Origin: Brevibacillus laterosporus
GTDB lineage: Bacteria; Bacillota; Bacilli; Brevibacillales; Brevibacillaceae
Reading direction: 5' to 3'
NCBI GenBank assembly: GCA_007833815.1
Contig: CP033464.1
Span: 3,714,001-3,778,000 of the forward strand
DNA: 64,000 nt
Shown here: positions 1-64,000 of the stretch, one piece after another
How positions within the stretch are numbered: the first letter of the stretch is position 1
Layout of the letters: the number at the start of each line of letters is the position of its first letter
The notes under the pieces: generated by a model
What the model was told of the DNA's origin: nothing
The model's input: the letters and a program-made list of their open reading frames with translations, nothing else
Databases searched by the model: none
Position numbers and translations under genes: made by a program

Positions 1-1672
1 TAACCACCGTATATTCGCTTGGTCCGTAGTTATTAATCAGTTGGTAGTCCTGTTTTACATAGCTACGTAACACATCCCCACCCGTTACTAATTTCTTTAA
101 AGAACAATTTTGGAGATGTACAAACTTTTCGCATAAAGGTGTAGGTAAAAAACCTATCGTAATCTTATGTTCTTCAAAATATTGATTAAGTCTTGGAAGA
201 TCGAGCTTCAATTGTTCAGGAATGACATAGATTGCAGCACCTGCTAACAAATAGGGGAACACTTCCCATACAGAGGCATCAAATCCGAAACCCGCAATCT
301 TGGAAGCCTTATCTTGATCAGTAACATCAAAAAAGTTGATATGCCATCTACATAGGTTAGTTAACGACCGCTGAGATACCATCACACCTTTGGGCTCCCC
401 CGTTGTGCCAGAGGTATATACGACATAGGCAATATCCTCTGATGTAGAATGTATGCTCAGAGGTGAAGCTTCTTCTTGTTCACATAGAGACAACCCGTTT
501 ATCTCTACTATTTCACCTGCATACTCCACATTTTTTGGCAATGCTGTTTGGGTTACTAATAATGAAGACCCGCTATGATGTAGCATGTATTCTATCCGAC
601 TTTTGGGATAATCAGGATCTATGGGAAGAAAGGCAGCTCCTGTTTTTACAATGCCCCAAAGACCCACGATCATTTCAATCGATGGCCTAGCTAAAAGGGG
701 AATGATATCCCCTGCTTGTACCCCTTTTTTCCTCAAGAAGTGTGCGAGTTGATTGGATTTTTTCTGTAGTTCTAGATAAGTTAATGTTTGGCCTTCATAA
801 TAGACTGCTGGATAATCTGGCGTTCTTTTAACTTGACTATCAAACCATTCGGCTATCGTTATATGCAGAGGATATTCTACTTCTGTATCATTGAATTTAT
901 AGAAAAGGTTCTCTCTCTCTTCCTCTGATATGATATTGATTTGATAGAGTAAAGTAGAAGGAGCTTGCATAGCTGATTCAAAAAAAACGTGCAAGTGCTT
1001 CATGATACGCACAACGGATTCTTCTTTATAAAGAGAATCCTTGTAATACACCGTTAGATGAATTTGTTCTTCTGTGGTGGAAAAACAAAAAGCCATATCC
1101 TGTTCCATTTCGGTAATAAACTGTGCGTTTTGGAAATTTTCCAGAAGTACTATCGTATTCATACATAAAGAAGCAGTATTTTTCTCCAGTTCTTCTACTA
1201 TCTCGATCAATTTTGACTGAGGAAAGCTTTGATGTTTAATGGCTTCTTGTAAAAGAGAATTTGTTTGGTAGATCAGATTTTTAAATGGTTCTTGCGGATT
1301 AAGCTTTGAGTGGATGGGAAGGATTTTTAGTGCTCCTTCCATCATTTCTGTTTCGTCCTCTTTACTTATAGGAGTTCCGATCAAAACATCGGTTTCAGCC
1401 GTGTATTTATATAACAGGCCACTAACACCAGAGAGCAAGAAGACAAGAACACTATAAGGCGAACCCTTTGTGACTTGTAATAACTTTCTTGATAACGCCA
1501 GCGGAAAAGTAATACCTATTGATCGGACTGAGCCTCCTCCCAACTGATTATTATCAGCTGGGAAGCGACTAGAATGGCCATCCTTCTTGAATTGCTCTTT
1601 CCAATATTTCTCTTCTTCTACAAAGTAGCCGTTTGCCAATAAAACTTGTTGCGAATAATTGTTAGCGGACAT
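1..1672 (-). CDS. Non-ribosomal peptide synthetase, 5' part (half C - A, Leu-like); continues outside window
   Basis: This is the first 557 codons of a third synthetase in the NRPS operon. It starts at an ATG preceded by GAGGT, 33 bases after the stop of the upstream synthetase. The first ~230 residues match only the C-terminal lobe of a condensation domain: they open near a YWKEQF-like motif, and the HHxxxDG active site is missing. An adenylation domain follows, with core motifs YTSGTTGEPKG and NNYGPSE. Pocket residues read from FDASVWE, FLPTPLCE, LVTGGD and NNYGPSEYTVV give DAWFVGNVV, one change from a published leucine code (DAWFLGNVVK). Leucine or another aliphatic residue is therefore likely. 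The preceding protein ends with a complete C domain that could serve this A domain. Modules beyond this point lie outside the window. Confidence 0.9.
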   Translation of the reverse strand, partial: MSANNYSQQVLLANGYFVEEEKYWKEQFKKDGHSSRFPADNNQLGGGSVRSIGITFPLALSRKLLQVTKGSPYSVLVFLLSGVSGLLYKYTAETDVLIGTPISKEDETEMMEGALKILPIHSKLNPQEPFKNLIYQTNSLLQEAIKHQSFPQSKLIEIVEELEKNTASLCMNTIVLLENFQNAQFITEMEQDMAFCFSTTEEQIHLTVYYKDSLYKEESVVRIMKHLHVFFESAMQAPSTLLYQINIISEEERENLFYKFNDTEVEYPLHITIAEWFDSQVKRTPDYPAVYYEGQTLTYLELQKKSNQLAHFLRKKGVQAGDIIPLLARPSIEMIVGLWGIVKTGAAFLPIDPDYPKSRIEYMLHHSGSSLLVTQTALPKNVEYAGEIVEINGLSLCEQEEASPLSIHSTSEDIAYVVYTSGTTGEPKGVMVSQRSLTNLCRWHINFFDVTDQDKASKIAGFGFDASVWEVFPYLLAGAAIYVIPEQLKLDLPRLNQYFEEHKITIGFLPTPLCEKFVHLQNCSLKKLVTGGDVLRSYVKQDYQLINNYGPSEYTVV

Positions 1673-1705
1673 AAGGCAGCACCTCGGAATCGTTTGTTAG
1701 TATAG

Positions 1706-4700
1706 TTACCACTCAAAAATGAACTGATTGTCTACCTTATTTCGTTTCACGGAATTTTGCTTCTCACTCTGTAACTGGATGGATTCAATTACATAAGTAG
1801 GGTTTTCCATAATGGCCTTTACGATTGACAGGTAATCTTCTGCTATCATTTGAATGGTTGTAGCTTTGAATAAATCAACCTGATAATTTAAACTGAAATG
1901 AACTTGCTTTTGTACTTCAGTAGCGACCATGGATAATTCAAACTTTGCTTGTTTTAGGTCTAGTTCCAGTTGCGTTACTACCAGATTGCTAGCTTGAGTC
2001 CATACTTTTTGATCATCATTAATTCCCGTTTGCCATTCGAACAAGGTATCAAACAAAGGATTTCGTCCGAATGCTCTAGGAATTTTCAAGTGATCAATTA
2101 TATTTTCAAAGGGATAATCTTGATGTTCAAAAGCTTCTAAGGTATGCTGTCTTACCTGCTGTAAGAAACTCTGAAAAGTATCACGTCGTCTAGGATAATT
2201 ACGCAATGCCAAGGTATTCACAAGCATTCCAATCATATCCCGTAATTCTGAGTAATTACGTCCAGAAACAGCACAACCAACAATGATATCCTCTTGTCCT
2301 GTTAGCTTATGAAGCAAAACATTATAACAAGCAAGCAACAACATAAATGGCGTTGTTCCCGTCTGTTTAGCAATCTCTTTCAATATCTCAGTCTGTTCTT
2401 CATCTAGATTAAATCTGTAGAAATCGCCTTGAGTACTCGTTTGAGCGGTTCGTTGATAATCCAAAGGTAACCTCATAACAGGCCGATCTTTTTCAAAAAT
2501 GTTCAACCAGTATTGCTCTTGCTGTGCAAGTGAACCCGTACGAATGATTTCCTCTTGCCATACAGCAAAATCTTTATACTGTAAGTGGATATCAGGCAAA
2601 ATATTTCCGTTATAAATATCCAACCATTCCTGGATTAACAGCTTGGCGGAGATGCCGTCTACAATGACATGGTGTAAGTCCACTAACAGTAGATGTTCTG
2701 CTGTTCCTAAGGTACATAAGGTTACATGTAAAAGAGGTCCTTGGCTCAGATCAAATGGCTTAATATAAGTGTGGATTAGCTGTTCAATATCCTCTTTAGC
2801 ATCGTTGACCAGATGCAGATCAAATGGTACTTCTTTATGAATAATCTGTACGAGCTTCCCTTCCATAAGAGAAAAAGTCGTTCGTAATGCTTCATGCCGC
2901 GCAATGAGCTGCACAAAGGCATTATTGGCTTTTTCATAATCAAAAAGGCCTGTAATTCTCAAAGCTGTCGGCACATTGTATACCGTTCCCTTTTTCATTT
3001 GTTGCAAGAGATAAATGCGCTTTTGCGCTGATGATGCAGGATAATACACATTCGGAGGAACAGGCTTGATCTTGTGAGAAATTTGAACTTGGTTCCCTTG
3101 ATCAATGAATTGAGAAAGCTGACGAATGGATGGAAAGTTAAAGATTTCAGCCAAAGCAATTTTAACGTTGCATTGTTGCTTGATCTCTACCACGAGTTCC
3201 ATAGCCTTGAGTGAGTCTCCTCCATGTTCAAAAAATGAATCATCAATTCCAAAAGAAGGAGCCTCTAGTACTTTACACCAAATATCTACAAGCTTGGCCT
3301 CTGTTACGGTAGACGCAGGAATTTGTGTTTCTTTTTCCAACGAAAACACATTCTCCTCGGACAATTGTTTACTATCAACCTTCCCATTAGGTGTAAGTGG
3401 TATTTCTTCGATTTGAATCACATAAGCCGGAATCATGTAATTTGGAAGCGTAGAGGACAGCTGTTGTCTGATTTCCCTAGCATGTAATTCTTTAGAAGCT
3501 ACGATGTAGGCACATAGCTGGGTTTGATTTCTCGCATTTGGTATTCCTATGACTACCGCTTGGTTTACATAATTAATATTATGTAATGCGTGTTCAATCT
3601 CGCCTAGCTCAATTCGATGGCCTCTGACTTTTACTTGATGATCTATTCTTCCTAAGAACTGAATCGTTCCATTTGGTAACCAACGTGCGGCATCTCCTGT
3701 CTTATATAACCGAGTCTCTCGGTGATAGGGATGTTCAATAAATTTTTGTTGTGTAAGGCCAGGACGATGTAAGTATCCTCTCGCTAAACCAACTCCTGAT
3801 AAGCATAATTCGCCTTCTACGCCTATCGGAACAAGTTTATTGTCTTTTCCCAGAATGGTTACCACAGTATTAGAAATAGGTTTTCCTATGGAATCACTGG
3901 ATTCTACATCCACATTTCTAAGAACTGTGGATGCGACGCTATTTTCCGTAGGTCCATACTCGTTAACAAGCTCTAATTCTGGCAACAAGTCCTTGCTTTT
4001 CCTAACCAATTGTTGCGTAATTGCTTCACCTGCTAATGTAACTTTCTGTAAAGAAGATAAGGTTGTATAATCCGAAGAATTCAATATGGCATCAAATAGA
4101 CTAGGAACGCTGACAAAGTGTGTAACTTTATTTACAAAAATAGAGTTAGCTATTGCAAAAGAATCTTTTGCATGTTCATCAGTCACTAAGATGACCTTAC
4201 TGCCAGATACAAGAGGAGTGAACAAGCTAGTTAAAAAACCATCGAATGAGTACGAAAATAGCTGAAGTACTACGTCTTCCCTCATTAATCTATATTCGTC
4301 TCTTCGCCACTGAATCGTATTGGCGATGCTGGCATGTTCAACTGCTACACCTTTTGGTTTCCCCGTTGTGCCTGAAGTATAGATCACATATGCAAGATGA
4401 TGAGGAACTGAATTATCAAAATTAGATATTTTATCATCTATACATAGTTTGGTACGATCAACCTCGATAATGTTCTTTTGATCCCACGTTCCGACATGTT
4501 GTGATTCTGATTGAATCATAAGCCACTTCGCTTTACTGTCATCAAGCATATACAAAACGCGATCCATAGGATAATCAGGATCGATAGGAACGTACGTTGC
4601 CCCTACTTTCCAAACGGCCAGAATACTAATAATCATCTCAAACGATCGAGACATCTTAATGCCCACTACATCTTCTGATTGAATCCCTCTGTTCAGTAAT

Positions 4701-7700
4701 ACCTTTGCCAAGCAGCTTGTTTGATCGAGAAGCTCTTTATAAGTTAGCTGTTCATTGCAAAGCACCAAAGCAACCTCATGAGGTGTTTGTTCCACCTGTT
4801 TTTCAAATAGATGAAGTAGAGTCATCTCGGTAGGATAAAGAACTCGCGTTTGATTACATTCAAAAAGCAATTGGTCTTTTTCTACGTCTGTTACGATTTC
4901 AAGTTCTCCTATTGACTGATCAAAATCGGTGACCAGCTGAGAAATAATATGAACAAAGTGAGAATGCATACGTTCAATCGTCTTTTCCTTAAATAGATGA
5001 GTCGAATACTCCCACTTCACCCAAATGCCTTCTTCCGATTCCTGTGCAACCAAAGAAATATCTGTTTTGGTGGTTTTGCTGTAAATTTCAATAGGTGTAC
5101 ATGTAAGATTAGGTAATGTTAATTCAGCTAGCTCCATATTCTCCAAAACAAACATAACATCAAACAGCGTATTCCTAGATGAATCACGTTCCAAACGTAA
5201 GGCACTCACCAGATTCTCCAACGGATACTGCTGGTTGTCAAAAGCCTCAAGTGCTCGTGACCCTACTTCTTTGACATATTCTCTGCACGTCTTTTTGTAC
5301 TCAGGATAATTACGTAAAGCTAACGTGTTTACGAACATTCCTACTGTGGGTTCAAGATCAGGGTGTTGTCTTCCAGCCGTCACTGTGCCAACCGTAACAT
5401 CTTCTTGGCCCGCGTATTTTCCTAATACAATCGAAAAAGCGCTAAGTAATAAGCTGTAAAGTGTAACTTCTGCTTCCTGAGCAAGTGATTTTAGTTGATC
5501 CGTAAGTAAGCGATCTATCATACCAGGAAGATAATCTCCTTCAAACCTTTGGATAGCAGGTCTGGTGTAATCCATTGGAAGTTTTAGAGACGTGGTAGGA
5601 CTTTCAAATTGTTTAATCCAATACGCTTCCATTTTTTCTCTCTCATGGATTGCTTCCGCTGATTGTTCCCATACTGCAAAATCTTTGTACTGAAGTTTCG
5701 GGAGCTCAAGAACCTTGCCATTGTACAATTCCATCAGTTCTTTATGCAGAATGTTTAGAGAAATCCCATCCGCCACAATATGATGAATATCCATAAGCAC
5801 TACATATTCTTCATCTGCAAGCCTGATTAGTTTCATTCGGAATAATGGCCCTGCTTCTAGATCAAAAGACTTTACAAAATCTTGTATTTCTTGATCTAGT
5901 TTACTCTTCTCTATTATTTGGAAATCATAGCTAGGGACCATGTCTGAATGAATAAATTGAATTACTTCTCCATCTAATAATGTAAAGGTTGTTCGTAATG
6001 CTTCATGTCTAGCGACAAGTTGAGAGTAAGCCGAACTCCATTTTTCAAGGGATAATACACCAGTAATGTTAAAAGCATACGGGATGTTATAATAAGTGCT
6101 CTCTTCTCCAAATTGAGCTGCATAATACATCCTTTTTTGGGCAGATGAAGTAGGGTAATGTGCCTGTTCTGTTACACGTGGGATAGATTTCTGCTCAGTT
6201 GGCGAAACCTCCTGAATCTCAATGGCTACATTCTCAATCGTTGGATTTGCAAACAACTGTTTTAATGAGATTCTAACACCGAATTTTTCTTTAATTTTGG
6301 CTAGCATCACAATAGCTTTCAGAGACTGTCCACCCAGTGCAAAGAAGTTATCTCGCACACCAATATCTTGCACCCCCAACGTATCTTGCCATATCTCTGC
6401 CACTTCTTTTTCAATTTCATTTTTTGGCTTTACATACATTTCTACATGTAATTTTCCCCAGTCTGGATAAGGAAGAATTGCTTGATTCACTTTTCCATTA
6501 GCATTAAGTGGAAGACTATCCATCTGAATAAAGAAAGTAGGAATCATATAATATGGCAGTGTCTTGGCTAATTGCTCTTTTATTTCTTCTGGCTGTAGAT
6601 CAAATTCAGATACAAAATAGGCACATAAAAATGTAGTTCCTATTTCATCCTCACGAGTGATGACTGTTACTTCCTTGATTCCATTCAAAGCAAGTAAATG
6701 AGCCTCTACCTCTCCTAACTCTACTCGGAATCCTCTTATTTTTACTTGATTGTCTATTCTTCCTAAAAATTCAATACTACCATCTGTAAGCCAACGCCCC
6801 AAATCACCTGTTTTATACAATTTTTGACCTGTTTCAAACGGGTGATCGACGAATTTTTCAGACGTCATCTCCGGTCGATTGAGATATCCTCTAGCCAGTC
6901 CATCACCAGCAATACATATCTCTCCAATAGCGCCTACAGGCTGAAGCTTCAAATAGGGATCCATGATAAAAATCTGTGTATTAGAAATTGGCTTTCCTAT
7001 TGGTACAACGTTATTCAATAGTTCATTCAGATAATGATAGGTAGCAAACACTGTGCTTTCCGTAGGACCATACACATGGATAAGCTGACTATCTTTGAGC
7101 ACATCTATCGCTTTTCTGATATGTCTCACAGAAGCTCGCTCACCACCAAACAAGATATGACGCACGTTCGATAGACATTTAACATCAATTTCCACAATCG
7201 TATTAAATAAAGCTGTCGTCAAAAAAAACAAAGTAACATTTTCTTTAGCGATCGTCTCTCCAAGTAGCTGCACATCTGTCATCGTTTCTTTGTCAATCAA
7301 TACGAGGCTTGCACCATTCAGCAATGCTCCATACATGTCAAAAGTTGATCCGTCAAATGCAAAATTAGAAAGATTTAAAAGTACATCCGTTTCTTTAATT
7401 TCGATATAATTCGTATTTTTGACAACGCGGGTAATACTATAATGAGATGTCATGTTCCCTTTTGATTTTCCAGTGGAACCAGACGTATACATGATATAAG
7501 CAATAGAGCTACTATCTATCTGTGTCGCTACATTGCTATGGTTTAACTCGCATACACTACTAGACAGTTCGTCCAAAACAAGAACCTCTTGTACCAAATC
7601 ATGGAGATACTCGTCTCCCTGCCAGTCAACTTTATCTAGAACCAGCAATATCGTAGCTCCCGAATCATCCATGATCATTTGAATTCGTTCCCAAGAATAA

Positions 7701-10700
7701 GAAGAGTCCATAGGTAGATAGGTGCCACCTGCTTTCAAAATAGCCAGAATTGCAACAATGATTTTCGTTGAAGGCGTTGTTAATAGGCCAACTACCGTTC
7801 CAGGTGAAACTCCCTTCTCTTGTAAACCATGTGCAAATTGGTTGGCCCGTTCATTTAACTCTCGATATGTGACTCGTTCCTCTCCATGTATGAGGGCTAT
7901 CTTATCCGGTGTTTTCTCTACCTGCTCTTCAAATAACTGCGATAGTGTTTTCTGTTTAGGATACCAAGTAGATGGCTGATTGAAGTTGTTCAGTATTACA
8001 TTTTGTTCTTCTTGCGTAATTAATGTCACCGTTTCAATCAATTGATTACGCTCAGCTACCATCTGCTGCAAAATTTGCTGATAATGAATAATCATTCTCT
8101 TGATAGAATCGCGTAGATACAGATCTGTGCAATACTCCCATTTAAAGCGAATTTTCTCACCATTTTCTTCAGCAAGAAGAGTCATATCAAATTTGGCAAC
8201 CTTGTAATCAAAAACTTGTGGTGACAGCTTTGCACCCGACAAAGTAAAGGTAGGGATGTCCATATTTTCCATCACAAAAACAGTGTCAAAAAGCGGATTT
8301 CTACTAGCATCCCTTGTTATATGCAAGCGCTCAAGCATATTTTCCAACGGGTACTCCTGATTTTCTAGAGAATCTAGGAACGTTTCTTTTACCTCTAACA
8401 AGAATTGTTTGATCGTTTTCAATCCTGTCGGGTATTGACGTATCGGTAACGTTTGAACAAACATCCCAAGAGTATTCGCAAATTCTATGTGTGACCTTCC
8501 AGCATATACAGTACCGACTACAATATCCTCTTGAGAGGTATATTTGGAAAGAAGCATGAGATAAGCAGATAATAATACCATATACATAGTAGTACCCGTC
8601 TCACGTGAAAGCTCGCGAAGCTTTTCAACAAGTTCTGCATGTATCTCAAAATCTACGCTGTGTCCGTTAAAACTTTGAACAGCAGGTCTCATAAAATCAG
8701 TCAACAAGTTGAGGACAGGAATTTCTCCTTCAAATTGTTTCAGCCAATACTCCTCTTGCTTCATCATCTCGTCTGATTGAAGAAGACTCTGTTGCCACTC
8801 CGAAAAATCCTTGTATTGGAATTCTATAGGGGACAGTGTTTGATTTTCATAGAGATGAATTAAATCATTCACTATAATCCCAGATGAAACCCCATCTGAA
8901 ATAATATGGTGCAGGTCAAACATTAGTAGCGTTTTATTTCCTACATGAATCAGTTGAGCTCGTATTAATGGTGCTGTTCTCAGATCAAATGGTTGAATGA
9001 AACAATTGATGACATCTTGTATGGTGGAGCCCTCTTCCATGGTACGTTCTATTAGGTTGAACGCTACACAATTAGCTATACGCTGTACAAGTTTGCCTTC
9101 GATTACATCGAATGAAGTACGCAAAGCTTCATGTCTTTCTATAAGTTGCTGAAAAGCACGTTCCAGTTTTCCCCTATCTAACTTACCCTCTACATCTAGA
9201 ATGCTTGGCATATTATAGATCGTTGTTTCTAGATCAAGCTCTGCAAGAGCATAGATTCTCTTCTGAGCAGAAGAGGCTACATAATACTCCTTGTGAGTTG
9301 TAGGTTGTAGGTAAAACATTTCTTTCTTATTGCTACCTTCTATCAGAAGTGCTAGACCTGATACGGTAGGTGATGCGAATAATTGTCTTAGCGTTATCTC
9401 TGTTTTGAATTCCATCAAAATTCTAGATACTAAGGTAATCGCTTTAAGAGAGTGACCCCCTAGTTGGAAAAAGTCATCGTAGATGCCAACTACTTTAATG
9501 CCTAAAACTTCCTGCCAGATTTGCACCATCTTCTCTTCTAGCTTTGTTCGGGGTGCTACATATGACTGATAGCCATGTGAACCAAACACTGGTTTTGGTA
9601 AAGCTAGACGATCAACCTTTCCATTTTCATTCACAGGTATTTTCTCTAGTTGTATAAAAGAAGTGGGCACCATATAATCTGGTAGCTGTTGCATGAGATA
9701 AGATCGAAGAGTATCCTTCTTTAACGGCAATGTGGATACCACATATCCATTGAGATAGGTTATCCCCTGCTCATCACTTGTAGCCGTTACAACAGCATCT
9801 GTTATCGCTTCATGTGTAAGTAGTGCATTTTCAATCTCTCCAAGTTCAACTCGATAACCTCTTATTTTCACTTGATTGTCGATTCGACCCTGATATTCTA
9901 TACAACCACTCGCAAGCCATCTTCCAACATCACCGGTTCGATATAATCTTTCTAATCGACTACCTATAGATTGTATGACAAATTTTTCTTGATTACTCTC
10001 CATCTGAGCTATATAGCCATTAGACACACCGTCTCCAGCAACACTTATTTCGCCAAATACTCCTGGAGGAAGTTGGTTTCCATCTTTATCTAAAATATAG
10101 ATTCGAGTATTACCAATAGGCTTTCCGATCGTTGGTCTATCCCGAAACATCTCAAAATCATCCCTATCCACCCATTGGGCAATGCAGCCGATTGTGGTTT
10201 CTGTTGGACCATAGTGATTCATGATTCGGACTGCTGTTTTTTGATAAGTTTTTTCCACATCTTTACTATTGATAGGTTCTCCACCCAATACTACAAATTG
10301 CAAATGCTCAAATTGTTGGCCTGTAAAGTAAGGATGATTGACTAGTGTTGAGTAAAGTGTAGGTGTCATCTTCAGATAGGTAAGCCTATGTTCATGTATA
10401 TATTCTAAAAATCTCGCTGGTAACGTATACGTATCCTTCTCAACAAGATGAAGTTCAGCCCCAGCTGTAATAGCTGAAAACAGAGCTGTATATCCCAGAT
10501 CAAAAGCATAAGAGGAACAAAGAGCTACGCGATCCTGCGTTGATACACCTGTGGTCTCATGAAACCAACTCAGATAATTCATTACATTGGCGTGAGATAC
10601 TTGGACTCCTTTTGACTTACCAGTAGTTCCCGACGTGTAGATTACATATAGATTGTCTCTTTCGTGATGCATAGGGATAAGATTCTCATCATTACCCGTA

Positions 10701-12469
10701 TATAGAGAAGCATGATCGACATATAGAATTTCTCTATTAGAGGTATTACCGTCCATAAATTTTTCCTGAGTCAAAACAACAGATGCACGGCTCTCCTCTA
10801 AAATGTTAGCAATTCTCGCCTCACCATATTCAGGATCAATTGGTACATAAGCTGCTCCAGACTTAGCGACCGCCAACATACTTATGATCATTTCTGGAAT
10901 ATGCTCCACTATGATAGCTACGAGCTTTCCTGAACCAGCACCACTGCTAATTAACCTACGCGCTAGTTGATTGGCTTTTTTGTTCAACTCGTCGTAGGAG
11001 ACTTTCTCCCCACGTGAAACGAGTGCAGTCTTTTGAGCATGTTGTTTAACCTGTGCCTCAAACCATTGGGATATAGACCTGTATGGAGCTTTTTCCATCT
11101 GCGTCTGATTATAAATCGCATCATACTCTTCCATTTCTTCCACAGTCATTACGCCAAGTTCGCTTATTAGCAATTCAGGTTCATGAGAAAGCCTTTCAGC
11201 AAGCCGTTCTAATTGCTGGGCTACTGCTTCTATATACGGTGTATCGTATACATAGGTGTTATAACCTAAGCGAATCTCCATCTCTTCATTCGGTACAACG
11301 ACAACATTGAGATGATAATTTGTTTCTTCGTAAACTAGAATATTCGTCAAGCTAAGTCTCGTAACTGGATCCCTACGATGTAACAAGTTATCGATTGGGT
11401 AATTTTCAAAGACGACCACATGATCAATTAATGCCTTTTTTAGTGATGTGTGAGATTGTAGCTCTGCTAACGGAACATAGTCTTTCCCAATAGACTGAGT
11501 AGCATTATCTCTTAATTGTTCTAGCAATTGACTAAACGTAGTGGAAGCTTCTCTTTTTACTCGGATGGGAATGGTATTAATAAACATCCCAACTATTTCT
11601 TCCATTCTCTCCAAAGAAGGAGGTCTACCCGATACTACTGACCCAAATACAACATCGTTTGTATCTTTATATTTTTGCAAAATGATTCCCCAAATCGCAT
11701 TAAACACGATATTGAGTGAAACGTTATAATTTTTGGACACCTGTCTTAATCGCTCTGTAATCTCCTTATTCAGCGTAAAACGTTTTGTTTCAAGCTTAAA
11801 TAAGGATGTATCTGTATCTCGTAAAGTAGGCAACCCTGATTTTTTCTCACAATCTGCTAAATAGTGAGACCAATATTTGATCGTATCTTCTTTATCCAGC
11901 TTACCTAGCCATTTCACATATTTGCCAAAAGGTTCAATCACTTTTTCACGACGATTGTCTTTATAGGCTAGTCTTCTGTACACTTTTTTAAAGTCTCCCA
12001 GAAGTAGGCCTACACTCCATCCATCCAATAAAATATGATGAAAACTCCACAAAATTTCATAACATTCTACTCCTAAACAAATGACACTGATTCGCAAGGG
12101 AACATCTTTCGTAAGGTCAAAGCCTTGGCTTCGATCATCCTTTTTATATTGTTCAATAAAACTGCGCTGATCCGCTTCTGTCAAATGACTAATGTCCATA
12201 AAGTCAATTTGCTGATGTCTGCGTTTAACTACAGCCTGCACTGGTTTTTTTACATTTTGATGAATAAAAATAGTTCTTAGAATGTCATACCGTGCAACCA
12301 GTGTTTGGACTGTTTTGTCAAAAACAATGTTATCAATCGCTCCCGAAAGCTGAAAATGAAATTGTTCAAAGTATGTCGTCGTCTGCTCTCCCATTAAGTA
12401 ATGGAAAAGCATGCTTTCTTGCATAGGACTTAAAAAATAGATATCTTTTATATCCGACTTAGAATACAT
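1706..12469 (-). CDS. Non-ribosomal peptide synthetase, C-A(Asp)-T-C-A(Ile)-T-C-A(Tyr)-T-C
   Basis: This cytosolic megasynthetase of 3587 residues has three complete modules plus an extra terminal condensation domain. Condensation active sites lie near residues 147 (HHILLDG), 1190 (HHIISDG), 2230 (HHIVADG) and 3268 (HHVIVDG). Carrier-protein serines are near 1004 (GGHSLKA), 2047 (GGQSLKA) and 3083 (GGDSLKA). Pocket residues of the A domains near 656, 1706 and 2745 read DLTKVGHIG (exactly the known Asp code), DGFFLGVVF (one change from an Ile code) and DGTVTAEVA (one change from a Tyr code). There is no epimerase or thioesterase. The start follows AAAGGTGG, 17 bases after the previous gene. 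The terminal C domain has no A domain of its own, so it should act with the half-C-A module that opens the next protein. Substrates are inferred from codes only. Confidence 0.95.
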   Translation of the reverse strand: MYSKSDIKDIYFLSPMQESMLFHYLMGEQTTTYFEQFHFQLSGAIDNIVFDKTVQTLVARYDILRTIFIHQNVKKPVQAVVKRRHQQIDFMDISHLTEADQRSFIEQYKKDDRSQGFDLTKDVPLRISVICLGVECYEILWSFHHILLDGWSVGLLLGDFKKVYRRLAYKDNRREKVIEPFGKYVKWLGKLDKEDTIKYWSHYLADCEKKSGLPTLRDTDTSLFKLETKRFTLNKEITERLRQVSKNYNVSLNIVFNAIWGIILQKYKDTNDVVFGSVVSGRPPSLERMEEIVGMFINTIPIRVKREASTTFSQLLEQLRDNATQSIGKDYVPLAELQSHTSLKKALIDHVVVFENYPIDNLLHRRDPVTRLSLTNILVYEETNYHLNVVVVPNEEMEIRLGYNTYVYDTPYIEAVAQQLERLAERLSHEPELLISELGVMTVEEMEEYDAIYNQTQMEKAPYRSISQWFEAQVKQHAQKTALVSRGEKVSYDELNKKANQLARRLISSGAGSGKLVAIIVEHIPEMIISMLAVAKSGAAYVPIDPEYGEARIANILEESRASVVLTQEKFMDGNTSNREILYVDHASLYTGNDENLIPMHHERDNLYVIYTSGTTGKSKGVQVSHANVMNYLSWFHETTGVSTQDRVALCSSYAFDLGYTALFSAITAGAELHLVEKDTYTLPARFLEYIHEHRLTYLKMTPTLYSTLVNHPYFTGQQFEHLQFVVLGGEPINSKDVEKTYQKTAVRIMNHYGPTETTIGCIAQWVDRDDFEMFRDRPTIGKPIGNTRIYILDKDGNQLPPGVFGEISVAGDGVSNGYIAQMESNQEKFVIQSIGSRLERLYRTGDVGRWLASGCIEYQGRIDNQVKIRGYRVELGEIENALLTHEAITDAVVTATSDEQGITYLNGYVVSTLPLKKDTLRSYLMQQLPDYMVPTSFIQLEKIPVNENGKVDRLALPKPVFGSHGYQSYVAPRTKLEEKMVQIWQEVLGIKVVGIYDDFFQLGGHSLKAITLVSRILMEFKTEITLRQLFASPTVSGLALLIEGSNKKEMFYLQPTTHKEYYVASSAQKRIYALAELDLETTIYNMPSILDVEGKLDRGKLERAFQQLIERHEALRTSFDVIEGKLVQRIANCVAFNLIERTMEEGSTIQDVINCFIQPFDLRTAPLIRAQLIHVGNKTLLMFDLHHIISDGVSSGIIVNDLIHLYENQTLSPIEFQYKDFSEWQQSLLQSDEMMKQEEYWLKQFEGEIPVLNLLTDFMRPAVQSFNGHSVDFEIHAELVEKLRELSRETGTTMYMVLLSAYLMLLSKYTSQEDIVVGTVYAGRSHIEFANTLGMFVQTLPIRQYPTGLKTIKQFLLEVKETFLDSLENQEYPLENMLERLHITRDASRNPLFDTVFVMENMDIPTFTLSGAKLSPQVFDYKVAKFDMTLLAEENGEKIRFKWEYCTDLYLRDSIKRMIIHYQQILQQMVAERNQLIETVTLITQEEQNVILNNFNQPSTWYPKQKTLSQLFEEQVEKTPDKIALIHGEERVTYRELNERANQFAHGLQEKGVSPGTVVGLLTTPSTKIIVAILAILKAGGTYLPMDSSYSWERIQMIMDDSGATILLVLDKVDWQGDEYLHDLVQEVLVLDELSSSVCELNHSNVATQIDSSSIAYIMYTSGSTGKSKGNMTSHYSITRVVKNTNYIEIKETDVLLNLSNFAFDGSTFDMYGALLNGASLVLIDKETMTDVQLLGETIAKENVTLFFLTTALFNTIVEIDVKCLSNVRHILFGGERASVRHIRKAIDVLKDSQLIHVYGPTESTVFATYHYLNELLNNVVPIGKPISNTQIFIMDPYLKLQPVGAIGEICIAGDGLARGYLNRPEMTSEKFVDHPFETGQKLYKTGDLGRWLTDGSIEFLGRIDNQVKIRGFRVELGEVEAHLLALNGIKEVTVITREDEIGTTFLCAYFVSEFDLQPEEIKEQLAKTLPYYMIPTFFIQMDSLPLNANGKVNQAILPYPDWGKLHVEMYVKPKNEIEKEVAEIWQDTLGVQDIGVRDNFFALGGQSLKAIVMLAKIKEKFGVRISLKQLFANPTIENVAIEIQEVSPTEQKSIPRVTEQAHYPTSSAQKRMYYAAQFGEESTYYNIPYAFNITGVLSLEKWSSAYSQLVARHEALRTTFTLLDGEVIQFIHSDMVPSYDFQIIEKSKLDQEIQDFVKSFDLEAGPLFRMKLIRLADEEYVVLMDIHHIVADGISLNILHKELMELYNGKVLELPKLQYKDFAVWEQSAEAIHEREKMEAYWIKQFESPTTSLKLPMDYTRPAIQRFEGDYLPGMIDRLLTDQLKSLAQEAEVTLYSLLLSAFSIVLGKYAGQEDVTVGTVTAGRQHPDLEPTVGMFVNTLALRNYPEYKKTCREYVKEVGSRALEAFDNQQYPLENLVSALRLERDSSRNTLFDVMFVLENMELAELTLPNLTCTPIEIYSKTTKTDISLVAQESEEGIWVKWEYSTHLFKEKTIERMHSHFVHIISQLVTDFDQSIGELEIVTDVEKDQLLFECNQTRVLYPTEMTLLHLFEKQVEQTPHEVALVLCNEQLTYKELLDQTSCLAKVLLNRGIQSEDVVGIKMSRSFEMIISILAVWKVGATYVPIDPDYPMDRVLYMLDDSKAKWLMIQSESQHVGTWDQKNIIEVDRTKLCIDDKISNFDNSVPHHLAYVIYTSGTTGKPKGVAVEHASIANTIQWRRDEYRLMREDVVLQLFSYSFDGFLTSLFTPLVSGSKVILVTDEHAKDSFAIANSIFVNKVTHFVSVPSLFDAILNSSDYTTLSSLQKVTLAGEAITQQLVRKSKDLLPELELVNEYGPTENSVASTVLRNVDVESSDSIGKPISNTVVTILGKDNKLVPIGVEGELCLSGVGLARGYLHRPGLTQQKFIEHPYHRETRLYKTGDAARWLPNGTIQFLGRIDHQVKVRGHRIELGEIEHALHNINYVNQAVVIGIPNARNQTQLCAYIVASKELHAREIRQQLSSTLPNYMIPAYVIQIEEIPLTPNGKVDSKQLSEENVFSLEKETQIPASTVTEAKLVDIWCKVLEAPSFGIDDSFFEHGGDSLKAMELVVEIKQQCNVKIALAEIFNFPSIRQLSQFIDQGNQVQISHKIKPVPPNVYYPASSAQKRIYLLQQMKKGTVYNVPTALRITGLFDYEKANNAFVQLIARHEALRTTFSLMEGKLVQIIHKEVPFDLHLVNDAKEDIEQLIHTYIKPFDLSQGPLLHVTLCTLGTAEHLLLVDLHHVIVDGISAKLLIQEWLDIYNGNILPDIHLQYKDFAVWQEEIIRTGSLAQQEQYWLNIFEKDRPVMRLPLDYQRTAQTSTQGDFYRFNLDEEQTEILKEIAKQTGTTPFMLLLACYNVLLHKLTGQEDIIVGCAVSGRNYSELRDMIGMLVNTLALRNYPRRRDTFQSFLQQVRQHTLEAFEHQDYPFENIIDHLKIPRAFGRNPLFDTLFEWQTGINDDQKVWTQASNLVVTQLELDLKQAKFELSMVATEVQKQVHFSLNYQVDLFKATTIQMIAEDYLSIVKAIMENPTYVIESIQLQSEKQNSVKRNKVDNQFIFEW

Positions 12470-12486
12470 GAAACCACCTTTAGTTA

Positions 12487-15400
12487 TTATTTTTCAAAAA
12501 GATCAAACACTGCCTCAAGTGTCTCATAATCAATATCTTCTGAAGTACAATCGCTTGGTGTTATTTCCGTTTCGGTCTTATTCATACAATGCGTGATAAT
12601 ATCAAGTAAGTTCTGCTGATAATGTAAAATGAGATTTTGAACTGTCTTTTCTTCAAACGCTTTCCTATTGTAATAAAGATGTAGCTCTAATTCTCCTTCT
12701 ACGATCACTCCTTCCAGGATCAGATTGTAACCAAGATTAAAGTCTGGATGTACCTCTTGTCCACGTGACAATGTTGATAATTGAAAGTTTTGGTTGTTCA
12801 TTTGAGAAAATTGCCCCAGATAATTAAAGCAGACATCTGGTTTGTTATAACCAACAAATTGTTGTTTAATTTCCTCACGTGATTGATAAGCTAGTAACCC
12901 AAAACCAATTCCTTTATTTGGGATTTTCCGGATTATTTCCTTGATTTCTTTCAAAGAACGTCCAATTTCTCCAGAAGGATCTACAGATAGTAATACAGGG
13001 TATACCGAAGTAAACCACCCAATTGTTCTAGTTACATCTGCATCGACAATCTGCTCCCTGCCATGGCTCTCCATAGCAACCAGTGTTTGATCATTTCCTG
13101 TCCATTGTTTCATGGATAACGATAAAGCTGTCAGCAAAATATCCCCAATTTCTGTGTTATAAGCATGGTTTGTTTTTTTGAGTAAACTCTCTGTCTGCTC
13201 CTTATCCAAGTGACACGAAACTGAACCGGTATGTTTGGCAAAATGGGCTTCCGACTCGTAATCAAGTGGCAACGGAGTAGCTTCACTCCATTGTTTCTTC
13301 CAATACTCTACTTCCTTTAAGAGATCATCTCCCTTGGCATACTCCAGAATTTTTGTTGACCATGTCTTAAAAGAGGTACTTTTTTGAGGAAAATCCCATT
13401 TTTGTTGCTTTACAAGACATTCATATCCTTGAATGAAATCATCAAGTAAGACTCTCCATGAAACAGCATCCACTATCAAATGATGAATAACGATAAGTAA
13501 ATAATCCCCGTACATCGTCTGAAAATGGGCTATCTTTACTAATGGACCTTTTGAAATATCCATGCTTGCTTGCAATTTTTCAGCTTGGTTTACATAGTAG
13601 CTTTGCCAATCATCAATCTCTTTTATAGGAAAGCTGTTGAATTCGAATGAGTCTTTGTCAGAATCGGACACTGTAGCTACCATTTTTTTGGTTATTTCAT
13701 CCAAACGATACCTTGTGCGCAATCCATCATGATGCTTACATATATGTGCAAATACACTACGGATGATCTCAGCTTCTAATCCATCTGAACTATAAAACAG
13801 GTAAGACTGATTGAAATGCTGAATAATCTCTAGAGGCTGCTCAAACAACCACGTTTGAATAGGAGTAAGCGATGTTTCACCTGTAATCTCTCCCTGATCT
13901 TCCAATACTGTTTTTTGCTTTACGAAGAGTTGCAATTTTCTAATAGTGTGTTGTTCTAAAATATCCTTAACAAGGACCTGCATACCGTATGTGTGCATTC
14001 GTGAAGATATTTGGATCGCTTTAATGGAATCCCCACCCATACTAAAAAAGTGGTCATTAACTCCTACTTCATCAATTCCCAAGATGTCTTTCCAAACATC
14101 AGTCAAAATTTTCTCTACTTCATTCCTCGGTAGTTCTATGAATTCTTCCTTTGATCTAGAAACTTTAGGATCGGGCAAAGCTTGTAAATCAATTTTTCCA
14201 TTTTGAGTGAGCTGCAAGCTGGATAATGGTATCAAATAGGTAGGCACCATGTATTCAGCTAGATGTTCACGTAAATATTCTCGAATGTCCTCGATTGAAC
14301 AGCTTGTTCCATCCAGAACCATATAGGCACATAAATAAGGATTGTTTTTCTTATCGTCTTTCAGCACAACAACTGTTTCAAATACCGCTTGGTGCTGTAG
14401 TAGCCTATTTTCAATCTCACCCAATTCAATACGGAACCCTCTAATCTTAGCTTGTCGATCAATCCGTCCTATATATTGGAGATTACCATCGGGCAGCCAT
14501 TTGACGATATCACCTGTACGATACATCTTTTCACCTGATCGAAAGGGGTTATCTACAAATTTTTCTTTTGTTAATGCTTCATTATACAAATATCCCTTTG
14601 AGAGTCCTGAACCAGAGATGCAAAGTTCTCCTTCAACACCGATAGGCTGTAGCTGATTTTCTGTATTACAAACATAAGCTCTCGTATTATAAATGGGCTT
14701 TCCTATAGGGATGTTTGTTATCCCTTCCTGAACAAAGCAACTTGTAGTAACAACGGTATTTTCTGTAGGACCGTAGTTGTTTGCGACCGTATAATTTGTC
14801 TTTTTATAGGATTTAAGCTTGTCCCCACCTGTCACTACCAATCTAAGAGAGTGATTATCTACATACATGAACTGCTCACATATTGGAGTTGGCAGAAATG
14901 CAACCGTTATCTGATTTTCCTCCATGTAGGTATGTAAGAGATGCAGATCTTTGCGTGCCTCTTCCTCTAGGATGTATAGGGTGGCACCGCTCATAAGAGT
15001 AGGGAATATTTCCCAAACAGTTGCATCAAAACCAAAGCCTGCATACTTCGTGGTTCTATCTCTTGCTGTTATGTGATAATGATGATTATGCCATTCACAC
15101 AGATTAACCAGTGATTTATGTTCAATCATGACTCCTTTGGGATTTCCAGTGGAACCAGATGTGTAAATGACGTATGCAAGATCATGTTCAGTATGAATCG
15201 ATTCAAGGTTTTGATACCCTGCTTCTCCTGAAGTCTCTTCTTGCTGATCTAATAAGATAATCTCACCACTGAAATTCCTTTCTTTCAGTAACAGTGATTG
15301 AGTAAGAAGGATAGTGGCACGGCTATCTTTTAGCATGTATTGAATTCTATCTTTTGGATATTCTGAATCAATAGATAAAAATGCTGCCCCACTTTTCACA

Positions 15401-18400
15401 ATACCAATGAGTCCAATAATCATTTCAAAAGAAGGTTTAGCCATAATAGCAACTATCGCATTAGGTGTAACACCCTTTTTCCTCAAAGATATCGCTAACT
15501 GATTGGCACGCGCATTTACCTCCAAGTAAGAAAGCTGCTTACCCTCAAAAACGAGAGCCGTATGGTTAGGAGTTAATCGTACCTGCTCTTCCCATCTCTC
15601 TTTAAAGGTATTAGTTTCATGAATCGGATAGTACGTCTCGTTGAAAACGGTCAATATTTCCTCCTTTTCCTCTTTTGTTATCAACTCTACTGAACCAATA
15701 GGAATATCCAAATTGGTAGTCAGTTGTTCTAACACATGTGTAAAGTGATTACTCATGCGCAAAATCGTTTCTCTGGAAAATAAGTTGGTACGATATTCCC
15801 ATTTTAACAAGAATGCTTCCTCGCGCTGTTCTGCTAGTAGAGCCAGATCAAATTTAGCTACAAGAGTAGGTATTTCATAAGGCACGGTAGTTACACCACT
15901 CAAGTTGAGCAATGTATCTTTTTCATTTTCGATTGTAAAAAGAACATCAAACAAAGGGTTTCTGCTATTATCTCGTTGTAGATGTAATTTTTGAACTAAC
16001 TGATCAAAAGGATACTCTTGGTGATCAAGGACTTTCCCTACATATTCCTTTATCTCCCCTAAAAACTCTTTTACTGTTTTCCTTTTTTGAGGGAGCATGC
16101 GTAATGGTAATGTATTTACAAACATACCAATCAAAGCATGGGTATCAGGATGTGTTCTACCAGACGAAACGGTCCCTATTACGATATCTTCTTGATTCGA
16201 GTATTTAGTTAAAAGAACATAAAATGCTCCAAGTAATACCATAAAAAGAGTAGAACCAGTATCTTTTGCAATAACATTAAGCTTCCCTAGCAGTTCTTTA
16301 TCCAAGGTGTGTATGAAACGATCTCCCTCAAACCTTAGGGTGGATGGTCGAGAATAATCTATTGGAAGATGTAAATCAGGGATGTTCTGAGCAAAATTCT
16401 CTAACCAGAAGGCTTCCTGTTTTCCCATCTTTTCTAGTTGAAATTCCTTATTTTTCAAGTAAACATAGTCTTTATACTGATATTTTGTTGAAGGCAATTC
16501 TTGACGGTCGTATAGTGCTGCAAGCTCCTTCGTCAGTACTGACATAGATAAACCATCAAAAATAATATGATGCATGTCCATAAGAAGTACATGCCGTTTA
16601 TTAGGTAAACAAATCAGCAGAGTTCTTATTAAGACATCTTTATGCAAATCAAATGGTCTGATAAAGCTAGAGATCATTTCCTGTACATTTGGTTCTGTAG
16701 TTTGGATGACCTCCATTTCAAACGGAACATCATCTTTTACGATTTGAACCAACTCATCATTTTTCAGGCAAAAAGTTGTTCGGAAAACATCGTGCCTATG
16801 TACAATACTTGTAAAGGCTGACTGAAGAGTACTGATATTCAAATCTCCTACTATTTCAACTGCATGTGGTATATTATAGTGCGTTGCTGCTGGGTTAATG
16901 GCAGAAAGGGCATACATCCTTTTTTGTTCATCTGATGTGAGGTAATAAGTAGCTTCTGGCACTTTTTCCATATAGATATGAGCCTGTTTCTCTGTTTCCA
17001 TAATGTAATGAGATAACTTTCTAATTGTTTGGAATTCAAACAATTTACTGATAAGTACATTGACATGGAAGTTCAGATGGATTTGCTGCAAGAGAGAGGC
17101 TCCTTTTAGAGAATTACCTCCCATCATAAAAAACTCATCATGAACACTAATTTGGTCAAGGTGAAGAATTTGTTTCCACATACGCGATAGCCGTTCTTCT
17201 ATTTCATTTGCAGGTCCTTCATACATCATTCCTGATTCAACATTCGACTTTATTTGTAATAAAGCATTGCGATCTACTTTTTCATTTGGAGTCAAAGGAA
17301 TTGACTGAACCTGAACAAAGTAATCAGGAATCATAAAATCTGGAAGCTTTTCTGATAGCATGTGTCTTATTTCTGACAAGGTGATGTTCTTTCTTGTTAC
17401 CAGATAGGCGACTAAAACTTTATCACCATCCTCATCCACTTTATCAAGTACTACAGCTTCTATTATCGCTGGATATTTGATGATCTGGTTCTGAATTTCT
17501 TCAATTTCTATGCGATAGCCTCTAATCTTAACCTGATGATCCATTCGACCGAGACATTCAATTTTTCCATCTGGTAACCATCGTGCCAAATCTCCTGTTT
17601 TATAAATAGTCACGTCTGGCTTATATGGATGAGGAATAAACTTTTCATTTGTCATGTCTTGCATATGTAGGTAGCCTCTACTCAGTCCAATACCCGCAAT
17701 GCAAAGCTCCCCTGGCACCCCAATAGGCTGTAATTGATGATCAGGATTTAAGATGACAACCTCATAGTTTTTGAGAGGATAACCGATTGGAACAGAAGTA
17801 TATTGTTCAAGCGATTGTTCTGCTGGACACTTCCATAGGGTGGTAGCACATGTTGCTTCTGTTGGCCCATACCCATTTATATATTCAAAATTTCGTCTCC
17901 ATTTTTCAACAGTAGCAAGACTAGATGTAGCCCCTGCAACAATTAGGTTTTTTACAGTTTTAATACGTTCCGGATTTAGATTGACTAGATAAGCTGGTGG
18001 AAGAAAGGTTGTTGTTATCTCACAATCATTAAGAAATTGTTCGAACAAGAGATAGTTCATTACAATCTCTGGCGGGACAATATGTAAAGTTCCTCCGACC
18101 AATAAGGAGTAAGCAATTTCCGCGATGGTTCCGTCAAAAGAAATATTAGCAAATTGGGTAACCCTGTGATTATTAGATACTTCTCCTATCATACTTTGGA
18201 ATGATAGTACCATATTGGGAATTCCTTTGTGCTCAATCATTACTCCTTTCGGCTTTCCTGTTGTTCCAGATGTAAAAATAATATAAGAAAGATCGTGACC
18301 TCTACTGTCGGTATGTAGCCGATTCGAACAATATGATTCGATCATAACTTTTTCGTACGTATGATTTGAATTCACTTTTTCATAAGATTCCTCAGTATCT

Positions 18401-19542
18401 ATCGTTATATATGTTGTCAGAGTGGGGCAATTCAATTGAAGTTGCAACAGCTTTTCTTGATATTTACTTGTTGTCATCACTGTTTTAATCGAAGCATCTT
18501 GGATGAACATCATCATACGTTCACTTGGAAGAGAAGCATGGATAGGAACAAAAGCTCCCCCAGCTTTCATAATGGCAAAAATCGCGATAATGTATTCGAT
18601 ACTACTCTCCATCATAACGCCCACAGGCATTTCTTTTGAGAGACCATGTTTCTCTATCAGATAATGAGCCCATTGATTTGCCTTCTGATCTAACTCCCGA
18701 TAGGTAAGAATTTTGCTTTCATAGACAAGGGCTGGTTGCTCAGGAGTCAATTCCACTTGTTTTTCAAACACGGCATGAAACGTTTCTGGTAAAGAAGATA
18801 GCGTCTCTGTTTGATGAAAACCCTCTATCATTTGTCTCTCTTGTTCACTTACCATGTTCATTTCACAGAGATATTGTTCTGGGTGTTCCATGCATTCTTT
18901 GATGATTGAAATAAAGTGTTGAGACATTTGCGAAATGGTTTCTCTCTTGTAACTCGTAGGATTGTAGACAAAAGCCATTGTCACTCGTTCTTCTGAAATA
19001 TCCTTTATTTCTAAACCAATTTTCCATAATGTATCTGATAAAAACTCATTCATGCACATAGCCGCTTCATATAAAACTTGTGAACCTTTTAGAACCTTTT
19101 GTAAATCTAAAGGGAGTTGGTTGGATGCATAATCTAAATCACGCATGTAAGAGTTACTTTCCTCATAAATACTTGCTAATAATTCTATGAAATGATAAGA
19201 GTTTGTAAAATCAAACCTCATCGGTACGAAAGCTGAATTTGTTTCATTATTCGTTAGTTCCAAACCAATTGTAAGCTCGTTTTGATTGGTGTATTTATGT
19301 AGGAGAATACTATAAACCGCAAGTAAACATATGGGTAGAGTAACCCCATTATCACGTGCCACTATTCGTATCATTGATAGCGTTTGTTTATCAATTTCAA
19401 ACAAAATCTTCTCTTTTTTCATGGGATTTCTTACTGTTCTTGGGTAATCAGGCACCAAATTGAGAGCACCCACGCCCTTAAGAAAATGATTAAGCCACTC
19501 TTTTCGCACTTCTAGCAATGAGTCAGCTATTTTCGGCATCAT
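12487..19542 (-). CDS. Non-ribosomal peptide synthetase, half C-A-T-C-A(Leu-like)-T-E
   Basis: This 2351-residue synthetase is predicted to start the peptide assembly. The first ~215 residues resemble the second lobe of a C domain and lack HHxxxDG, so they are probably vestigial or structural. A1 (FDGTIAE near residue 472) gives an unusual pocket, DGAFIAGCA, that I cannot assign. Its A10 motif reads NEKVDR instead of NGKVDR but keeps the lysine. Then come T (GGNSLKG, ~808), C (HHIIFDG, ~994), A2 (FDATVWE, ~1507; pocket DAWFVGNVV, Leu-like) and T (GGDSIKA, ~1836). A full epimerization domain follows (HHLIVDAVSW ~2023, NYLGQF ~2240). The second residue should therefore be delivered in the D form. 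The protein ends after E without docking to a TE. The start follows a GGAGGAGG ribosome site, 41 bases downstream of the thioesterase gene. Confidence 0.95.
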   Translation of the reverse strand: MMPKIADSLLEVRKEWLNHFLKGVGALNLVPDYPRTVRNPMKKEKILFEIDKQTLSMIRIVARDNGVTLPICLLAVYSILLHKYTNQNELTIGLELTNNETNSAFVPMRFDFTNSYHFIELLASIYEESNSYMRDLDYASNQLPLDLQKVLKGSQVLYEAAMCMNEFLSDTLWKIGLEIKDISEERVTMAFVYNPTSYKRETISQMSQHFISIIKECMEHPEQYLCEMNMVSEQERQMIEGFHQTETLSSLPETFHAVFEKQVELTPEQPALVYESKILTYRELDQKANQWAHYLIEKHGLSKEMPVGVMMESSIEYIIAIFAIMKAGGAFVPIHASLPSERMMMFIQDASIKTVMTTSKYQEKLLQLQLNCPTLTTYITIDTEESYEKVNSNHTYEKVMIESYCSNRLHTDSRGHDLSYIIFTSGTTGKPKGVMIEHKGIPNMVLSFQSMIGEVSNNHRVTQFANISFDGTIAEIAYSLLVGGTLHIVPPEIVMNYLLFEQFLNDCEITTTFLPPAYLVNLNPERIKTVKNLIVAGATSSLATVEKWRRNFEYINGYGPTEATCATTLWKCPAEQSLEQYTSVPIGYPLKNYEVVILNPDHQLQPIGVPGELCIAGIGLSRGYLHMQDMTNEKFIPHPYKPDVTIYKTGDLARWLPDGKIECLGRMDHQVKIRGYRIEIEEIQNQIIKYPAIIEAVVLDKVDEDGDKVLVAYLVTRKNITLSEIRHMLSEKLPDFMIPDYFVQVQSIPLTPNEKVDRNALLQIKSNVESGMMYEGPANEIEERLSRMWKQILHLDQISVHDEFFMMGGNSLKGASLLQQIHLNFHVNVLISKLFEFQTIRKLSHYIMETEKQAHIYMEKVPEATYYLTSDEQKRMYALSAINPAATHYNIPHAVEIVGDLNISTLQSAFTSIVHRHDVFRTTFCLKNDELVQIVKDDVPFEMEVIQTTEPNVQEMISSFIRPFDLHKDVLIRTLLICLPNKRHVLLMDMHHIIFDGLSMSVLTKELAALYDRQELPSTKYQYKDYVYLKNKEFQLEKMGKQEAFWLENFAQNIPDLHLPIDYSRPSTLRFEGDRFIHTLDKELLGKLNVIAKDTGSTLFMVLLGAFYVLLTKYSNQEDIVIGTVSSGRTHPDTHALIGMFVNTLPLRMLPQKRKTVKEFLGEIKEYVGKVLDHQEYPFDQLVQKLHLQRDNSRNPLFDVLFTIENEKDTLLNLSGVTTVPYEIPTLVAKFDLALLAEQREEAFLLKWEYRTNLFSRETILRMSNHFTHVLEQLTTNLDIPIGSVELITKEEKEEILTVFNETYYPIHETNTFKERWEEQVRLTPNHTALVFEGKQLSYLEVNARANQLAISLRKKGVTPNAIVAIMAKPSFEMIIGLIGIVKSGAAFLSIDSEYPKDRIQYMLKDSRATILLTQSLLLKERNFSGEIILLDQQEETSGEAGYQNLESIHTEHDLAYVIYTSGSTGNPKGVMIEHKSLVNLCEWHNHHYHITARDRTTKYAGFGFDATVWEIFPTLMSGATLYILEEEARKDLHLLHTYMEENQITVAFLPTPICEQFMYVDNHSLRLVVTGGDKLKSYKKTNYTVANNYGPTENTVVTTSCFVQEGITNIPIGKPIYNTRAYVCNTENQLQPIGVEGELCISGSGLSKGYLYNEALTKEKFVDNPFRSGEKMYRTGDIVKWLPDGNLQYIGRIDRQAKIRGFRIELGEIENRLLQHQAVFETVVVLKDDKKNNPYLCAYMVLDGTSCSIEDIREYLREHLAEYMVPTYLIPLSSLQLTQNGKIDLQALPDPKVSRSKEEFIELPRNEVEKILTDVWKDILGIDEVGVNDHFFSMGGDSIKAIQISSRMHTYGMQVLVKDILEQHTIRKLQLFVKQKTVLEDQGEITGETSLTPIQTWLFEQPLEIIQHFNQSYLFYSSDGLEAEIIRSVFAHICKHHDGLRTRYRLDEITKKMVATVSDSDKDSFEFNSFPIKEIDDWQSYYVNQAEKLQASMDISKGPLVKIAHFQTMYGDYLLIVIHHLIVDAVSWRVLLDDFIQGYECLVKQQKWDFPQKSTSFKTWSTKILEYAKGDDLLKEVEYWKKQWSEATPLPLDYESEAHFAKHTGSVSCHLDKEQTESLLKKTNHAYNTEIGDILLTALSLSMKQWTGNDQTLVAMESHGREQIVDADVTRTIGWFTSVYPVLLSVDPSGEIGRSLKEIKEIIRKIPNKGIGFGLLAYQSREEIKQQFVGYNKPDVCFNYLGQFSQMNNQNFQLSTLSRGQEVHPDFNLGYNLILEGVIVEGELELHLYYNRKAFEEKTVQNLILHYQQNLLDIITHCMNKTETEITPSDCTSEDIDYETLEAVFDLFEK

Positions 19543-19583
19543 TTTCGACTTCCTCCTCCTGTAATAAAAGTAAATGCTGGTAC

Positions 19584-20309
19584 CTACATTTTTAAAGGCT
19601 CCTTAAGTGACGCATAGATATACCCTACCACATCCTCCGTCACCTCATTTATGAAAAAATGACTACCTGAGAACGTACGGAACTTGCATGTACCTCTAGT
19701 AATCTCCTGCCATGATTTAAGATTATCCATCGATGTTCCGTAGTCACAGTCCCCTGATAAAACGGAAATATCACAATCTAGCTTTTCGCGTTTATCCAAA
19801 TAGTCATAAGTTTCAATCATTTTAAAATCAGCTCTCAGAATGGGCAAAAACAATTGTAAAAGCTCCTTATTTTCGAAAGCTTGTTTAGTCGTTCCACCGT
19901 ACTTATATACTTCCTGAAGAAATTCCTGTTCTGGTAGGTCGTGATAGATTTTGTCCTGATTAGCATGTTGAGGTGCTTTACGTCCTGAGAAAAAAACATG
20001 TACAGGACTTTGGTCTCCCATCTTTCTGAGATATCGACACAATTCAAAAGCCAACAAGCTACCCATACTATGACCAAAAATTGCATATGGCTCTTGTAAA
20101 TATCCCTTTATAGATTCGTATAAATGCTCAACACAACTGTCTAGGTCATCTAAGGGAGGAATTCGCATCTTTTTACCTCTTCCTGGTAACTCGAGCGGAA
20201 CAATTTCTAGCTGATTTTGATCAAATCCAATTTCACACTGAATTAACTTTTGCCATCGATCATACATTACAGCAGATCCCCCGGCGAACGGGATGCAAAA
20301 CAATTTCAT
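19584..20309 (-). CDS. Type II thioesterase (NRPS editing hydrolase)
   Basis: This is an alpha/beta hydrolase of 241 residues in the GrsT/SrfA-D family. Such enzymes act in trans to clear misprimed or stalled carrier proteins. The nucleophile is Ser81 in FGHSMGS. A GDCDYG acidic loop and a GSHFFI motif supply the expected Asp and His. I chose the ATG at 20309 because AGGAGGT lies about 10 bases before it and the protein then opens with the family-typical KLFCIPFAGGSA. A TTG eight codons upstream is in frame but would overlap that ribosome site. It is the first gene of the minus-strand NRPS operon, which supports its role as the editing enzyme of that assembly line. The synthetases seen here carry no integrated TE, though the end of the line is outside the window. 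Confidence 0.92.
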   Translation of the reverse strand: MKLFCIPFAGGSAVMYDRWQKLIQCEIGFDQNQLEIVPLELPGRGKKMRIPPLDDLDSCVEHLYESIKGYLQEPYAIFGHSMGSLLAFELCRYLRKMGDQSPVHVFFSGRKAPQHANQDKIYHDLPEQEFLQEVYKYGGTTKQAFENKELLQLFLPILRADFKMIETYDYLDKREKLDCDISVLSGDCDYGTSMDNLKSWQEITRGTCKFRTFSGSHFFINEVTEDVVGYIYASLKEPLKM

Positions 20310-20922
20310 GTCTATATGACCTCCTAGTAACAATTTAACATTTATTTACATTTTGTAGTTTATACTTGTGTTAAAAGTACAAAGACATATACTTTGGAAA
20401 GATATTACATAGAAATTTATACCATTATCCAAATATTATCAAGGGTATTTTTAGTATTTAATCAAAGTTAATGAATGTTATTGATAATTTTTAAAATAAC
20501 AAAAAAATATAATTGTTACTAATTTCGCATGTAATTTCTTTGAATAAAAACATTTTTTTGCAAAAATAAAAATCAGATGTATAATAAAAAAAGCGCTATT
20601 CAGATAATTGCCGCAATAAGCCTTGGCCTAAAATATGCTGACAATGAATTTTTTGATCGTTCCTCATATGTTCCTCTCTACCATAAAGAATGATATATAT
20701 TACATTTTCTATCTATCATTTTGGGCATTTTTTCAAGAATTCCACCTATAAATCTGATACATACAAGCTTTATTTATGCAAATATTCAATCTTTTTGCTG
20801 ATAGACCCGTTTCAGTAGATTTTACTTTGTCATCATTGGCAATATACTCCAAATTTGAGCATCATTTTATTTATTTTTGGCTTTATTTGTGTTGGAAATC
20901 ATTCAAAAATTAGGAGGAAACT
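20310..20922. other. Divergent promoter region of the NRPS operon and the exporter operon
   Basis: This 613-base AT-rich stretch has no credible gene. It separates the leftward NRPS operon from the rightward exporter pair, so it must hold both promoters. Short poly-A/T tracts are frequent. I could not single out a convincing -35/-10 pair or operator on either strand. The only open frame, beginning near 20877, is out of frame with the exporter and runs into it. Confidence 0.6.
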
Positions 20923-22446
20923 ATGAAAAGCGAAGAGGTTCAATCCTCAAATCACAGCAATCTAGTCTTGCTTGGATTGATTTTAGGTATGTTCATTACG
21001 TCATTGGATCAAACAATTGTTGCAACAGCCATTCCAACAGTTGTAGCAGAACTCGGTGGGTTGACCAGTTATGTTTGGGCATTTTCGGCTTACATGATTG
21101 CAGAAATAGTCACTATGCCTATCTTCGGAAAATTGTCCGATATGTTTGGGAGAAAAAGATTGTTCATGATAGGTTTATCTGTATTTATTTTAGCCTCTAT
21201 TATAGCTGGTTGCGCGACCAATATGATGCAGCTAATCATAGCTAGGGCTCTTCAAGGAGTTGGCGGTGGGGCTTTAATGCCAATTGCTTTTACTATTGTC
21301 TTCGAGATATTTCCTCCAGAAAAGCGGTCTAAAATGCAAGGATTGCTTGGAGCTGTGTATGCGTTGTCTAGTATACTAGGTCCTGTTATTGGCGGATATT
21401 TCACCGATTTTCTTAACTGGAGATGGATATTCTTTATTAACCTTCCTATTGGTCTATTTGCTGTAGCCCTTCTATACAATTTTTATGCTGAAACATTCAA
21501 TGCTAAAAAACATCGTATTGATTGGTGGGGAATGTTATTTCTTATCCTGTCCATGCTCTGCATCATGTTAGCTCTAGAATTAGGTGGCAAGCAAGTGGCG
21601 TGGAGTTCCCCTATCATTCTTGGTATGATTGCTGGATTTATGTTGTTCCTTATCTTATTTATCATTGTTGAAAAAAGAGCGATCGATCCTATCATTTCAC
21701 TCTCGTTCTTTAAAGATCGACTTTTTACCATAAGCCAAGGTATTGGTTTTATACAAGGTGCTTTGATGATTTCTACTATTTCTTTTATTCCGCTCTATAT
21801 TCAAGTAGTATCGGGAGGGTCCGCCACCAGCGCTGGTCATATCATAACCCCGATGATGCTTGGCGTGATCATCAGTTCAGTGATTGGCGGAAAATTGATA
21901 GAAGTACTTACATATCGTAGTGCATTGCTCATCTCTAATGGTATCGTACTTTTAGCCATGTTTTTATTAAGTACTTTACAAATGGGCGATTCCCAGTGGC
22001 TTATCATTCTCTACATGACTTTATCAGGATGTGGATTCGGTATCGCTATCCCGATTCTTTTTACATCATCCGCTCACTCGCTTGATGCTTCTCACCGTGG
22101 AACGATTAATTCTTTGCTCTCTTTCTTTAGAATTATTGGCTCTACATTAGGTGTCACAGTTCTCGGCTTCATACAGCTTTCCCATCTACAAAATGCCCTT
22201 CAAATCATTGCACCTGGAAAACATATTGATCCAGAAGTCCTTTTACAACCAGAGCTACAGAAGCAATTCTCTGAGAACATTGTTTCTCAACTAGTTCTTG
22301 CTTTTTCCGATTCTATTGTAATTATCTTCAATGTTTCTGTTGTCATTGCCTTTGTAGTCTTAGTACTTGGATTGTTTATAGGTAAAGAAAGGGCGCCTAT
22401 TTCTCCCCCAGATCAAGAAGAGCAAACACAAGTAGAAACTGCTTAA
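20923..22446 (+). CDS. MFS drug exporter, DHA2 family (14 TM)
   Basis: This is a proton-coupled multidrug exporter of 507 residues, the usual size for the 14-helix EmrB/QacA type, located in the cytoplasmic membrane. Visible family motifs are LDQTIVATAIPTV in helix 1, the loop 2-3 motif GKLSDMFGRKR, and the antiporter motif near GPVIGGYF in helix 5. The C-terminal tail is short and hydrophilic. The start has AGGAGGAAACT directly before the ATG. It is divergent from the NRPS operon and co-directional with the small acyltransferase gene 32 bases downstream. The position suggests export of, or resistance to, the peptide made by the adjacent synthetases. That role is inferred from position only. 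Confidence 0.92.
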   Translation: MKSEEVQSSNHSNLVLLGLILGMFITSLDQTIVATAIPTVVAELGGLTSYVWAFSAYMIAEIVTMPIFGKLSDMFGRKRLFMIGLSVFILASIIAGCATNMMQLIIARALQGVGGGALMPIAFTIVFEIFPPEKRSKMQGLLGAVYALSSILGPVIGGYFTDFLNWRWIFFINLPIGLFAVALLYNFYAETFNAKKHRIDWWGMLFLILSMLCIMLALELGGKQVAWSSPIILGMIAGFMLFLILFIIVEKRAIDPIISLSFFKDRLFTISQGIGFIQGALMISTISFIPLYIQVVSGGSATSAGHIITPMMLGVIISSVIGGKLIEVLTYRSALLISNGIVLLAMFLLSTLQMGDSQWLIILYMTLSGCGFGIAIPILFTSSAHSLDASHRGTINSLLSFFRIIGSTLGVTVLGFIQLSHLQNALQIIAPGKHIDPEVLLQPELQKQFSENIVSQLVLAFSDSIVIIFNVSVVIAFVVLVLGLFIGKERAPISPPDQEEQTQVETA

Positions 22447-22478
22447 CCTACTAAACGTAAATATAGGGAGGTTTTACT

Positions 22479-22961
22479 ATGTATAAAAAGGTTACTTCAG
22501 AAGATTCCCTAAAAGAGTTTAATCAAATCGTAGAAAAAAATTGGATAGAAAAAGGCTATGACGTAGAACATGCTATTTTGGACTCAGATTGCTATATTAT
22601 CTATAATGATGAGGAAGTTGCAATTGGAACAATTGAATTTAAAACAGTAACGGTTACATCAGAAATCTTGCGATACTTTCCGTTTCTTTTTCCACAGGAT
22701 ACGATTGAAGTTGACAAGGTTTCGATATTAAAAGAACATCGTTCTACTCAGAACCTATCCAAAATTTTGGAGTTATTTTTCTTGCATGCACAAGAAAATA
22801 ATCCTGAGAAGTATATCTCTTTACTTGAGCCTAATTTTTTTCATCATTTGAAAAATCAACTTCATTTTCCCGTAGAAGCTATGTCTGAGAAAATTTTTTA
22901 TAAAGGAGATTATGTCATCCCTATGATGATGCCAATTAGGAAAATGCAATTTGAAAAATAA
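22479..22961 (+). CDS. GNAT-like N-acyltransferase, small, function unknown
   Basis: This is a 160-residue soluble protein. The layout, with a short beta-rich first half, an acidic VDKVSILKEH strand and a following helix SKILELFFLHAQENN, resembles GNAT/N-acyl amino acid synthase-type acyltransferases (FeeM/LuxI-like fold). I see no strict Q/RxxGxG loop, so the assignment rests on overall pattern. It follows the exporter by 32 bases, with AGGGAGG before the ATG, and the two probably form one transcript ending at the hairpin at 23051. It might acylate a precursor or provide self-protection for the neighbouring peptide system, but nothing in the sequence proves that. Confidence 0.55.
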   Translation: MYKKVTSEDSLKEFNQIVEKNWIEKGYDVEHAILDSDCYIIYNDEEVAIGTIEFKTVTVTSEILRYFPFLFPQDTIEVDKVSILKEHRSTQNLSKILELFFLHAQENNPEKYISLLEPNFFHHLKNQLHFPVEAMSEKIFYKGDYVIPMMMPIRKMQFEK

Positions 22962-23050
22962 GATGGTATGAATTATGACCTATAAAAGCTTGTTAATAAA
23001 TCAATCTTTCTTTTTTTAAAAATGGTATATATCATTGGAAACTTCAAAAT

Positions 23051-23098
23051 AACAGCGTGAAACAAATCTCTAATCGAGTTAGCTTCACGCTGTTTTTA
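23051..23098. terminator. Bidirectional intrinsic terminator
   Basis: A perfect 11-bp stem (AACAGCGTGAA with TTCACGCTGTT) encloses a 22-base loop. On the plus strand it is followed by a T-rich tract, and on the minus strand by TTATTTTG. It lies between the converging exporter/acyltransferase pair and the HMGR operon and can end both. Confidence 0.8.
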
Positions 23099-23198
23099 TT
23101 ACTATTGACCAATCTTTTTTTGTCGATTTGGTTTTTCATTTCTTTAAAGTTGTACTTTTTATCCTCTTTCCTTCAGATCATCTTTAATCATTATTAGT

Positions 23199-23804
23199 TT
23201 ATCCACTTTTCAAATCAACGTTAGTACTTACTTTGACTGGAAAAAGGGATAAACTTTGTTCCTTTGTTCTTAAACTGATGGTCGCGGTTTTATGATCATG
23301 AAACATATTTTTCCAACTATCACTAAACCACCACTTCTCCATTCCCTACAGGAGTCCGATCCATTTTTATGGTGACAGATTCAGCATATCGCTGTTGATT
23401 TCGCGTTTTTCACCTTCCTTCCAGATGTCGATGTGACAGTTAGCTACTTCAACCATGGTTTCACCGTATCTTTCAATCCGTTTTTGGTGGAATTCTGGTG
23501 CCATCATTCGACGGTTCCGCATCCAGTGCTCTCCGTTTGCGGTGAACAAACCTTCGCCCAAGATATTCTTGATAAGCTTGGCTTGCAGCCGCTCATTTTT
23601 AATGAAACTACACTGTTTTTTGATAAAGACATCTTCTATGAGTTCTGGCTTGTTCAACTGATAAATACGTTCGTTGAGCAACGGATAGTACACTATGTCA
23701 CCATACTCGTCTGCGTTTTCCTTGATGAAGTCCAGAATACTGCGTAGGGTACGGAATACGTTGTATAGAGGTTTGTTCGGTCCAGGCGGAAGTGTAAGAG
23801 TCAT
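23199..23804 (-). pseudogene. Cytochrome P450 remnant (N-terminal ~140 residues only)
   Basis: Codons from 23804 to 23367 encode 145 residues that match the start of a cytochrome P450. There is a proline-rich PPGPNKP hinge, beta-1 strands, and the C-helix WxxxR motif (WMRNR) that would contact heme propionates. The frame then stops just after a segment that normally continues into helix D. The I-helix, ExxR and heme-cysteine motifs are absent, so no active enzyme can be made. Further downstream, 23342-23199, a different reading segment contains TISLRTKEQ, which weakly resembles a P450 C-terminal tail. An internal deletion is therefore possible, but that part is a guess. The gene starts 9 bases after the acyl-AMP ligase stop and was probably the last gene of the HMGR operon. 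Confidence 0.75.
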
Positions 23805-23813
23805 GTTATCCCC

Positions 23814-25412
23814 TCAAACGGAAATAGTTAGTTGCTCAAAATTTCCTTGCTCCAACGCCTTGCTCAAAAGACCATAATCCACTTTTGCATTGTGCCTCTT
23901 GTCTACTGGGATCTGATTCATATAGAGAATGGCATCGATATGTGCCCAATTAAGCAATTCGGTCAATTCAGTGGTCATGTACCTCTTACTACTCCTTTCA
24001 ATAATTAACACACGACGACCGCGATATTGGGCTAAGGCTGTTCGCCCGATCGATTCGTCGAACGACAGCACGCTTTCCACGGCAAACGGGTACAATATCC
24101 CTCTTTCATCTCGAATACGTGCGGCTACTCGTCCCAAAAGCCATAATCTTCCCGATTGGTCGAAATATCCGGCATCTCCAGTCCGGTGCCAGACTGTTCC
24201 ATCAACTCGAAATTTCGTCTCCTCATCTCCCCTTCCATGCAAATACCCGGTAAGTACATGTGGCCCTGTGACAACAATTTCCCCGGCTTCCCCATTAGTC
24301 AGGCAGATGTTTTCGAATTCTGCGGCAGAAAAAGATCCCATTGGCTTGCCCCACTGATGGCGAATAATACGCACTTGAACCTCTGGAACGGGGGTTCCCA
24401 CTAAAAGACCGTTACCCGACCTGATTGATTCAAGATCAGAAGAATGGATCTCGTTCCAATTTACTTCTGCGATGGGCTCTGCTTCCGTTGACCCATATAC
24501 AGCGTTTATGCGTGCATTAGGTGCAATCTTTTGTAAGCGTGACATGAGCCGTGGGAATACTGGTCCGCCACCACTGAAGATATATGTAAGCTCAGGTAGG
24601 ACGATGCCATGCTTTTCACAGTGCCCCAAGAGCTGTTCAAAGAACGCAGGTGAAGCTACAATTCTCTGCGCATGGTGTTTCTTGAGCTGTGCGATAACGG
24701 GACCAGGTTCAATTGCTCCAGGTCTGCGTAAGTCTCCATTCGGAATAATGCTCATCATTCCAGCACCGAGATTGCACAGGGTAAAAATGGGTAGCGTTGT
24801 CATGTCGATTGCGCCTGATTGCATGTCGAGATTGTGCTGAAGTACTTCGTATTGCGCAACTAAAAATCCGTGTGTTCGCACTGTAGCCTTTGGTTCTCCG
24901 GTGCTGCCACTGGTAAAGGTAATTAGAGCGGGCGTGTCATGAGAACATGAGTGATACTCACAGTACGGATTTGCATTAGTTTGTGTGGTCAAGGAAATGG
25001 CTCCAGGCAATCTCTTTCCGATAACAAATTTGCGCGGAATCTTCCGAATTGCTGGAGATAATAGCCTCAATAGCTGTGCTCTTGGGCTTGCGATCAACGC
25101 TTTAGGTGGGTTCAGTACACAGCATCGTTCAATATGATCCTTTCCAGCAGATGGATCTAGAAACATCGCAATCAACCCGAGTCTGAAGACTGCTACTAAG
25201 GTTATGTACAATTCAATCGACATCGGATAAAAGAGCAGAACCGCATCACCCGCCTGCAACCCCTGTTTCTTAAAAATACCTGCCACTTGAGCAGAACGTT
25301 TGTCTAGGTCGGCAAAAGTTAGTTGACGGGTCCCCCTTTCGTACATATCCTGTATCGCTACGGCGTTTGGACGTTTTTGAAAATGAGGTCTTACAATTTC
25401 AATGATATTCAT
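23814..25412 (-). CDS. Acyl-AMP ligase, OleC-like (ANL superfamily)
   Basis: This is a 532-residue adenylate-forming enzyme. The ATP-binding P-loop reads ITFTSGSTGEPKA, the A5 motif YGSTEAEP, and the A7/A8 region HRTGDAGY...LLGR. Its C-terminal catalytic lysine motif is IPVDKRHNAKVDYG, characteristic of OleC-type beta-lactone synthetases and related fatty acyl-AMP ligases rather than NRPS A domains. No carrier domain is fused. The gene overlaps the preceding GNAT gene by ATGA, indicating translational coupling. In this operon it probably activates a carboxylate (an acyl, hydroxyacyl or isoprenoid-derived acid) for amide, ester or lactone formation. The exact substrate cannot be read from the sequence. 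It could equally be a fatty-acid:CoA ligase. Confidence 0.8.
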   Translation of the reverse strand: MNIIEIVRPHFQKRPNAVAIQDMYERGTRQLTFADLDKRSAQVAGIFKKQGLQAGDAVLLFYPMSIELYITLVAVFRLGLIAMFLDPSAGKDHIERCCVLNPPKALIASPRAQLLRLLSPAIRKIPRKFVIGKRLPGAISLTTQTNANPYCEYHSCSHDTPALITFTSGSTGEPKATVRTHGFLVAQYEVLQHNLDMQSGAIDMTTLPIFTLCNLGAGMMSIIPNGDLRRPGAIEPGPVIAQLKKHHAQRIVASPAFFEQLLGHCEKHGIVLPELTYIFSGGGPVFPRLMSRLQKIAPNARINAVYGSTEAEPIAEVNWNEIHSSDLESIRSGNGLLVGTPVPEVQVRIIRHQWGKPMGSFSAAEFENICLTNGEAGEIVVTGPHVLTGYLHGRGDEETKFRVDGTVWHRTGDAGYFDQSGRLWLLGRVAARIRDERGILYPFAVESVLSFDESIGRTALAQYRGRRVLIIERSSKRYMTTELTELLNWAHIDAILYMNQIPVDKRHNAKVDYGLLSKALEQGNFEQLTISV

Positions 25413-26437
25413 GCTTCCCTCTCCAATTTCTTAGCGAATAAGGTATACTCGCGAAGGATGTATCCTTCATTCGAGTTGAACCTAGTTGATCGGTTTTCTT
25501 GGATCATTAACGCGTTAATCGCACGTTGGTAACCTAGCTTCTGAGCCTTATCATAGATTGCCTTACAGAGGAAAGAACCTATTTTATGCCCTTGGTATTC
25601 CGGATCGACAGCCAACGTTTTCAGGATTACTTGATCAATCGATCCTCCCAATTGGGATTGCATCACATCCGGTAAGGTGAACATAATACCAACCAGACGA
25701 TCGCCATGTTCGGCCAGCAAAACCAGTTCCGGCTGGATATAGGAGATAACCTTCGCGTATTGTTTCAAGAACTCTTTTTCGCTGATCTGGGTGTACAAAA
25801 AATTTCGCCGGAAAGATCGTGTCGAGAGTCCACAAATTCGGTTTAACTCCTCATCAATTCGAGTCAAGTCCAACTGACGGATACTAATCCCAAGTTCACT
25901 TATACGCTGTGTCAGTTGCTGATAACGCTTTTTCTCAAGCTCCAGCTCTTCTTCCTTCAGATCTCTTCGATCAAGATCTACGATACGAGAAATATAGTGA
26001 GCCAGTGGTTCAAAACCATCCTGTCTAAAATGATCGGCCCATTCCAACGGTGTATTCGGTTCTAAGAAGAATGGGAGATCTCCATCCGTTTTCGTCACCA
26101 GTCGATACGTTTTCCACGTGCTACCATCCATCGGGCCAATGGCGATCGTACATCCTTTTTTTTTCAATTCCCTGCAAGACATTCGGAGTAATTCAATAGC
26201 TGCAGTACCATTTCGAGCTGCATAGTGACCAATCAAACCAACTTGATGATTCTGATATGATGGCACATCTGACCACCACAGCGAGCAACGTGCAGCTATG
26301 CCTTCGTTGTCTATCAACATCCAGTGAGCGTCAGCATTCGAGTCATCCAGAGAATCGGGACGATTTGCAGAAGGGCCAGCTAGTAAGCAGAACTCTTCCT
26401 TCATCTCGGGACTTGTAACCTGCACTGCTTTAAACAT
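25409..26437 (-). CDS. GNAT-family N-acetyltransferase, two-lobed
   Basis: This 342-residue protein has a C-terminal GNAT domain. The acyl-CoA pyrophosphate loop is visible as QGHKIGSFL after the strand LKTLAVDPEY. The N-terminal ~150 residues look like a second, degenerate GNAT-like lobe (AIGPMDGSTWKTYR). The arrangement resembles acyl-CoA N-acyltransferases seen beside lipid or hydrocarbon biosynthesis genes. GGGGGAACACTTGAT before the ATG sets the start. It lies 39 bases after the phytol-kinase-like gene and overlaps the ligase gene by four bases. A plausible role is transfer of an acyl group to an amine made earlier in the pathway, for example on an aminocarboxypropyl product. That is inference. 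Confidence 0.75.
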   Translation of the reverse strand: MFKAVQVTSPEMKEEFCLLAGPSANRPDSLDDSNADAHWMLIDNEGIAARCSLWWSDVPSYQNHQVGLIGHYAARNGTAAIELLRMSCRELKKKGCTIAIGPMDGSTWKTYRLVTKTDGDLPFFLEPNTPLEWADHFRQDGFEPLAHYISRIVDLDRRDLKEEELELEKKRYQQLTQRISELGISIRQLDLTRIDEELNRICGLSTRSFRRNFLYTQISEKEFLKQYAKVISYIQPELVLLAEHGDRLVGIMFTLPDVMQSQLGGSIDQVILKTLAVDPEYQGHKIGSFLCKAIYDKAQKLGYQRAINALMIQENRSTRFNSNEGYILREYTLFAKKLEREA

Positions 26438-26476
26438 ATCAAGTGTTCCCCCTTCTCTTCATTTTCTAGTGAATTA

Positions 26477-27796
26477 TTAAAAAAGCAGAATTCCAATAAT
26501 CGAGCCAACCGTTGCACAGATAGGTTGAATCAACACCTCTGCCTTAGATCTTTTGAAGACGAGGAGATAGTAAATACCAGCCGCCATCAGCATGCTTAAA
26601 GCCGCCCAGATTGAATGGATAACGACTTCGCCCGTCAGACCCGACCGAAGCACCAAGGCTGCCAACGTCAGACCCCAATTCTTCAGAATGTTCAAAAGGA
26701 GATAAATTGACAGATGTCTTTTCCGGGACGACTGAAAGATCTCTGTAAGGCTAAAACAAACGGATTGAACCAATAGACCGATCAAGAAAGCGAAAAAAAA
26801 GACTTCACTCTGAGTTTGCTGGTACAAAAATAACCATACGAAGCTCATCGTATACGTGGCGATGAATAGCCCTATCTTTTTGCCAGAAAACAGTTCACTC
26901 GAACTCTTTAAAATAAGGGGCGATGATAAGGAATGCAGTAGCAACACCAATAGAAAGTCTACTCCACCGATGGCCCAACTGACGTACGAAATCAAAGATA
27001 TCCCCAGTACTGCCTGTGGACACACTACCCTACTTCTCCTGCACGCTTCAAGCAAGACAAATAGTAAGAGCGCAAGAGACAACGGCATCAGCAAGTTGGC
27101 AATGTCTTTGGCAATGAGAAACTTCAGCATCATGAAGCTGACTATTGGTACCACCAAATTATCCTTGCCACCCCAGGAAACGGACTCAACTAGAGTCGCT
27201 AACAGCGACACCGTAATTGAGATCATTAAATTGGCCATACCGTCCATCGGAAAAAATAGAAATAAGGTGATGTGCGTAGACAGAAAGGAGACTAGAAAGA
27301 AAGCAAAGGATCCTTCAATACTCTTCTCACCCTCGGGGACCAGGTACCGCACCTGACCGTAGCGAACGCCGATAAGAGCGGCGATCGCATCAGCTAATGT
27401 GAGGATGATGAGAGAAATGCTGTAAAGCACCCTTTCTTCCGATCCTGTAAAAATGAAAAGAATGGCAATACTCATAACGAAATACATCTCGCCAAATGAA
27501 TAACGCGATACATTGGATAAGATTTTTCCAGGTCCATTCTTTAGCCGAGTAACTCTGAAAAGAAATAGGACAATAGCGACTAGCCCTAATACAACCAAAA
27601 CCGGCCAGTCTTGAACAAAAAGCCAAGGTGCAATTAATGCAAATAGACCGGAACTAATATGAAAAAGCTTGCGGACCCATTCTGGATCAGGATGAAATCT
27701 GACTTGGTAAAAACGCAAGCCGGCAATCAACACTGCCATGGCGACAAGCAGGAGCACAATACCGAACCAAGGATTTAAGGAAATAACACCATTCAT
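26477..27796 (-). CDS. Dolichol/phytol kinase-like integral membrane protein
   Basis: This is a 439-residue polytopic membrane protein with about 13 hydrophobic segments. The first half matches the CTP-dependent polyprenol kinase / phosphatidate cytidylyltransferase superfamily. It shows a HISSG motif after helix 1, LADAIAALIG, the EGEKSIEGS motif and VESVSWGGKDNLVVP, as in phytol kinase VTE5 and dolichol kinase. These enzymes phosphorylate lipid alcohols in the membrane. The second half (~200 residues) is extra hydrophobic sequence that I do not recognise, so the protein is longer than a simple bacterial phytol kinase. It starts in an ATGA overlap with the DUF3419 gene. With a UbiA transferase and HMG-CoA reductase in the same operon, a prenyl alcohol substrate is likely. 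Confidence 0.8.
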   Translation of the reverse strand: MNGVISLNPWFGIVLLLVAMAVLIAGLRFYQVRFHPDPEWVRKLFHISSGLFALIAPWLFVQDWPVLVVLGLVAIVLFLFRVTRLKNGPGKILSNVSRYSFGEMYFVMSIAILFIFTGSEERVLYSISLIILTLADAIAALIGVRYGQVRYLVPEGEKSIEGSFAFFLVSFLSTHITLFLFFPMDGMANLMISITVSLLATLVESVSWGGKDNLVVPIVSFMMLKFLIAKDIANLLMPLSLALLLFVLLEACRRSRVVCPQAVLGISLISYVSWAIGGVDFLLVLLLHSLSSPLILKSSSELFSGKKIGLFIATYTMSFVWLFLYQQTQSEVFFFAFLIGLLVQSVCFSLTEIFQSSRKRHLSIYLLLNILKNWGLTLAALVLRSGLTGEVVIHSIWAALSMLMAAGIYYLLVFKRSKAEVLIQPICATVGSIIGILLF

Positions 27797-28935
27797 ATGA
27801 TCTCCTCCAGAACAAACGCGCTATAAAAAAAGGCTTTATCCTGCTTGAAAAGATTTTGGCTCAATTTCGAAAGCGGACGAAGCAAATCCTCCATGCTCTC
27901 AGGGCGACTCCGAGGAACAAGCATATTCCAGTAAGCCAATCGACCTTTTTTCCTCCCTGCTTGTACCAGAAGCTCCAGTAATTTTTCATATTGGTCTTCA
28001 GACATATATTCAAAAATGTCACTAAGGTTATACCGGTCAAAAGCGTTCTTGCCCACATCATTTAAATATTCTTCGAGGGATAGGCAGTGCCATTCAATGC
28101 GGTTTAAGTTGTTTCGTATCGCATCAAAATTTTCAGGTCGCAATGCATAAGGAAGTGCATTACCATGTCGACCTAGTAAAATCCATTGTAAATAGGGATT
28201 TTGCATGGGATCAAGCTCGGTTAGGGCATACTGCGCTCTTTGCAGAATCCGGCTTGCCACGCTACCCTCGACGTAGCGGAAAAAACGAGTATCACGACCC
28301 AGCCTCCCCATGACAAAACGTGAAAAAAAGAATTGGAACATGAATCGCCAACGTAATGTATTCCACTCTTTTTGGTAAAACGTTCGACGCTCTTCCAGCG
28401 TCCGATGCTGAAGAAGTTTTTCCACTCGATAACGCGAGTGAACAAATGGCAAGACAGAGTTGCGGAACAAAGAAAAGTATTGTTCAAACTTACCAATTCT
28501 GCCGATTCCATCCTCCACTGCAGCAGATTGAGAATCCCAATATCTTTTCACTGCAGAGGTGAGCTGATTGCGACATTTTTGATATAGTTCATTGCGCCGG
28601 TTACTAGGGATTGAGCCCATAAGTTCCAACAGTTCTGTATGTGTCAATGCCTGATAGGCAGCCACGCGTAATTCCAGACAAGCAAGCTGTGCATGACTCA
28701 GATCTAAAGCAACAACACGCTCTGGCGACTTACTTAACATCGCCAGAGCATTATCGCCAGATGAGGAGATAGCTAGGCAGTTATCTCCAGGCTGTATATC
28801 GAGTGCATCGAGAAGGATATCAGCATCCTCCCAGCACTGGGCATAACGGACCAAGGAAAAATCAACTTCCCTAGCTAGTTCAGGACGCGCTTCTATCGGT
28901 ACTTGTGGAGCGAGATTTCCAACACTCTTAGGCAC
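27793..28935 (-). CDS. DUF3419 / BtaA-like AdoMet 3-amino-3-carboxypropyltransferase
   Basis: This 380-residue protein belongs to the BtaA family, which transfers the 3-amino-3-carboxypropyl group of AdoMet, classically to diacylglycerol during betaine lipid synthesis. Family signs are SLVRYAQCWEDAD at the N-terminus, the AdoMet-binding GDNCLAISSSGDNAL, the VVALDLSHAQLA strand, and the late FDRYNLSDIFEYM segment. I chose the GTG at 28935 because GGAGGAGGGATCGATCA precedes it and the family homology begins soon after. A further upstream ATG would overlap the preceding gene by 77 bases. No BtaB-like N-methyltransferase is present, so the product would not become a trimethylated betaine lipid here. 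The GNAT protein two genes on could instead acylate the new amino group (inference). Confidence 0.82.
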   Translation of the reverse strand: MPKSVGNLAPQVPIEARPELAREVDFSLVRYAQCWEDADILLDALDIQPGDNCLAISSSGDNALAMLSKSPERVVALDLSHAQLACLELRVAAYQALTHTELLELMGSIPSNRRNELYQKCRNQLTSAVKRYWDSQSAAVEDGIGRIGKFEQYFSLFRNSVLPFVHSRYRVEKLLQHRTLEERRTFYQKEWNTLRWRFMFQFFFSRFVMGRLGRDTRFFRYVEGSVASRILQRAQYALTELDPMQNPYLQWILLGRHGNALPYALRPENFDAIRNNLNRIEWHCLSLEEYLNDVGKNAFDRYNLSDIFEYMSEDQYEKLLELLVQAGRKKGRLAYWNMLVPRSRPESMEDLLRPLSKLSQNLFKQDKAFFYSAFVLEEII

Positions 28936-31606
28936 TGATCGATCCCTCCTCCGGGCTGATCTTACGAATTTCCCCCGTGCTACCGTCAAATTCAACCCAA
29001 TCACCTGTCTTCAGCCATCGAGTCAGGCCAGTTACAGAGACTATCGCTGGAATGCCGATTTCGCGGCAGACGATTGATACATGAGACAGTAGACTTCCCC
29101 GCTCAACCAGTAATCCAGCTGCTGCGGAGAAAAGCACTATCCAACCTGGATCGGTTCGCTCAGCTATTAAGATTTCACCCGGTAGCAACGTCGCCTCACG
29201 GGGATCGGTAACCACACGAACCGGACCGCGCACGACACCTGCCGCACAGCCGATTCCTTTCATCACATCCCCAGTCAATGGTTCTTTCGGGGTCTTCGCT
29301 TTAAACGTATTTCCCTTATAGATGACGCCGTATGTTTCGAAGCGATCTTCAGGCACATCCATTTCATAATACTTCTCAAATTCGGCTTTTCGCAGCACCA
29401 CCAACTCTTTAAGGTTACTGCAAGTCGCGGTTCCGTCTGCCATACCAAGCAGTTCTCCTACTTCCAGATAGAATACATCGCGGGGATCATCAAGCAAATC
29501 AAGTGCATAGAAGCGACGCCCCATTTCGAGGAAGATAGAACGGCAGCGGCCAAAGACACGTGTTCGCTCGAACCGTAAGTTTTCCCGATCACGAACGCGC
29601 AACCGCGCATTTTTAAGTACCCAGCGAAACAGAACACGACGAAGCAGGTTGAAGCCGATTGACTGGTATGCTTGTTCTTCTGCCATGCGACGTATTTCTT
29701 CTTCGCTCGGTCCCCTCTCGGTTGGGGAGGGACGGCATGCAAGATAGCCAATAGAACGCAACAACGGAAGCGGATTGTCAAACAGGTTTATGCTTTCCAG
29801 TTTGAGTTCATCTAAACACCGATCTCCAAACTTGTCCAAATATGCTTCGTACTCTTCTTTGAATTCCGGGAACCCATCCATCTCCTCCTTAATCGCTACG
29901 AGAGAGCCATTGCAGAGTATGTCGATGAATTTGGCATCTTGATTCGTTACCTGCATCAGCCTTTTCATACGCATTGCCGGTTCTGCGCTGATAATCCCCC
30001 CTTCTGCTGCGAGCAGTGAATTCTGTAGGGTGGAATCCTCATCATTACACCATTTGGTAGTCAATTTGCGTAGCAGACCGTAGAAGATCATTGCTCCGAA
30101 ATCATTGATCAATGGCGCATCCCAACGTGTCAAAAGCTGACCCTGTAGCTTAAGATAGTAGTTGGCTAGCTCGACCGTGCTGTATTGGTGTAAATCGGGG
30201 CGAGTAAAACCAAGCGCGTTGTTCAAACGTTGATAAAAAACGTCGATCGTCTTCGGCAAGCGTCTGAAGTTGCCAAGCAGCTTGACAACTGTCTTGCCAA
30301 GGCGCATCGCGTCCTTGAACTTGTCCTGCATGCTCACCTGCTGCTGGACATCATCCGTAAGATGCTGTGGAAGAGCCTCCTTGACACCCATCATCTGTTC
30401 CATGAAATTTCGGTTCATCTGATAACCAGGAAGCAACGCCAGAGAGCGGTACCAGTTCAAAAGGTTGTAATACACCCGTCCATTAATGAGACCAATCATG
30501 CAGCGGAACACAGCTTCCCGATCAGCGATTTCCTCATCGGAGGCCCCCATAATTCGGCAGAATGACTTGTAAACCTCGGCATAAGCGTGGCGTGCAAATG
30601 AAAATGTCAAAGGGGTAGTGATACCGCCATAGCTTTCGGAGATATTACTATTGTCCCATAGGTTAAACTCATCATCGGGGTCAATAATGTCTGCCATGTT
30701 GGTGATTGGACGGGATTGAAGTAAGTAAAGCTTTCCATCTTGGATTGCCCACTCTATATCCTGAGGACGTCCGAAATGCCGTTCACATCGGCGAGCAAGC
30801 TCTGCAACCGATTGCACCCACTCATCCGTAAGGGCTGGCTGATTAGCCTTCTCAGGTGCTACCGCTACGCTCTCCACCCCATCATTACATGCCATAGAGA
30901 AACGATGGGCCACAAGTTTTGCGGCGATGTCACGCTCCACGATGTCCCCTTTACGATTCACTTTGAACGTGTCAGCGTCACATTCCCCTGACACGAGCGC
31001 CGTACCAATACCATACAGGGAACCTACAATGGCAATCTTTCTTTGCCCCGTCAAGGAGTCTGCGCTAAATGCAACTCCTGCTGTTTCCGAATCAACCATT
31101 CGCTGTACAAGGACTGCCGGTGGTTGAGGCAGTAGATTAAGCCCTCTCTCTTTGCGATAGGTCAGGATGCGTTGGCTGAAGCCAGACCGCCAAACCTGAA
31201 GGACCTTGGATGGCACATCCTCAGGTTTGACAAACAAGTAACTTTCGAACTGACCAGCAAAGGAGTGGTCTGCTCCATCTTCTTCTAGTGCCGAGGAACG
31301 AACTGCAACCAATTCTCCATTCGGACTGAGTGTCTGAACTTCTTTTTTTAGCATAGCCACCACATCAGGATCTAAGGTGACGTCTTTCAAAACTCGAGTA
31401 ACTGCTTCTTCGGATTGGAGGACCGCTGCCTTTAGCTCCTCTACAAGGCTTTTAGGTACACTTACAAAAAAGGCATCTGGACTAAGGACGAACCACTCGG
31501 GAATAGACATTCCTGCCTGCCCCAGAAGAGCGAGGGCACGGGCTTTACCACCCATCTTTTGCAGGTCAAGCGCTTCCGCGTGATTCACTTGAAGAATGTA
31601 CGTCAT
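28928..31606 (-). CDS. PEP synthase / rifampin phosphotransferase-like dikinase
   Basis: This 892-residue protein has the three-part dikinase architecture. The N-terminal ATP-grasp domain includes GGKARALALL, VRSSALEEDG and DIEWAIQDGKLYLLQSRPI by about residue 320. A large central helical domain follows. The C-terminal phosphohistidine swivelling domain has the catalytic histidine near residue 842 in GSLLSHVSIVCREIG. The C-terminal PEP/pyruvate barrel of true PEP synthase is missing, so the layout matches rifampin phosphotransferase and similar enzymes that move the beta-phosphate of ATP to a hydroxyl group. AGGAGGTTATAACAA precedes the ATG. Placed between a prenyltransferase and an aminocarboxypropyltransferase, it probably phosphorylates a small or isoprenoid alcohol. 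Mevalonate from the upstream reductase is one testable option. The gene is co-transcribed with its neighbours. Confidence 0.85.
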   Translation of the reverse strand: MTYILQVNHAEALDLQKMGGKARALALLGQAGMSIPEWFVLSPDAFFVSVPKSLVEELKAAVLQSEEAVTRVLKDVTLDPDVVAMLKKEVQTLSPNGELVAVRSSALEEDGADHSFAGQFESYLFVKPEDVPSKVLQVWRSGFSQRILTYRKERGLNLLPQPPAVLVQRMVDSETAGVAFSADSLTGQRKIAIVGSLYGIGTALVSGECDADTFKVNRKGDIVERDIAAKLVAHRFSMACNDGVESVAVAPEKANQPALTDEWVQSVAELARRCERHFGRPQDIEWAIQDGKLYLLQSRPITNMADIIDPDDEFNLWDNSNISESYGGITTPLTFSFARHAYAEVYKSFCRIMGASDEEIADREAVFRCMIGLINGRVYYNLLNWYRSLALLPGYQMNRNFMEQMMGVKEALPQHLTDDVQQQVSMQDKFKDAMRLGKTVVKLLGNFRRLPKTIDVFYQRLNNALGFTRPDLHQYSTVELANYYLKLQGQLLTRWDAPLINDFGAMIFYGLLRKLTTKWCNDEDSTLQNSLLAAEGGIISAEPAMRMKRLMQVTNQDAKFIDILCNGSLVAIKEEMDGFPEFKEEYEAYLDKFGDRCLDELKLESINLFDNPLPLLRSIGYLACRPSPTERGPSEEEIRRMAEEQAYQSIGFNLLRRVLFRWVLKNARLRVRDRENLRFERTRVFGRCRSIFLEMGRRFYALDLLDDPRDVFYLEVGELLGMADGTATCSNLKELVVLRKAEFEKYYEMDVPEDRFETYGVIYKGNTFKAKTPKEPLTGDVMKGIGCAAGVVRGPVRVVTDPREATLLPGEILIAERTDPGWIVLFSAAAGLLVERGSLLSHVSIVCREIGIPAIVSVTGLTRWLKTGDWVEFDGSTGEIRKISPEEGSISA

Positions 31607-31627
31607 TTGTTATAACCTCCTTTGCAT

Positions 31628-32554
31628 CTAGAGTAAAAGTGGAACGATTCCCAAGCTAAGGTACATCAAGATAATGAGTAAGCCTGAAACTTTTTCAATT
31701 GCCTTGGCTACTTTGGTTGTCATGTATCTTAGAACAGTCAACGCCATCAGAAAAGTGATCAGTGCGTTCAAAAGAGTGCCCCACAACACGATATGGCCAG
31801 TTCCCACCTGTGCAGAAGCCATCAAAACCACGCAGGACGTAAGAAGCACAACCGAAACCCAAATCCAGGTTGCCTTCTTATATCCCCAAAGGAAGCTGTA
31901 GGTCTCCACACCGTATTCCTCATCTTCTGGAATTCGAATCTTGCGCCCGATCTCCAGAATGATTCCGTTTCCGTAGCTGGCTAATAAAAGCCAAGGAAGC
32001 CCATGAGGCATTGTTGCTGAAACTGTAACCCAGTCGCAAGCCACAACATACATCACGATCATCGGCATCATTACCATATGGGACAGCAAATAGAGAATCG
32101 GATGAGCTTTCAACCATTCCTTGACGAAGAATTCCTTACTCATCAAGGCCAAATAGCCCCATGCAAGCATCAACCAAGGAATGAGCTTTGGAGACAACCA
32201 AAATGCCATACCAAGCTGAACAAGCCCAGTGAAAAAGCCAAGTACTCCGAGTTGTTTCAGGGTCACAACACCACGTGGAACAGCCCGATACGAACGGAAT
32301 CGGGAATCTTCTTCAAAATCCTTAAATTCGTCGGCAATGCGCAACAGCAAAAAGAACAAAAAGGTCGACAGGAAACCAATAACAAGCGACTTGAGACTGG
32401 GTGAAGACCCATGTCTCAGGATAGAAGAGTATAGCATCGTAGAAATGCTGAACACCGCGACCACAATTCCATTTTGAACAATTGGGAATCTCTCTTGCTG
32501 GTAAATCCACCAACGTTTCGACCAAGAGAGTTGTTGATATGTCAAATCAGACAT
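31628..32554 (-). CDS. UbiA-family prenyltransferase
   Basis: This is a 308-residue, roughly nine-helix membrane enzyme of the UbiA superfamily. Members attach polyprenyl chains from prenyl diphosphates to aromatic, polyol or other acceptors. The first metal-binding motif is DEFKDFEED (residues 75-83) after LLLRIA. The second lies in EIGRKIRIPEDEEYGVETYS, where acidic residues are preserved. No fused domains are present. It overlaps the stop of the HMG-CoA reductase gene by eight bases, so expression of the two is coupled. The acceptor is unknown. Because the operon also carries lipid-alcohol kinase-like and aminocarboxypropyl-transfer genes, a membrane lipid or a meroterpenoid acceptor is more likely than quinone synthesis. 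No menaquinone genes are nearby. Confidence 0.88.
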   Translation of the reverse strand: MSDLTYQQLSWSKRWWIYQQERFPIVQNGIVVAVFSISTMLYSSILRHGSSPSLKSLVIGFLSTFLFFLLLRIADEFKDFEEDSRFRSYRAVPRGVVTLKQLGVLGFFTGLVQLGMAFWLSPKLIPWLMLAWGYLALMSKEFFVKEWLKAHPILYLLSHMVMMPMIVMYVVACDWVTVSATMPHGLPWLLLASYGNGIILEIGRKIRIPEDEEYGVETYSFLWGYKKATWIWVSVVLLTSCVVLMASAQVGTGHIVLWGTLLNALITFLMALTVLRYMTTKVAKAIEKVSGLLIILMYLSLGIVPLLL

Positions 32555-33839
32555 ATTCTTTCACCACCCCGGAAGTTGTGCCGTCATTGCCACGCGATCG
32601 CTTATGGTGGGCCCTAGTAAAATCATCAGCAGCCAAAGCACCGATGATAGACAGTTCCCCAGCCAAGACCAGGCCGGCACATACCTCCGCAAGCGCATGT
32701 GCATGCCCGGCACCTGAAAGTCCCATGATTTCAAGGCATGCCTTCTGGCTCGGTAGCCCCGTACCTCCGCCCACTGTACCAACAATGACATTCGGCAAAG
32801 TCGTCGATGCATAAAGGTCTCCATTCGATGTCAGCTCAAACCGAGTGATACCAACAGCTGATTCCGATACACAAGCGACATCTTGTCCTGTTGCTAAATA
32901 TAAAGCAGTCAGCCCATTAGCCACATGACCTTGGGAACCTATCATACCTTGTAGCACTCCACCTACAAAGGCCATTCTCCAGTACTTTTCCATATTCTCA
33001 GGAGTGGTGTGGAAGCGTGAGCAAACCAATTTCGCAGGTAACACCACTTCGGCACAAACTTTTTTCCCCCTCACCGTCATCAAGGATTTTGCAGATGCCT
33101 TCTTGTCGCCAGAAAAGTTTGCTTCAACGAAACTATGCTTGAACAAAACCGGTGAATGTTCGCGAATATAGTTACAGATTTCTTGAGTTGCGATCGTTAC
33201 CATGTTTTGTCCGGCTGCGTCGCCGGTTGAAAATTCGAAATTAAGGTATACATGATTGCCTTCAATCATGTGATCCATTTTGATACACTGTCCGAAGTTT
33301 GTTGTGCTCTTTGCTACTACTCGGAAGGTATCAAATTTGGAAGCCGCCCAGTTCGCAAATCGGCTTGCTTCCACTACGCTCTCAAAGATAAATCCAGGCG
33401 TCCGACCAATTGCTTCTTTCAAAACTACTGCTCTGCAACCGCCTGCTTCACTGATGACCTGTGCACCGCGGTGATAAGAAGCCACAAGAGCAGCTTCTGT
33501 AGTAGCTAATGGAATATAGTAATCTCCTTGTGCATAGAGACCATTTATCCGTAGAGGACCGGCCAAACCTACCGGAATGTTGATTGTGCCGATAAGATTC
33601 TCAATGTTCTTTTGATACAATTCAAGTTGGCTCAATGACTGATGATCTAGTAATTGTTCTCTGGTATCAAGTCCAACTGACAGCAAATCCCATCGAGCCT
33701 CTATTGCTTTGGAAGAAACTCTTGCTCCCCCAGGAACACGCTTTGGAAGAGGGCTATCCTTCGAAGTAAAATTCTCCTGATATCGTTCAACACTTCGAAG
33801 CATGTGATTATCGAATTGTTCAATGGCTGTAAACTTCAT
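32547..33839 (-). CDS. Hydroxymethylglutaryl-CoA reductase, class I-like
   Basis: This 430-residue soluble enzyme reduces HMG-CoA to mevalonate with NAD(P)H. Class I-like signatures are ENLIGTINIPVGLAGPL, STGDAAGQNM and VGTVGGGTGLPSQKACL. All four catalytic residues are visible: Glu in ATTEAALVAS, Lys in GDKKAS, Asp in ATGQDVA, and His in the late RAHHKRSRG. There is no N-terminal membrane anchor. I chose the ATG at 33839, preceded by AAAGGGGATAAAACT, instead of an in-frame GTG nine codons earlier. No mevalonate kinases, HMG-CoA synthase or decarboxylase accompany it in the window. Most relatives of this organism make isoprenoids by the MEP route, so the reductase is probably dedicated to this operon's product. 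Confidence 0.93.
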   Translation of the reverse strand: MKFTAIEQFDNHMLRSVERYQENFTSKDSPLPKRVPGGARVSSKAIEARWDLLSVGLDTREQLLDHQSLSQLELYQKNIENLIGTINIPVGLAGPLRINGLYAQGDYYIPLATTEAALVASYHRGAQVISEAGGCRAVVLKEAIGRTPGFIFESVVEASRFANWAASKFDTFRVVAKSTTNFGQCIKMDHMIEGNHVYLNFEFSTGDAAGQNMVTIATQEICNYIREHSPVLFKHSFVEANFSGDKKASAKSLMTVRGKKVCAEVVLPAKLVCSRFHTTPENMEKYWRMAFVGGVLQGMIGSQGHVANGLTALYLATGQDVACVSESAVGITRFELTSNGDLYASTTLPNVIVGTVGGGTGLPSQKACLEIMGLSGAGHAHALAEVCAGLVLAGELSIIGALAADDFTRAHHKRSRGNDGTTSGVVKEYV

Positions 33840-34520
33840 AGTTTTATCCCCTTTGCAATATGGCACTGGTAGAGTTCAAGAATTATTCAAACGAGGCTCT
33901 CTCAATCTTATTGTGTATCTGAGGAGCCTGTCGGATTATCAATATTCATAATGGATTTATTTCTCTTTACCATTACGATTTTCTAAATTTATAGAATTGA
34001 GATGTAATAAAAATCACTTTCTGTATTTAAACCAATTATTCCAAAAAATTCATATGTGCTTCATTTAATATAGTTGATGCTTTTTTGATAATATTCAAAT
34101 TCTCCCCTCCATTCTGAATCTATTTTATACACTTAAAATTACCCTCGATGAATATTAGCATAAAATGTCAAAAAATACAACTTATTGTAATACACTTCTT
34201 ACCAATTGGAGTGGGATCAAAAAATTGGTTAATAGGATAGATCGCTAATGTAATAATCATCTTCCCCCTCTCCTGACCTTAAGTATCGACTCCTTACTTT
34301 TTTCATAACACAAAGTTATCCTCTAACAATGTATCTATAAAGGGAGTCCACACTTGTTACTGAGAAAAGATTTATTTTAAATGTAAATCAACTTTCTTTT
34401 TACATAATATATAACATTTTACATTTTTTTGACATTTGGTAAGTTAGACTTTATGCACTATATACTAATTTGAAATATATATGAGATAAATATAAATAAC
34501 TAGTTATTGATGGATTTAGC

Positions 34521-34550
34521 AAAAAAAAGCCGTCCCTAAATGGGAATGGC
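34521..34550 (-). terminator. Intrinsic terminator, minus strand
   Basis: On the minus strand GCCATTCCC and GGGACGGC form a stem with one irregular position around a 5-base loop, followed by eight T residues. It would stop leftward transcription coming from the FecCD permease genes. Confidence 0.6.
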
Positions 34551-34833
34551 ATCATTCTTTATCTCAAACCACTAAGCGAATGTAGGCAACAACTGTTCCT
34601 TGAAAATAAGGTATTAAACTGAGGAAGAGTTAGTCTACATGTTTGTGATAAGTCCCTCTGAGCGAAAGCGGCCTTTTTATGAATGGGCGTAAGATTTTCA
34701 CAAAATGTCGGAGGGATCTTAGTATTATTACCGTTTGGATTATATATTTCCTATCCTGTTTACACGGATTTTGGGAATGGGCGGGGATAATATGCTCAAA
34801 ATAAACGGGCTTTCTTTTCCTAGATAACCTATC

Positions 34834-34874
34834 AGCGTGTAGCTGCACCTTATTAGGCAAGCTACACGCTTTTT
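34834..34874 (+). terminator. Hairpin with plus-strand T tract after the permease genes
   Basis: AGCGTGTAGCT pairs perfectly with AGCTACACGCT (11 bp, 15-base loop), and the plus-strand side runs into CTTTTTC. It sits 28 bases beyond the stop of the leftward permease gene. The T tract faces the other direction, so it may protect the permease genes from rightward read-through or act as a processing site. Confidence 0.45.
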
Positions 34875-34901
34875 CAATGTAACTTTCTGTAGAGAAACCG
34901 T

Positions 34902-35924
34902 CTATGACTTCGATTTCATTAACAAGTAGATAAAATAAGGAGCTCCTAAAGCAGACACAACAATCCCGACCGGCAATTCCGAAGGGGCTAGGATATTACG
35001 CCCAATTGTATCTGCTGTGAGCAAGAGAAGCGCTCCAAGTAGAGCGGCTGTTGGAATTAAAATTTGATGTTTTGGTCCAACGATCTTTTTAGCCAAATGT
35101 GGAGCAACCAATCCGAGGAACGAAATACCTCCTCCAACAGCCACACAAGCCCCTGCTAATACTACAGCCGCTAACAGTAACAATCGCCGCTCCCTTTCCA
35201 CAGCGGTGCCCAAACTCAAGGCAACATCATCGCCAAGGTTTAATACATTTAAATAACGTGCTTTATACAACGTATAAGGAATCAGAAAAACAATCCACGG
35301 AAGCGTAGCTAATACATATTTCCAATTTGTACTCCAAATACTTCCCGATAACCAAATCATAGCTTTCATGAAGTCGGTATCGTTCATTTTTAGCTGAAAG
35401 ACGATTAGTAAAGCACCCAGAATAGCATTCAATGCAATCCCGACCAAAATGAGTCGTGTCGGTGTCACACCATTTTTCCATGCTAATATATAAATGAGAA
35501 AGGCGGAAAGTGAGGCACCTGCTAATGCTACTAATGGCAAAATAAAAATAGAAAACGTACTAATAGCTGTCATCGAGCCACTGAATAAATAAATATAGAC
35601 CACCACAAATAAGCCAGCACCAGAGTTAATCCCAATAATACCTGGTTCAGCTAGTTCGTTTTGCGATACACTTTGCAAAATGGAGCCGGAAATAGCGAGC
35701 CCAGCACCAATTAACAAAGCAATAACCATTCGTGGTAACCGGAATTCAAATAAAATCAGACTGTTATCTGCTGTTCCAAATCCAAACAAAGTAGATATTA
35801 CATCCAGCGGTTCAATACGAATGACCCCTAAATGTAAACTAACAAAAAAAGAAACAATAATTAGTGATGCGATCATTCCAAGGACTAACCAGGGGCTTTT
35901 TCTCCCTTTTTGTAATACTTGCAT
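34902..35924 (-). CDS. FecCD-type iron-siderophore ABC permease (second subunit)
   Basis: This is a 340-residue inner-membrane permease of the FecCD/BtuC family with about nine to ten helices. Family marks are the early FEFRLPRMVIALLIGAGLAISGS segment, the GxxxNALL-like VGIALNAILGALL, and the ATPase-contact region AVVLAGACVAVGGGISFLGLVAPHLA. It pairs with the permease immediately upstream to form the channel of an iron-siderophore importer, and the two genes share one base in a TAATG junction. GGGAGGGG precedes its ATG. No solute-binding lipoprotein or ATPase is encoded next to it, so those must come from elsewhere, as for the Bacillus YfiZ/YfhA pair. The substrate (a hydroxamate or citrate-type siderophore) cannot be decided. 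Confidence 0.9.
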   Translation of the reverse strand: MQVLQKGRKSPWLVLGMIASLIIVSFFVSLHLGVIRIEPLDVISTLFGFGTADNSLILFEFRLPRMVIALLIGAGLAISGSILQSVSQNELAEPGIIGINSGAGLFVVVYIYLFSGSMTAISTFSIFILPLVALAGASLSAFLIYILAWKNGVTPTRLILVGIALNAILGALLIVFQLKMNDTDFMKAMIWLSGSIWSTNWKYVLATLPWIVFLIPYTLYKARYLNVLNLGDDVALSLGTAVERERRLLLLAAVVLAGACVAVGGGISFLGLVAPHLAKKIVGPKHQILIPTAALLGALLLLTADTIGRNILAPSELPVGIVVSALGAPYFIYLLMKSKS

Positions 35925-36979
35925 TATAAGCCCCTCCCTTCGCGTCGAGCCAGATACAGAAAGAACGGTGCTCCCAGAATGGCAGTGACAGCCCCCACCG
36001 GTGTTTCAAAGGGTGCATTTACTAAACGAGCACCAATATCTGATAATAGTAGCAACAGTGCACCTAGCAAAGCGGAGCACGGAATAATCCATCGATAATC
36101 TACGCCTACCAAAGCACGAGTTACGTGTGGAATCACCAGCCCAATAAATCCAATGAAACCAGCCACCGCTACGGATGCACCCGTAAGAAGTAATACAACT
36201 AAAATACAAATCACTTTAATGAAAAAATTCCGCTGACCTAAGCCTTTAGAAACGTCTTCTCCCAGACTTAGGATTGTTATTGAACGAGCTACTAGTAAGG
36301 CGATCGGGAAGCCTATCGCACCCACGATACATAACAATCCGACACTAGTCCAAGGTGTGTTAGCTACTCCACCTGCAAACCAAAAACTAATATCCTTTGC
36401 TACATGATAATGGATGGCAATGGCCGTAGATAATGATGTTAGTAACGCACCAACCGCAGCACCAGCAAGCGCTAATTTTACGGGAGTTAGCCCACCTTTA
36501 GACATCGATCCAACTGCGAAAACGAGACTCGCTCCTAATCCTGCTCCTAAAAAGGAAAATACCATCATGTTGATGTTAGACAGACCTGGAAAGAATGCAA
36601 AAGCAATTGCTATGGCAAAACCTGCTCCATTTGTTACCCCCATAATAGACGGATCTCCTAGAGGATTTCGAGTCATACCTTGCATGATTGCCCCTGATAC
36701 TGCTAGAAAAGCCCCTACTAAACCTGCTGCTATCGATCTAGGCAAACGCAGTTCTTGAATAATTTGATGCGAGGGTAAGTCTGGATCAAACGAGAATATA
36801 CTTGTCCAAACGGTCAAGAAATCAATATCTGCTGCACCTAAAGAAATGGAAGCGACCATTCCGAAAGCAAGTGCGATTAACAAACCAATAATCATGGTAA
36901 TAGCAACTGCAGGCCTAGATTTTTGTTTTATTTGCTTTGTTGATTCATCCTGCTCGTTGTGAGACTCATGGGATACCAT
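35924..36979 (-). CDS. FecCD-type iron-siderophore ABC permease (first subunit)
   Basis: This 351-residue permease has a hydrophilic 27-residue N-terminus followed by about ten hydrophobic helices. It shows QELRLPRSIAAGLVGAFLAVSGAIMQG, GDPSIMGVTNGA and GASVAVAGFIGFIGLVIPHV, all typical of the FecCD family. Together with the downstream subunit it forms the membrane part of an iron-chelate importer. AAAGGAATGATAGAGAA lies before the ATG. A good Fur-box match lies about 65-90 bases upstream, so both genes should be repressed when iron is plentiful. With NRPS loci on both sides one might think of uptake of a local siderophore, but neither NRPS carries the catechol or hydroxamate genes expected for that. 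Confidence 0.9.
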   Translation of the reverse strand: MVSHESHNEQDESTKQIKQKSRPAVAITMIIGLLIALAFGMVASISLGAADIDFLTVWTSIFSFDPDLPSHQIIQELRLPRSIAAGLVGAFLAVSGAIMQGMTRNPLGDPSIMGVTNGAGFAIAIAFAFFPGLSNINMMVFSFLGAGLGASLVFAVGSMSKGGLTPVKLALAGAAVGALLTSLSTAIAIHYHVAKDISFWFAGGVANTPWTSVGLLCIVGAIGFPIALLVARSITILSLGEDVSKGLGQRNFFIKVICILVVLLLTGASVAVAGFIGFIGLVIPHVTRALVGVDYRWIIPCSALLGALLLLLSDIGARLVNAPFETPVGAVTAILGAPFFLYLARREGRGL

Positions 36980-37042
36980 TTCTCTATCATTCCTTTATCA
37001 AATTCATTGCACGTCAAGTAACCTATCCATGTAAAATGCTAT

Positions 37043-37070
37043 TGATTATCATTCTCAAATGATAGTATCA
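37043..37070 (-). promoter_or_regulatory. Fur box upstream of the FecCD permeases
   Basis: TGATTATCATTCTCA matches the 7-1-7 Fur consensus TGATAATNATTATCA at 12 of 14 informative positions. A second palindrome, TGATAGTATCA, follows three bases later. The location, ahead of a predicted iron-siderophore permease pair, fits iron-dependent repression by Fur. Confidence 0.75.
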
Positions 37071-37278
37071 TATCTTCTATTACTTTTACATAGGGATTTT
37101 TTATCGATGGGTATTGGTGATGTTACCCGCTACAACACTTTGTTTTTTTGTTTTGCATATTTACCCTTTCCTCAAGTATAGTTAAGCTATATGATTACTA
37201 AACATATTTGTAATCAGTAGATTTGTTTATTTCAGAAAATTCATTCTATACATACACTTTTATAAAGCAGGTGAGTAG

Positions 37279-37746
37279 ATGAAAAAAGTAGCAAACAGTC
37301 AAAAAGAAGTGATTTTTCGTATTCAACAGGAAGAGTATGGCATCTCGATCACTGAGATCTTATCTATTGAAAAATCCTGCTCAATTACTCCTATTGCCAA
37401 CCAAAATCCTTTTTTTATCGGCGTTACTGATTTAAGAGGTACAATTATTCCTATTATTGATATGTGTAAGGTTTTTAACTACGCTACTACATCATCCTCC
37501 GAATCCAGATGCTATATAATGGTGATGGTGAAAAATCAGATATTCGGGCTGATGGTTGATGCCGCAACCGATATTGTAGAAGTGCCAAGCGACGTCATTC
37601 AAAAGATGCCTAGCTTCTTTTCTGAGTTCATCTATGGCATGGCTCAACTAGGTACTCGCATGATCGTATTATTAGACTTGCCTACCTTGCTTTCTACAAT
37701 TAGTACAGATCGGACCCTTCCTACTCTATCTGATACCCTGCGTTAA
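37279..37746 (+). CDS. CheW-like chemotaxis coupling protein
   Basis: This is a 155-residue protein covering one CheW domain. CheW proteins are cytosolic adaptors joining chemoreceptors to the kinase CheA. The order of strands is recognisable: VIFRIQQEEYGISITEILSIE, then PFFIGVTDLRGTIIPIIDM, which is the hallmark CheW segment, and FGLMVDAATDIVEVP near the middle. The N-terminus is short and there is no response-regulator domain, so it is CheW and not CheV. GCAGGTGAG precedes the ATG. It is a single-gene unit between the Fur-controlled permeases and an ABC exporter, ending at the terminator at 37808. No other chemotaxis genes are near, so it may be an accessory CheW. Confidence 0.9.
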   Translation: MKKVANSQKEVIFRIQQEEYGISITEILSIEKSCSITPIANQNPFFIGVTDLRGTIIPIIDMCKVFNYATTSSSESRCYIMVMVKNQIFGLMVDAATDIVEVPSDVIQKMPSFFSEFIYGMAQLGTRMIVLLDLPTLLSTISTDRTLPTLSDTLR

Positions 37747-37807
37747 CAAGTCCCACCAGACCACATTTTGATAGATTCGTAATGAGGTCTTTTCGCATTC
37801 TTCATCA

Positions 37808-37860
37808 AAAAAGCATCCCACTTCATCCATTTGATTGGAATAACGTGGGATGCTTTTTAT
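37808..37860. terminator. Strong bidirectional terminator
   Basis: A perfect 14-bp stem (AAAAAGCATCCCAC with GTGGGATGCTTTTT) has a 23-base loop and flanking A and T runs. It separates the converging cheW-like gene and the ABC exporter gene and should stop both transcripts. Confidence 0.88.
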
Positions 37861-37883
37861 TTATTGATCAATGAAACCACTGC

Positions 37884-39608
37884 TTATTTCACTAGTGTTG
37901 AAAATTGCGCCTCATGCAGTCTGCTATAGACTCCTTTTGCAGCGATAAGCTCCTGATGATTTCCTTGCTCCGTAATCCCGTCTTTTGTTACAACCACTAT
38001 GCGATCAGCATTTTTAATCGTAGCTAAACGGTGAGCGATTACAAGTGTAGTTCTTCCCTCAGATAGCTTTTCAAGCGATTGCTGGATAGCCAATTCCGTC
38101 TCTGTATCCAACGCAGACGTTGCCTCGTCCAAAATGAGGATGGTCGGGTTCTTTAAGAACATACGAGCAATTGCAAGACGCTGTTTTTGCCCACCTGACA
38201 GCTTAACACCTCTCTCACCAACAATTGTTTCCAATCCATCCTTTTGAGAGTGAATAAATTCTTCCAGTTTAGCGTGTCGGGCTGCATCCCATACTTCTTG
38301 ATCGCTGGCATTCAATTTTCCGTACATGATATTCTCACGAAGTGTGCCTGCGAACAAGAAAACATCCTGCTGGACAATCCCAATTTGTTTACGTAAGGAT
38401 TCTAATTTCATATCCCGAATATCCATTCCATCAATTGTAATACTACCCGCATTCACATCATAAAAACGTGGCAATAGGCTACACAATGTTGTTTTCCCAG
38501 CACCAGATGGACCGACAAATGCTACTGTTTCACCTGCACAAATCGTTAAATTAATTTTGTTTAGTATGTTATCCTTGTTTTGATAGCCAAAAGTAACATC
38601 ATGGTATTCAATGTTTCCTTTTAGATGATCAACAGCAATTGCATTTGGTGAATCAGCCACGTCTGGTTCCGTATCTAAAAGTTCTACATAGCGTCTGAAT
38701 CCGGCAATCCCCTTTGGATAAAGTTCAATAACTGCATTGATTTTTTCAATAGGCTTAAACAAGATGTTCGTTAGCAATACAAAACCGACAAACTCACCCG
38801 CTGTCAGTTGGCCTTTAATCACGAACCAAGTTCCACAGATCAATACAAACAATGTCACAAGACGCATGAGTAGGTAACTGATGGACATGTTCATAGCCAT
38901 AATTTTGTAGGAAAGTAATTTGGTCAAACGAAAACGTCCGTTATTTACTGCAAATTGTGATTTCTCATACTCTTCATTACCAAATGCTTGTACCACACGA
39001 ATACCACCAATGTTATTCTCCACTCTAGCGTTAAAGTCAGCGATATCGGTAAACATTGTTCGAAAGGCAACCGTCATTTTTTTGTTAAAGAAAACGGTTA
39101 GCCAAATAAGAAAAGGAATAACTAAAAACGTAAGCAATGCTAACTGCCAATTAATATATAGCATTACACCTAATGCGCCGCATAGTGTCATTACGGCAAT
39201 AAACAAATCCTCTGGCCCATGGTGAGCAATCTCGCCAATTTCCATTAGATCATTGGACATGCGCGACATTAAATGTCCTGTCTTATTATTGTCAAAGAAG
39301 CGGAACGACAGCTTCTGGATATGATCAAATAGTTTTTTACGCATATCCGTTTCAATATTAATACCAAGCATGTGCCCCCAATAGGTAACAACATAATTTA
39401 GAGCTGTGTTCAGAACATAAATGCTCAACAAAGCAATACAAGCCCCAACAATTAACGACCAATCCTGTCCCGGCAGCAGTTTATCGACAAACTGATTTAC
39501 TGCTAACGGAAAAACTAGTTCTAACAGGCCCGCAATAATAGCGCATGTAAAATCTAAAATGAATAAACCTTTATAAGGGCGGTAATAGGAAAAAAACCGA
39601 CGTAACAC
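37884..39608 (-). CDS. ABC exporter, fused membrane and ATPase domains (MsbA/YfiB type)
   Basis: This half-transporter of 574 residues has six helices in the first ~310 residues and a C-terminal nucleotide-binding domain. Walker A is GPSGAGKTTL, the signature LSGGQKQRLAIAR, Walker B ILILDEATSALD, and the switch histidine is in IAHRLAT. It would work as a dimer in the membrane, exporting lipids, drugs or peptides. The frame is open to a GTG at 39683, but homologues begin with the LRRFFSYYRPYKG segment. I therefore chose the GTG at 39608, which has a weak purine-rich stretch (GAGAAAAGAG) upstream. The intervening residues are a low-complexity KREKREK run. It is a single-gene transcript by appearance, and the substrate is unknown. 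Confidence 0.88.
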   Translation of the reverse strand: MLRRFFSYYRPYKGLFILDFTCAIIAGLLELVFPLAVNQFVDKLLPGQDWSLIVGACIALLSIYVLNTALNYVVTYWGHMLGINIETDMRKKLFDHIQKLSFRFFDNNKTGHLMSRMSNDLMEIGEIAHHGPEDLFIAVMTLCGALGVMLYINWQLALLTFLVIPFLIWLTVFFNKKMTVAFRTMFTDIADFNARVENNIGGIRVVQAFGNEEYEKSQFAVNNGRFRLTKLLSYKIMAMNMSISYLLMRLVTLFVLICGTWFVIKGQLTAGEFVGFVLLTNILFKPIEKINAVIELYPKGIAGFRRYVELLDTEPDVADSPNAIAVDHLKGNIEYHDVTFGYQNKDNILNKINLTICAGETVAFVGPSGAGKTTLCSLLPRFYDVNAGSITIDGMDIRDMKLESLRKQIGIVQQDVFLFAGTLRENIMYGKLNASDQEVWDAARHAKLEEFIHSQKDGLETIVGERGVKLSGGQKQRLAIARMFLKNPTILILDEATSALDTETELAIQQSLEKLSEGRTTLVIAHRLATIKNADRIVVVTKDGITEQGNHQELIAAKGVYSRLHEAQFSTLVK

Positions 39609-39818
39609 GAATGTATCACTCTTTTCTCTCTTTTCTCTCTTCTCTACTAGCAAAAACATTACTGCTAAGTATAAACGATCCACAACTGAAAGTGAATATC
39701 TTTCTCATTTATAAGTGTGCTAGTTCATCCACCCTACAAGAACCAGCAGCTGTACTTATTCGTCCTGATGGTTTTATTGCTTGGAATACTTATGATAAAC
39801 TTTTAACCAGATAGTAAT

Positions 39819-39865
39819 GGCAGCATTCCAGTGATCAGGATTCGTTCCCATCTAGAAATGCTGCC
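39819..39865. other. Inverted repeat between ABC exporter and thioesterase remnant
   Basis: GGCAGCATT pairs with AATGCTGCC across a 29-base loop. No T tract follows on either strand, so it is a weak terminator at best. It is the only structured element in the ~290 bases between the exporter start and the thioesterase remnant. Confidence 0.35.
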
Positions 39866-39973
39866 TTAGCTTCATTCGTTTATGATTCCTTCAAAACTCT
39901 TATATTTTATCCCATTTACTCTGAGCTCTTTTAGCTTTCCTTGTTTCCACACCAATTGGCTTTCCTTTTCTTT

Positions 39974-40225
39974 TCAACGTTTTTTTCGATCCTCATAACG
40001 CTTTTGCGCTTGTTCATACTGTCGTTGCTCTTCTTCTGTTTCAGGAATGATCGGTGGAACCAGAGTAGGTTTTCTTTTTTCATCCAGAGCTATGCAAGCA
40101 ATCTTATCCACATACGCCATCACTTTTCCACCAAAAATCGTGTTGTGATGGTTTGTATCGGGAGGAAACACAAGATCAGTCATGTATGTTTTGGAATCTC
40201 GTACTCTTTTCGCTAGTAGTTCCAC
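39974..40225 (-). pseudogene. Acyl-CoA thioesterase (YkhA-like) with in-frame internal deletion
   Basis: The 83 residues join both ends of a hotdog acyl-CoA thioesterase. The start (TDLVFPPDTNHHNTIFGGK, AYVDKIA) is the catalytic N-terminal part of the YkhA family. It then jumps directly into ALDEKRKPTLVPPIIPETEEE, which normally follows about 75 residues later. The whole middle of the hotdog fold is missing, including the strands between the active-site helix and the FVALDE strand. The reading frame and the GGAGG ribosome site before the GTG start are intact, so a short protein may still be made. It could not form a normal hotdog dimer. It lies 44 bases beyond the metE stop and may be read through from it. 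Confidence 0.78.
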
Positions 40226-40269
40226 TTCTTTCCTCCTGAACTAATTTATTCATCGATCCTTTTATCCAC

Positions 40270-42564
40270 TTAAGGAGTAGCCGTTACATTATTTCGGACC
40301 ATTCGAGTTGCTGTTACCATATTTTCCAAGGAAGCAATCGTTTCTTTATGACCTCTCGTCTTTAAACCGCAATCGGGATTAATCCAAAACTGTCTAGATT
40401 CAAGCACTAGTAGAGCATTCTCAATCATTTTCACCATCTCTTGCACAGCTGGTACACGGGGACTATGAATATCATACACACCAAGACCAATTCCTTTATT
40501 ATAGGAGTGATGATGGAATGAATGAATTAGTTCACCATGGCTTCGCGATGTTTCTATCGAGATAACATCAGCATCTAAATCACTGATGGAGTCAATAAAA
40601 TCGTGAAACTCGCAGTAGCACATATGCGTATGGATTTGGGTAGTGTCTTTAACAGAAGCAGTGGTTAAGCGGAATGCTTTTACGGCCCATCCCAGATACG
40701 CTTCCCATTCTGTTTTCTTTAACGGCAAGCCTTCTCTCAATGCTGGTTCGTCTACCTGAATCATAGTGATGCCATTGGCTTCTAACGCTTCCACTTCTTT
40801 TTGCAAGGCAAGTGCAATTTGATATGTGACTTGTTGTCTGGTAATGTCATCACGCACAAACGACCAATTTAAAATAGTGACTGGTCCTGTGATCATCCCT
40901 TTGACTGGCCTAGTGGTAAGCGACTGTGCATAAACGCTCTCCTTGACCGTCATCGCTTCAATAAACTCTACATCTCCATAGATAACTGGCGGTTTTACGC
41001 AACGAGAACCGTATGATTGCACCCATCCATTCTTAGTAAAAGCAAATCCACCTAGTTTTTCACCAAAAAATTCGACCATATCTGTTCGCTCAAACTCCCC
41101 ATGAACCAATACATCAAGCCCAACTTTTTCTTGTATCTCAATCCATTCACGGATTTCTGCTTGTATAAATTGGTCATATTGTTCATTAGACCATTCGCCT
41201 TTGCGCCATCTGTTTCTGGCCTGACGAACCTCCGTTGTTTGTGGAAAACTACCAATCGTTGTGGTCGGTAAGATAGGCAGATGCCAGACGTTTTGCTGTT
41301 TTTGGCGGCGTTGTTCATAATTTGATATACGTCCTATCTGATCTGATTTCAAGCTCGCCACAGCTTCATGTACATGAGGACGATTTCTAGCTCCAGAGGT
41401 AGCTACTCGCTCTATGATCGTTTGATTTTCAGCAAGTACTTCTTTGATGCTTTCCGCTCCATTTTGCAACCAATCTGTAACATGCTTGATTTCTATTAGT
41501 TTTTCATCCGCAAACGCCAAGGAATCCTTTACCAGCGTGTCAAGCTGTGTCTCTTGTTTTACACTTATTGGAACATGAAGCAAACTACTAGATGGCTGAA
41601 TCCAGACATGGGATGCATCGACATGGCCTGTAATTTTTGAGAGAAGATTTGTCTTATGAGCTAGATCTGCTCGCCAAATATTTCTACCGTCAATGAGACC
41701 AGCCCCAAGTACTTTGTCTTGTGGGAAGCCGATCGTAGAGATGTGTTCAAGATTACGTCCTGCATCATGAACAAAATCTAATCCAATCCCTCCAACAGGT
41801 AGCTTGATCACTTCTTTGTATAACGTAACAGAACCAAAATAGGTTTGTAGCATAATTTGTAGTTGTGGAACAGCCTCATGGAGTTGTTCGTAGATGTAAG
41901 AAACTGTTTTCATATCGTCTTCGGACAGAGATGTTACGAGAATAGGCTCATCCATCTGAACCCATTCCACACCTTCTTGTGCTAATTCAGTCAGCACCTG
42001 TACATAAAGCGGGATGAGCTGCAAGATAATAGCTGGTATTTGCAAAGGATCAAAGCCTTTTGAGAGCTTAATAAAAGTGTAGGGTCCCACCATAACAGGC
42101 TTGCCCTTAATTCCTAGCTTCTCCTTCGCTTCACGATACGCAAGAAGCGGCTTATTTTCAGTAAGAATTGGTTTGATATCCTGAAATTCCGGAACAATGT
42201 AGTGATAATTGGTATTAAACCATTTAGTCATTTCGCAAGCAACAGCATTTTGATTGCCACGGGCCATTGCAAAATAGGTGGACAAGGGTACAACCCCACC
42301 AGCATAATCATAGCGTTTAGGAACATAGCCGAACATCACAGCCATATCCAACATGTGATCATACATGGTAAAATCATTAACTGGTATCAGGTCAATACCC
42401 ATCTCTCTTTGTTTTTGTAAATGATGAAGCCTACCTTTTTTCATTTGAGCAAGAAACTCTTCCTCTTCAATTATACCAGCCCAAAAAGCCTCTAGTCCCT
42501 TTTTCCATTCACGATTCTCACCAATGCGTGGATATCCTAAATTGCTACTTCTTCCTTTGCTCAT
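40270..42564 (-). CDS. metE: Cobalamin-independent methionine synthase
   Basis: This 764-residue enzyme transfers a methyl group from 5-methyltetrahydropteroyltri-glutamate to homocysteine in the cytosol, the last step of methionine synthesis. The N-terminal barrel begins with SSNLGYPRIGENREWK. The C-terminal barrel holds the zinc ligands: His and Cys in HTHMCYCEF, and Cys in NPDCGLKTRG. LPTTTIGSFPQT marks the start of the second barrel. I chose the ATG at 42564 since AGGAGGGCGAGAAAGC lies directly before it. An in-frame start 18 codons upstream would bury that site. Expression is controlled by the upstream cobalamin riboswitch and terminator, so the gene is made when B12, and therefore MetH activity, is lacking. 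Confidence 0.97.
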   Translation of the reverse strand: MSKGRSSNLGYPRIGENREWKKGLEAFWAGIIEEEEFLAQMKKGRLHHLQKQREMGIDLIPVNDFTMYDHMLDMAVMFGYVPKRYDYAGGVVPLSTYFAMARGNQNAVACEMTKWFNTNYHYIVPEFQDIKPILTENKPLLAYREAKEKLGIKGKPVMVGPYTFIKLSKGFDPLQIPAIILQLIPLYVQVLTELAQEGVEWVQMDEPILVTSLSEDDMKTVSYIYEQLHEAVPQLQIMLQTYFGSVTLYKEVIKLPVGGIGLDFVHDAGRNLEHISTIGFPQDKVLGAGLIDGRNIWRADLAHKTNLLSKITGHVDASHVWIQPSSSLLHVPISVKQETQLDTLVKDSLAFADEKLIEIKHVTDWLQNGAESIKEVLAENQTIIERVATSGARNRPHVHEAVASLKSDQIGRISNYEQRRQKQQNVWHLPILPTTTIGSFPQTTEVRQARNRWRKGEWSNEQYDQFIQAEIREWIEIQEKVGLDVLVHGEFERTDMVEFFGEKLGGFAFTKNGWVQSYGSRCVKPPVIYGDVEFIEAMTVKESVYAQSLTTRPVKGMITGPVTILNWSFVRDDITRQQVTYQIALALQKEVEALEANGITMIQVDEPALREGLPLKKTEWEAYLGWAVKAFRLTTASVKDTTQIHTHMCYCEFHDFIDSISDLDADVISIETSRSHGELIHSFHHHSYNKGIGLGVYDIHSPRVPAVQEMVKMIENALLVLESRQFWINPDCGLKTRGHKETIASLENMVTATRMVRNNVTATP

Positions 42565-42615
42565 GCTTTCTCGCCCTCCTAGACAGGTTATTTTTCGTTT
42601 TGGAACCAACTCAAA

Positions 42616-42659
42616 CAAAAAAAAGCATCTCTTCCGATCAACAGATGGTTAGAGATACT
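42616..42659 (-). terminator. Riboswitch-linked intrinsic terminator of metE
   Basis: On the minus strand AGTATCTCT pairs with AGAGATGCT (9 bp, one G-U) and is followed by a run of nine T residues. It lies between the B12 aptamer and the metE ribosome site, the position of an expression platform that ends transcription when cobalamin is bound. Confidence 0.85.
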
Positions 42660-42734
42660 TGAACAAGCAGTGAATATGCGTATACAACTGCCGCAGCTTA
42701 TCCTAACACCTCCCTATCTCCCGTAGGTCACACA

Positions 42735-42915
42735 GTGTTGTCGAAACAGGCAGGTCTCCTGACTCAAGAATCATCATTAGCACATACCTTCCCAATCTTA
42801 TTTGATCAGTGGTACTTTGTAGCACTAACTCCTCTTTTACAGTGGCGGGACCGTGACGGATTTGCACCGTGCTTCCCTTTTCATCCCTGGCACTCAACAT
42901 CCAAGGAACCTATTT
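42735..42915 (-). promoter_or_regulatory. Cobalamin (B12) riboswitch
   Basis: Reading the minus strand, the conserved core is clear: GGTTCC, then CCAGGGATGAAAAGGGAAGC, GGTGCAAATCCG, and CACGGTCCCGCCACTGT with the B12 box GCCACTG. Next come GGGAAGG and the closing GAGTCAGGAGACCTGCC. This is a complete AdoCbl-type aptamer. It lies about 170 bases upstream of the metE start and in front of a terminator hairpin, giving the known logic in which B12 shuts off the B12-independent synthase. Confidence 0.95.
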
Positions 42916-43232
42916 CCACATATTCAGTTACATCCATATTTACGCCAAACATCGACAAGCATACCCTTTAGCTAGGTATGCTTGCTATCATAATATAACT
43001 TCACATAAAATTCCATATGTTTATGCAATTCCGTTATTTCATTCCATGCGACTAGTATTTATACTGCTACCACAATCATATGTGAATAATTTTTACATCC
43101 CCTCACTTCAGCTTGCCAAATTTTTGGAGCAATTCCCGAGCAAATTCCCCCTTTTTTTCCTATGTTTTCTGTTCTACTTAACTTGTCCAGTTGATAAGCA
43201 TATAAGGACATTCACAGGAAGGAGGCAATCAT

Positions 43233-43448
43233 ATGAGTACAAATCGTAAGGCCTTTTTTCCTTTCATCGGTCCATGTGATCCTTGTCCACCACTAAGAAT
43301 CGTAACCTTTGAAACACCGCCGCAACTCTATTTGGGATTCCAACCTCCGAATTTGCCCCAGTTTGAGCCTCACAAAGCGCTTTGTCTGGGAACTCTTTGG
43401 CCTGCTCTGTATGCGCCGTATGAAAATCCATACAAAGGAGGCAAATGA
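43233..43448 (+). CDS. cotJA: Spore coat associated protein CotJA
   Basis: This is a small proline- and cysteine-containing protein of 71 residues, matching CotJA from the inner spore coat of Bacillus relatives. The segments FIGPCDPCPP, FETPPQLYLGFQPP and LGTLWPALYAPYENPYKG are typical. It is made in the mother cell and needed for assembly of CotJC. GGAGGCAATCAT precedes the ATG. It overlaps cotJB by ATGA. A CATATAA element about 30 bases upstream of the start resembles a sigma-E -10 box, but I cannot find a good matching -35. Confidence 0.93.
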   Translation: MSTNRKAFFPFIGPCDPCPPLRIVTFETPPQLYLGFQPPNLPQFEPHKALCLGTLWPALYAPYENPYKGGK

Positions 43449-43732
43449 AAGTGAGCGATCATTGTACCTTTACCGAGGAAGGACAGCAACAATATTATGA
43501 CATGCTGCATCATATTCAGGTGCTTGACTTTGTATTAGTCGAATTAAACTTATATCTGAACACCCATCCTGATGACATGGCAGCCATTAAGCAATTCAAT
43601 GATACTGCCCAGCAAAGTATGACTATGAAACGCCAATTCGAATCTTTATTCGGACCTCTGATGAATTTCGGCAATAGCTATTCGCAATATCCTTGGTCAT
43701 GGAAAGACGTTCCCTGGCCTTGGCAGGTGTAA
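43445..43732 (+). CDS. cotJB: Spore coat peptide assembly protein CotJB
   Basis: This 95-residue helical protein is the second member of the cotJABC operon. The central YDMLHHIQVLDFVLVELNLY and the THPDDMAAI motif are family-typical. The C-terminus is rich in Trp and Pro (YPWSWKDVPWPWQ). It is thought to help deposit CotJC in the inner coat. It starts in a four-base overlap with cotJA, and GGAGG lies just ahead within the end of cotJA. cotJC follows 18 bases later. Confidence 0.93.
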   Translation: MKVSDHCTFTEEGQQQYYDMLHHIQVLDFVLVELNLYLNTHPDDMAAIKQFNDTAQQSMTMKRQFESLFGPLMNFGNSYSQYPWSWKDVPWPWQV

Positions 43733-43750
43733 GAAAAGGGGGGATTTTGA

Positions 43751-44320
43751 GTGTGGATTTATGAGAAAAAGCTACAGTATCCTGTTCGTGTGAGCAAATG
43801 CGATCCTAAAATGGCAAAGTATTTGATGGAACAGTATGGTGGGGCTGATGGGGAATTAGCAGCGGCCTTACGTTATATGAATCAACGCTATACCGTTCCT
43901 GACAAGGTTATTGGGCTATTAAACGATATTTCCACGGAAGAATTTGCCCACCTCGAAATGATTGCAACAATGGTATATAAACTAACCAAGGATGCTACTC
44001 CCGATCAGTTGGAAGAAGCAGGTCTTGGTGCTCATTACGTAGGTCACGATAAAGCTTTGTTTTTTCATGATGCTGCTGGTGTTCCTTTTACGGCAACTTA
44101 TTTTCAAGCGAAAGGCGATCCGATTGCTGACTTGTATGAGGATATTGCTGCAGAAGAAAAAGCAAGAGCCACTTATCAATGGTTGATTAATATGACCGAT
44201 GATGTCGATTTAATCGATAGCCTTTCTTTCCTGCGCGAACGTGAAATCGTACATTCCCAACGGTTCCGTGAAGCAGTGGAAATTCTAAAAGCAGATCGTG
44301 AACAACAAAAGATTTTTTAA
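43751..44320 (+). CDS. cotJC: Spore coat protein CotJC, manganese catalase family
   Basis: This 189-residue four-helix-bundle protein is of the manganese catalase family and is the main cargo of the CotJ coat complex. Likely metal ligands sit in ELAAALRY, STEEFAHLEM, EEKARATY and REREIVHSQRF, so both carboxylates and histidines of the dinuclear site are kept. The start is a GTG preceded by AAGGGGGG, followed by WIYEKKLQYP, the usual N-terminus. It probably protects the spore against peroxide or acts structurally. A hairpin at 44372 ends the operon. Confidence 0.93.
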   Translation: MWIYEKKLQYPVRVSKCDPKMAKYLMEQYGGADGELAAALRYMNQRYTVPDKVIGLLNDISTEEFAHLEMIATMVYKLTKDATPDQLEEAGLGAHYVGHDKALFFHDAAGVPFTATYFQAKGDPIADLYEDIAAEEKARATYQWLINMTDDVDLIDSLSFLREREIVHSQRFREAVEILKADREQQKIF

Positions 44321-44371
44321 ATAACTCAGAAGCTATATACTGAATGTCCTACAAATGAATAAGAATGCCAC

Positions 44372-44413
44372 TTGACCAAATTTCTAGTAAGAGATTTGGT
44401 CAAACGTATTTTT
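44372..44413 (+). terminator. Terminator after cotJABC
   Basis: TTGACCAAATTTCT pairs with AGAGATTTGGTCAA (14 positions, one G-U) around a tetraloop-sized gap, followed by a T-rich stretch (ATTTTTCT) a few bases later. It lies 51 bases after the cotJC stop. Confidence 0.7.
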
Positions 44414-44564
44414 CTACGCTATCTCCTCTATTTCATGTGGCCAACAGTATGAAAATAAAAGGTTATACTGCTAAATTGTAGAAATAATCTTAATTCATAC
44501 TTTACAGATCGGAATTACAGGAATATAATGAGGCTACATTTTCCAAAATATAAGGAGGATCATT

Positions 44565-46310
44565 ATGAGTAGAGCTTTTATACATTCATTCTTCACATTT
44601 TTGTTAGGAGCTTCCTTATTAGTCGGTTGCAGTAGCGAGGGTGCAGCCCCTTCCATCTCTACTGCTACGCCTGGTGAACAGGCAGGTGTCCAAGATCAGA
44701 CACTGCGCGTACAAAACGCAGGTGACACGGTTATTCTAGCTACAGACAAATCAAAATCGCCTGACTCAGCTAAAAACCGAAAAGATACTGTTGTAGTAGC
44801 TTTAACGGAACCTGGCGGGGTTTTTAATCCATATTTTTATCACAATGGATACGATGGAAACGTTACCTCCATGATGTTTTCCCCGCTCGTTGATATTGAT
44901 AAGAATGGCAAACCAACTCCTAAATTAGCAGAAAAGTGGGACATTTCTACCGACCAGCTTACATATACCTTCCACTTACGTAAAGATTTGAAATTTAGCA
45001 ATGGGGAGCCTTTGACTGCTGACGATGTCGCCTTCACTTTAACCGTTTTGCATGATAAAACGTACGATGGGGAAACAGAAATTGCCGAAGCGCACATTAA
45101 AGGCGGAAAAGCTTATAAAGATGGAACAGCAAAAACCATTGAAGGGATCAAAGTAATCGATCCACAGACAATCGAAATTACTACCGAGAAAGTTAACGCT
45201 CGATCTCTCCTCTTACTTGGCGGTCAAGTATTGTCAAAAGCTTATTATGGGAGAGGTTATGAGCCAGGAAAACTTGATTACCTACGTACGTTGCATACGA
45301 AACCGGTAGGAGCTGGTCCATACAAATTCGAAAAATTTATCCCAGGTCAAGAAGTTAGATTTGTTGCCAATGAGTATTACTACGCGGGTAAACCAGCTAT
45401 TGCTCATTTTATATATAAAACAACCGATGGAGATACTACTCAGTTTTTCCAAACGGGCGAAACGGACTATAGCTCCTTCCCTGCAAATGCAGATAATCTG
45501 GAACTTCTAAAAAGTCTTGGTTTTGCGAACATCAATATTTATACATCGACTGCCTATAGCTATCTATCGTTTAACCATAGCAAACCTTATTTAAAAGACA
45601 AACGTGTTAGACAGGCGTTGATCTATGGTCTTGATCGTCAACAAATCGTGGATGCTGCGTATCAGGGTTATGCGCAAATAGCTAATGTACCGGTATCCCC
45701 TGTTTCCTGGGCGTATACGGAAGACGTAAACCCTTATGCATATGATGCGGAAAAGGCTAAACAATTGCTGGACGAGGCTGGCTGGAAAACAGGCGCAGAT
45801 GGCATCCGTGAAAAAGACGGTAAAAAACTGGTGCTCCACTACTTGACCACCAAAAGCAAAGTGAGTGACGTTCTTATTCCCATTGCCAAGGAAAATTACA
45901 AATTAATCGGTATTCAACTAGAAGCAGAATTAATGGATTATCCTGCTCTCGTAGCAAGAACAGACAAAGGTGATCATGATCTAGCCTCCTACTCTACCAC
46001 GATGTTAGGCGATCCGTCTGATGGTGTTGCTCAATTCTCTTCTACGGGAGGCGGTAGTTTTACGAATACACATGGTTATTCAAGTCCAAAAGTAGATGAA
46101 CTACTTGCCAAAAGCGTAGGCACTCTTGATATTGAAAAACGCAAAGAAGCTTATAAGGAACTTTATCGGGCATTAAGCGATGATCCTCCGTTTATTTTCC
46201 TGAGCTATCGCAAGATTTTATCAGGACATAACGCACGTATCGAAGGATTTGATCCCAATGGATACACTGGTATTAGCTCAAGCCTGCCTAATCTGAAAAT
46301 TGTGGAATAA
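44565..46310 (+). CDS. Oligopeptide/dipeptide ABC transporter, substrate-binding lipoprotein
   Basis: This 581-residue extracellular solute-binding protein belongs to family 5 (OppA/DppE). A signal peptide ends in a lipobox LLVGC with the lipidated cysteine at residue 22. About 50 residues of Ser/Thr/Ala-rich linker follow. Family landmarks are the TPKLAEKWDIS segment, LKFSNGEPLTADDVAFTL, VGAGPYKFEKF, and the late DPPFIFLSYRK. It captures peptides outside the membrane and passes them to the four downstream subunits. It is separated from the permease gene by 110 bases containing a hairpin that probably lowers expression of the distal genes. The start has AAGGAGG before the ATG. The bound ligand cannot be predicted. 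Confidence 0.94.
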   Translation: MSRAFIHSFFTFLLGASLLVGCSSEGAAPSISTATPGEQAGVQDQTLRVQNAGDTVILATDKSKSPDSAKNRKDTVVVALTEPGGVFNPYFYHNGYDGNVTSMMFSPLVDIDKNGKPTPKLAEKWDISTDQLTYTFHLRKDLKFSNGEPLTADDVAFTLTVLHDKTYDGETEIAEAHIKGGKAYKDGTAKTIEGIKVIDPQTIEITTEKVNARSLLLLGGQVLSKAYYGRGYEPGKLDYLRTLHTKPVGAGPYKFEKFIPGQEVRFVANEYYYAGKPAIAHFIYKTTDGDTTQFFQTGETDYSSFPANADNLELLKSLGFANINIYTSTAYSYLSFNHSKPYLKDKRVRQALIYGLDRQQIVDAAYQGYAQIANVPVSPVSWAYTEDVNPYAYDAEKAKQLLDEAGWKTGADGIREKDGKKLVLHYLTTKSKVSDVLIPIAKENYKLIGIQLEAELMDYPALVARTDKGDHDLASYSTTMLGDPSDGVAQFSSTGGGSFTNTHGYSSPKVDELLAKSVGTLDIEKRKEAYKELYRALSDDPPFIFLSYRKILSGHNARIEGFDPNGYTGISSSLPNLKIVE

Positions 46311-46324
46311 AACAACCGTTGAAC

Positions 46325-46361
46325 ATGCTCAGTTCCTATTTGCTAGACAGGGACTGAGCAT
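46325..46361 (+). terminator. Intercistronic hairpin (attenuator-like)
   Basis: ATGCTCAGTTCC pairs with GGGACTGAGCAT (12 positions, one G-U) around a 13-base loop. Only CTTCCTT follows, so it is a partial terminator or an mRNA-stabilising 3' end. It lies 15 bases after the binding-protein stop, which suits higher expression of that subunit. Confidence 0.6.
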
Positions 46362-46420
46362 CTTCCTTACCCATCAAAATTGGCTGTTCCATTCCATATA
46401 GCTAGGAGGCTGCCCTATCA

Positions 46421-47377
46421 ATGAAAACCTACATGTTAAGAAGACTGATGATTATGATCCCAACCTTGCTTGGCTCTTCTCTGTTAATCTTCTTTCTGTT
46501 TGCGCTGACCCCGGGTGATTACGTAGATACGAATCCCAAGCTAAGTCCAGAAAGAAAAATGGAACTAAAGGCTCTATACGGTTTGGATAAACCGATTACG
46601 GAACGATACATTGTATGGGCTGGCAATGTATTAAAAGGGGATCTGGGGTATTCCCTTCAATATCAGCAGCCTGTTACAACCATCTTAGGTCAGCATATTT
46701 GGAGTTCATTCTTAATTGCGATCACCTCCACTACGTTGACTTGGATTATTGCAATCTCAATTGGCGTTTTTTCCGCTACTAGACAATATTCCTGGTTTGA
46801 CTCACTTGTAACCATTGGCGTTTTTGCTGCAATGGCCTTACCTGCTTTTTTCGTAGGGTTGCTTGCCATTAAATTTTTTGCCGTTGATCTCAAATTGTTG
46901 CCCCCAGGCGGAATGCTTACGACCGGCAGCAATACAACTGGTATGGCCTATGTAATCGAGGTTGCCAAACACATGATTTTGCCTGTTACAGTATTAACCA
47001 TGTTGAGTGTTGGCTCTTTAACCCGCTATTTCCGCACCAACATTTTAGAAGTGATTCGCCAAGACTTTATCCGAACCGCTCGTGCAAAAGGTTTGAAGGA
47101 AAAGGTGATTACCTACAAGCATGCTCTCCGTAACGCATTGTTACCTGCTATTACCTTGCTTGGCTTTGAACTGCCTGCTCTTTTTGGAGGAGCTATTATA
47201 ACGGAGAAAATTTTTAACTGGCCCGGCGTAGGTCAGGTATATATGCAAGCGTTGTCACTTAGAGATTACCCACTTCTGATGGGATTTACCATGTTTATCG
47301 CTTTACTCACCATCGTGAGTAATTTATTGGCAGATTTGTTATACGGCGTAGTTGACCCCCGTGTGAGACTGAAGTAG
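46421..47377 (+). CDS. Peptide ABC transporter permease, OppB/DppB type
   Basis: This 318-residue membrane protein has six helices. The family-typical N-terminus is MLRRLMIMIPTLLGSSLLIFFLF with LTPGD after helix 1. The EAA loop contacting the ATPases is RTARAKGLKEKVITYKHALRN, followed by LLPAIT. It forms the channel with the OppC-type subunit that begins 11 bases downstream. TAGGAGGCTG lies before the ATG. It belongs to the five-gene importer operon. Confidence 0.94.
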   Translation: MKTYMLRRLMIMIPTLLGSSLLIFFLFALTPGDYVDTNPKLSPERKMELKALYGLDKPITERYIVWAGNVLKGDLGYSLQYQQPVTTILGQHIWSSFLIAITSTTLTWIIAISIGVFSATRQYSWFDSLVTIGVFAAMALPAFFVGLLAIKFFAVDLKLLPPGGMLTTGSNTTGMAYVIEVAKHMILPVTVLTMLSVGSLTRYFRTNILEVIRQDFIRTARAKGLKEKVITYKHALRNALLPAITLLGFELPALFGGAIITEKIFNWPGVGQVYMQALSLRDYPLLMGFTMFIALLTIVSNLLADLLYGVVDPRVRLK

Positions 47378-47388
47378 GAGGAGCAAAT

Positions 47389-48315
47389 ATGAATACTGTT
47401 GTTAAAGAAAATCTAGAGACTGGCAACAAGACTCCCTCTTATTCCAGATCCTCGTTATGGAGACAATCCTTCAAAAAACTACAAAAGAACAAAGTCTCCA
47501 TTGTAGGGCTTTGTTTTCTTGTACTCATCTTTCTTTTTTGTTTTATTGGACCATTGCTTTCTCCTTATTCATTAGGAAAAATAAACGCGGCAATGATCAA
47601 CAAACCACCAAGCATGTCCCATTGGCTAGGAACGGATAATCTTGGTCGAGATATCTTAACTCGTCTTATGCAGGCTGGTCGAATCTCTCTTACTGTCGGG
47701 CTTGCTTCCATGGTACTCTCCGTGTTTCTTGGGACATTGCTCGGCGTTATTGCTGGATATTTTCGTGGATGGGTAGATTCCATCATCATGCGTGTATCCG
47801 ATATATTGATGACGATCCCAGAATTACCCATGTTATTTATCTTGGCAGCCGTGTTATCAGAATGGAAGGTTCCTTCTAATTACCGTTTATACATTGTCAT
47901 GATTATGTTAAGCATTGTTGGTTGGGCTGGTTTGGCACGTCTAGTTCGTAGTCAGATTTTGAGTCTGCGCGAACAGGAGTATATTCAAGCGGCTAAAATA
48001 TTAGGTCTTCGTAATAGTCGAATCTTATTTCGCCATCTGCTTCCCAATATTCTTCCTTTGTTGATTGTTGTAGCTACGTTGCGCGTTGGTGGCGCAATTT
48101 TGAGTGAATCAACACTTAGCTATTTTGGACTTGGTGTCGTACCTCCCACTGCAACTTGGGGCAATATGATTGATTCGGCCAATACATTAATTGATTTTCA
48201 AAAAAGACCGTGGCTCTGGATTCCGCCTGGCTTAGCCATTTTTGTAACCGTCATCTCCATTAATTTACTAGGAGATGGATTGCGGGATGCGCTAGACCCG
48301 AAAATGAAAAAGTAG
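47389..48315 (+). CDS. Peptide ABC transporter permease, OppC/DppC type
   Basis: This 308-residue permease has an N-terminal cytosolic stretch and six helices. HWLGTDNLGRDILTRL is the standard OppC/DppC signature after helix 1. The EAA loop is AAKILGLRNSRILFRHLLPN. The C-terminus GDGLRDALDPKMKK is typical. It partners the OppB-type subunit and docks the two ATPases encoded next. AGGAGGAGC precedes the start. The gaps on both sides are 11 bases, which indicates one transcript. Confidence 0.94.
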   Translation: MNTVVKENLETGNKTPSYSRSSLWRQSFKKLQKNKVSIVGLCFLVLIFLFCFIGPLLSPYSLGKINAAMINKPPSMSHWLGTDNLGRDILTRLMQAGRISLTVGLASMVLSVFLGTLLGVIAGYFRGWVDSIIMRVSDILMTIPELPMLFILAAVLSEWKVPSNYRLYIVMIMLSIVGWAGLARLVRSQILSLREQEYIQAAKILGLRNSRILFRHLLPNILPLLIVVATLRVGGAILSESTLSYFGLGVVPPTATWGNMIDSANTLIDFQKRPWLWIPPGLAIFVTVISINLLGDGLRDALDPKMKK

Positions 48316-48326
48316 GTGGACGACAT

Positions 48327-49412
48327 ATGGATGGTACAGATAAACAGTTTTTTAACTCGGAGCGAATTGAACATCGTGAAGAACAGACCCTTATAGATGG
48401 GTCAAGAATTTTGAGTGTAGACTCTGGTGAGGAAAAAGAGACAGTCTTAGATGTTAGACACCTTTCTACTTATTTCCATACAGATGAAGGGATCGTCAAA
48501 GCCGTACATGATGTTAGTTTTCAGATGAAAGCGGGGCAAACCGTTTGTATTGTTGGCGAGTCTGGATGTGGCAAAAGCGTTACAGCCATGTCCTTGATGG
48601 GTCTTATCTCAGGACCTATGGGTAAAATCGTAGATGGAGAGGTCTGGTTCGATCATAGAGATTTGCTGAAGATATCTGCTGGTGACATGCAACAATTACG
48701 TGGAAATGATTTGGCAATGATTTTTCAGGAACCCATGACTTCTTTGAACCCCGTATTACCAATTGGTGAACAAATCATGGAGCCGTTAATCGAACATCTT
48801 CCAGTGACCAAAAAAGAGGCTTTCGAAAAGGCAATTGAATTAATCAACTTAGTAGGAATTGCACGTCCAGAAGAGATCGCTCGTTCTTATCCGCATCAAC
48901 TAAGCGGTGGTATGCTACAACGCATCATGATTGCCATTGCTTTGGGCTGTAATCCACGTCTGTTAATTGCGGACGAACCTACTACAGCACTAGATGTTAC
49001 CATCCAGGCGCAAATATTAGATTTATTACGCAAAATCAAGCAACAATCTAACACAGCTATCCTCTTGATCACTCATGATCTAGGAGTTGTTGCTGAAATG
49101 GCCGATTACGTTATTGTCATGTACGCGGGCAAAGTGATTGAAGAGGGTCCTGTTATTGATTTATTTCTCCACCCTAAGCATCCCTATACTCAGGGATTAT
49201 TACGTTCCAAACCAGTGATGAATCAACGAACCGATCGACTTTATTCCATCCCAGGTCAAGTTCCCAATCCGATTGGACTAGGCGATTCCTGTTACTTTGC
49301 AGAACGTTGTGAGCATTGCAGACCACAATGTCGGGAGAAACAGCCTCAACTAGCTCCTGTATCCATTGGTCAAAAGGTAGCCTGCTGGTTGTATGAGGAG
49401 GAACAAACATGA
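48327..49412 (+). CDS. Peptide ABC transporter ATPase, OppD/DppD type
   Basis: This is a 361-residue cytosolic ATPase. About 40 extra N-terminal residues precede the usual start. Walker A is GESGCGKSVT, signature LSGGMLQRIMIA, Walker B LLIADEPTTALD, and the switch histidine lies in LLITHDLGV. The C-terminal oligopeptide-transporter extension has several cysteines (CYFAERCEHCRPQC) that in some homologues bind an iron-sulfur cluster. It powers peptide uptake with the OppF-type partner, whose ATG overlaps its stop by four bases. Confidence 0.94.
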   Translation: MDGTDKQFFNSERIEHREEQTLIDGSRILSVDSGEEKETVLDVRHLSTYFHTDEGIVKAVHDVSFQMKAGQTVCIVGESGCGKSVTAMSLMGLISGPMGKIVDGEVWFDHRDLLKISAGDMQQLRGNDLAMIFQEPMTSLNPVLPIGEQIMEPLIEHLPVTKKEAFEKAIELINLVGIARPEEIARSYPHQLSGGMLQRIMIAIALGCNPRLLIADEPTTALDVTIQAQILDLLRKIKQQSNTAILLITHDLGVVAEMADYVIVMYAGKVIEEGPVIDLFLHPKHPYTQGLLRSKPVMNQRTDRLYSIPGQVPNPIGLGDSCYFAERCEHCRPQCREKQPQLAPVSIGQKVACWLYEEEQT

Positions 49413-50374
49413 ATGAGTTATTACTAGATGTGCAACATTTAAAAAAATATTATCCTTTAGCAGACGGCCCCTTTCAATCTAGTAAAGGTCAAGTGAAAGC
49501 AGTTGATGATCTCTCCTTTTCTATTAAAAAGGGAGAAACGTTCGGACTGGTTGGAGAATCAGGGAGTGGTAAAAGTACAGCAGGACGAACTATCTTGCGA
49601 ATGATTGAAAAGACGTCAGGAGATGTGCTCTATAAAGGTATTGATCTATCTTCGCTCTCGCCTAAAGAGCTGAGGAAAATGCGCCCTAACATGCAGTTTA
49701 TTTTTCAGGACCCCTATAGTTCACTCAATCCACGTATACGGATTGGTGATGCAATTGGAGAAGCTTTGCTAGATCATGGGTTGGTATCCAAGCGAAACCT
49801 GCGTGAATATGTGCAACAAATAATGTCCTTGTGCGGTCTTGCCCCCTATCAATATGATCGATTTCCCCATGAATTTTCTGGTGGTCAGCGCCAACGAATC
49901 GGCATTGCCCGTGCCATTATTTTACAGCCTGATTTTATCGTAGCGGATGAGCCTGTATCGGCACTGGACGTTTCTATCCAGGCTCAAATTATCAATCTAT
50001 TCCGTGATTTGCAGGAGAAGCGCTCCCTCACCTATTTATTTATCTCTCATGATCTAAGTGTAGTAGAGCATCTTTGTACTACGATTGGTGTTATGTACTT
50101 AGGCTCTTTTATGGAAGTGGCACCACGAGAAGAATTATTTGCCCATCCCCAACATCCATATACAAGGGCACTTTTGTCGGCTGTTCCTGTTCCCAACCCT
50201 ACAGTTAGACGAGAGCGAATCGTTTTGCAAGGTGAAATCCCCAGTCCGGCAAATCCCCCCTCTGGGTGTAAATTTCATACAAGATGTCCATATGCAATCC
50301 CTCTGTGCTCCGACCAGGCTCCAATGTATCGGGAAGTCGGTCCCCATCATTATGTGGCGTGTCACTTGGTTTAA
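49409..50374 (+). CDS. Peptide ABC transporter ATPase, OppF/DppF type
   Basis: This 321-residue ATPase is the last gene of the importer. Walker A is GESGSGKSTA, signature FSGGQRQRIGIAR, Walker B FIVADEPVSALD, and the switch region is FISHDLSVVEH. The C-terminal extension (GCKFHTRCPYAIPLC) is the usual OppF tail with cysteines. It starts in an ATGA overlap with the OppD-type gene. No T-rich terminator follows directly. The perfect hairpin at 50421 or the bidirectional terminator at 50654 probably ends the transcript. Confidence 0.94.
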   Translation: MNELLLDVQHLKKYYPLADGPFQSSKGQVKAVDDLSFSIKKGETFGLVGESGSGKSTAGRTILRMIEKTSGDVLYKGIDLSSLSPKELRKMRPNMQFIFQDPYSSLNPRIRIGDAIGEALLDHGLVSKRNLREYVQQIMSLCGLAPYQYDRFPHEFSGGQRQRIGIARAIILQPDFIVADEPVSALDVSIQAQIINLFRDLQEKRSLTYLFISHDLSVVEHLCTTIGVMYLGSFMEVAPREELFAHPQHPYTRALLSAVPVPNPTVRRERIVLQGEIPSPANPPSGCKFHTRCPYAIPLCSDQAPMYREVGPHHYVACHLV

Positions 50375-50420
50375 GGCCTGTTAGTCAACAAATGGTGCTG
50401 TCCGAGAATATAATAACGAA

Positions 50421-50458
50421 AGGTGTCCGGATTCAAGATATGTGGAATCCGGACACCT
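50421..50458. repeat. Perfect 14-bp inverted repeat (GC-rich hairpin)
   Basis: AGGTGTCCGGATTC and its exact complement are separated by a 10-base loop. There is no T tract on either strand. It lies 46 bases after the last importer gene and directly abuts the RTX-like remnant. It may be an unusual terminator, a mobile-element end or a REP-like element. Confidence 0.75.
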
Positions 50459-50612
50459 ATTACCGATGCCACCGTCAAGCGTATCGGCACCTGTGCCCCC
50501 AAACAGGCTGTCGTCGCCTTGGGTCATTGCCTGCTTGCCCGCTCAGGACATCGTCGCCTTCAACACCCTGAATGATTTCCTCACTGACCGGTGCGGTACT
50601 GTTCCCAGACAG
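50459..50612 (-). pseudogene. Remnant of RTX (hemolysin-type) calcium-binding repeats
   Basis: Translation of the minus strand gives glycine/aspartate-rich nonapeptide repeats. One reading frame contains GVEGDDVLSGQAGND. After a one-base frame change it continues as QGDDSLFGGTGADTLDGGIGN. These match the GGxGxDxLx consensus of RTX proteins, where the turns bind calcium. Only about 50 residues are left, with a frameshift in the middle and no start, stop or secretion signal, so this is debris and not a gene. The stretch is clearly richer in G and C than the importer genes beside it, and RTX proteins are most frequent in Gram-negative bacteria. Acquisition from outside followed by decay is therefore the simplest reading. 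Confidence 0.7.
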
Positions 50613-50653
50613 GAGATGAGATCACCAGTCTTAGGACGCCTTACAACAAAAAC

Positions 50654-50680
50654 GACTCTCATTAGCGAGAGTCCTTTTTG
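50654..50680. terminator. Bidirectional terminator between peptide importer and NRPS-SET operon
   Basis: GACTCTC and GAGAGTC form a 7-bp stem with a 6-base loop. The minus strand continues as GTTTTTGTTG and the plus strand as CTTTTTGTTG. It lies 43 bases after the stop of the leftward membrane-protein gene, the last gene of the second NRPS operon. Confidence 0.8.
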
Positions 50681-50723
50681 TTGTTTACGTACGGTATGTC
50701 TGTTCTTGCACTTTCTCAGGCAA

Positions 50724-51788
50724 TTAGGATTCTGTGCCGTTCTCTCGTTGCTCTTGTAGTTCTTCCATCTTGGATCGGACAGCTTGGGCAAAACGCTCTG
50801 GTTCGTCGACTTTGAACATGATGCGTCTAAATTCCTTTTTCATACCGAACACACCATAGTGAATAGCCGGTTCTTTGACTTTGATCTCGAATGATGGGGA
50901 GTCCATCATCAGTGTAGTATTGATCACATCTGGGTCTCCTTTTTCAAACGGGTTGAGTGCAACATTGCTCATGTTTGGGGATTGAAGTGCTTCGATGTTG
51001 GCGATGTCGATCACGGCAACACTTTGGTAACCAGCATAGAGTGTGACTTTGTCGTCAGTGACGGTGCAGAGTAGGTACTTGACAGAGTTGTAGAAAGCGA
51101 TGATGTATAAAGCTGCGTAGATGCTGAACGCGGTTGCAATCCAGGCTGCGATTTCGCTCCACATCGAAAGCAGCCAGTGTAACAGCACAGTCTCAGCTGC
51201 AAGCAACAGACCGAAAACCATCATCATCGTTTTGATAATCGTTGTCTTATGGTAGCTAAATGAGATGTCTTCCCGAATTTCCGGCTTTTTGAACAGAACA
51301 CCGAAAGAATAGTAGAACAGCTTAATCTCAGAGAGGAAAACTTCTTTGAGCGGGGTGTTGCCGAACAATTTGGTCAGCGCCACTTCCATCGCGTCATAGA
51401 AACTTAGTTCACGATTCGCTTGTTTTTTGCTTTCGCGGTAAAGACGGAAAATTTGAAAGAAGATAAAACAAATAAAAAAGACTTCAACCAGTGGTGCAAA
51501 GTAGAAAATGACGTAATCCAGGTAACGCTGATGGGCATCTGGTATCAGGTACTTCGAGACAAAAATCTCGACGAAGAAGGCAAAAAACAGCGAAATTTTG
51601 TTCGGAATGACCAGTAGATTGACTAGGAATGGGATGGCGAACATCAGAGCTAGTGTGATGAGCAGATCGATCATGTCACTTTTGGCTGGATATACGTGCA
51701 TGTAATAATAGCTGCCCCCATAGATCATTCCAGCCAAAAACAGGAAGACTATCAGCGACGCAGAGCGGTTCTTTTCTGTGGTTGTCAT
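50724..51788 (-). CDS. Membrane protein of unknown function, six helices plus C-terminal soluble domain
   Basis: I do not recognise this 354-residue protein. Four hydrophobic segments lie in the first ~125 residues. A charged cytosolic loop (KKQANRELSFYDAMEVALTKLFGN) and two more helices follow at about 190-245. The last ~110 residues are soluble. They have alternating hydrophobic strands (VTDDKVTLYAGYQSVAVIDI, FRRIMFKVDEPERFAQAV), somewhat like a bacterial PH domain. Proteins of this general look are sometimes labelled beta-carotene monooxygenase in Bacillus genomes, without any support in the sequence. It is the third gene of the NRPS-SET / SpeD-like unit, 109 bases beyond the SpeD-like gene. 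A role in membrane sensing, immunity or export for that system is possible but unproven. Confidence 0.75.
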   Translation of the reverse strand: MTTTEKNRSASLIVFLFLAGMIYGGSYYYMHVYPAKSDMIDLLITLALMFAIPFLVNLLVIPNKISLFFAFFVEIFVSKYLIPDAHQRYLDYVIFYFAPLVEVFFICFIFFQIFRLYRESKKQANRELSFYDAMEVALTKLFGNTPLKEVFLSEIKLFYYSFGVLFKKPEIREDISFSYHKTTIIKTMMMVFGLLLAAETVLLHWLLSMWSEIAAWIATAFSIYAALYIIAFYNSVKYLLCTVTDDKVTLYAGYQSVAVIDIANIEALQSPNMSNVALNPFEKGDPDVINTTLMMDSPSFEIKVKEPAIHYGVFGMKKEFRRIMFKVDEPERFAQAVRSKMEELQEQRENGTES

Positions 51789-51835
51789 AGGATCACCTCA
51801 TCGTAGCTTTTACGTGGGGAACAAAAAGGAAAAGG

Positions 51836-51859
51836 GTGGTACCGTCAAGGCGATACCAC
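51836..51859 (-). terminator. Weak hairpin between SpeD-like and membrane genes
   Basis: On the minus strand GTGGTA and TACCAC close a 12-base loop and are followed by CCCTTTTCCTTTTTG. It may cause partial termination between the two genes, but the stem is short. Confidence 0.35.
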
Positions 51860-51897
51860 TTTCCTCCCTCTCCCCTGTTTGGGTCTAAATCATTAGC

Positions 51898-52272
51898 TTA
51901 TTCACGGATAATAACTTGATATTGGACATTTTCAGGCCCAAACACATCAATGATGCTTTGTCTAACCTGCTCCTCAGAAAAGTCTTTGCAAGAGAAGACA
52001 TCGAGGTAACCCTCGCGGTGCAGGTCGTTGGTGTGGAGGGTAATGCTACTGGTGTAGATCAGTTGTATTGCAGAAAGACCGATTTCTTCACCGTCACCGA
52101 AGCGGTAGCAGTGACAATCACCGAAGGCGACCATGTCGATGTCTTTAACGAGTTTGGTAATGAATTCTTTGACCACATCGATGCTAAGGATGTTCTCGTT
52201 GCATTTTTCCATGTGAACCAAAACATGTTTTCCATAGCAAGCTTTACCTTCGTGCATAATACGTTTGTACAT
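51898..52272 (-). CDS. S-adenosylmethionine decarboxylase-like protein (SpeD family, small)
   Basis: This 124-residue protein shows the core of prokaryotic AdoMet decarboxylase, the pyruvoyl enzyme that makes decarboxylated AdoMet for spermidine synthesis. In TSSITLHTND, Ser75 aligns with the serine that becomes the pyruvoyl group and His80 with the processing histidine. Cys95 in LDVFSC is exactly 15 residues later, as in the Thermotoga enzyme. The residue before the cleavage serine is Thr instead of Glu, so self-cleavage is not certain. GGGAGATG precedes the ATG. It follows the NRPS-SET gene by 73 bases on the same strand, linking an AdoMet-processing enzyme to an NRPS that carries an AdoMet-dependent SET domain. 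No aminopropyltransferase (SpeE) is present in the window. Confidence 0.75.
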   Translation of the reverse strand: MYKRIMHEGKACYGKHVLVHMEKCNENILSIDVVKEFITKLVKDIDMVAFGDCHCYRFGDGEEIGLSAIQLIYTSSITLHTNDLHREGYLDVFSCKDFSEEQVRQSIIDVFGPENVQYQVIIRE

Positions 52273-52345
52273 AATCTAACATCTCCCTGTATTTTCCATT
52301 TTTAACAAAAGAATTAATGATGGCTATAGTGAAATTAAAAGGTTA

Positions 52346-52777
52346 TTAATTTCTGGATCTAACTACTCGACCTGTGATGGACTTGCGACAATTGGCTGCA
52401 CCACATCCGCATTCGAACTGGCGGAACAGGTCGTCTTCAGTGGTTTCATAGTCCATGGTGATGTAGTTACCCGGCTTGATTTCTTTGACAGCTATGAATA
52501 CCTGAGTGTCCATGTCAACCACAGTGTTAGGATCGCAGGAGTGAAGTACTTTTCCCATGCAGTATGGATCTTCCACATAGAGACCCGAACGTTTTTGCAG
52601 AGTGTACAGAGTTTGATGGGAAAGTTGCGGTCCATCGAAACGGAAGACTACGTCGCCTGGTTGGATGACTGTCTTGGAGATCACACCGTCACCAAATTCT
52701 GCTCTATTGATAACCTCTACTCTATCTTTAGTTGGTTCAAACGGGTGGTACGGAACGGTCTCAGGATAGATGCGGTC
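52346..52777 (-). other. SET methyltransferase domain with post-SET cysteines fused to the NRPS C-terminus
   Basis: The last ~143 residues of the synthetase, after a linker following the terminal C domain, carry SET-family motifs in the correct order. GDGVISKTVIQPGDVVF is an opening strand. LHSCDPNT matches the NHSCxPN AdoMet/substrate pocket motif with Asn replaced by Leu. VFIAVKEIKPGNYITMDYE matches the IxAGEELTxDY motif including the catalytic Tyr. CGCGAANCR matches the post-SET zinc-binding CxCxxxxC cluster. The frame is continuous with the NRPS and no start signal is visible at the junction, so this is a true fusion. SET domains N-methylate lysine or related amines; the target here is unknown. 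Confidence 0.85.
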
Positions 52778-55700
52778 CGTTGATGGAGGTGCGAGTTCCG
52801 GTGCCATCGCTATTGCGATTTCGGAGGTTGCCACTCTCCATTCATTTTTAACAGCCTGTTTGTCTTTAATGGTAATCCCCACCTCTTCAAATTTTGCTTG
52901 CACATTGTACAAGAGTTCATCAAGCAACGACAAGTAATCTTGCGCCATCTCTTCAATGGTCGACTGATTGAACAGTTCAACGCTGTAACCGAAGGAGAAA
53001 TGGATGAAGTCGTGTTTTTCAATCGCTTCCAGATAGATGTCGTATTCGCAAATTTTGAATTCAAATGGATGCGGTACGACGTGAAGACCTTCGAATTCGA
53101 TATCGCTCATCTCGTAGTTGAGCATGGAAAATACTGCGTCAAAGAGTGGAGTGCGGTTCTCGGATTTAGGAAGCGCTAGTTTTTCCGTTATCATTTCGAA
53201 TGGATAGAGTTGATTCTCATAGCATTGAACGATATTCTCTTTGACGTCGGTGAGGAAGTCCTGGAAGTTCAGGGTGCCCCGTGGATTGGCGCGGAAGGCC
53301 AAGGTGTTGATAAATAGACCGATCATCTTACTGAATTCTTCACGCGGTCTTCCTGCTTGCCATGTACCCACTACGATATCTTCTTGTCCGGTGTACTTTT
53401 GCAGAAGCACATAGAATGCGGACAAAAGGGTGATGTAGATAGTGACGCTGTGTGCTTCAGAGAATTCGTGAAGCAGCTTGGTACGTTCGGCATCGACTTG
53501 GAAGAAGATTTTTTCTCCATCGAACTGCTTTTGTTCGGGACGTGGGAAGTCGGTTGGGAGATTGAGTTGCGGGATGTCGCCACTAAAATACTCCAACCAG
53601 AATTGCTCCTGTCTCTGCCCCTCTTCGCTGTGCAGCCATGCATCCATCCAGTGCGTATACTCCTTGTATTGTGCGGTCAGCTCAGGTAGTTCGTGGTCGC
53701 CATAAAGCTGCATCAATTCGTCCATGAAAACGCTAAGAGAAGTGCCGTCGGAAATAATGTGGTGCATGTCGACGAACAACGTGTGCCGCTCCTCGCCGGA
53801 GCGGATCAGAACGGCGCGGAGCAGAGGGGCTTGATGGAATTCGAACGGCTGAATTTGGGCCTGTACGAGTTCCGTCACTTGCTCCTCCTCTGCTTCGATC
53901 ATAGTGATGTCAAAGCAAAGCTCGTCGTGAACGACGAGTACTACATCACCATCGACTATATCAAAGGAGCTACGCAGCGATTCATGGCGATTGATCATGG
54001 TCTGGAATGCCTTGTGTAACAATTCTACATTCAGCTTGCCTTCGAACGTGACGGCGAAAGGAATGTTGTAGCTGATCTCCCCTGCGGCACGCTCGTAAGT
54101 GTAACGCTGGTATGGAGAGGCTTTATAGTACGGGCGTTTTTCCAGTAGCTCGAGCGCGGTGTAGGTTCCTGCATCTTGGCCTTTGATGTAGTCGGTCACC
54201 TCCCAAAGGATTGGAGTCTGGAACAGAACCTTCAGCGGGACCTTCACTCCGGTTTCTTTGTGCATCAGGGAGATCAGAGATGCGGCTTTGAGCGAGTGAC
54301 CTCCTAGTTCAAAGAAGTTGTCTTCTCGTCCGACGCGGCTTGCACCGAGTACTTCGGCCCAGATAACAGCCAGTTTCTCTTCCAGTTCACCCTGCGGTTC
54401 CACATAACGACTGGTAGTGAGTGCGGAAGCGTCTGGTTTTGGCAGGGCTTTGCGATCCACTTTGCCGTTGACGGTCATCGGGAACGTTTCGAGCGCAATA
54501 AAATAGGCTGGGATCATGAAGCTTGGCAACGCTTCGCCGATGTGTCTGCGCAACTCGCTGATGCTGAGTTCGCGGGTAGCTGTATAGTAAGCACAGAGAG
54601 CAGTGGTGCCAGCGTCGTCGCTAGCTATCACGAGGGCTTCGGTGATGGCATCGTGTTGTAGAAGGCGTGTCTCAACCTCCCCTAGCTCGATGCGGAAGCC
54701 TCGCACTTTTACCTGATGGTCGAGTCGGCCCAAATACTCCAGAGTGCCGTCATCGATCCAACGGGCCAGATCACCAGCACGATACATCGTCTGACCTGGT
54801 AAGAACTGATTGGGTACAAAACGCTCCGCTGTTAAATCTGGGCGATGGAGATAGCCACGTGCCACACCGTCGCCACCGACGTAAATCTCCCCTTTTACCC
54901 CTATTGGTACCGGTTGCTGGAATTCATCCAAAATGTAAACGGTGAGCGTCGGGATCGGCGTACCGATGTTGGACTGATTCTTGTTCATCTCGGATTGGGT
55001 AATTTCTTTGTAGGTGACGTGTACGGTGGTCTCTGTGATGCCATACATGTTAATGAGTTGGGTTGCCGGGTATTTCTCATGGAACTTGCGAAGCTGGATC
55101 GGTGCTAGAGCTTCACCGCCGAAAATCACGTAACGGATGGACAGGTCGCTCTCCTCTACTATCGCCTCTTCCTGAACTAGCGCGTAGAAAGCGGTTGGGG
55201 TCTGGTTAAGCACAGTCACCCGTTCCTGTTTGAGAAGCTGGATAAAATCTTTTGGCACACGAGCAATCTCTTTTGGTACTACAACAACACGGCCACCGTA
55301 GAAGAGAGCACCATACATCTCCCACACAGAGAAGTCAAAGCAGTAAGAGTGGAACATTGTCCAGACATCGTTTTCGTTAAAATCAAACATCATGCGGTCA
55401 TTCTTCATCAGGCGGATGACATTGCGGTGTTCGATCATGACACCTTTTGGCTTGCCGGTGGAGCCAGAGGTGAAGATGATATACGCGAGGTCATCTGTTG
55501 TGGCGGTTGCCTGTGTCATCAGCTCGGCTGACTGTTTTTCCCACTCGTCTGGATGATCAAGGTTAATCGGTTGGACTTGCTCGGCAAAAACATCATAAAT
55601 TCCAGCGTGATGCGATTCAGTGATGATCGTGTCCATACCTGTGTCCTCGACGATTGCTGCAATACGCTCTACTGGATATTCCGGATCGATTGGCACATAG

Positions 55701-58700
55701 GCTCCTCCAGCTTTCAAAATCGCCAGAATTGAAATAATCATGCGTTCAGATCGGTCCAAAAGCATTCCGATTAGCGGATTGCGCTGGTGCTGAGTCATCT
55801 GCATCAGACGGTTAGCGATTTGGTTGGCCTGCTCGTCCAGTTCCCGGTACGTGAGGTGTTTGTCGCCGTATGTGACAGCGATGCGGTCTGGTGTCAGACG
55901 CACCTGTTCCCCAATCAGACCATGGATCGTCGCTTCACGCGGATAGTCCGCATCAGTTTGGTTGAAGTCGTAGATAAGGTGTTGCTTCTCCGCTTCGTCT
56001 AACATGGTGAGTTGTCCCATCGACAGGTCTGGCTGTGCGATGGCTCCCATCAGCAATGCGATCAAATGGTGGGCCATACGTTCTATGGTGGCACGCTTGT
56101 ACAGACTGGTGCGGTATTCCCACTCAAAGTAAAGTTTACCGTCACGCTCCAGCACCGATAATGTCAGGTCGAACTTAGCTGCGTTGTGCGTGTACTCGTA
56201 TGATGTCATCGTGAGGCCCGGCATGGTACTGTCGGCAAACTCTATGTTCTGTACGGTCAGCATCGTATCAAATAGCGGATTTCGGTTACGGTCACGCTGA
56301 ATGTCGAGTTTTTCGATCAGCTCTTCCAGCGGATATGTCTGGTGTTCATAAGCCTGTAGCACGTTAGTTTTCACTTCGCCCAAGAACTCGCGGAATGATT
56401 TAGACATCACAGGGTAGTTGCGCATAGCAATCGTGTTGACGAACATCCCCATCACGTTCTCTAGGTCAGCTTTTAAGCGTCCTGCTGTCGGTGTCCCGAC
56501 GATGATATCGTCTTGACCGGTATAGCGGGCGAGGAACAGGTTATAGGCTGCCAGCATGGTCATATAGAGCGTTGCATTGGTCTCGCTTGAGAGAGTGAGC
56601 AACTGGGCTGTCTGTTGCTCGTCCAGCCCGAAGCGGATCACGTCACCTGCATAATCAGTGACGATCGGTCGGCTGTGGTCGGTCGGCATCTCCAGCACTG
56701 GAAGCTCACCGGCAAAGTTGTCAATCCAAAAACGTTCGTCCTCACCGCTGACTTGACTATGCTCCCGTTGCCATACGGCATAATCTTTGTACTGGATAGC
56801 GAGCGGCGGCAGTTCGTTCCCTTGATATAACTGATTAAGTTCGTGCAGGAACAGGTTAAGCGATGTCCCGTCGGAGATGATGTGATGCATATCGATCAAG
56901 AACACCTGCTGCTCGCTGGCCACGCGGAAGATGGTAGCGCGGATGAGCGGTGCTTTGCTCAGATCGAATGGTTGGATATAGTCAGTCAACGTGCGGCGCA
57001 GGGTTTCTTCATCGATTTCGACCAACGTCAGCGGGATACCCGCTTGATCGTGGATCAGTTGGATAACCTCTTCTCCCCTCATTTCAAAAGAGGTGCGGAA
57101 TGCCTCATGACGCTGTACCAATGTATTAAGTGCGGATTGTAGCGCTGATAGGTCAAGCTCACCATCCAGTCGGACTATCAGCGGCATATTGTAGCTGATG
57201 CTAGCCCCTTCAAACTGGTTGATGAAATAAAGTCTTCGCTGGGCGGACGATGCCGGGTAATACTCGCGCTTCTCCACTGTTTGGATAGCTTGATAGGTCT
57301 TTTGATTGGCCTTGCTGATCGCGTGAGCCATCTCTTTGACCGTCTGATGGAGAAACACTTGCTGGAGGCTGAATTCTACTTCCAACTGTTTCTCAATACT
57401 TGCCGACAGCATCGTAGCGCGTAAGGAGTGACCGCCGCGGTCGAAGAAATTATCTTCGATGCCGATTCTTTCTACTCCAAGTACCTCGGACCAAATCTGG
57501 CAAAGTACTTTTTCGGTCGGGTTGGTCGGTGCCACGTACTGGTTGGCATACAGCTCCAATCTAGGTTCTGGTAGCGCACGGCGGTCGAGCTTGCCGTTCG
57601 GGGTGAATGGTATCACCTCAAGCACCATGAAGACTGATGGAATCATATACTCTGGCATACGGGCGGACAGGTGAGCCCGTAGTTCAGCGATACCAAGCTC
57701 AGAATGTGCAACGAAGTAGGCGCACAAGTAGGTTTGATCGTTTTGATCGCGTTTGACAAGGACAACAGCTTCTTTGACCTGTGGATGTTCTTTCATCTGC
57801 ACGGCAATCTCGTCTGGCTCAATGCGGAAACCACGAATTTTTACAAGGTTGTCAGCGCGATCAAGGTAATCGATGTTACCGTCTGTAAGCCATTTGACCA
57901 AATCCCCTGTCTTGTACAAGCGTTCATCTGGGTTAAACGGATTTGGGATGAACTTCTCGTTAGTCAGGTCTTGACGGTTCAAATACCCTCGCACCAAGCC
58001 TTCTCCACCGATGTAGAGCTCGCCTGGAACACCGACTGGCACTAGATGTAGGTGCTTGTCTAACACATACAACTGGGTACGGCTGAGAGGTTGACCAATT
58101 GGTATTGAGCTGACATCCTCCTTGATCTCGGCGATGTGATAGTAGCTGGCAAAGACAGTGGTTTCTGTCGGTCCGTATATGTTGTAAAAACAGTTCGGAC
58201 CGAGAAAATCAAGTGCTTTACGAGCTTGTTTGGGCGACATTTTTTCACCGCCGACAAACAATTTACGCACGTTGCCCAAGCACTCCAGGTTCACGTCGAC
58301 TAAGGTATGAAACAGCGCAGTTGTCATGAATATCACACTGATCTGGTGAGTCGAGATCAGATAGGAAAGCGCATGGACATCGAGCATCTCGTGGCGCTTC
58401 ATCATCACCAGTTTGGCCCCGTTCAAGAGCGCCCCATAGATATCGAAGGTGGAACCATCGAACACGTAGTTAGAAATTTGCAAAAGGCTGTCGGTGTGAC
58501 TCAAATCGACATAGTTGGTATCCTTGACGACACGAATAATGTTGGCGTGCGTGGTGAGCGTCCCTTTTGGTTGACCTGTGGTTCCCGAGGTAAACATCAC
58601 GTAGGCGAGATGTTGTGCGGTGAGGTCACCCGCTTTAGGATTGCTTACATCACTATGGTAAAGCAGCGTCGGGTCATCAAGATTGATCAACTCTTGGTCC

Positions 58701-61700
58701 AGATCATAGTTGCCGATCAGATGAGACTGGGACAACACCAGTCGGGCCTTAGTGTCACTAAGCATGAATCGGATGCGCTCGATTGGATACGCTGGGTCAA
58801 TCGGCACATAGGCGCCTCCTGCTTTTAGTACGGCTAGCATGGCAACGATCATCACCGGTGCTCTGTCGATAATCAAACCTACTTTTTCCTCTGTTCCTAC
58901 TCCTCTCGCTTGAAGAGCATGGGCAAGGCGGTTGGTTTGTTCGTTAAGCTGACGGTAGCTCCACTCCTGATCCTCGAATACCAGCGCAATCTTATCCGGA
59001 TGCGCAGAGGCCTGCTTTTCAAACAATTGAGGAATGGTAGCTGTGATCGGTGCTTGCCCCCGTTCTGAATTAAACTCATCCAAAAGTTGGCGCTCCTCCT
59101 CTGCCGTAATCATTCGGATGTCGGCGATTGGCTTGTCCGCATGTTGCAGGGCATGGATGATCAGTTGGTTGAGGTGGTTAGCCATCCGCTCAATTGTTTC
59201 CCGCTTAAATAAGTGACTGCTGTATTCCCAGTTGAAGTAAATCTTGCCGTCTGCTTCGATGGCGAGCAACGTCAGATCGAACTTGGCCTTCTTCATCTCG
59301 TATGGAAGGGCGGTGATGGTCACGTCCGTGAGCTGAACAGATGCCAGTTCGAGGTTTTGCAGGGTAAACATCGTGTCAAACAGAGGGTTACGGCTCGTGT
59401 CACGGGCAAGTCCCAGCTTTTCGATCAGTTCTTCGAGCGGATAATCCTGATGTTCATAGGCTAACAGGACGTTTTCTCTTACCTCGGCAATAAACTGGCG
59501 GAAGGTCTTGGTCGCTTTTGGCTGGTTACGCAACGCCAGAGTGTTAACGAACATCCCCATCACCTGCTCAACATCGGCGTTCGGACGTCCGGCGATCGGT
59601 GTGCCGATACAGATGTCTTCTTGGTCAGTATATTTGGCAAGCAACATCTGATACAGCGCAAGCAAGGTCATAAAAAGGGTTACTTGTTCTTCATGGATGA
59701 ACGAGTGTAGTTCAGCTGTCCACTCGGCAGGCAGTTCGGTCTGGAGAATCTCTCCATCAAACTGTTTGACCACAGAACGCGGGTAGTCGGTTTGAAACTC
59801 CAGCACCGGAACTTCATCAGCGAACTGATTCAGCCAGTAAGATTCCTTGGTGGCGAACGCTTGTGACTGACTGCGTTGTTGCTGCCAGATTGCGTAGTCT
59901 TTGTACTGAATGTGGAGTTCTGGCAACGCCGCGCCAGCGTAAAGCTTGCTGAATTCATCCATAAACAGGCTCATCGAGACACCGTCGGAAATGATATGGT
60001 GCATGTCAATCACAGCCACATAGGAATGGTCGCCCAGTTGGATCAGACGGGCACGCATCAGAGGGGCTTGCCCGAGATCAAATGGCTGGATTGCCTGCTT
60101 AATCAACTCGTCCTGCTCCTCTTTACTTGCTTGGATAAGCTCAAATGGTAGCCCTACAGTTGGCTGAATCCGTTGCACCACTTCCCCATCCACCACGGCA
60201 AAAGAGGTGCGTAGCGCTTCGTGACGTTGGATCAAGCTCTCAATCACACCCGTAAAGCGTGGAATGTTAAGAGGACCGTTGATTTCCAGCACAAGCGGCA
60301 TGTTATACGCAATATCTACGCCAGAGAACTGGTTGACGACATACATACGTTTTTGCGTCGAAGAAGCTGGGTAATACTCGCTTGGCACGGCAGGTTGGAT
60401 CGTTAATTCGTCTGAACTGTCCCCTCTCTTTTTCTCTTGCAGGGCTTGCTTCAGGCAGTCCGCAAGTTCTTGAAGCGTCGGTTTCTGGAAGAATGCTGTG
60501 AGTGGCACCTTCACCCCGAAATCCTTCTGGATGCGAGAGATTACAGTAGTCGCCCTAATCGAATGTCCGCCAAGCTCGAAGAAATGGTCGTTACGGCCGA
60601 TGCGTTCAACCTTTAAAACGCTAATCCAAATGTCAGCCAGCGCCTGCTCCAGTTCGTTAATCGGTGCTTCAAAAGGGCGTTCTGTCAAAAGGGTGCTGTC
60701 TGGCTGCGGCAGGGCGCGTCGGTCTACTTTGCCATTGGCGGTGAGCGGCAGGCTATCCAATTGGATGAAGAACGTCGGAATCATGAACGTTGGCAACAGG
60801 TTATTCAGGTAATGACGAAGACCTGCAGTACTCATCTCTTCTGCCGCCACGTAGTAGGCACAAAGATTGGTGTCGAAGGCGGTCACCACAGCTTCTTTCA
60901 CCGCAGGATACTGGAGTAGTCTGGTCTCGATCTCCCCCAGTTCGATGCGGTAGCCCCGTATTTTTACCTGCTGGTCGATCCGCCCAAGGAACTCGAGCTG
61001 TCCATCTTGGTTTATTCGCACGAGGTCGCCGGTACGATAGATGGTCTGCTCTGGAAGGAGCGGATGCGGTACGAATTTTTCTGCAGTCAAATCTGAGCGG
61101 TTGAGATAGCCACAAGCCAGTCCCGTTCCACCTATGCAGAGTTCGCCCGGTACTCCGATTGGTTGCAGTTGACCGTGTGAGTTGAGCACGAACACGTGAA
61201 CGTTCTGGATAGGGCGACCGATCGGCAGGTTATTGGATGCCTTGGTTAGTGTAGTAGATGTCGCAACGACAGTATTTTCAGTCGGGCCGTAGTTGTTGAC
61301 GAGTCGGTATGACCTTGGAGTAAAGGTCTTAAGCTTGTCGCCACCAGTCAAAAGTACGCGCAGTGAGCGGTTATCTAGCTCTTGGAATGACTCACACAAT
61401 TGGGTCGGCAAGAAGCTTATGGTGATGCCATGTGTTTCGAAATAAAGATTAAGCTGTTCCACATCAAGGCGGATGTCATCAGGAATGATGTGCAGGGTAG
61501 CTCCTGTGACCAATGTTGGGAAAATTTCCCAAACTGAGGCATCAAAGCCGAAACCTGCATATTTGGTTGTATGATCGGCTTCCGTCAGCTCGAAGTCGGT
61601 TTGATGCCACAAACAAAGATTGACGAGTGAATGGTGCTCGATCATGACCCCTTTTGGCTGTCCAGTGGAGCCTGAGGTATAGATGACATAGGCCAGACTG

Positions 61701-64000
61701 TCTGGCTTGACAATCGCTTCGAGTGATTCAACGGTCTTTGTTTGATACAGTCTGTCATCTGTAAGGAACAGGGTCTCTCCTGTGTATGTCCACTCCCCTA
61801 CTGTTGCTACGCTGTCCGTATTGCGGTGGATGAGCAAGAGTTTGGCTTTGCTGTCGGTTAGCATGTATTCGATACGTTCTGCTGGATACTCAGGGTCGAT
61901 CGGCAAAAAGGCTGCTCCCGCTTTAATAATCGCGATCAATCCAATGATCATTTCCAGTGAGCGGTCACTGATGATGGCGACGATGTCTTCATGTCCCACA
62001 CCTTTTGCACGCAAGGTCTGCGCGAGGCGGTTGGCTTTTTCATCCAATTCGCGATAAGTCAGTTGCTGATCACCGTATACCACAGCGATCTGCTCTGGCA
62101 TAGCGCCTGCTTTTTGTTCGAACAGCTTCTGCACAGTGATGTCTTGGGGGATGCTCGTGAATGTGTTGTTAACTCCTGTGAGCAGGTGTTCTTTTTCAGC
62201 ATCGGTCATCATGTCAATGTCGATCAGCTTGATATCCGGTTGCGCAATCACTTGATTGAGAATGCACAGATAATGTTGGGTCATCCGCTCTATCGTCTCA
62301 TGACGGAACAGTTGGGTCCGGTACTCCCAGTCAAACACAATTTTGCCTTCGCGTTCAGCTGCTACCACGGTCATGTCGAATTTGGCTATATCATGAGTGA
62401 ATTCATAGGAGCTCATTGCCAGATTAGCCATCGGGAAGGCGGAAACATCGATATTCTGTACGGAGAACATGACGTCAAAAAGCGGATTGCGGCTAACGTC
62501 ACGCTGAACATCCAGCTTTTCGATCAGTGTCTCAAGTGGGTAATCCTGATTTTCGAACGCTTTGAGGCTGTTCGCTTGGACTTCGCTCAGGAATTGGCCG
62601 AACGTCGCGTCAGTCACAAGTTGGCTGCGCATCGCAAGCGTGTTGACGAACATCCCCATCACATGTTCTAGTTCAGCCAGTTGGCGTCCGGCAATCGGGG
62701 TACCAATGACAATATCATTTTGGTCGCTGTATTTGTGAAGTAGGACATTAAGTGCGGCCAGCAGGGTCATATACAAGGTACTACCCTGTTCGTTGCAGTA
62801 AGTCAGCAAACGCTCACTCTGGCTTTCGTTGAGTTCGAATTCGATGCGCGCACCCGCGAACTCTTGAACAGTCGGGCGCGGGAAGTCAGTCGCAAGCTCC
62901 AGCACAGGAATGTCACCGCTGAAGGTGTCGAGCCAATATTTCTCCTGCGCCTTTGCTGCACCTCTTTGCATGATCGCTTGTTGCCAGACGGCATAATCTT
63001 TGTATTGAATCGAGAGCGGTGCCAATTCCACGCGGGCGTAGAGTTGAGCCAACTCATGTAGGAAAATGTTCATGGAAACACCGTCAGAGATGATGTGATG
63101 CATGTCGAGTACGAGCAGATGGTCTTGTTCCCCGATTCGGAAAAGTCCGACTCGTGCCAGTGGTGCCTGACTTAAATCAAAAGGTTGAATGAACGTGTCG
63201 ACCTCTTTTTTCAGTAATTCTTCGGTGGCTTCGATATAGGAAAACGGCAATTCGGCTTCCTTATGAATCTGCTGCATCAACTCTTCGTCTACGGTGACAA
63301 AAGAAGTTCGGAGCGATTCATGACGATGGGTCAGTGTGCGGACGGCTTCTTGCAGGCGTTCGACATCAAGTGGTCCGTTGAGCCGCATCATCATCGGCAT
63401 ATTATAGGTTAGTTCCGCGCCGTCGAATTGGACGGTCACATATAGACGTTTCTGTGCTGAGGTCGACGGATAAAAGTCACGAGCTTCTGCTGGAACGAGT
63501 GGCGGTAAGGTACCCTCATCAGCCTCTGTGATGTAAGTCGCCATCTGCTCGACGGTCGGATGGCTGAACACTTCTTTGAGTGGATACTGGATGCCAAAGT
63601 GCTTGTTGATTCGAGAAACCAGCATTGTCGCTTTGAGAGAATGGCCGCCCCGTTCGAAAAAGTTATCGGTGATGCTCACTTGAGTAATACCTAGCACTTC
63701 GGCCCATATTTCTGCCAGTTGTTTCTGTGTTTCGTTCTTAGGTGCCACGTATTCGCTTCCACTGGCGATGGTCTCCGGCATCGGGAGTGATTTGTGGTCA
63801 ACTTTGCCATTGACGGTCAGTGGGAGAGAATCGAGTGCTATATAATAGGAAGGAATCATGTAATCCGGCAGCTCTGCTGACATATGCCCACGCAGTTCGG
63901 TGGTACTCACTTCATCAGCTTGCACGTAGTACGCGCAAAGTGTTGCGTCGTCAGAAATTACCTGCACGGTTATGACCGCTTCATTTATCGCAGGGTGCTT
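52346..64000 (-). CDS. Giant NRPS, [A]-T-C-A(Leu)-T-C-A(Ile-like)-T-C-A(Thr)-T-C-SET; 5' end outside window
   Basis: The frame is open to the right window edge and begins inside an A domain, so the true start is beyond it; 3884 residues are visible. Counting from the edge, T (GGHSLKA ~120), C (HHIISDG ~305), A ~820, T ~1144, C ~1336, A ~1850, T ~2190, C ~2375, A ~2890, T ~3235, C ~3416 and a C-terminal SET domain follow one another. Pocket residues read DAWFLGNVV (exact Leu code), DGFFFGIVF (closest to Ile) and DFWNIGMVH (exact Thr code). No epimerase, thioesterase or reductase is present. The last C domain has an intact HHIISDG and would release the chain onto an amine or hydroxyl nucleophile. 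The gene is clearly GC-richer than the first NRPS operon. Its SET tail is described in a separate entry. Confidence 0.95.
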   Translation of the reverse strand, partial: KHPAINEAVITVQVISDDATLCAYYVQADEVSTTELRGHMSAELPDYMIPSYYIALDSLPLTVNGKVDHKSLPMPETIASGSEYVAPKNETQKQLAEIWAEVLGITQVSITDNFFERGGHSLKATMLVSRINKHFGIQYPLKEVFSHPTVEQMATYITEADEGTLPPLVPAEARDFYPSTSAQKRLYVTVQFDGAELTYNMPMMMRLNGPLDVERLQEAVRTLTHRHESLRTSFVTVDEELMQQIHKEAELPFSYIEATEELLKKEVDTFIQPFDLSQAPLARVGLFRIGEQDHLLVLDMHHIISDGVSMNIFLHELAQLYARVELAPLSIQYKDYAVWQQAIMQRGAAKAQEKYWLDTFSGDIPVLELATDFPRPTVQEFAGARIEFELNESQSERLLTYCNEQGSTLYMTLLAALNVLLHKYSDQNDIVIGTPIAGRQLAELEHVMGMFVNTLAMRSQLVTDATFGQFLSEVQANSLKAFENQDYPLETLIEKLDVQRDVSRNPLFDVMFSVQNIDVSAFPMANLAMSSYEFTHDIAKFDMTVVAAEREGKIVFDWEYRTQLFRHETIERMTQHYLCILNQVIAQPDIKLIDIDMMTDAEKEHLLTGVNNTFTSIPQDITVQKLFEQKAGAMPEQIAVVYGDQQLTYRELDEKANRLAQTLRAKGVGHEDIVAIISDRSLEMIIGLIAIIKAGAAFLPIDPEYPAERIEYMLTDSKAKLLLIHRNTDSVATVGEWTYTGETLFLTDDRLYQTKTVESLEAIVKPDSLAYVIYTSGSTGQPKGVMIEHHSLVNLCLWHQTDFELTEADHTTKYAGFGFDASVWEIFPTLVTGATLHIIPDDIRLDVEQLNLYFETHGITISFLPTQLCESFQELDNRSLRVLLTGGDKLKTFTPRSYRLVNNYGPTENTVVATSTTLTKASNNLPIGRPIQNVHVFVLNSHGQLQPIGVPGELCIGGTGLACGYLNRSDLTAEKFVPHPLLPEQTIYRTGDLVRINQDGQLEFLGRIDQQVKIRGYRIELGEIETRLLQYPAVKEAVVTAFDTNLCAYYVAAEEMSTAGLRHYLNNLLPTFMIPTFFIQLDSLPLTANGKVDRRALPQPDSTLLTERPFEAPINELEQALADIWISVLKVERIGRNDHFFELGGHSIRATTVISRIQKDFGVKVPLTAFFQKPTLQELADCLKQALQEKKRGDSSDELTIQPAVPSEYYPASSTQKRMYVVNQFSGVDIAYNMPLVLEINGPLNIPRFTGVIESLIQRHEALRTSFAVVDGEVVQRIQPTVGLPFELIQASKEEQDELIKQAIQPFDLGQAPLMRARLIQLGDHSYVAVIDMHHIISDGVSMSLFMDEFSKLYAGAALPELHIQYKDYAIWQQQRSQSQAFATKESYWLNQFADEVPVLEFQTDYPRSVVKQFDGEILQTELPAEWTAELHSFIHEEQVTLFMTLLALYQMLLAKYTDQEDICIGTPIAGRPNADVEQVMGMFVNTLALRNQPKATKTFRQFIAEVRENVLLAYEHQDYPLEELIEKLGLARDTSRNPLFDTMFTLQNLELASVQLTDVTITALPYEMKKAKFDLTLLAIEADGKIYFNWEYSSHLFKRETIERMANHLNQLIIHALQHADKPIADIRMITAEEERQLLDEFNSERGQAPITATIPQLFEKQASAHPDKIALVFEDQEWSYRQLNEQTNRLAHALQARGVGTEEKVGLIIDRAPVMIVAMLAVLKAGGAYVPIDPAYPIERIRFMLSDTKARLVLSQSHLIGNYDLDQELINLDDPTLLYHSDVSNPKAGDLTAQHLAYVMFTSGTTGQPKGTLTTHANIIRVVKDTNYVDLSHTDSLLQISNYVFDGSTFDIYGALLNGAKLVMMKRHEMLDVHALSYLISTHQISVIFMTTALFHTLVDVNLECLGNVRKLFVGGEKMSPKQARKALDFLGPNCFYNIYGPTETTVFASYYHIAEIKEDVSSIPIGQPLSRTQLYVLDKHLHLVPVGVPGELYIGGEGLVRGYLNRQDLTNEKFIPNPFNPDERLYKTGDLVKWLTDGNIDYLDRADNLVKIRGFRIEPDEIAVQMKEHPQVKEAVVLVKRDQNDQTYLCAYFVAHSELGIAELRAHLSARMPEYMIPSVFMVLEVIPFTPNGKLDRRALPEPRLELYANQYVAPTNPTEKVLCQIWSEVLGVERIGIEDNFFDRGGHSLRATMLSASIEKQLEVEFSLQQVFLHQTVKEMAHAISKANQKTYQAIQTVEKREYYPASSAQRRLYFINQFEGASISYNMPLIVRLDGELDLSALQSALNTLVQRHEAFRTSFEMRGEEVIQLIHDQAGIPLTLVEIDEETLRRTLTDYIQPFDLSKAPLIRATIFRVASEQQVFLIDMHHIISDGTSLNLFLHELNQLYQGNELPPLAIQYKDYAVWQREHSQVSGEDERFWIDNFAGELPVLEMPTDHSRPIVTDYAGDVIRFGLDEQQTAQLLTLSSETNATLYMTMLAAYNLFLARYTGQDDIIVGTPTAGRLKADLENVMGMFVNTIAMRNYPVMSKSFREFLGEVKTNVLQAYEHQTYPLEELIEKLDIQRDRNRNPLFDTMLTVQNIEFADSTMPGLTMTSYEYTHNAAKFDLTLSVLERDGKLYFEWEYRTSLYKRATIERMAHHLIALLMGAIAQPDLSMGQLTMLDEAEKQHLIYDFNQTDADYPREATIHGLIGEQVRLTPDRIAVTYGDKHLTYRELDEQANQIANRLMQMTQHQRNPLIGMLLDRSERMIISILAILKAGGAYVPIDPEYPVERIAAIVEDTGMDTIITESHHAGIYDVFAEQVQPINLDHPDEWEKQSAELMTQATATTDDLAYIIFTSGSTGKPKGVMIEHRNVIRLMKNDRMMFDFNENDVWTMFHSYCFDFSVWEMYGALFYGGRVVVVPKEIARVPKDFIQLLKQERVTVLNQTPTAFYALVQEEAIVEESDLSIRYVIFGGEALAPIQLRKFHEKYPATQLINMYGITETTVHVTYKEITQSEMNKNQSNIGTPIPTLTVYILDEFQQPVPIGVKGEIYVGGDGVARGYLHRPDLTAERFVPNQFLPGQTMYRAGDLARWIDDGTLEYLGRLDHQVKVRGFRIELGEVETRLLQHDAITEALVIASDDAGTTALCAYYTATRELSISELRRHIGEALPSFMIPAYFIALETFPMTVNGKVDRKALPKPDASALTTSRYVEPQGELEEKLAVIWAEVLGASRVGREDNFFELGGHSLKAASLISLMHKETGVKVPLKVLFQTPILWEVTDYIKGQDAGTYTALELLEKRPYYKASPYQRYTYERAAGEISYNIPFAVTFEGKLNVELLHKAFQTMINRHESLRSSFDIVDGDVVLVVHDELCFDITMIEAEEEQVTELVQAQIQPFEFHQAPLLRAVLIRSGEERHTLFVDMHHIISDGTSLSVFMDELMQLYGDHELPELTAQYKEYTHWMDAWLHSEEGQRQEQFWLEYFSGDIPQLNLPTDFPRPEQKQFDGEKIFFQVDAERTKLLHEFSEAHSVTIYITLLSAFYVLLQKYTGQEDIVVGTWQAGRPREEFSKMIGLFINTLAFRANPRGTLNFQDFLTDVKENIVQCYENQLYPFEMITEKLALPKSENRTPLFDAVFSMLNYEMSDIEFEGLHVVPHPFEFKICEYDIYLEAIEKHDFIHFSFGYSVELFNQSTIEEMAQDYLSLLDELLYNVQAKFEEVGITIKDKQAVKNEWRVATSEIAIAMAPELAPPSTDRIYPETVPYHPFEPTKDRVEVINRAEFGDGVISKTVIQPGDVVFRFDGPQLSHQTLYTLQKRSGLYVEDPYCMGKVLHSCDPNTVVDMDTQVFIAVKEIKPGNYITMDYETTEDDLFRQFECGCGAANCRKSITGRVVRSRN

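Follow-up and report, generated by a model that had tools for sequence, protein, structure and literature searches.

A BurB-like SET domain at the end of a Brevibacillus nonribosomal peptide synthetase and its predicted part in peptide release with a sulfonium amine

A giant nonribosomal peptide synthetase (NRPS) gene of Brevibacillus laterosporus ends in a SET domain. What does a SET domain methylate at the end of a peptide assembly line, and what is its product for? We studied this question in a stretch of 64,000 nucleotides, which we call the window (GenBank assembly GCA_007833815.1, contig CP033464.1, positions 3,714,001 to 3,778,000 of the forward strand). An earlier note on this DNA, made from the sequence alone, regarded the domain as a lysine methyltransferase. 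The reading that we favour, with moderate confidence, is a different one: the SET domain would make S-methylmethionine (SMM), the protein encoded by the neighbouring gene would decarboxylate SMM, and the terminal condensation (C) domain would release the peptide with the resulting amine.

The synthetase is encoded by the last of the four NRPS genes of the cluster, whose frames measure 3901, 2574, 2552 and 4773 codons from stop to stop. It consists of four C-A-T modules followed by C-SET, and its frame, checked in the genome, has no internal stop. The SET domain occupies the final 141 residues (4633-4773), in frame after T-C; on translation, the motifs LHSCDPN, ITMDYE and CGCGAANC (CxCxxxxC) are read in the same frame as the T-C end of the NRPS. 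The earlier note had placed the domain at 52346-52777, correctly: the stop codon lies at 52346-52348, and the match to a BurB-like profile spans 52367-52771. It had also called for a search with the Pfam SET profile, a missing match being its first doubt. This doubt is removed, as PF00856 scored 26.3 bits (E 1e-5), above its cut-off of 22.4, and the Pfam match to Condensation (PF00668) immediately precedes it, while no NCBIfam family was named for the SET region at E 0.1. The claim that a SET domain ends an NRPS is thus borne out. The positions of the features are collected in the table.

Table. Features of the SET-NRPS locus (positions in the window)
Feature	Position	Strand	Basis or remark
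NRPS gene, in-window portion	52346..63967	-	Runs beyond the window edge to 4773 codons
Last carrier (T) domain motif FFELGGHSL, donor for the terminal C domain	54290..54316	-	Motif
Terminal condensation domain, predicted release onto a free amine	52862..54187 (upper limit approximate)	-	Pfam, motif, tree, selection
Terminal C active site HHIISDG	about 53744-53764	-	Motif
Linker, about 30 residues, joining the terminal C domain to SET	52772..52861	-	Translation; Pfam C match ends at about 52862
C-terminal SET domain, BurB type, predicted methionine S-methyltransferase	52349..52771	-	Pfam, best solved relative, fold, family alignment
Pyruvoyl-type SAM-decarboxylase-fold protein, 124 aa, predicted S-methylmethionine decarboxylase	51898..52272	-	Pfam, fold, SET pairing
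Terminator-like hairpin after the decarboxylase gene	51836..51859	-	Likely operon end
Predicted membrane protein, 354 aa, beyond the hairpin	50724..51788	-	Membrane nature read by eye

The second doubt of the earlier note concerned an artificial join at about 52777-52860 due to an assembly or sequencing error. A second species of the same genus (G029) keeps the fusion at 87% identity, in an open frame of 4770 codons and with the same two downstream neighbours. The SET region has a dN/dS of 0.125 between the two species, the terminal C domain one of 0.089 and the next gene one of 0.025. Because the fusion is kept in a second species under purifying selection and both frames are open, an artefact is refuted; we leave it a negligible probability and treat the fusion as virtually certain. 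No match at E 0.001 was found in the remaining 38 of 40 family genomes, a set that includes the genome studied here, and the order-level search covered the same 40 genomes. In a phylum sample of 398 genomes, six had a SET match including the own genome, and the best other match had E 2e-12.

The upstream NRPS genes encode a loading module (AMP ligase, reductase-like domain and T, read by eye) and six further modules, and E-type domains close three of the NRPS genes; these upstream domain calls are based on motifs rather than on Pfam. Together with the four modules of the last gene this predicts ten residues. Tentatively, we take the adenylation codes in gene order to be Pro, D-Leu, Pro, D-Leu, Ile-like, D-unknown, unknown, Leu, unknown and Thr, where the residue assignments, the equation of gene order with order of action and the reading of the E domains all follow general rules.

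Which kind of methyltransferase is the SET domain? Its best solved relative by sequence was BurB (E 3e-21), and histone methyltransferases ranked after it at 6e-7 and worse. A structure model, also called for by the earlier note, was built from 36 family sequences (pLDDT 89.6). BurB structures took ranks 1-3 among its matches (TM 0.85, 1.7-2.0 A, 37% identity), and the histone methyltransferases listed after them gave TM 0.58-0.66. A BurB-like profile, built with the window's own SET sequence included, scored 176-177 bits with the window SET versus 12.9 bits with the other SET protein of the genome. According to excerpts of two papers, BurB converts free methionine to SMM in vitro (PMC12542666; PMC7496086), it leaves two other tested thioethers unmethylated (PMC12542666), and decarboxylation of SMM is the following step of its pathway (PMC7496086).

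These comparisons bear directly on the roles suggested in the earlier note, namely N-methylation of a lysine- or polyamine-like amine on the product or methylation of the carrier domains. A classical lysine or protein methyltransferase would account for the SET fold, the post-SET cysteines and the weaker matches to histone methyltransferases (e.g., MLL1, E 6e-7), and a product lysine is conceivable, as three adenylation codes have no residue assigned. Nevertheless, BurB is far closer both in sequence and in fold, and this explanation leaves the partner decarboxylase, which indicates a small-molecule pathway, without a role. We therefore disfavour the first role, find the second unsupported, and consider a lysine or protein methyltransferase very improbable.

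The assignment to the BurB family is observed; the substrate is a matter of prediction. In the sequence alignment, the BurB pocket positions T73, H93, Y124 and R133 are kept in the window SET, whereas five others are changed (R42 to F, A44 to D, H72 to Y, S88 to M and H138 to G). Several pocket positions vary among other relatives in the family alignment also. Position 88 is Met in every one of the 13 decarboxylase-paired alignment rows, and the paired Rhizobium protein has Ile there; a substrate of its own is therefore possible for the paired clade. The changed residues weaken the case for a BurB-type enzyme but do not overturn it. In the SET tree, which has few columns relative to its number of rows, the window protein shares a group (97/91) with Paenibacillus and Alicyclobacillus proteins that stand alone and are likewise paired with this decarboxylase. 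The window and the paired Bacillota rows sit inside a set of 14 paired rows and one unpaired row (98/88); the paired Rhizobium row (L015) falls outside this set, and hence the paired SETs are not one clade. We consider it likely that the domain is a BurB-type methionine S-methyltransferase, homology and co-occurrence with the decarboxylase being what suggests SMM as its product.

The partner gene lies 73 bases from the NRPS gene. Its 124-aa product matches Pfam AdoMet_dc (PF02675, 5.9e-16) and falls below the cut-off of the NCBIfam equivalog for true SAM decarboxylases (39.5 bits against 75.65). Its model (pLDDT 92.5) matches Thermotoga SpeD with TM 0.80 at 17% identity. In the alignment it retains the catalytic residues Ser, His and Cys, and it has HTND where true enzymes have HTYP or HTFP; the marker Pro, conserved in all true AdoMetDCs according to an excerpt of PMC10407285, is absent. 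A canonical SpeD is encoded elsewhere in the genome (124.9 bits versus 58.8 for the cluster gene). As a separate SpeD exists and the canonical marks are missing, we disfavour a true SAM decarboxylase for spermidine synthesis.

A terminator-like hairpin follows the decarboxylase gene and likely ends the operon; the 2-kb stretch holds four terminator-like sites versus 1.6 expected from shuffling. The predicted membrane protein beyond the hairpin has no Pfam family above cut-off, and among the loci compared it is kept beside the pair only in the second Brevibacillus species. A role in immunity or export is possible.

The pair of SET and decarboxylase genes recurs. The genomes of 84,980 species were scanned with the SET alignment, and the best 80 of 136 relatives were kept. 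Among these 80 loci, a SAM-decarboxylase-fold neighbour stands beside the SET gene in 12 (two of them, L023 and L024, are near-copies); besides these, the pair was found in a Rhizobium plasmid, the window and the second Brevibacillus species. An Orn/DAP-type PLP decarboxylase is present instead in 31 of the 80. It is adjacent to or fused with SET in 30 of these and about 5 kb off in L066. In two loci the SET and the PLP decarboxylase share one frame, by Pfam in L038 (L038:8286-10004) and by a weak tblastn match only in L042 (L042:4284-5999). Our tests found neither decarboxylase in the remaining 37 of the 80, of which 20 are from Pseudomonas and some are on short contigs. That decarboxylases of two unrelated types accompany one SET family suggests that the product is a common one. 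Of the 40 genomes of the own family, the same 2 encode close relatives of both proteins, and a third genome has a decarboxylase match of 25% identity that resembles ordinary SpeD.

On the Rhizobium plasmid p7 (L015:13952-15864), an asparagine-synthase-like gene directly precedes the SET and decarboxylase genes; it is possibly an amide-forming user of the amine.

Viral homologues allow the active site of the decarboxylase to be compared with the presence of SET. Viral contigs gave no match to a single SET sequence; the SET alignment found one locus, and two further viral SET genes came to light through a decarboxylase scan. Contigs L110, L111 and L190 encode the pair. Phage records gave no SET match. 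The viral set comprises 81 loci with a SAM-decarboxylase-fold protein (80 from the decarboxylase scan and one from the SET alignment). The motif H[TS]ND occurs in three of them, all with a SET gene, and the other homologues have HF (68), ESH (1) or other motifs (9). No SET gene was found in fetched flanks of up to 3 kb at any of these 78 loci, which are not independent, as some contigs are short and some are near-copies. Outside the viruses, 15 of 15 SET-paired decarboxylases compared have H[TS]ND. The H[TS]ND proteins do not form a single clade in the decarboxylase tree, where branches are long and L015 and L190 stand apart. The active site of the decarboxylase thus varies with the presence of SET, as would suit an enzyme acting on the SET product.

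Could the partner instead be a SpeD-fold ornithine or arginine decarboxylase, so that the terminal C domain adds putrescine or agmatine and SET N-methylates this amine or its precursor? Such decarboxylases are known (excerpt of PMC10407285), putrescine is carried by glidonins (excerpt of PMC10587159), the viral tree neighbours of our decarboxylase bear letters of the ornithine group, and the altered BurB pocket positions of the window SET would agree with another substrate. Gln, Thr, Phe and Tyr are given as the diagnostic residues of the SpeD-fold ornithine decarboxylase (excerpt of PMC10407285); at positions that are themselves inferred, the cluster protein has Q, T and Y, and Phe of the HF position is absent. 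Such marks are fallible: the ornithine clade also contains a Sinorhizobium phage protein that is a true AdoMetDC (excerpt of PMC9992855). However, the SET-paired enzymes form a motif class of their own, H[TS]ND versus HF in 68 of the 81 viral homologues, the SET-family member with a known activity methylates methionine on its sulfur, and an amine N-methylase would not explain why one of two decarboxylase families replaces the other beside SET. We consider this alternative unlikely. The partner decarboxylase probably acts on SMM, as homology and co-occurrence with SET suggest.

How would the amine reach the peptide? No thioesterase (TE) follows the terminal C domain; there is only SET and then the stop codon. 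The second, catalytic His of HHxxxDG is kept in the terminal C domains of both species, and in the second species N replaces the first His (NHIISDG). The stem of the terminal C domains in the tree is 0.96 compared with 0.32-0.49 for the other pairs of the 14-row group, a value that carries a long-branch warning. Eight acidic columns are unique to the terminal C domain, whereas nine of ten control pairs give 0-4; this evidence is weak, as the remaining control C domain gives 10. As a precedent, the C13 domain of glidonin synthesis is established to condense free putrescine onto a peptide (excerpt of PMC10587159).

A different fate of SMM or its amine has to be weighed at this step. Either could be used elsewhere, as an osmolyte, in a DMSP-like route or as a building block, while the terminal C domain closes the peptide into a ring or hydrolyses it, as fungal terminal C domains do (excerpt of PMC11546977). 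The 12 paired genome loci agree with such a use, as none has an NRPS in the fetched flanks (a match in L033 is an AMP ligase); the use of the amine for release therefore rests on the two species with the fusion. On the other hand, SET is fused to the terminal C domain and the decarboxylase gene lies next to the synthetase gene, which ties both to release, and the 26 window proteins scanned include no aminotransferase or aldehyde dehydrogenase of the DMSP methylation route. We regard a use elsewhere as improbable. Release onto 3-dimethylsulfoniopropylamine is, by analogy and from the architecture, the outcome to which we incline, and it is the least certain step of the scheme.

In the scheme that we propose, the cis-fused SET domain would convert free methionine and SAM to SMM, and the neofunctionalised SAM-decarboxylase-fold partner would turn SMM into 3-dimethylsulfoniopropylamine and CO2. 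On the terminal C domain, found in the place of a TE, the amine would attack the decapeptidyl thioester on the last carrier. The released decapeptide would then end C-terminally in a permanently cationic sulfonium amide. There is about an even chance, in our estimation, for the wider claim that an NRPS carries the enzyme starting the synthesis of its own sulfonium release nucleophile, possibly with local hand-over, and that SMM decarboxylases are a fourth substrate class of the SAM-decarboxylase fold, travelling with BurB-like SETs in Spirochaetes, Bacillota, Alphaproteobacteria and viral contigs.

If true, the architecture is a genetic signature for peptides ending in a permanent sulfonium cation, and some Spirochaetes, Bacillota and viruses are predicted to make 3-dimethylsulfoniopropylamine. 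The pair of SET and H[TS]ND decarboxylase would be a two-step route from methionine to this amine, one that can be tested directly in E. coli. A releasing C domain that accepts a sulfonium amine would be a tool for placing a fixed charge on peptides.

The window holds further genes of interest. Cobalamin-independent methionine synthase is encoded at 40270-42618, about 10 kb from the SET end. A manganese catalase frame of 189 aa (43751-44320) covers positions 1-198 of a 284-position profile and looks shortened. The run at 23367-33866 encodes HMG-CoA reductase, a UbiA prenyltransferase, a PEP-synthase-like protein, DUF3419, a family-less protein, GNAT, an AMP ligase near olefin beta-lactone synthetases and a P450 fragment, and may form an isoprenoid-derived pathway of an unusual kind. 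At 2-20333, on the minus strand, lie three large frames, of 557 aa (incomplete at the window edge), 3587 aa and 2351 aa, and then comes a thioesterase protein; this is presumably a second NRPS or PKS cluster.

The earlier note knew of no described NRPS that ends in a SET domain. Among the matches listed, a search of the open-licence literature for SET domains with NRPS terms gave only one paper with both, a fungal genome-mining review, and nothing on point. To our knowledge, this would be the first SET domain within an assembly line. In the same literature, Brevibacillus with sulfonium and nonribosomal peptide gave no match, and sulfonium-propylamine with nonribosomal peptides, the amine by its names or the bleomycin terminal amine gave nothing on point among the matches listed. 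The peptide bleomycin A2 has 3-(dimethylsulfonio)propylamine as its terminal amine; we know of no SET-NRPS fusion in its system.

The closest known relative of the SET domain is BurB of the malleicyprol/DMSP pathway, which is similar in sequence, fold and C-terminal cysteine motif and whose pathway likewise includes a decarboxylase; a Streptomyces homologue of BurB is MSMT (excerpt of PMC12542666). In contrast to the window SET, which is fused to the NRPS end, BurB is a free tetrameric protein of 172 aa (excerpt of PMC12542666). Its pathway makes DMSP as a starter unit. In the window the partner decarboxylase has the SpeD fold, and several pocket residues of the SET differ. The decarboxylase has the fold and the Ser, His and Cys positions in common with the SpeD-fold SAM, ornithine and arginine decarboxylases (excerpt of PMC10407285). 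Unlike them, it lacks the AdoMetDC Pro, has H[TS]ND in place of HF and is predicted to act on SMM, a substrate not mentioned in the excerpts of the papers on this fold that we consulted. Finally, the likeness to glidonin lies in a C domain that ends the chain and is predicted here to take a free cationic amine (excerpt of PMC10587159). The last module of the glidonin synthetase has further domains, unlike that of the window (excerpt of PMC10587159), and in our case the amine is predicted to be a sulfonium, with the enzyme that starts its synthesis on the same polypeptide.
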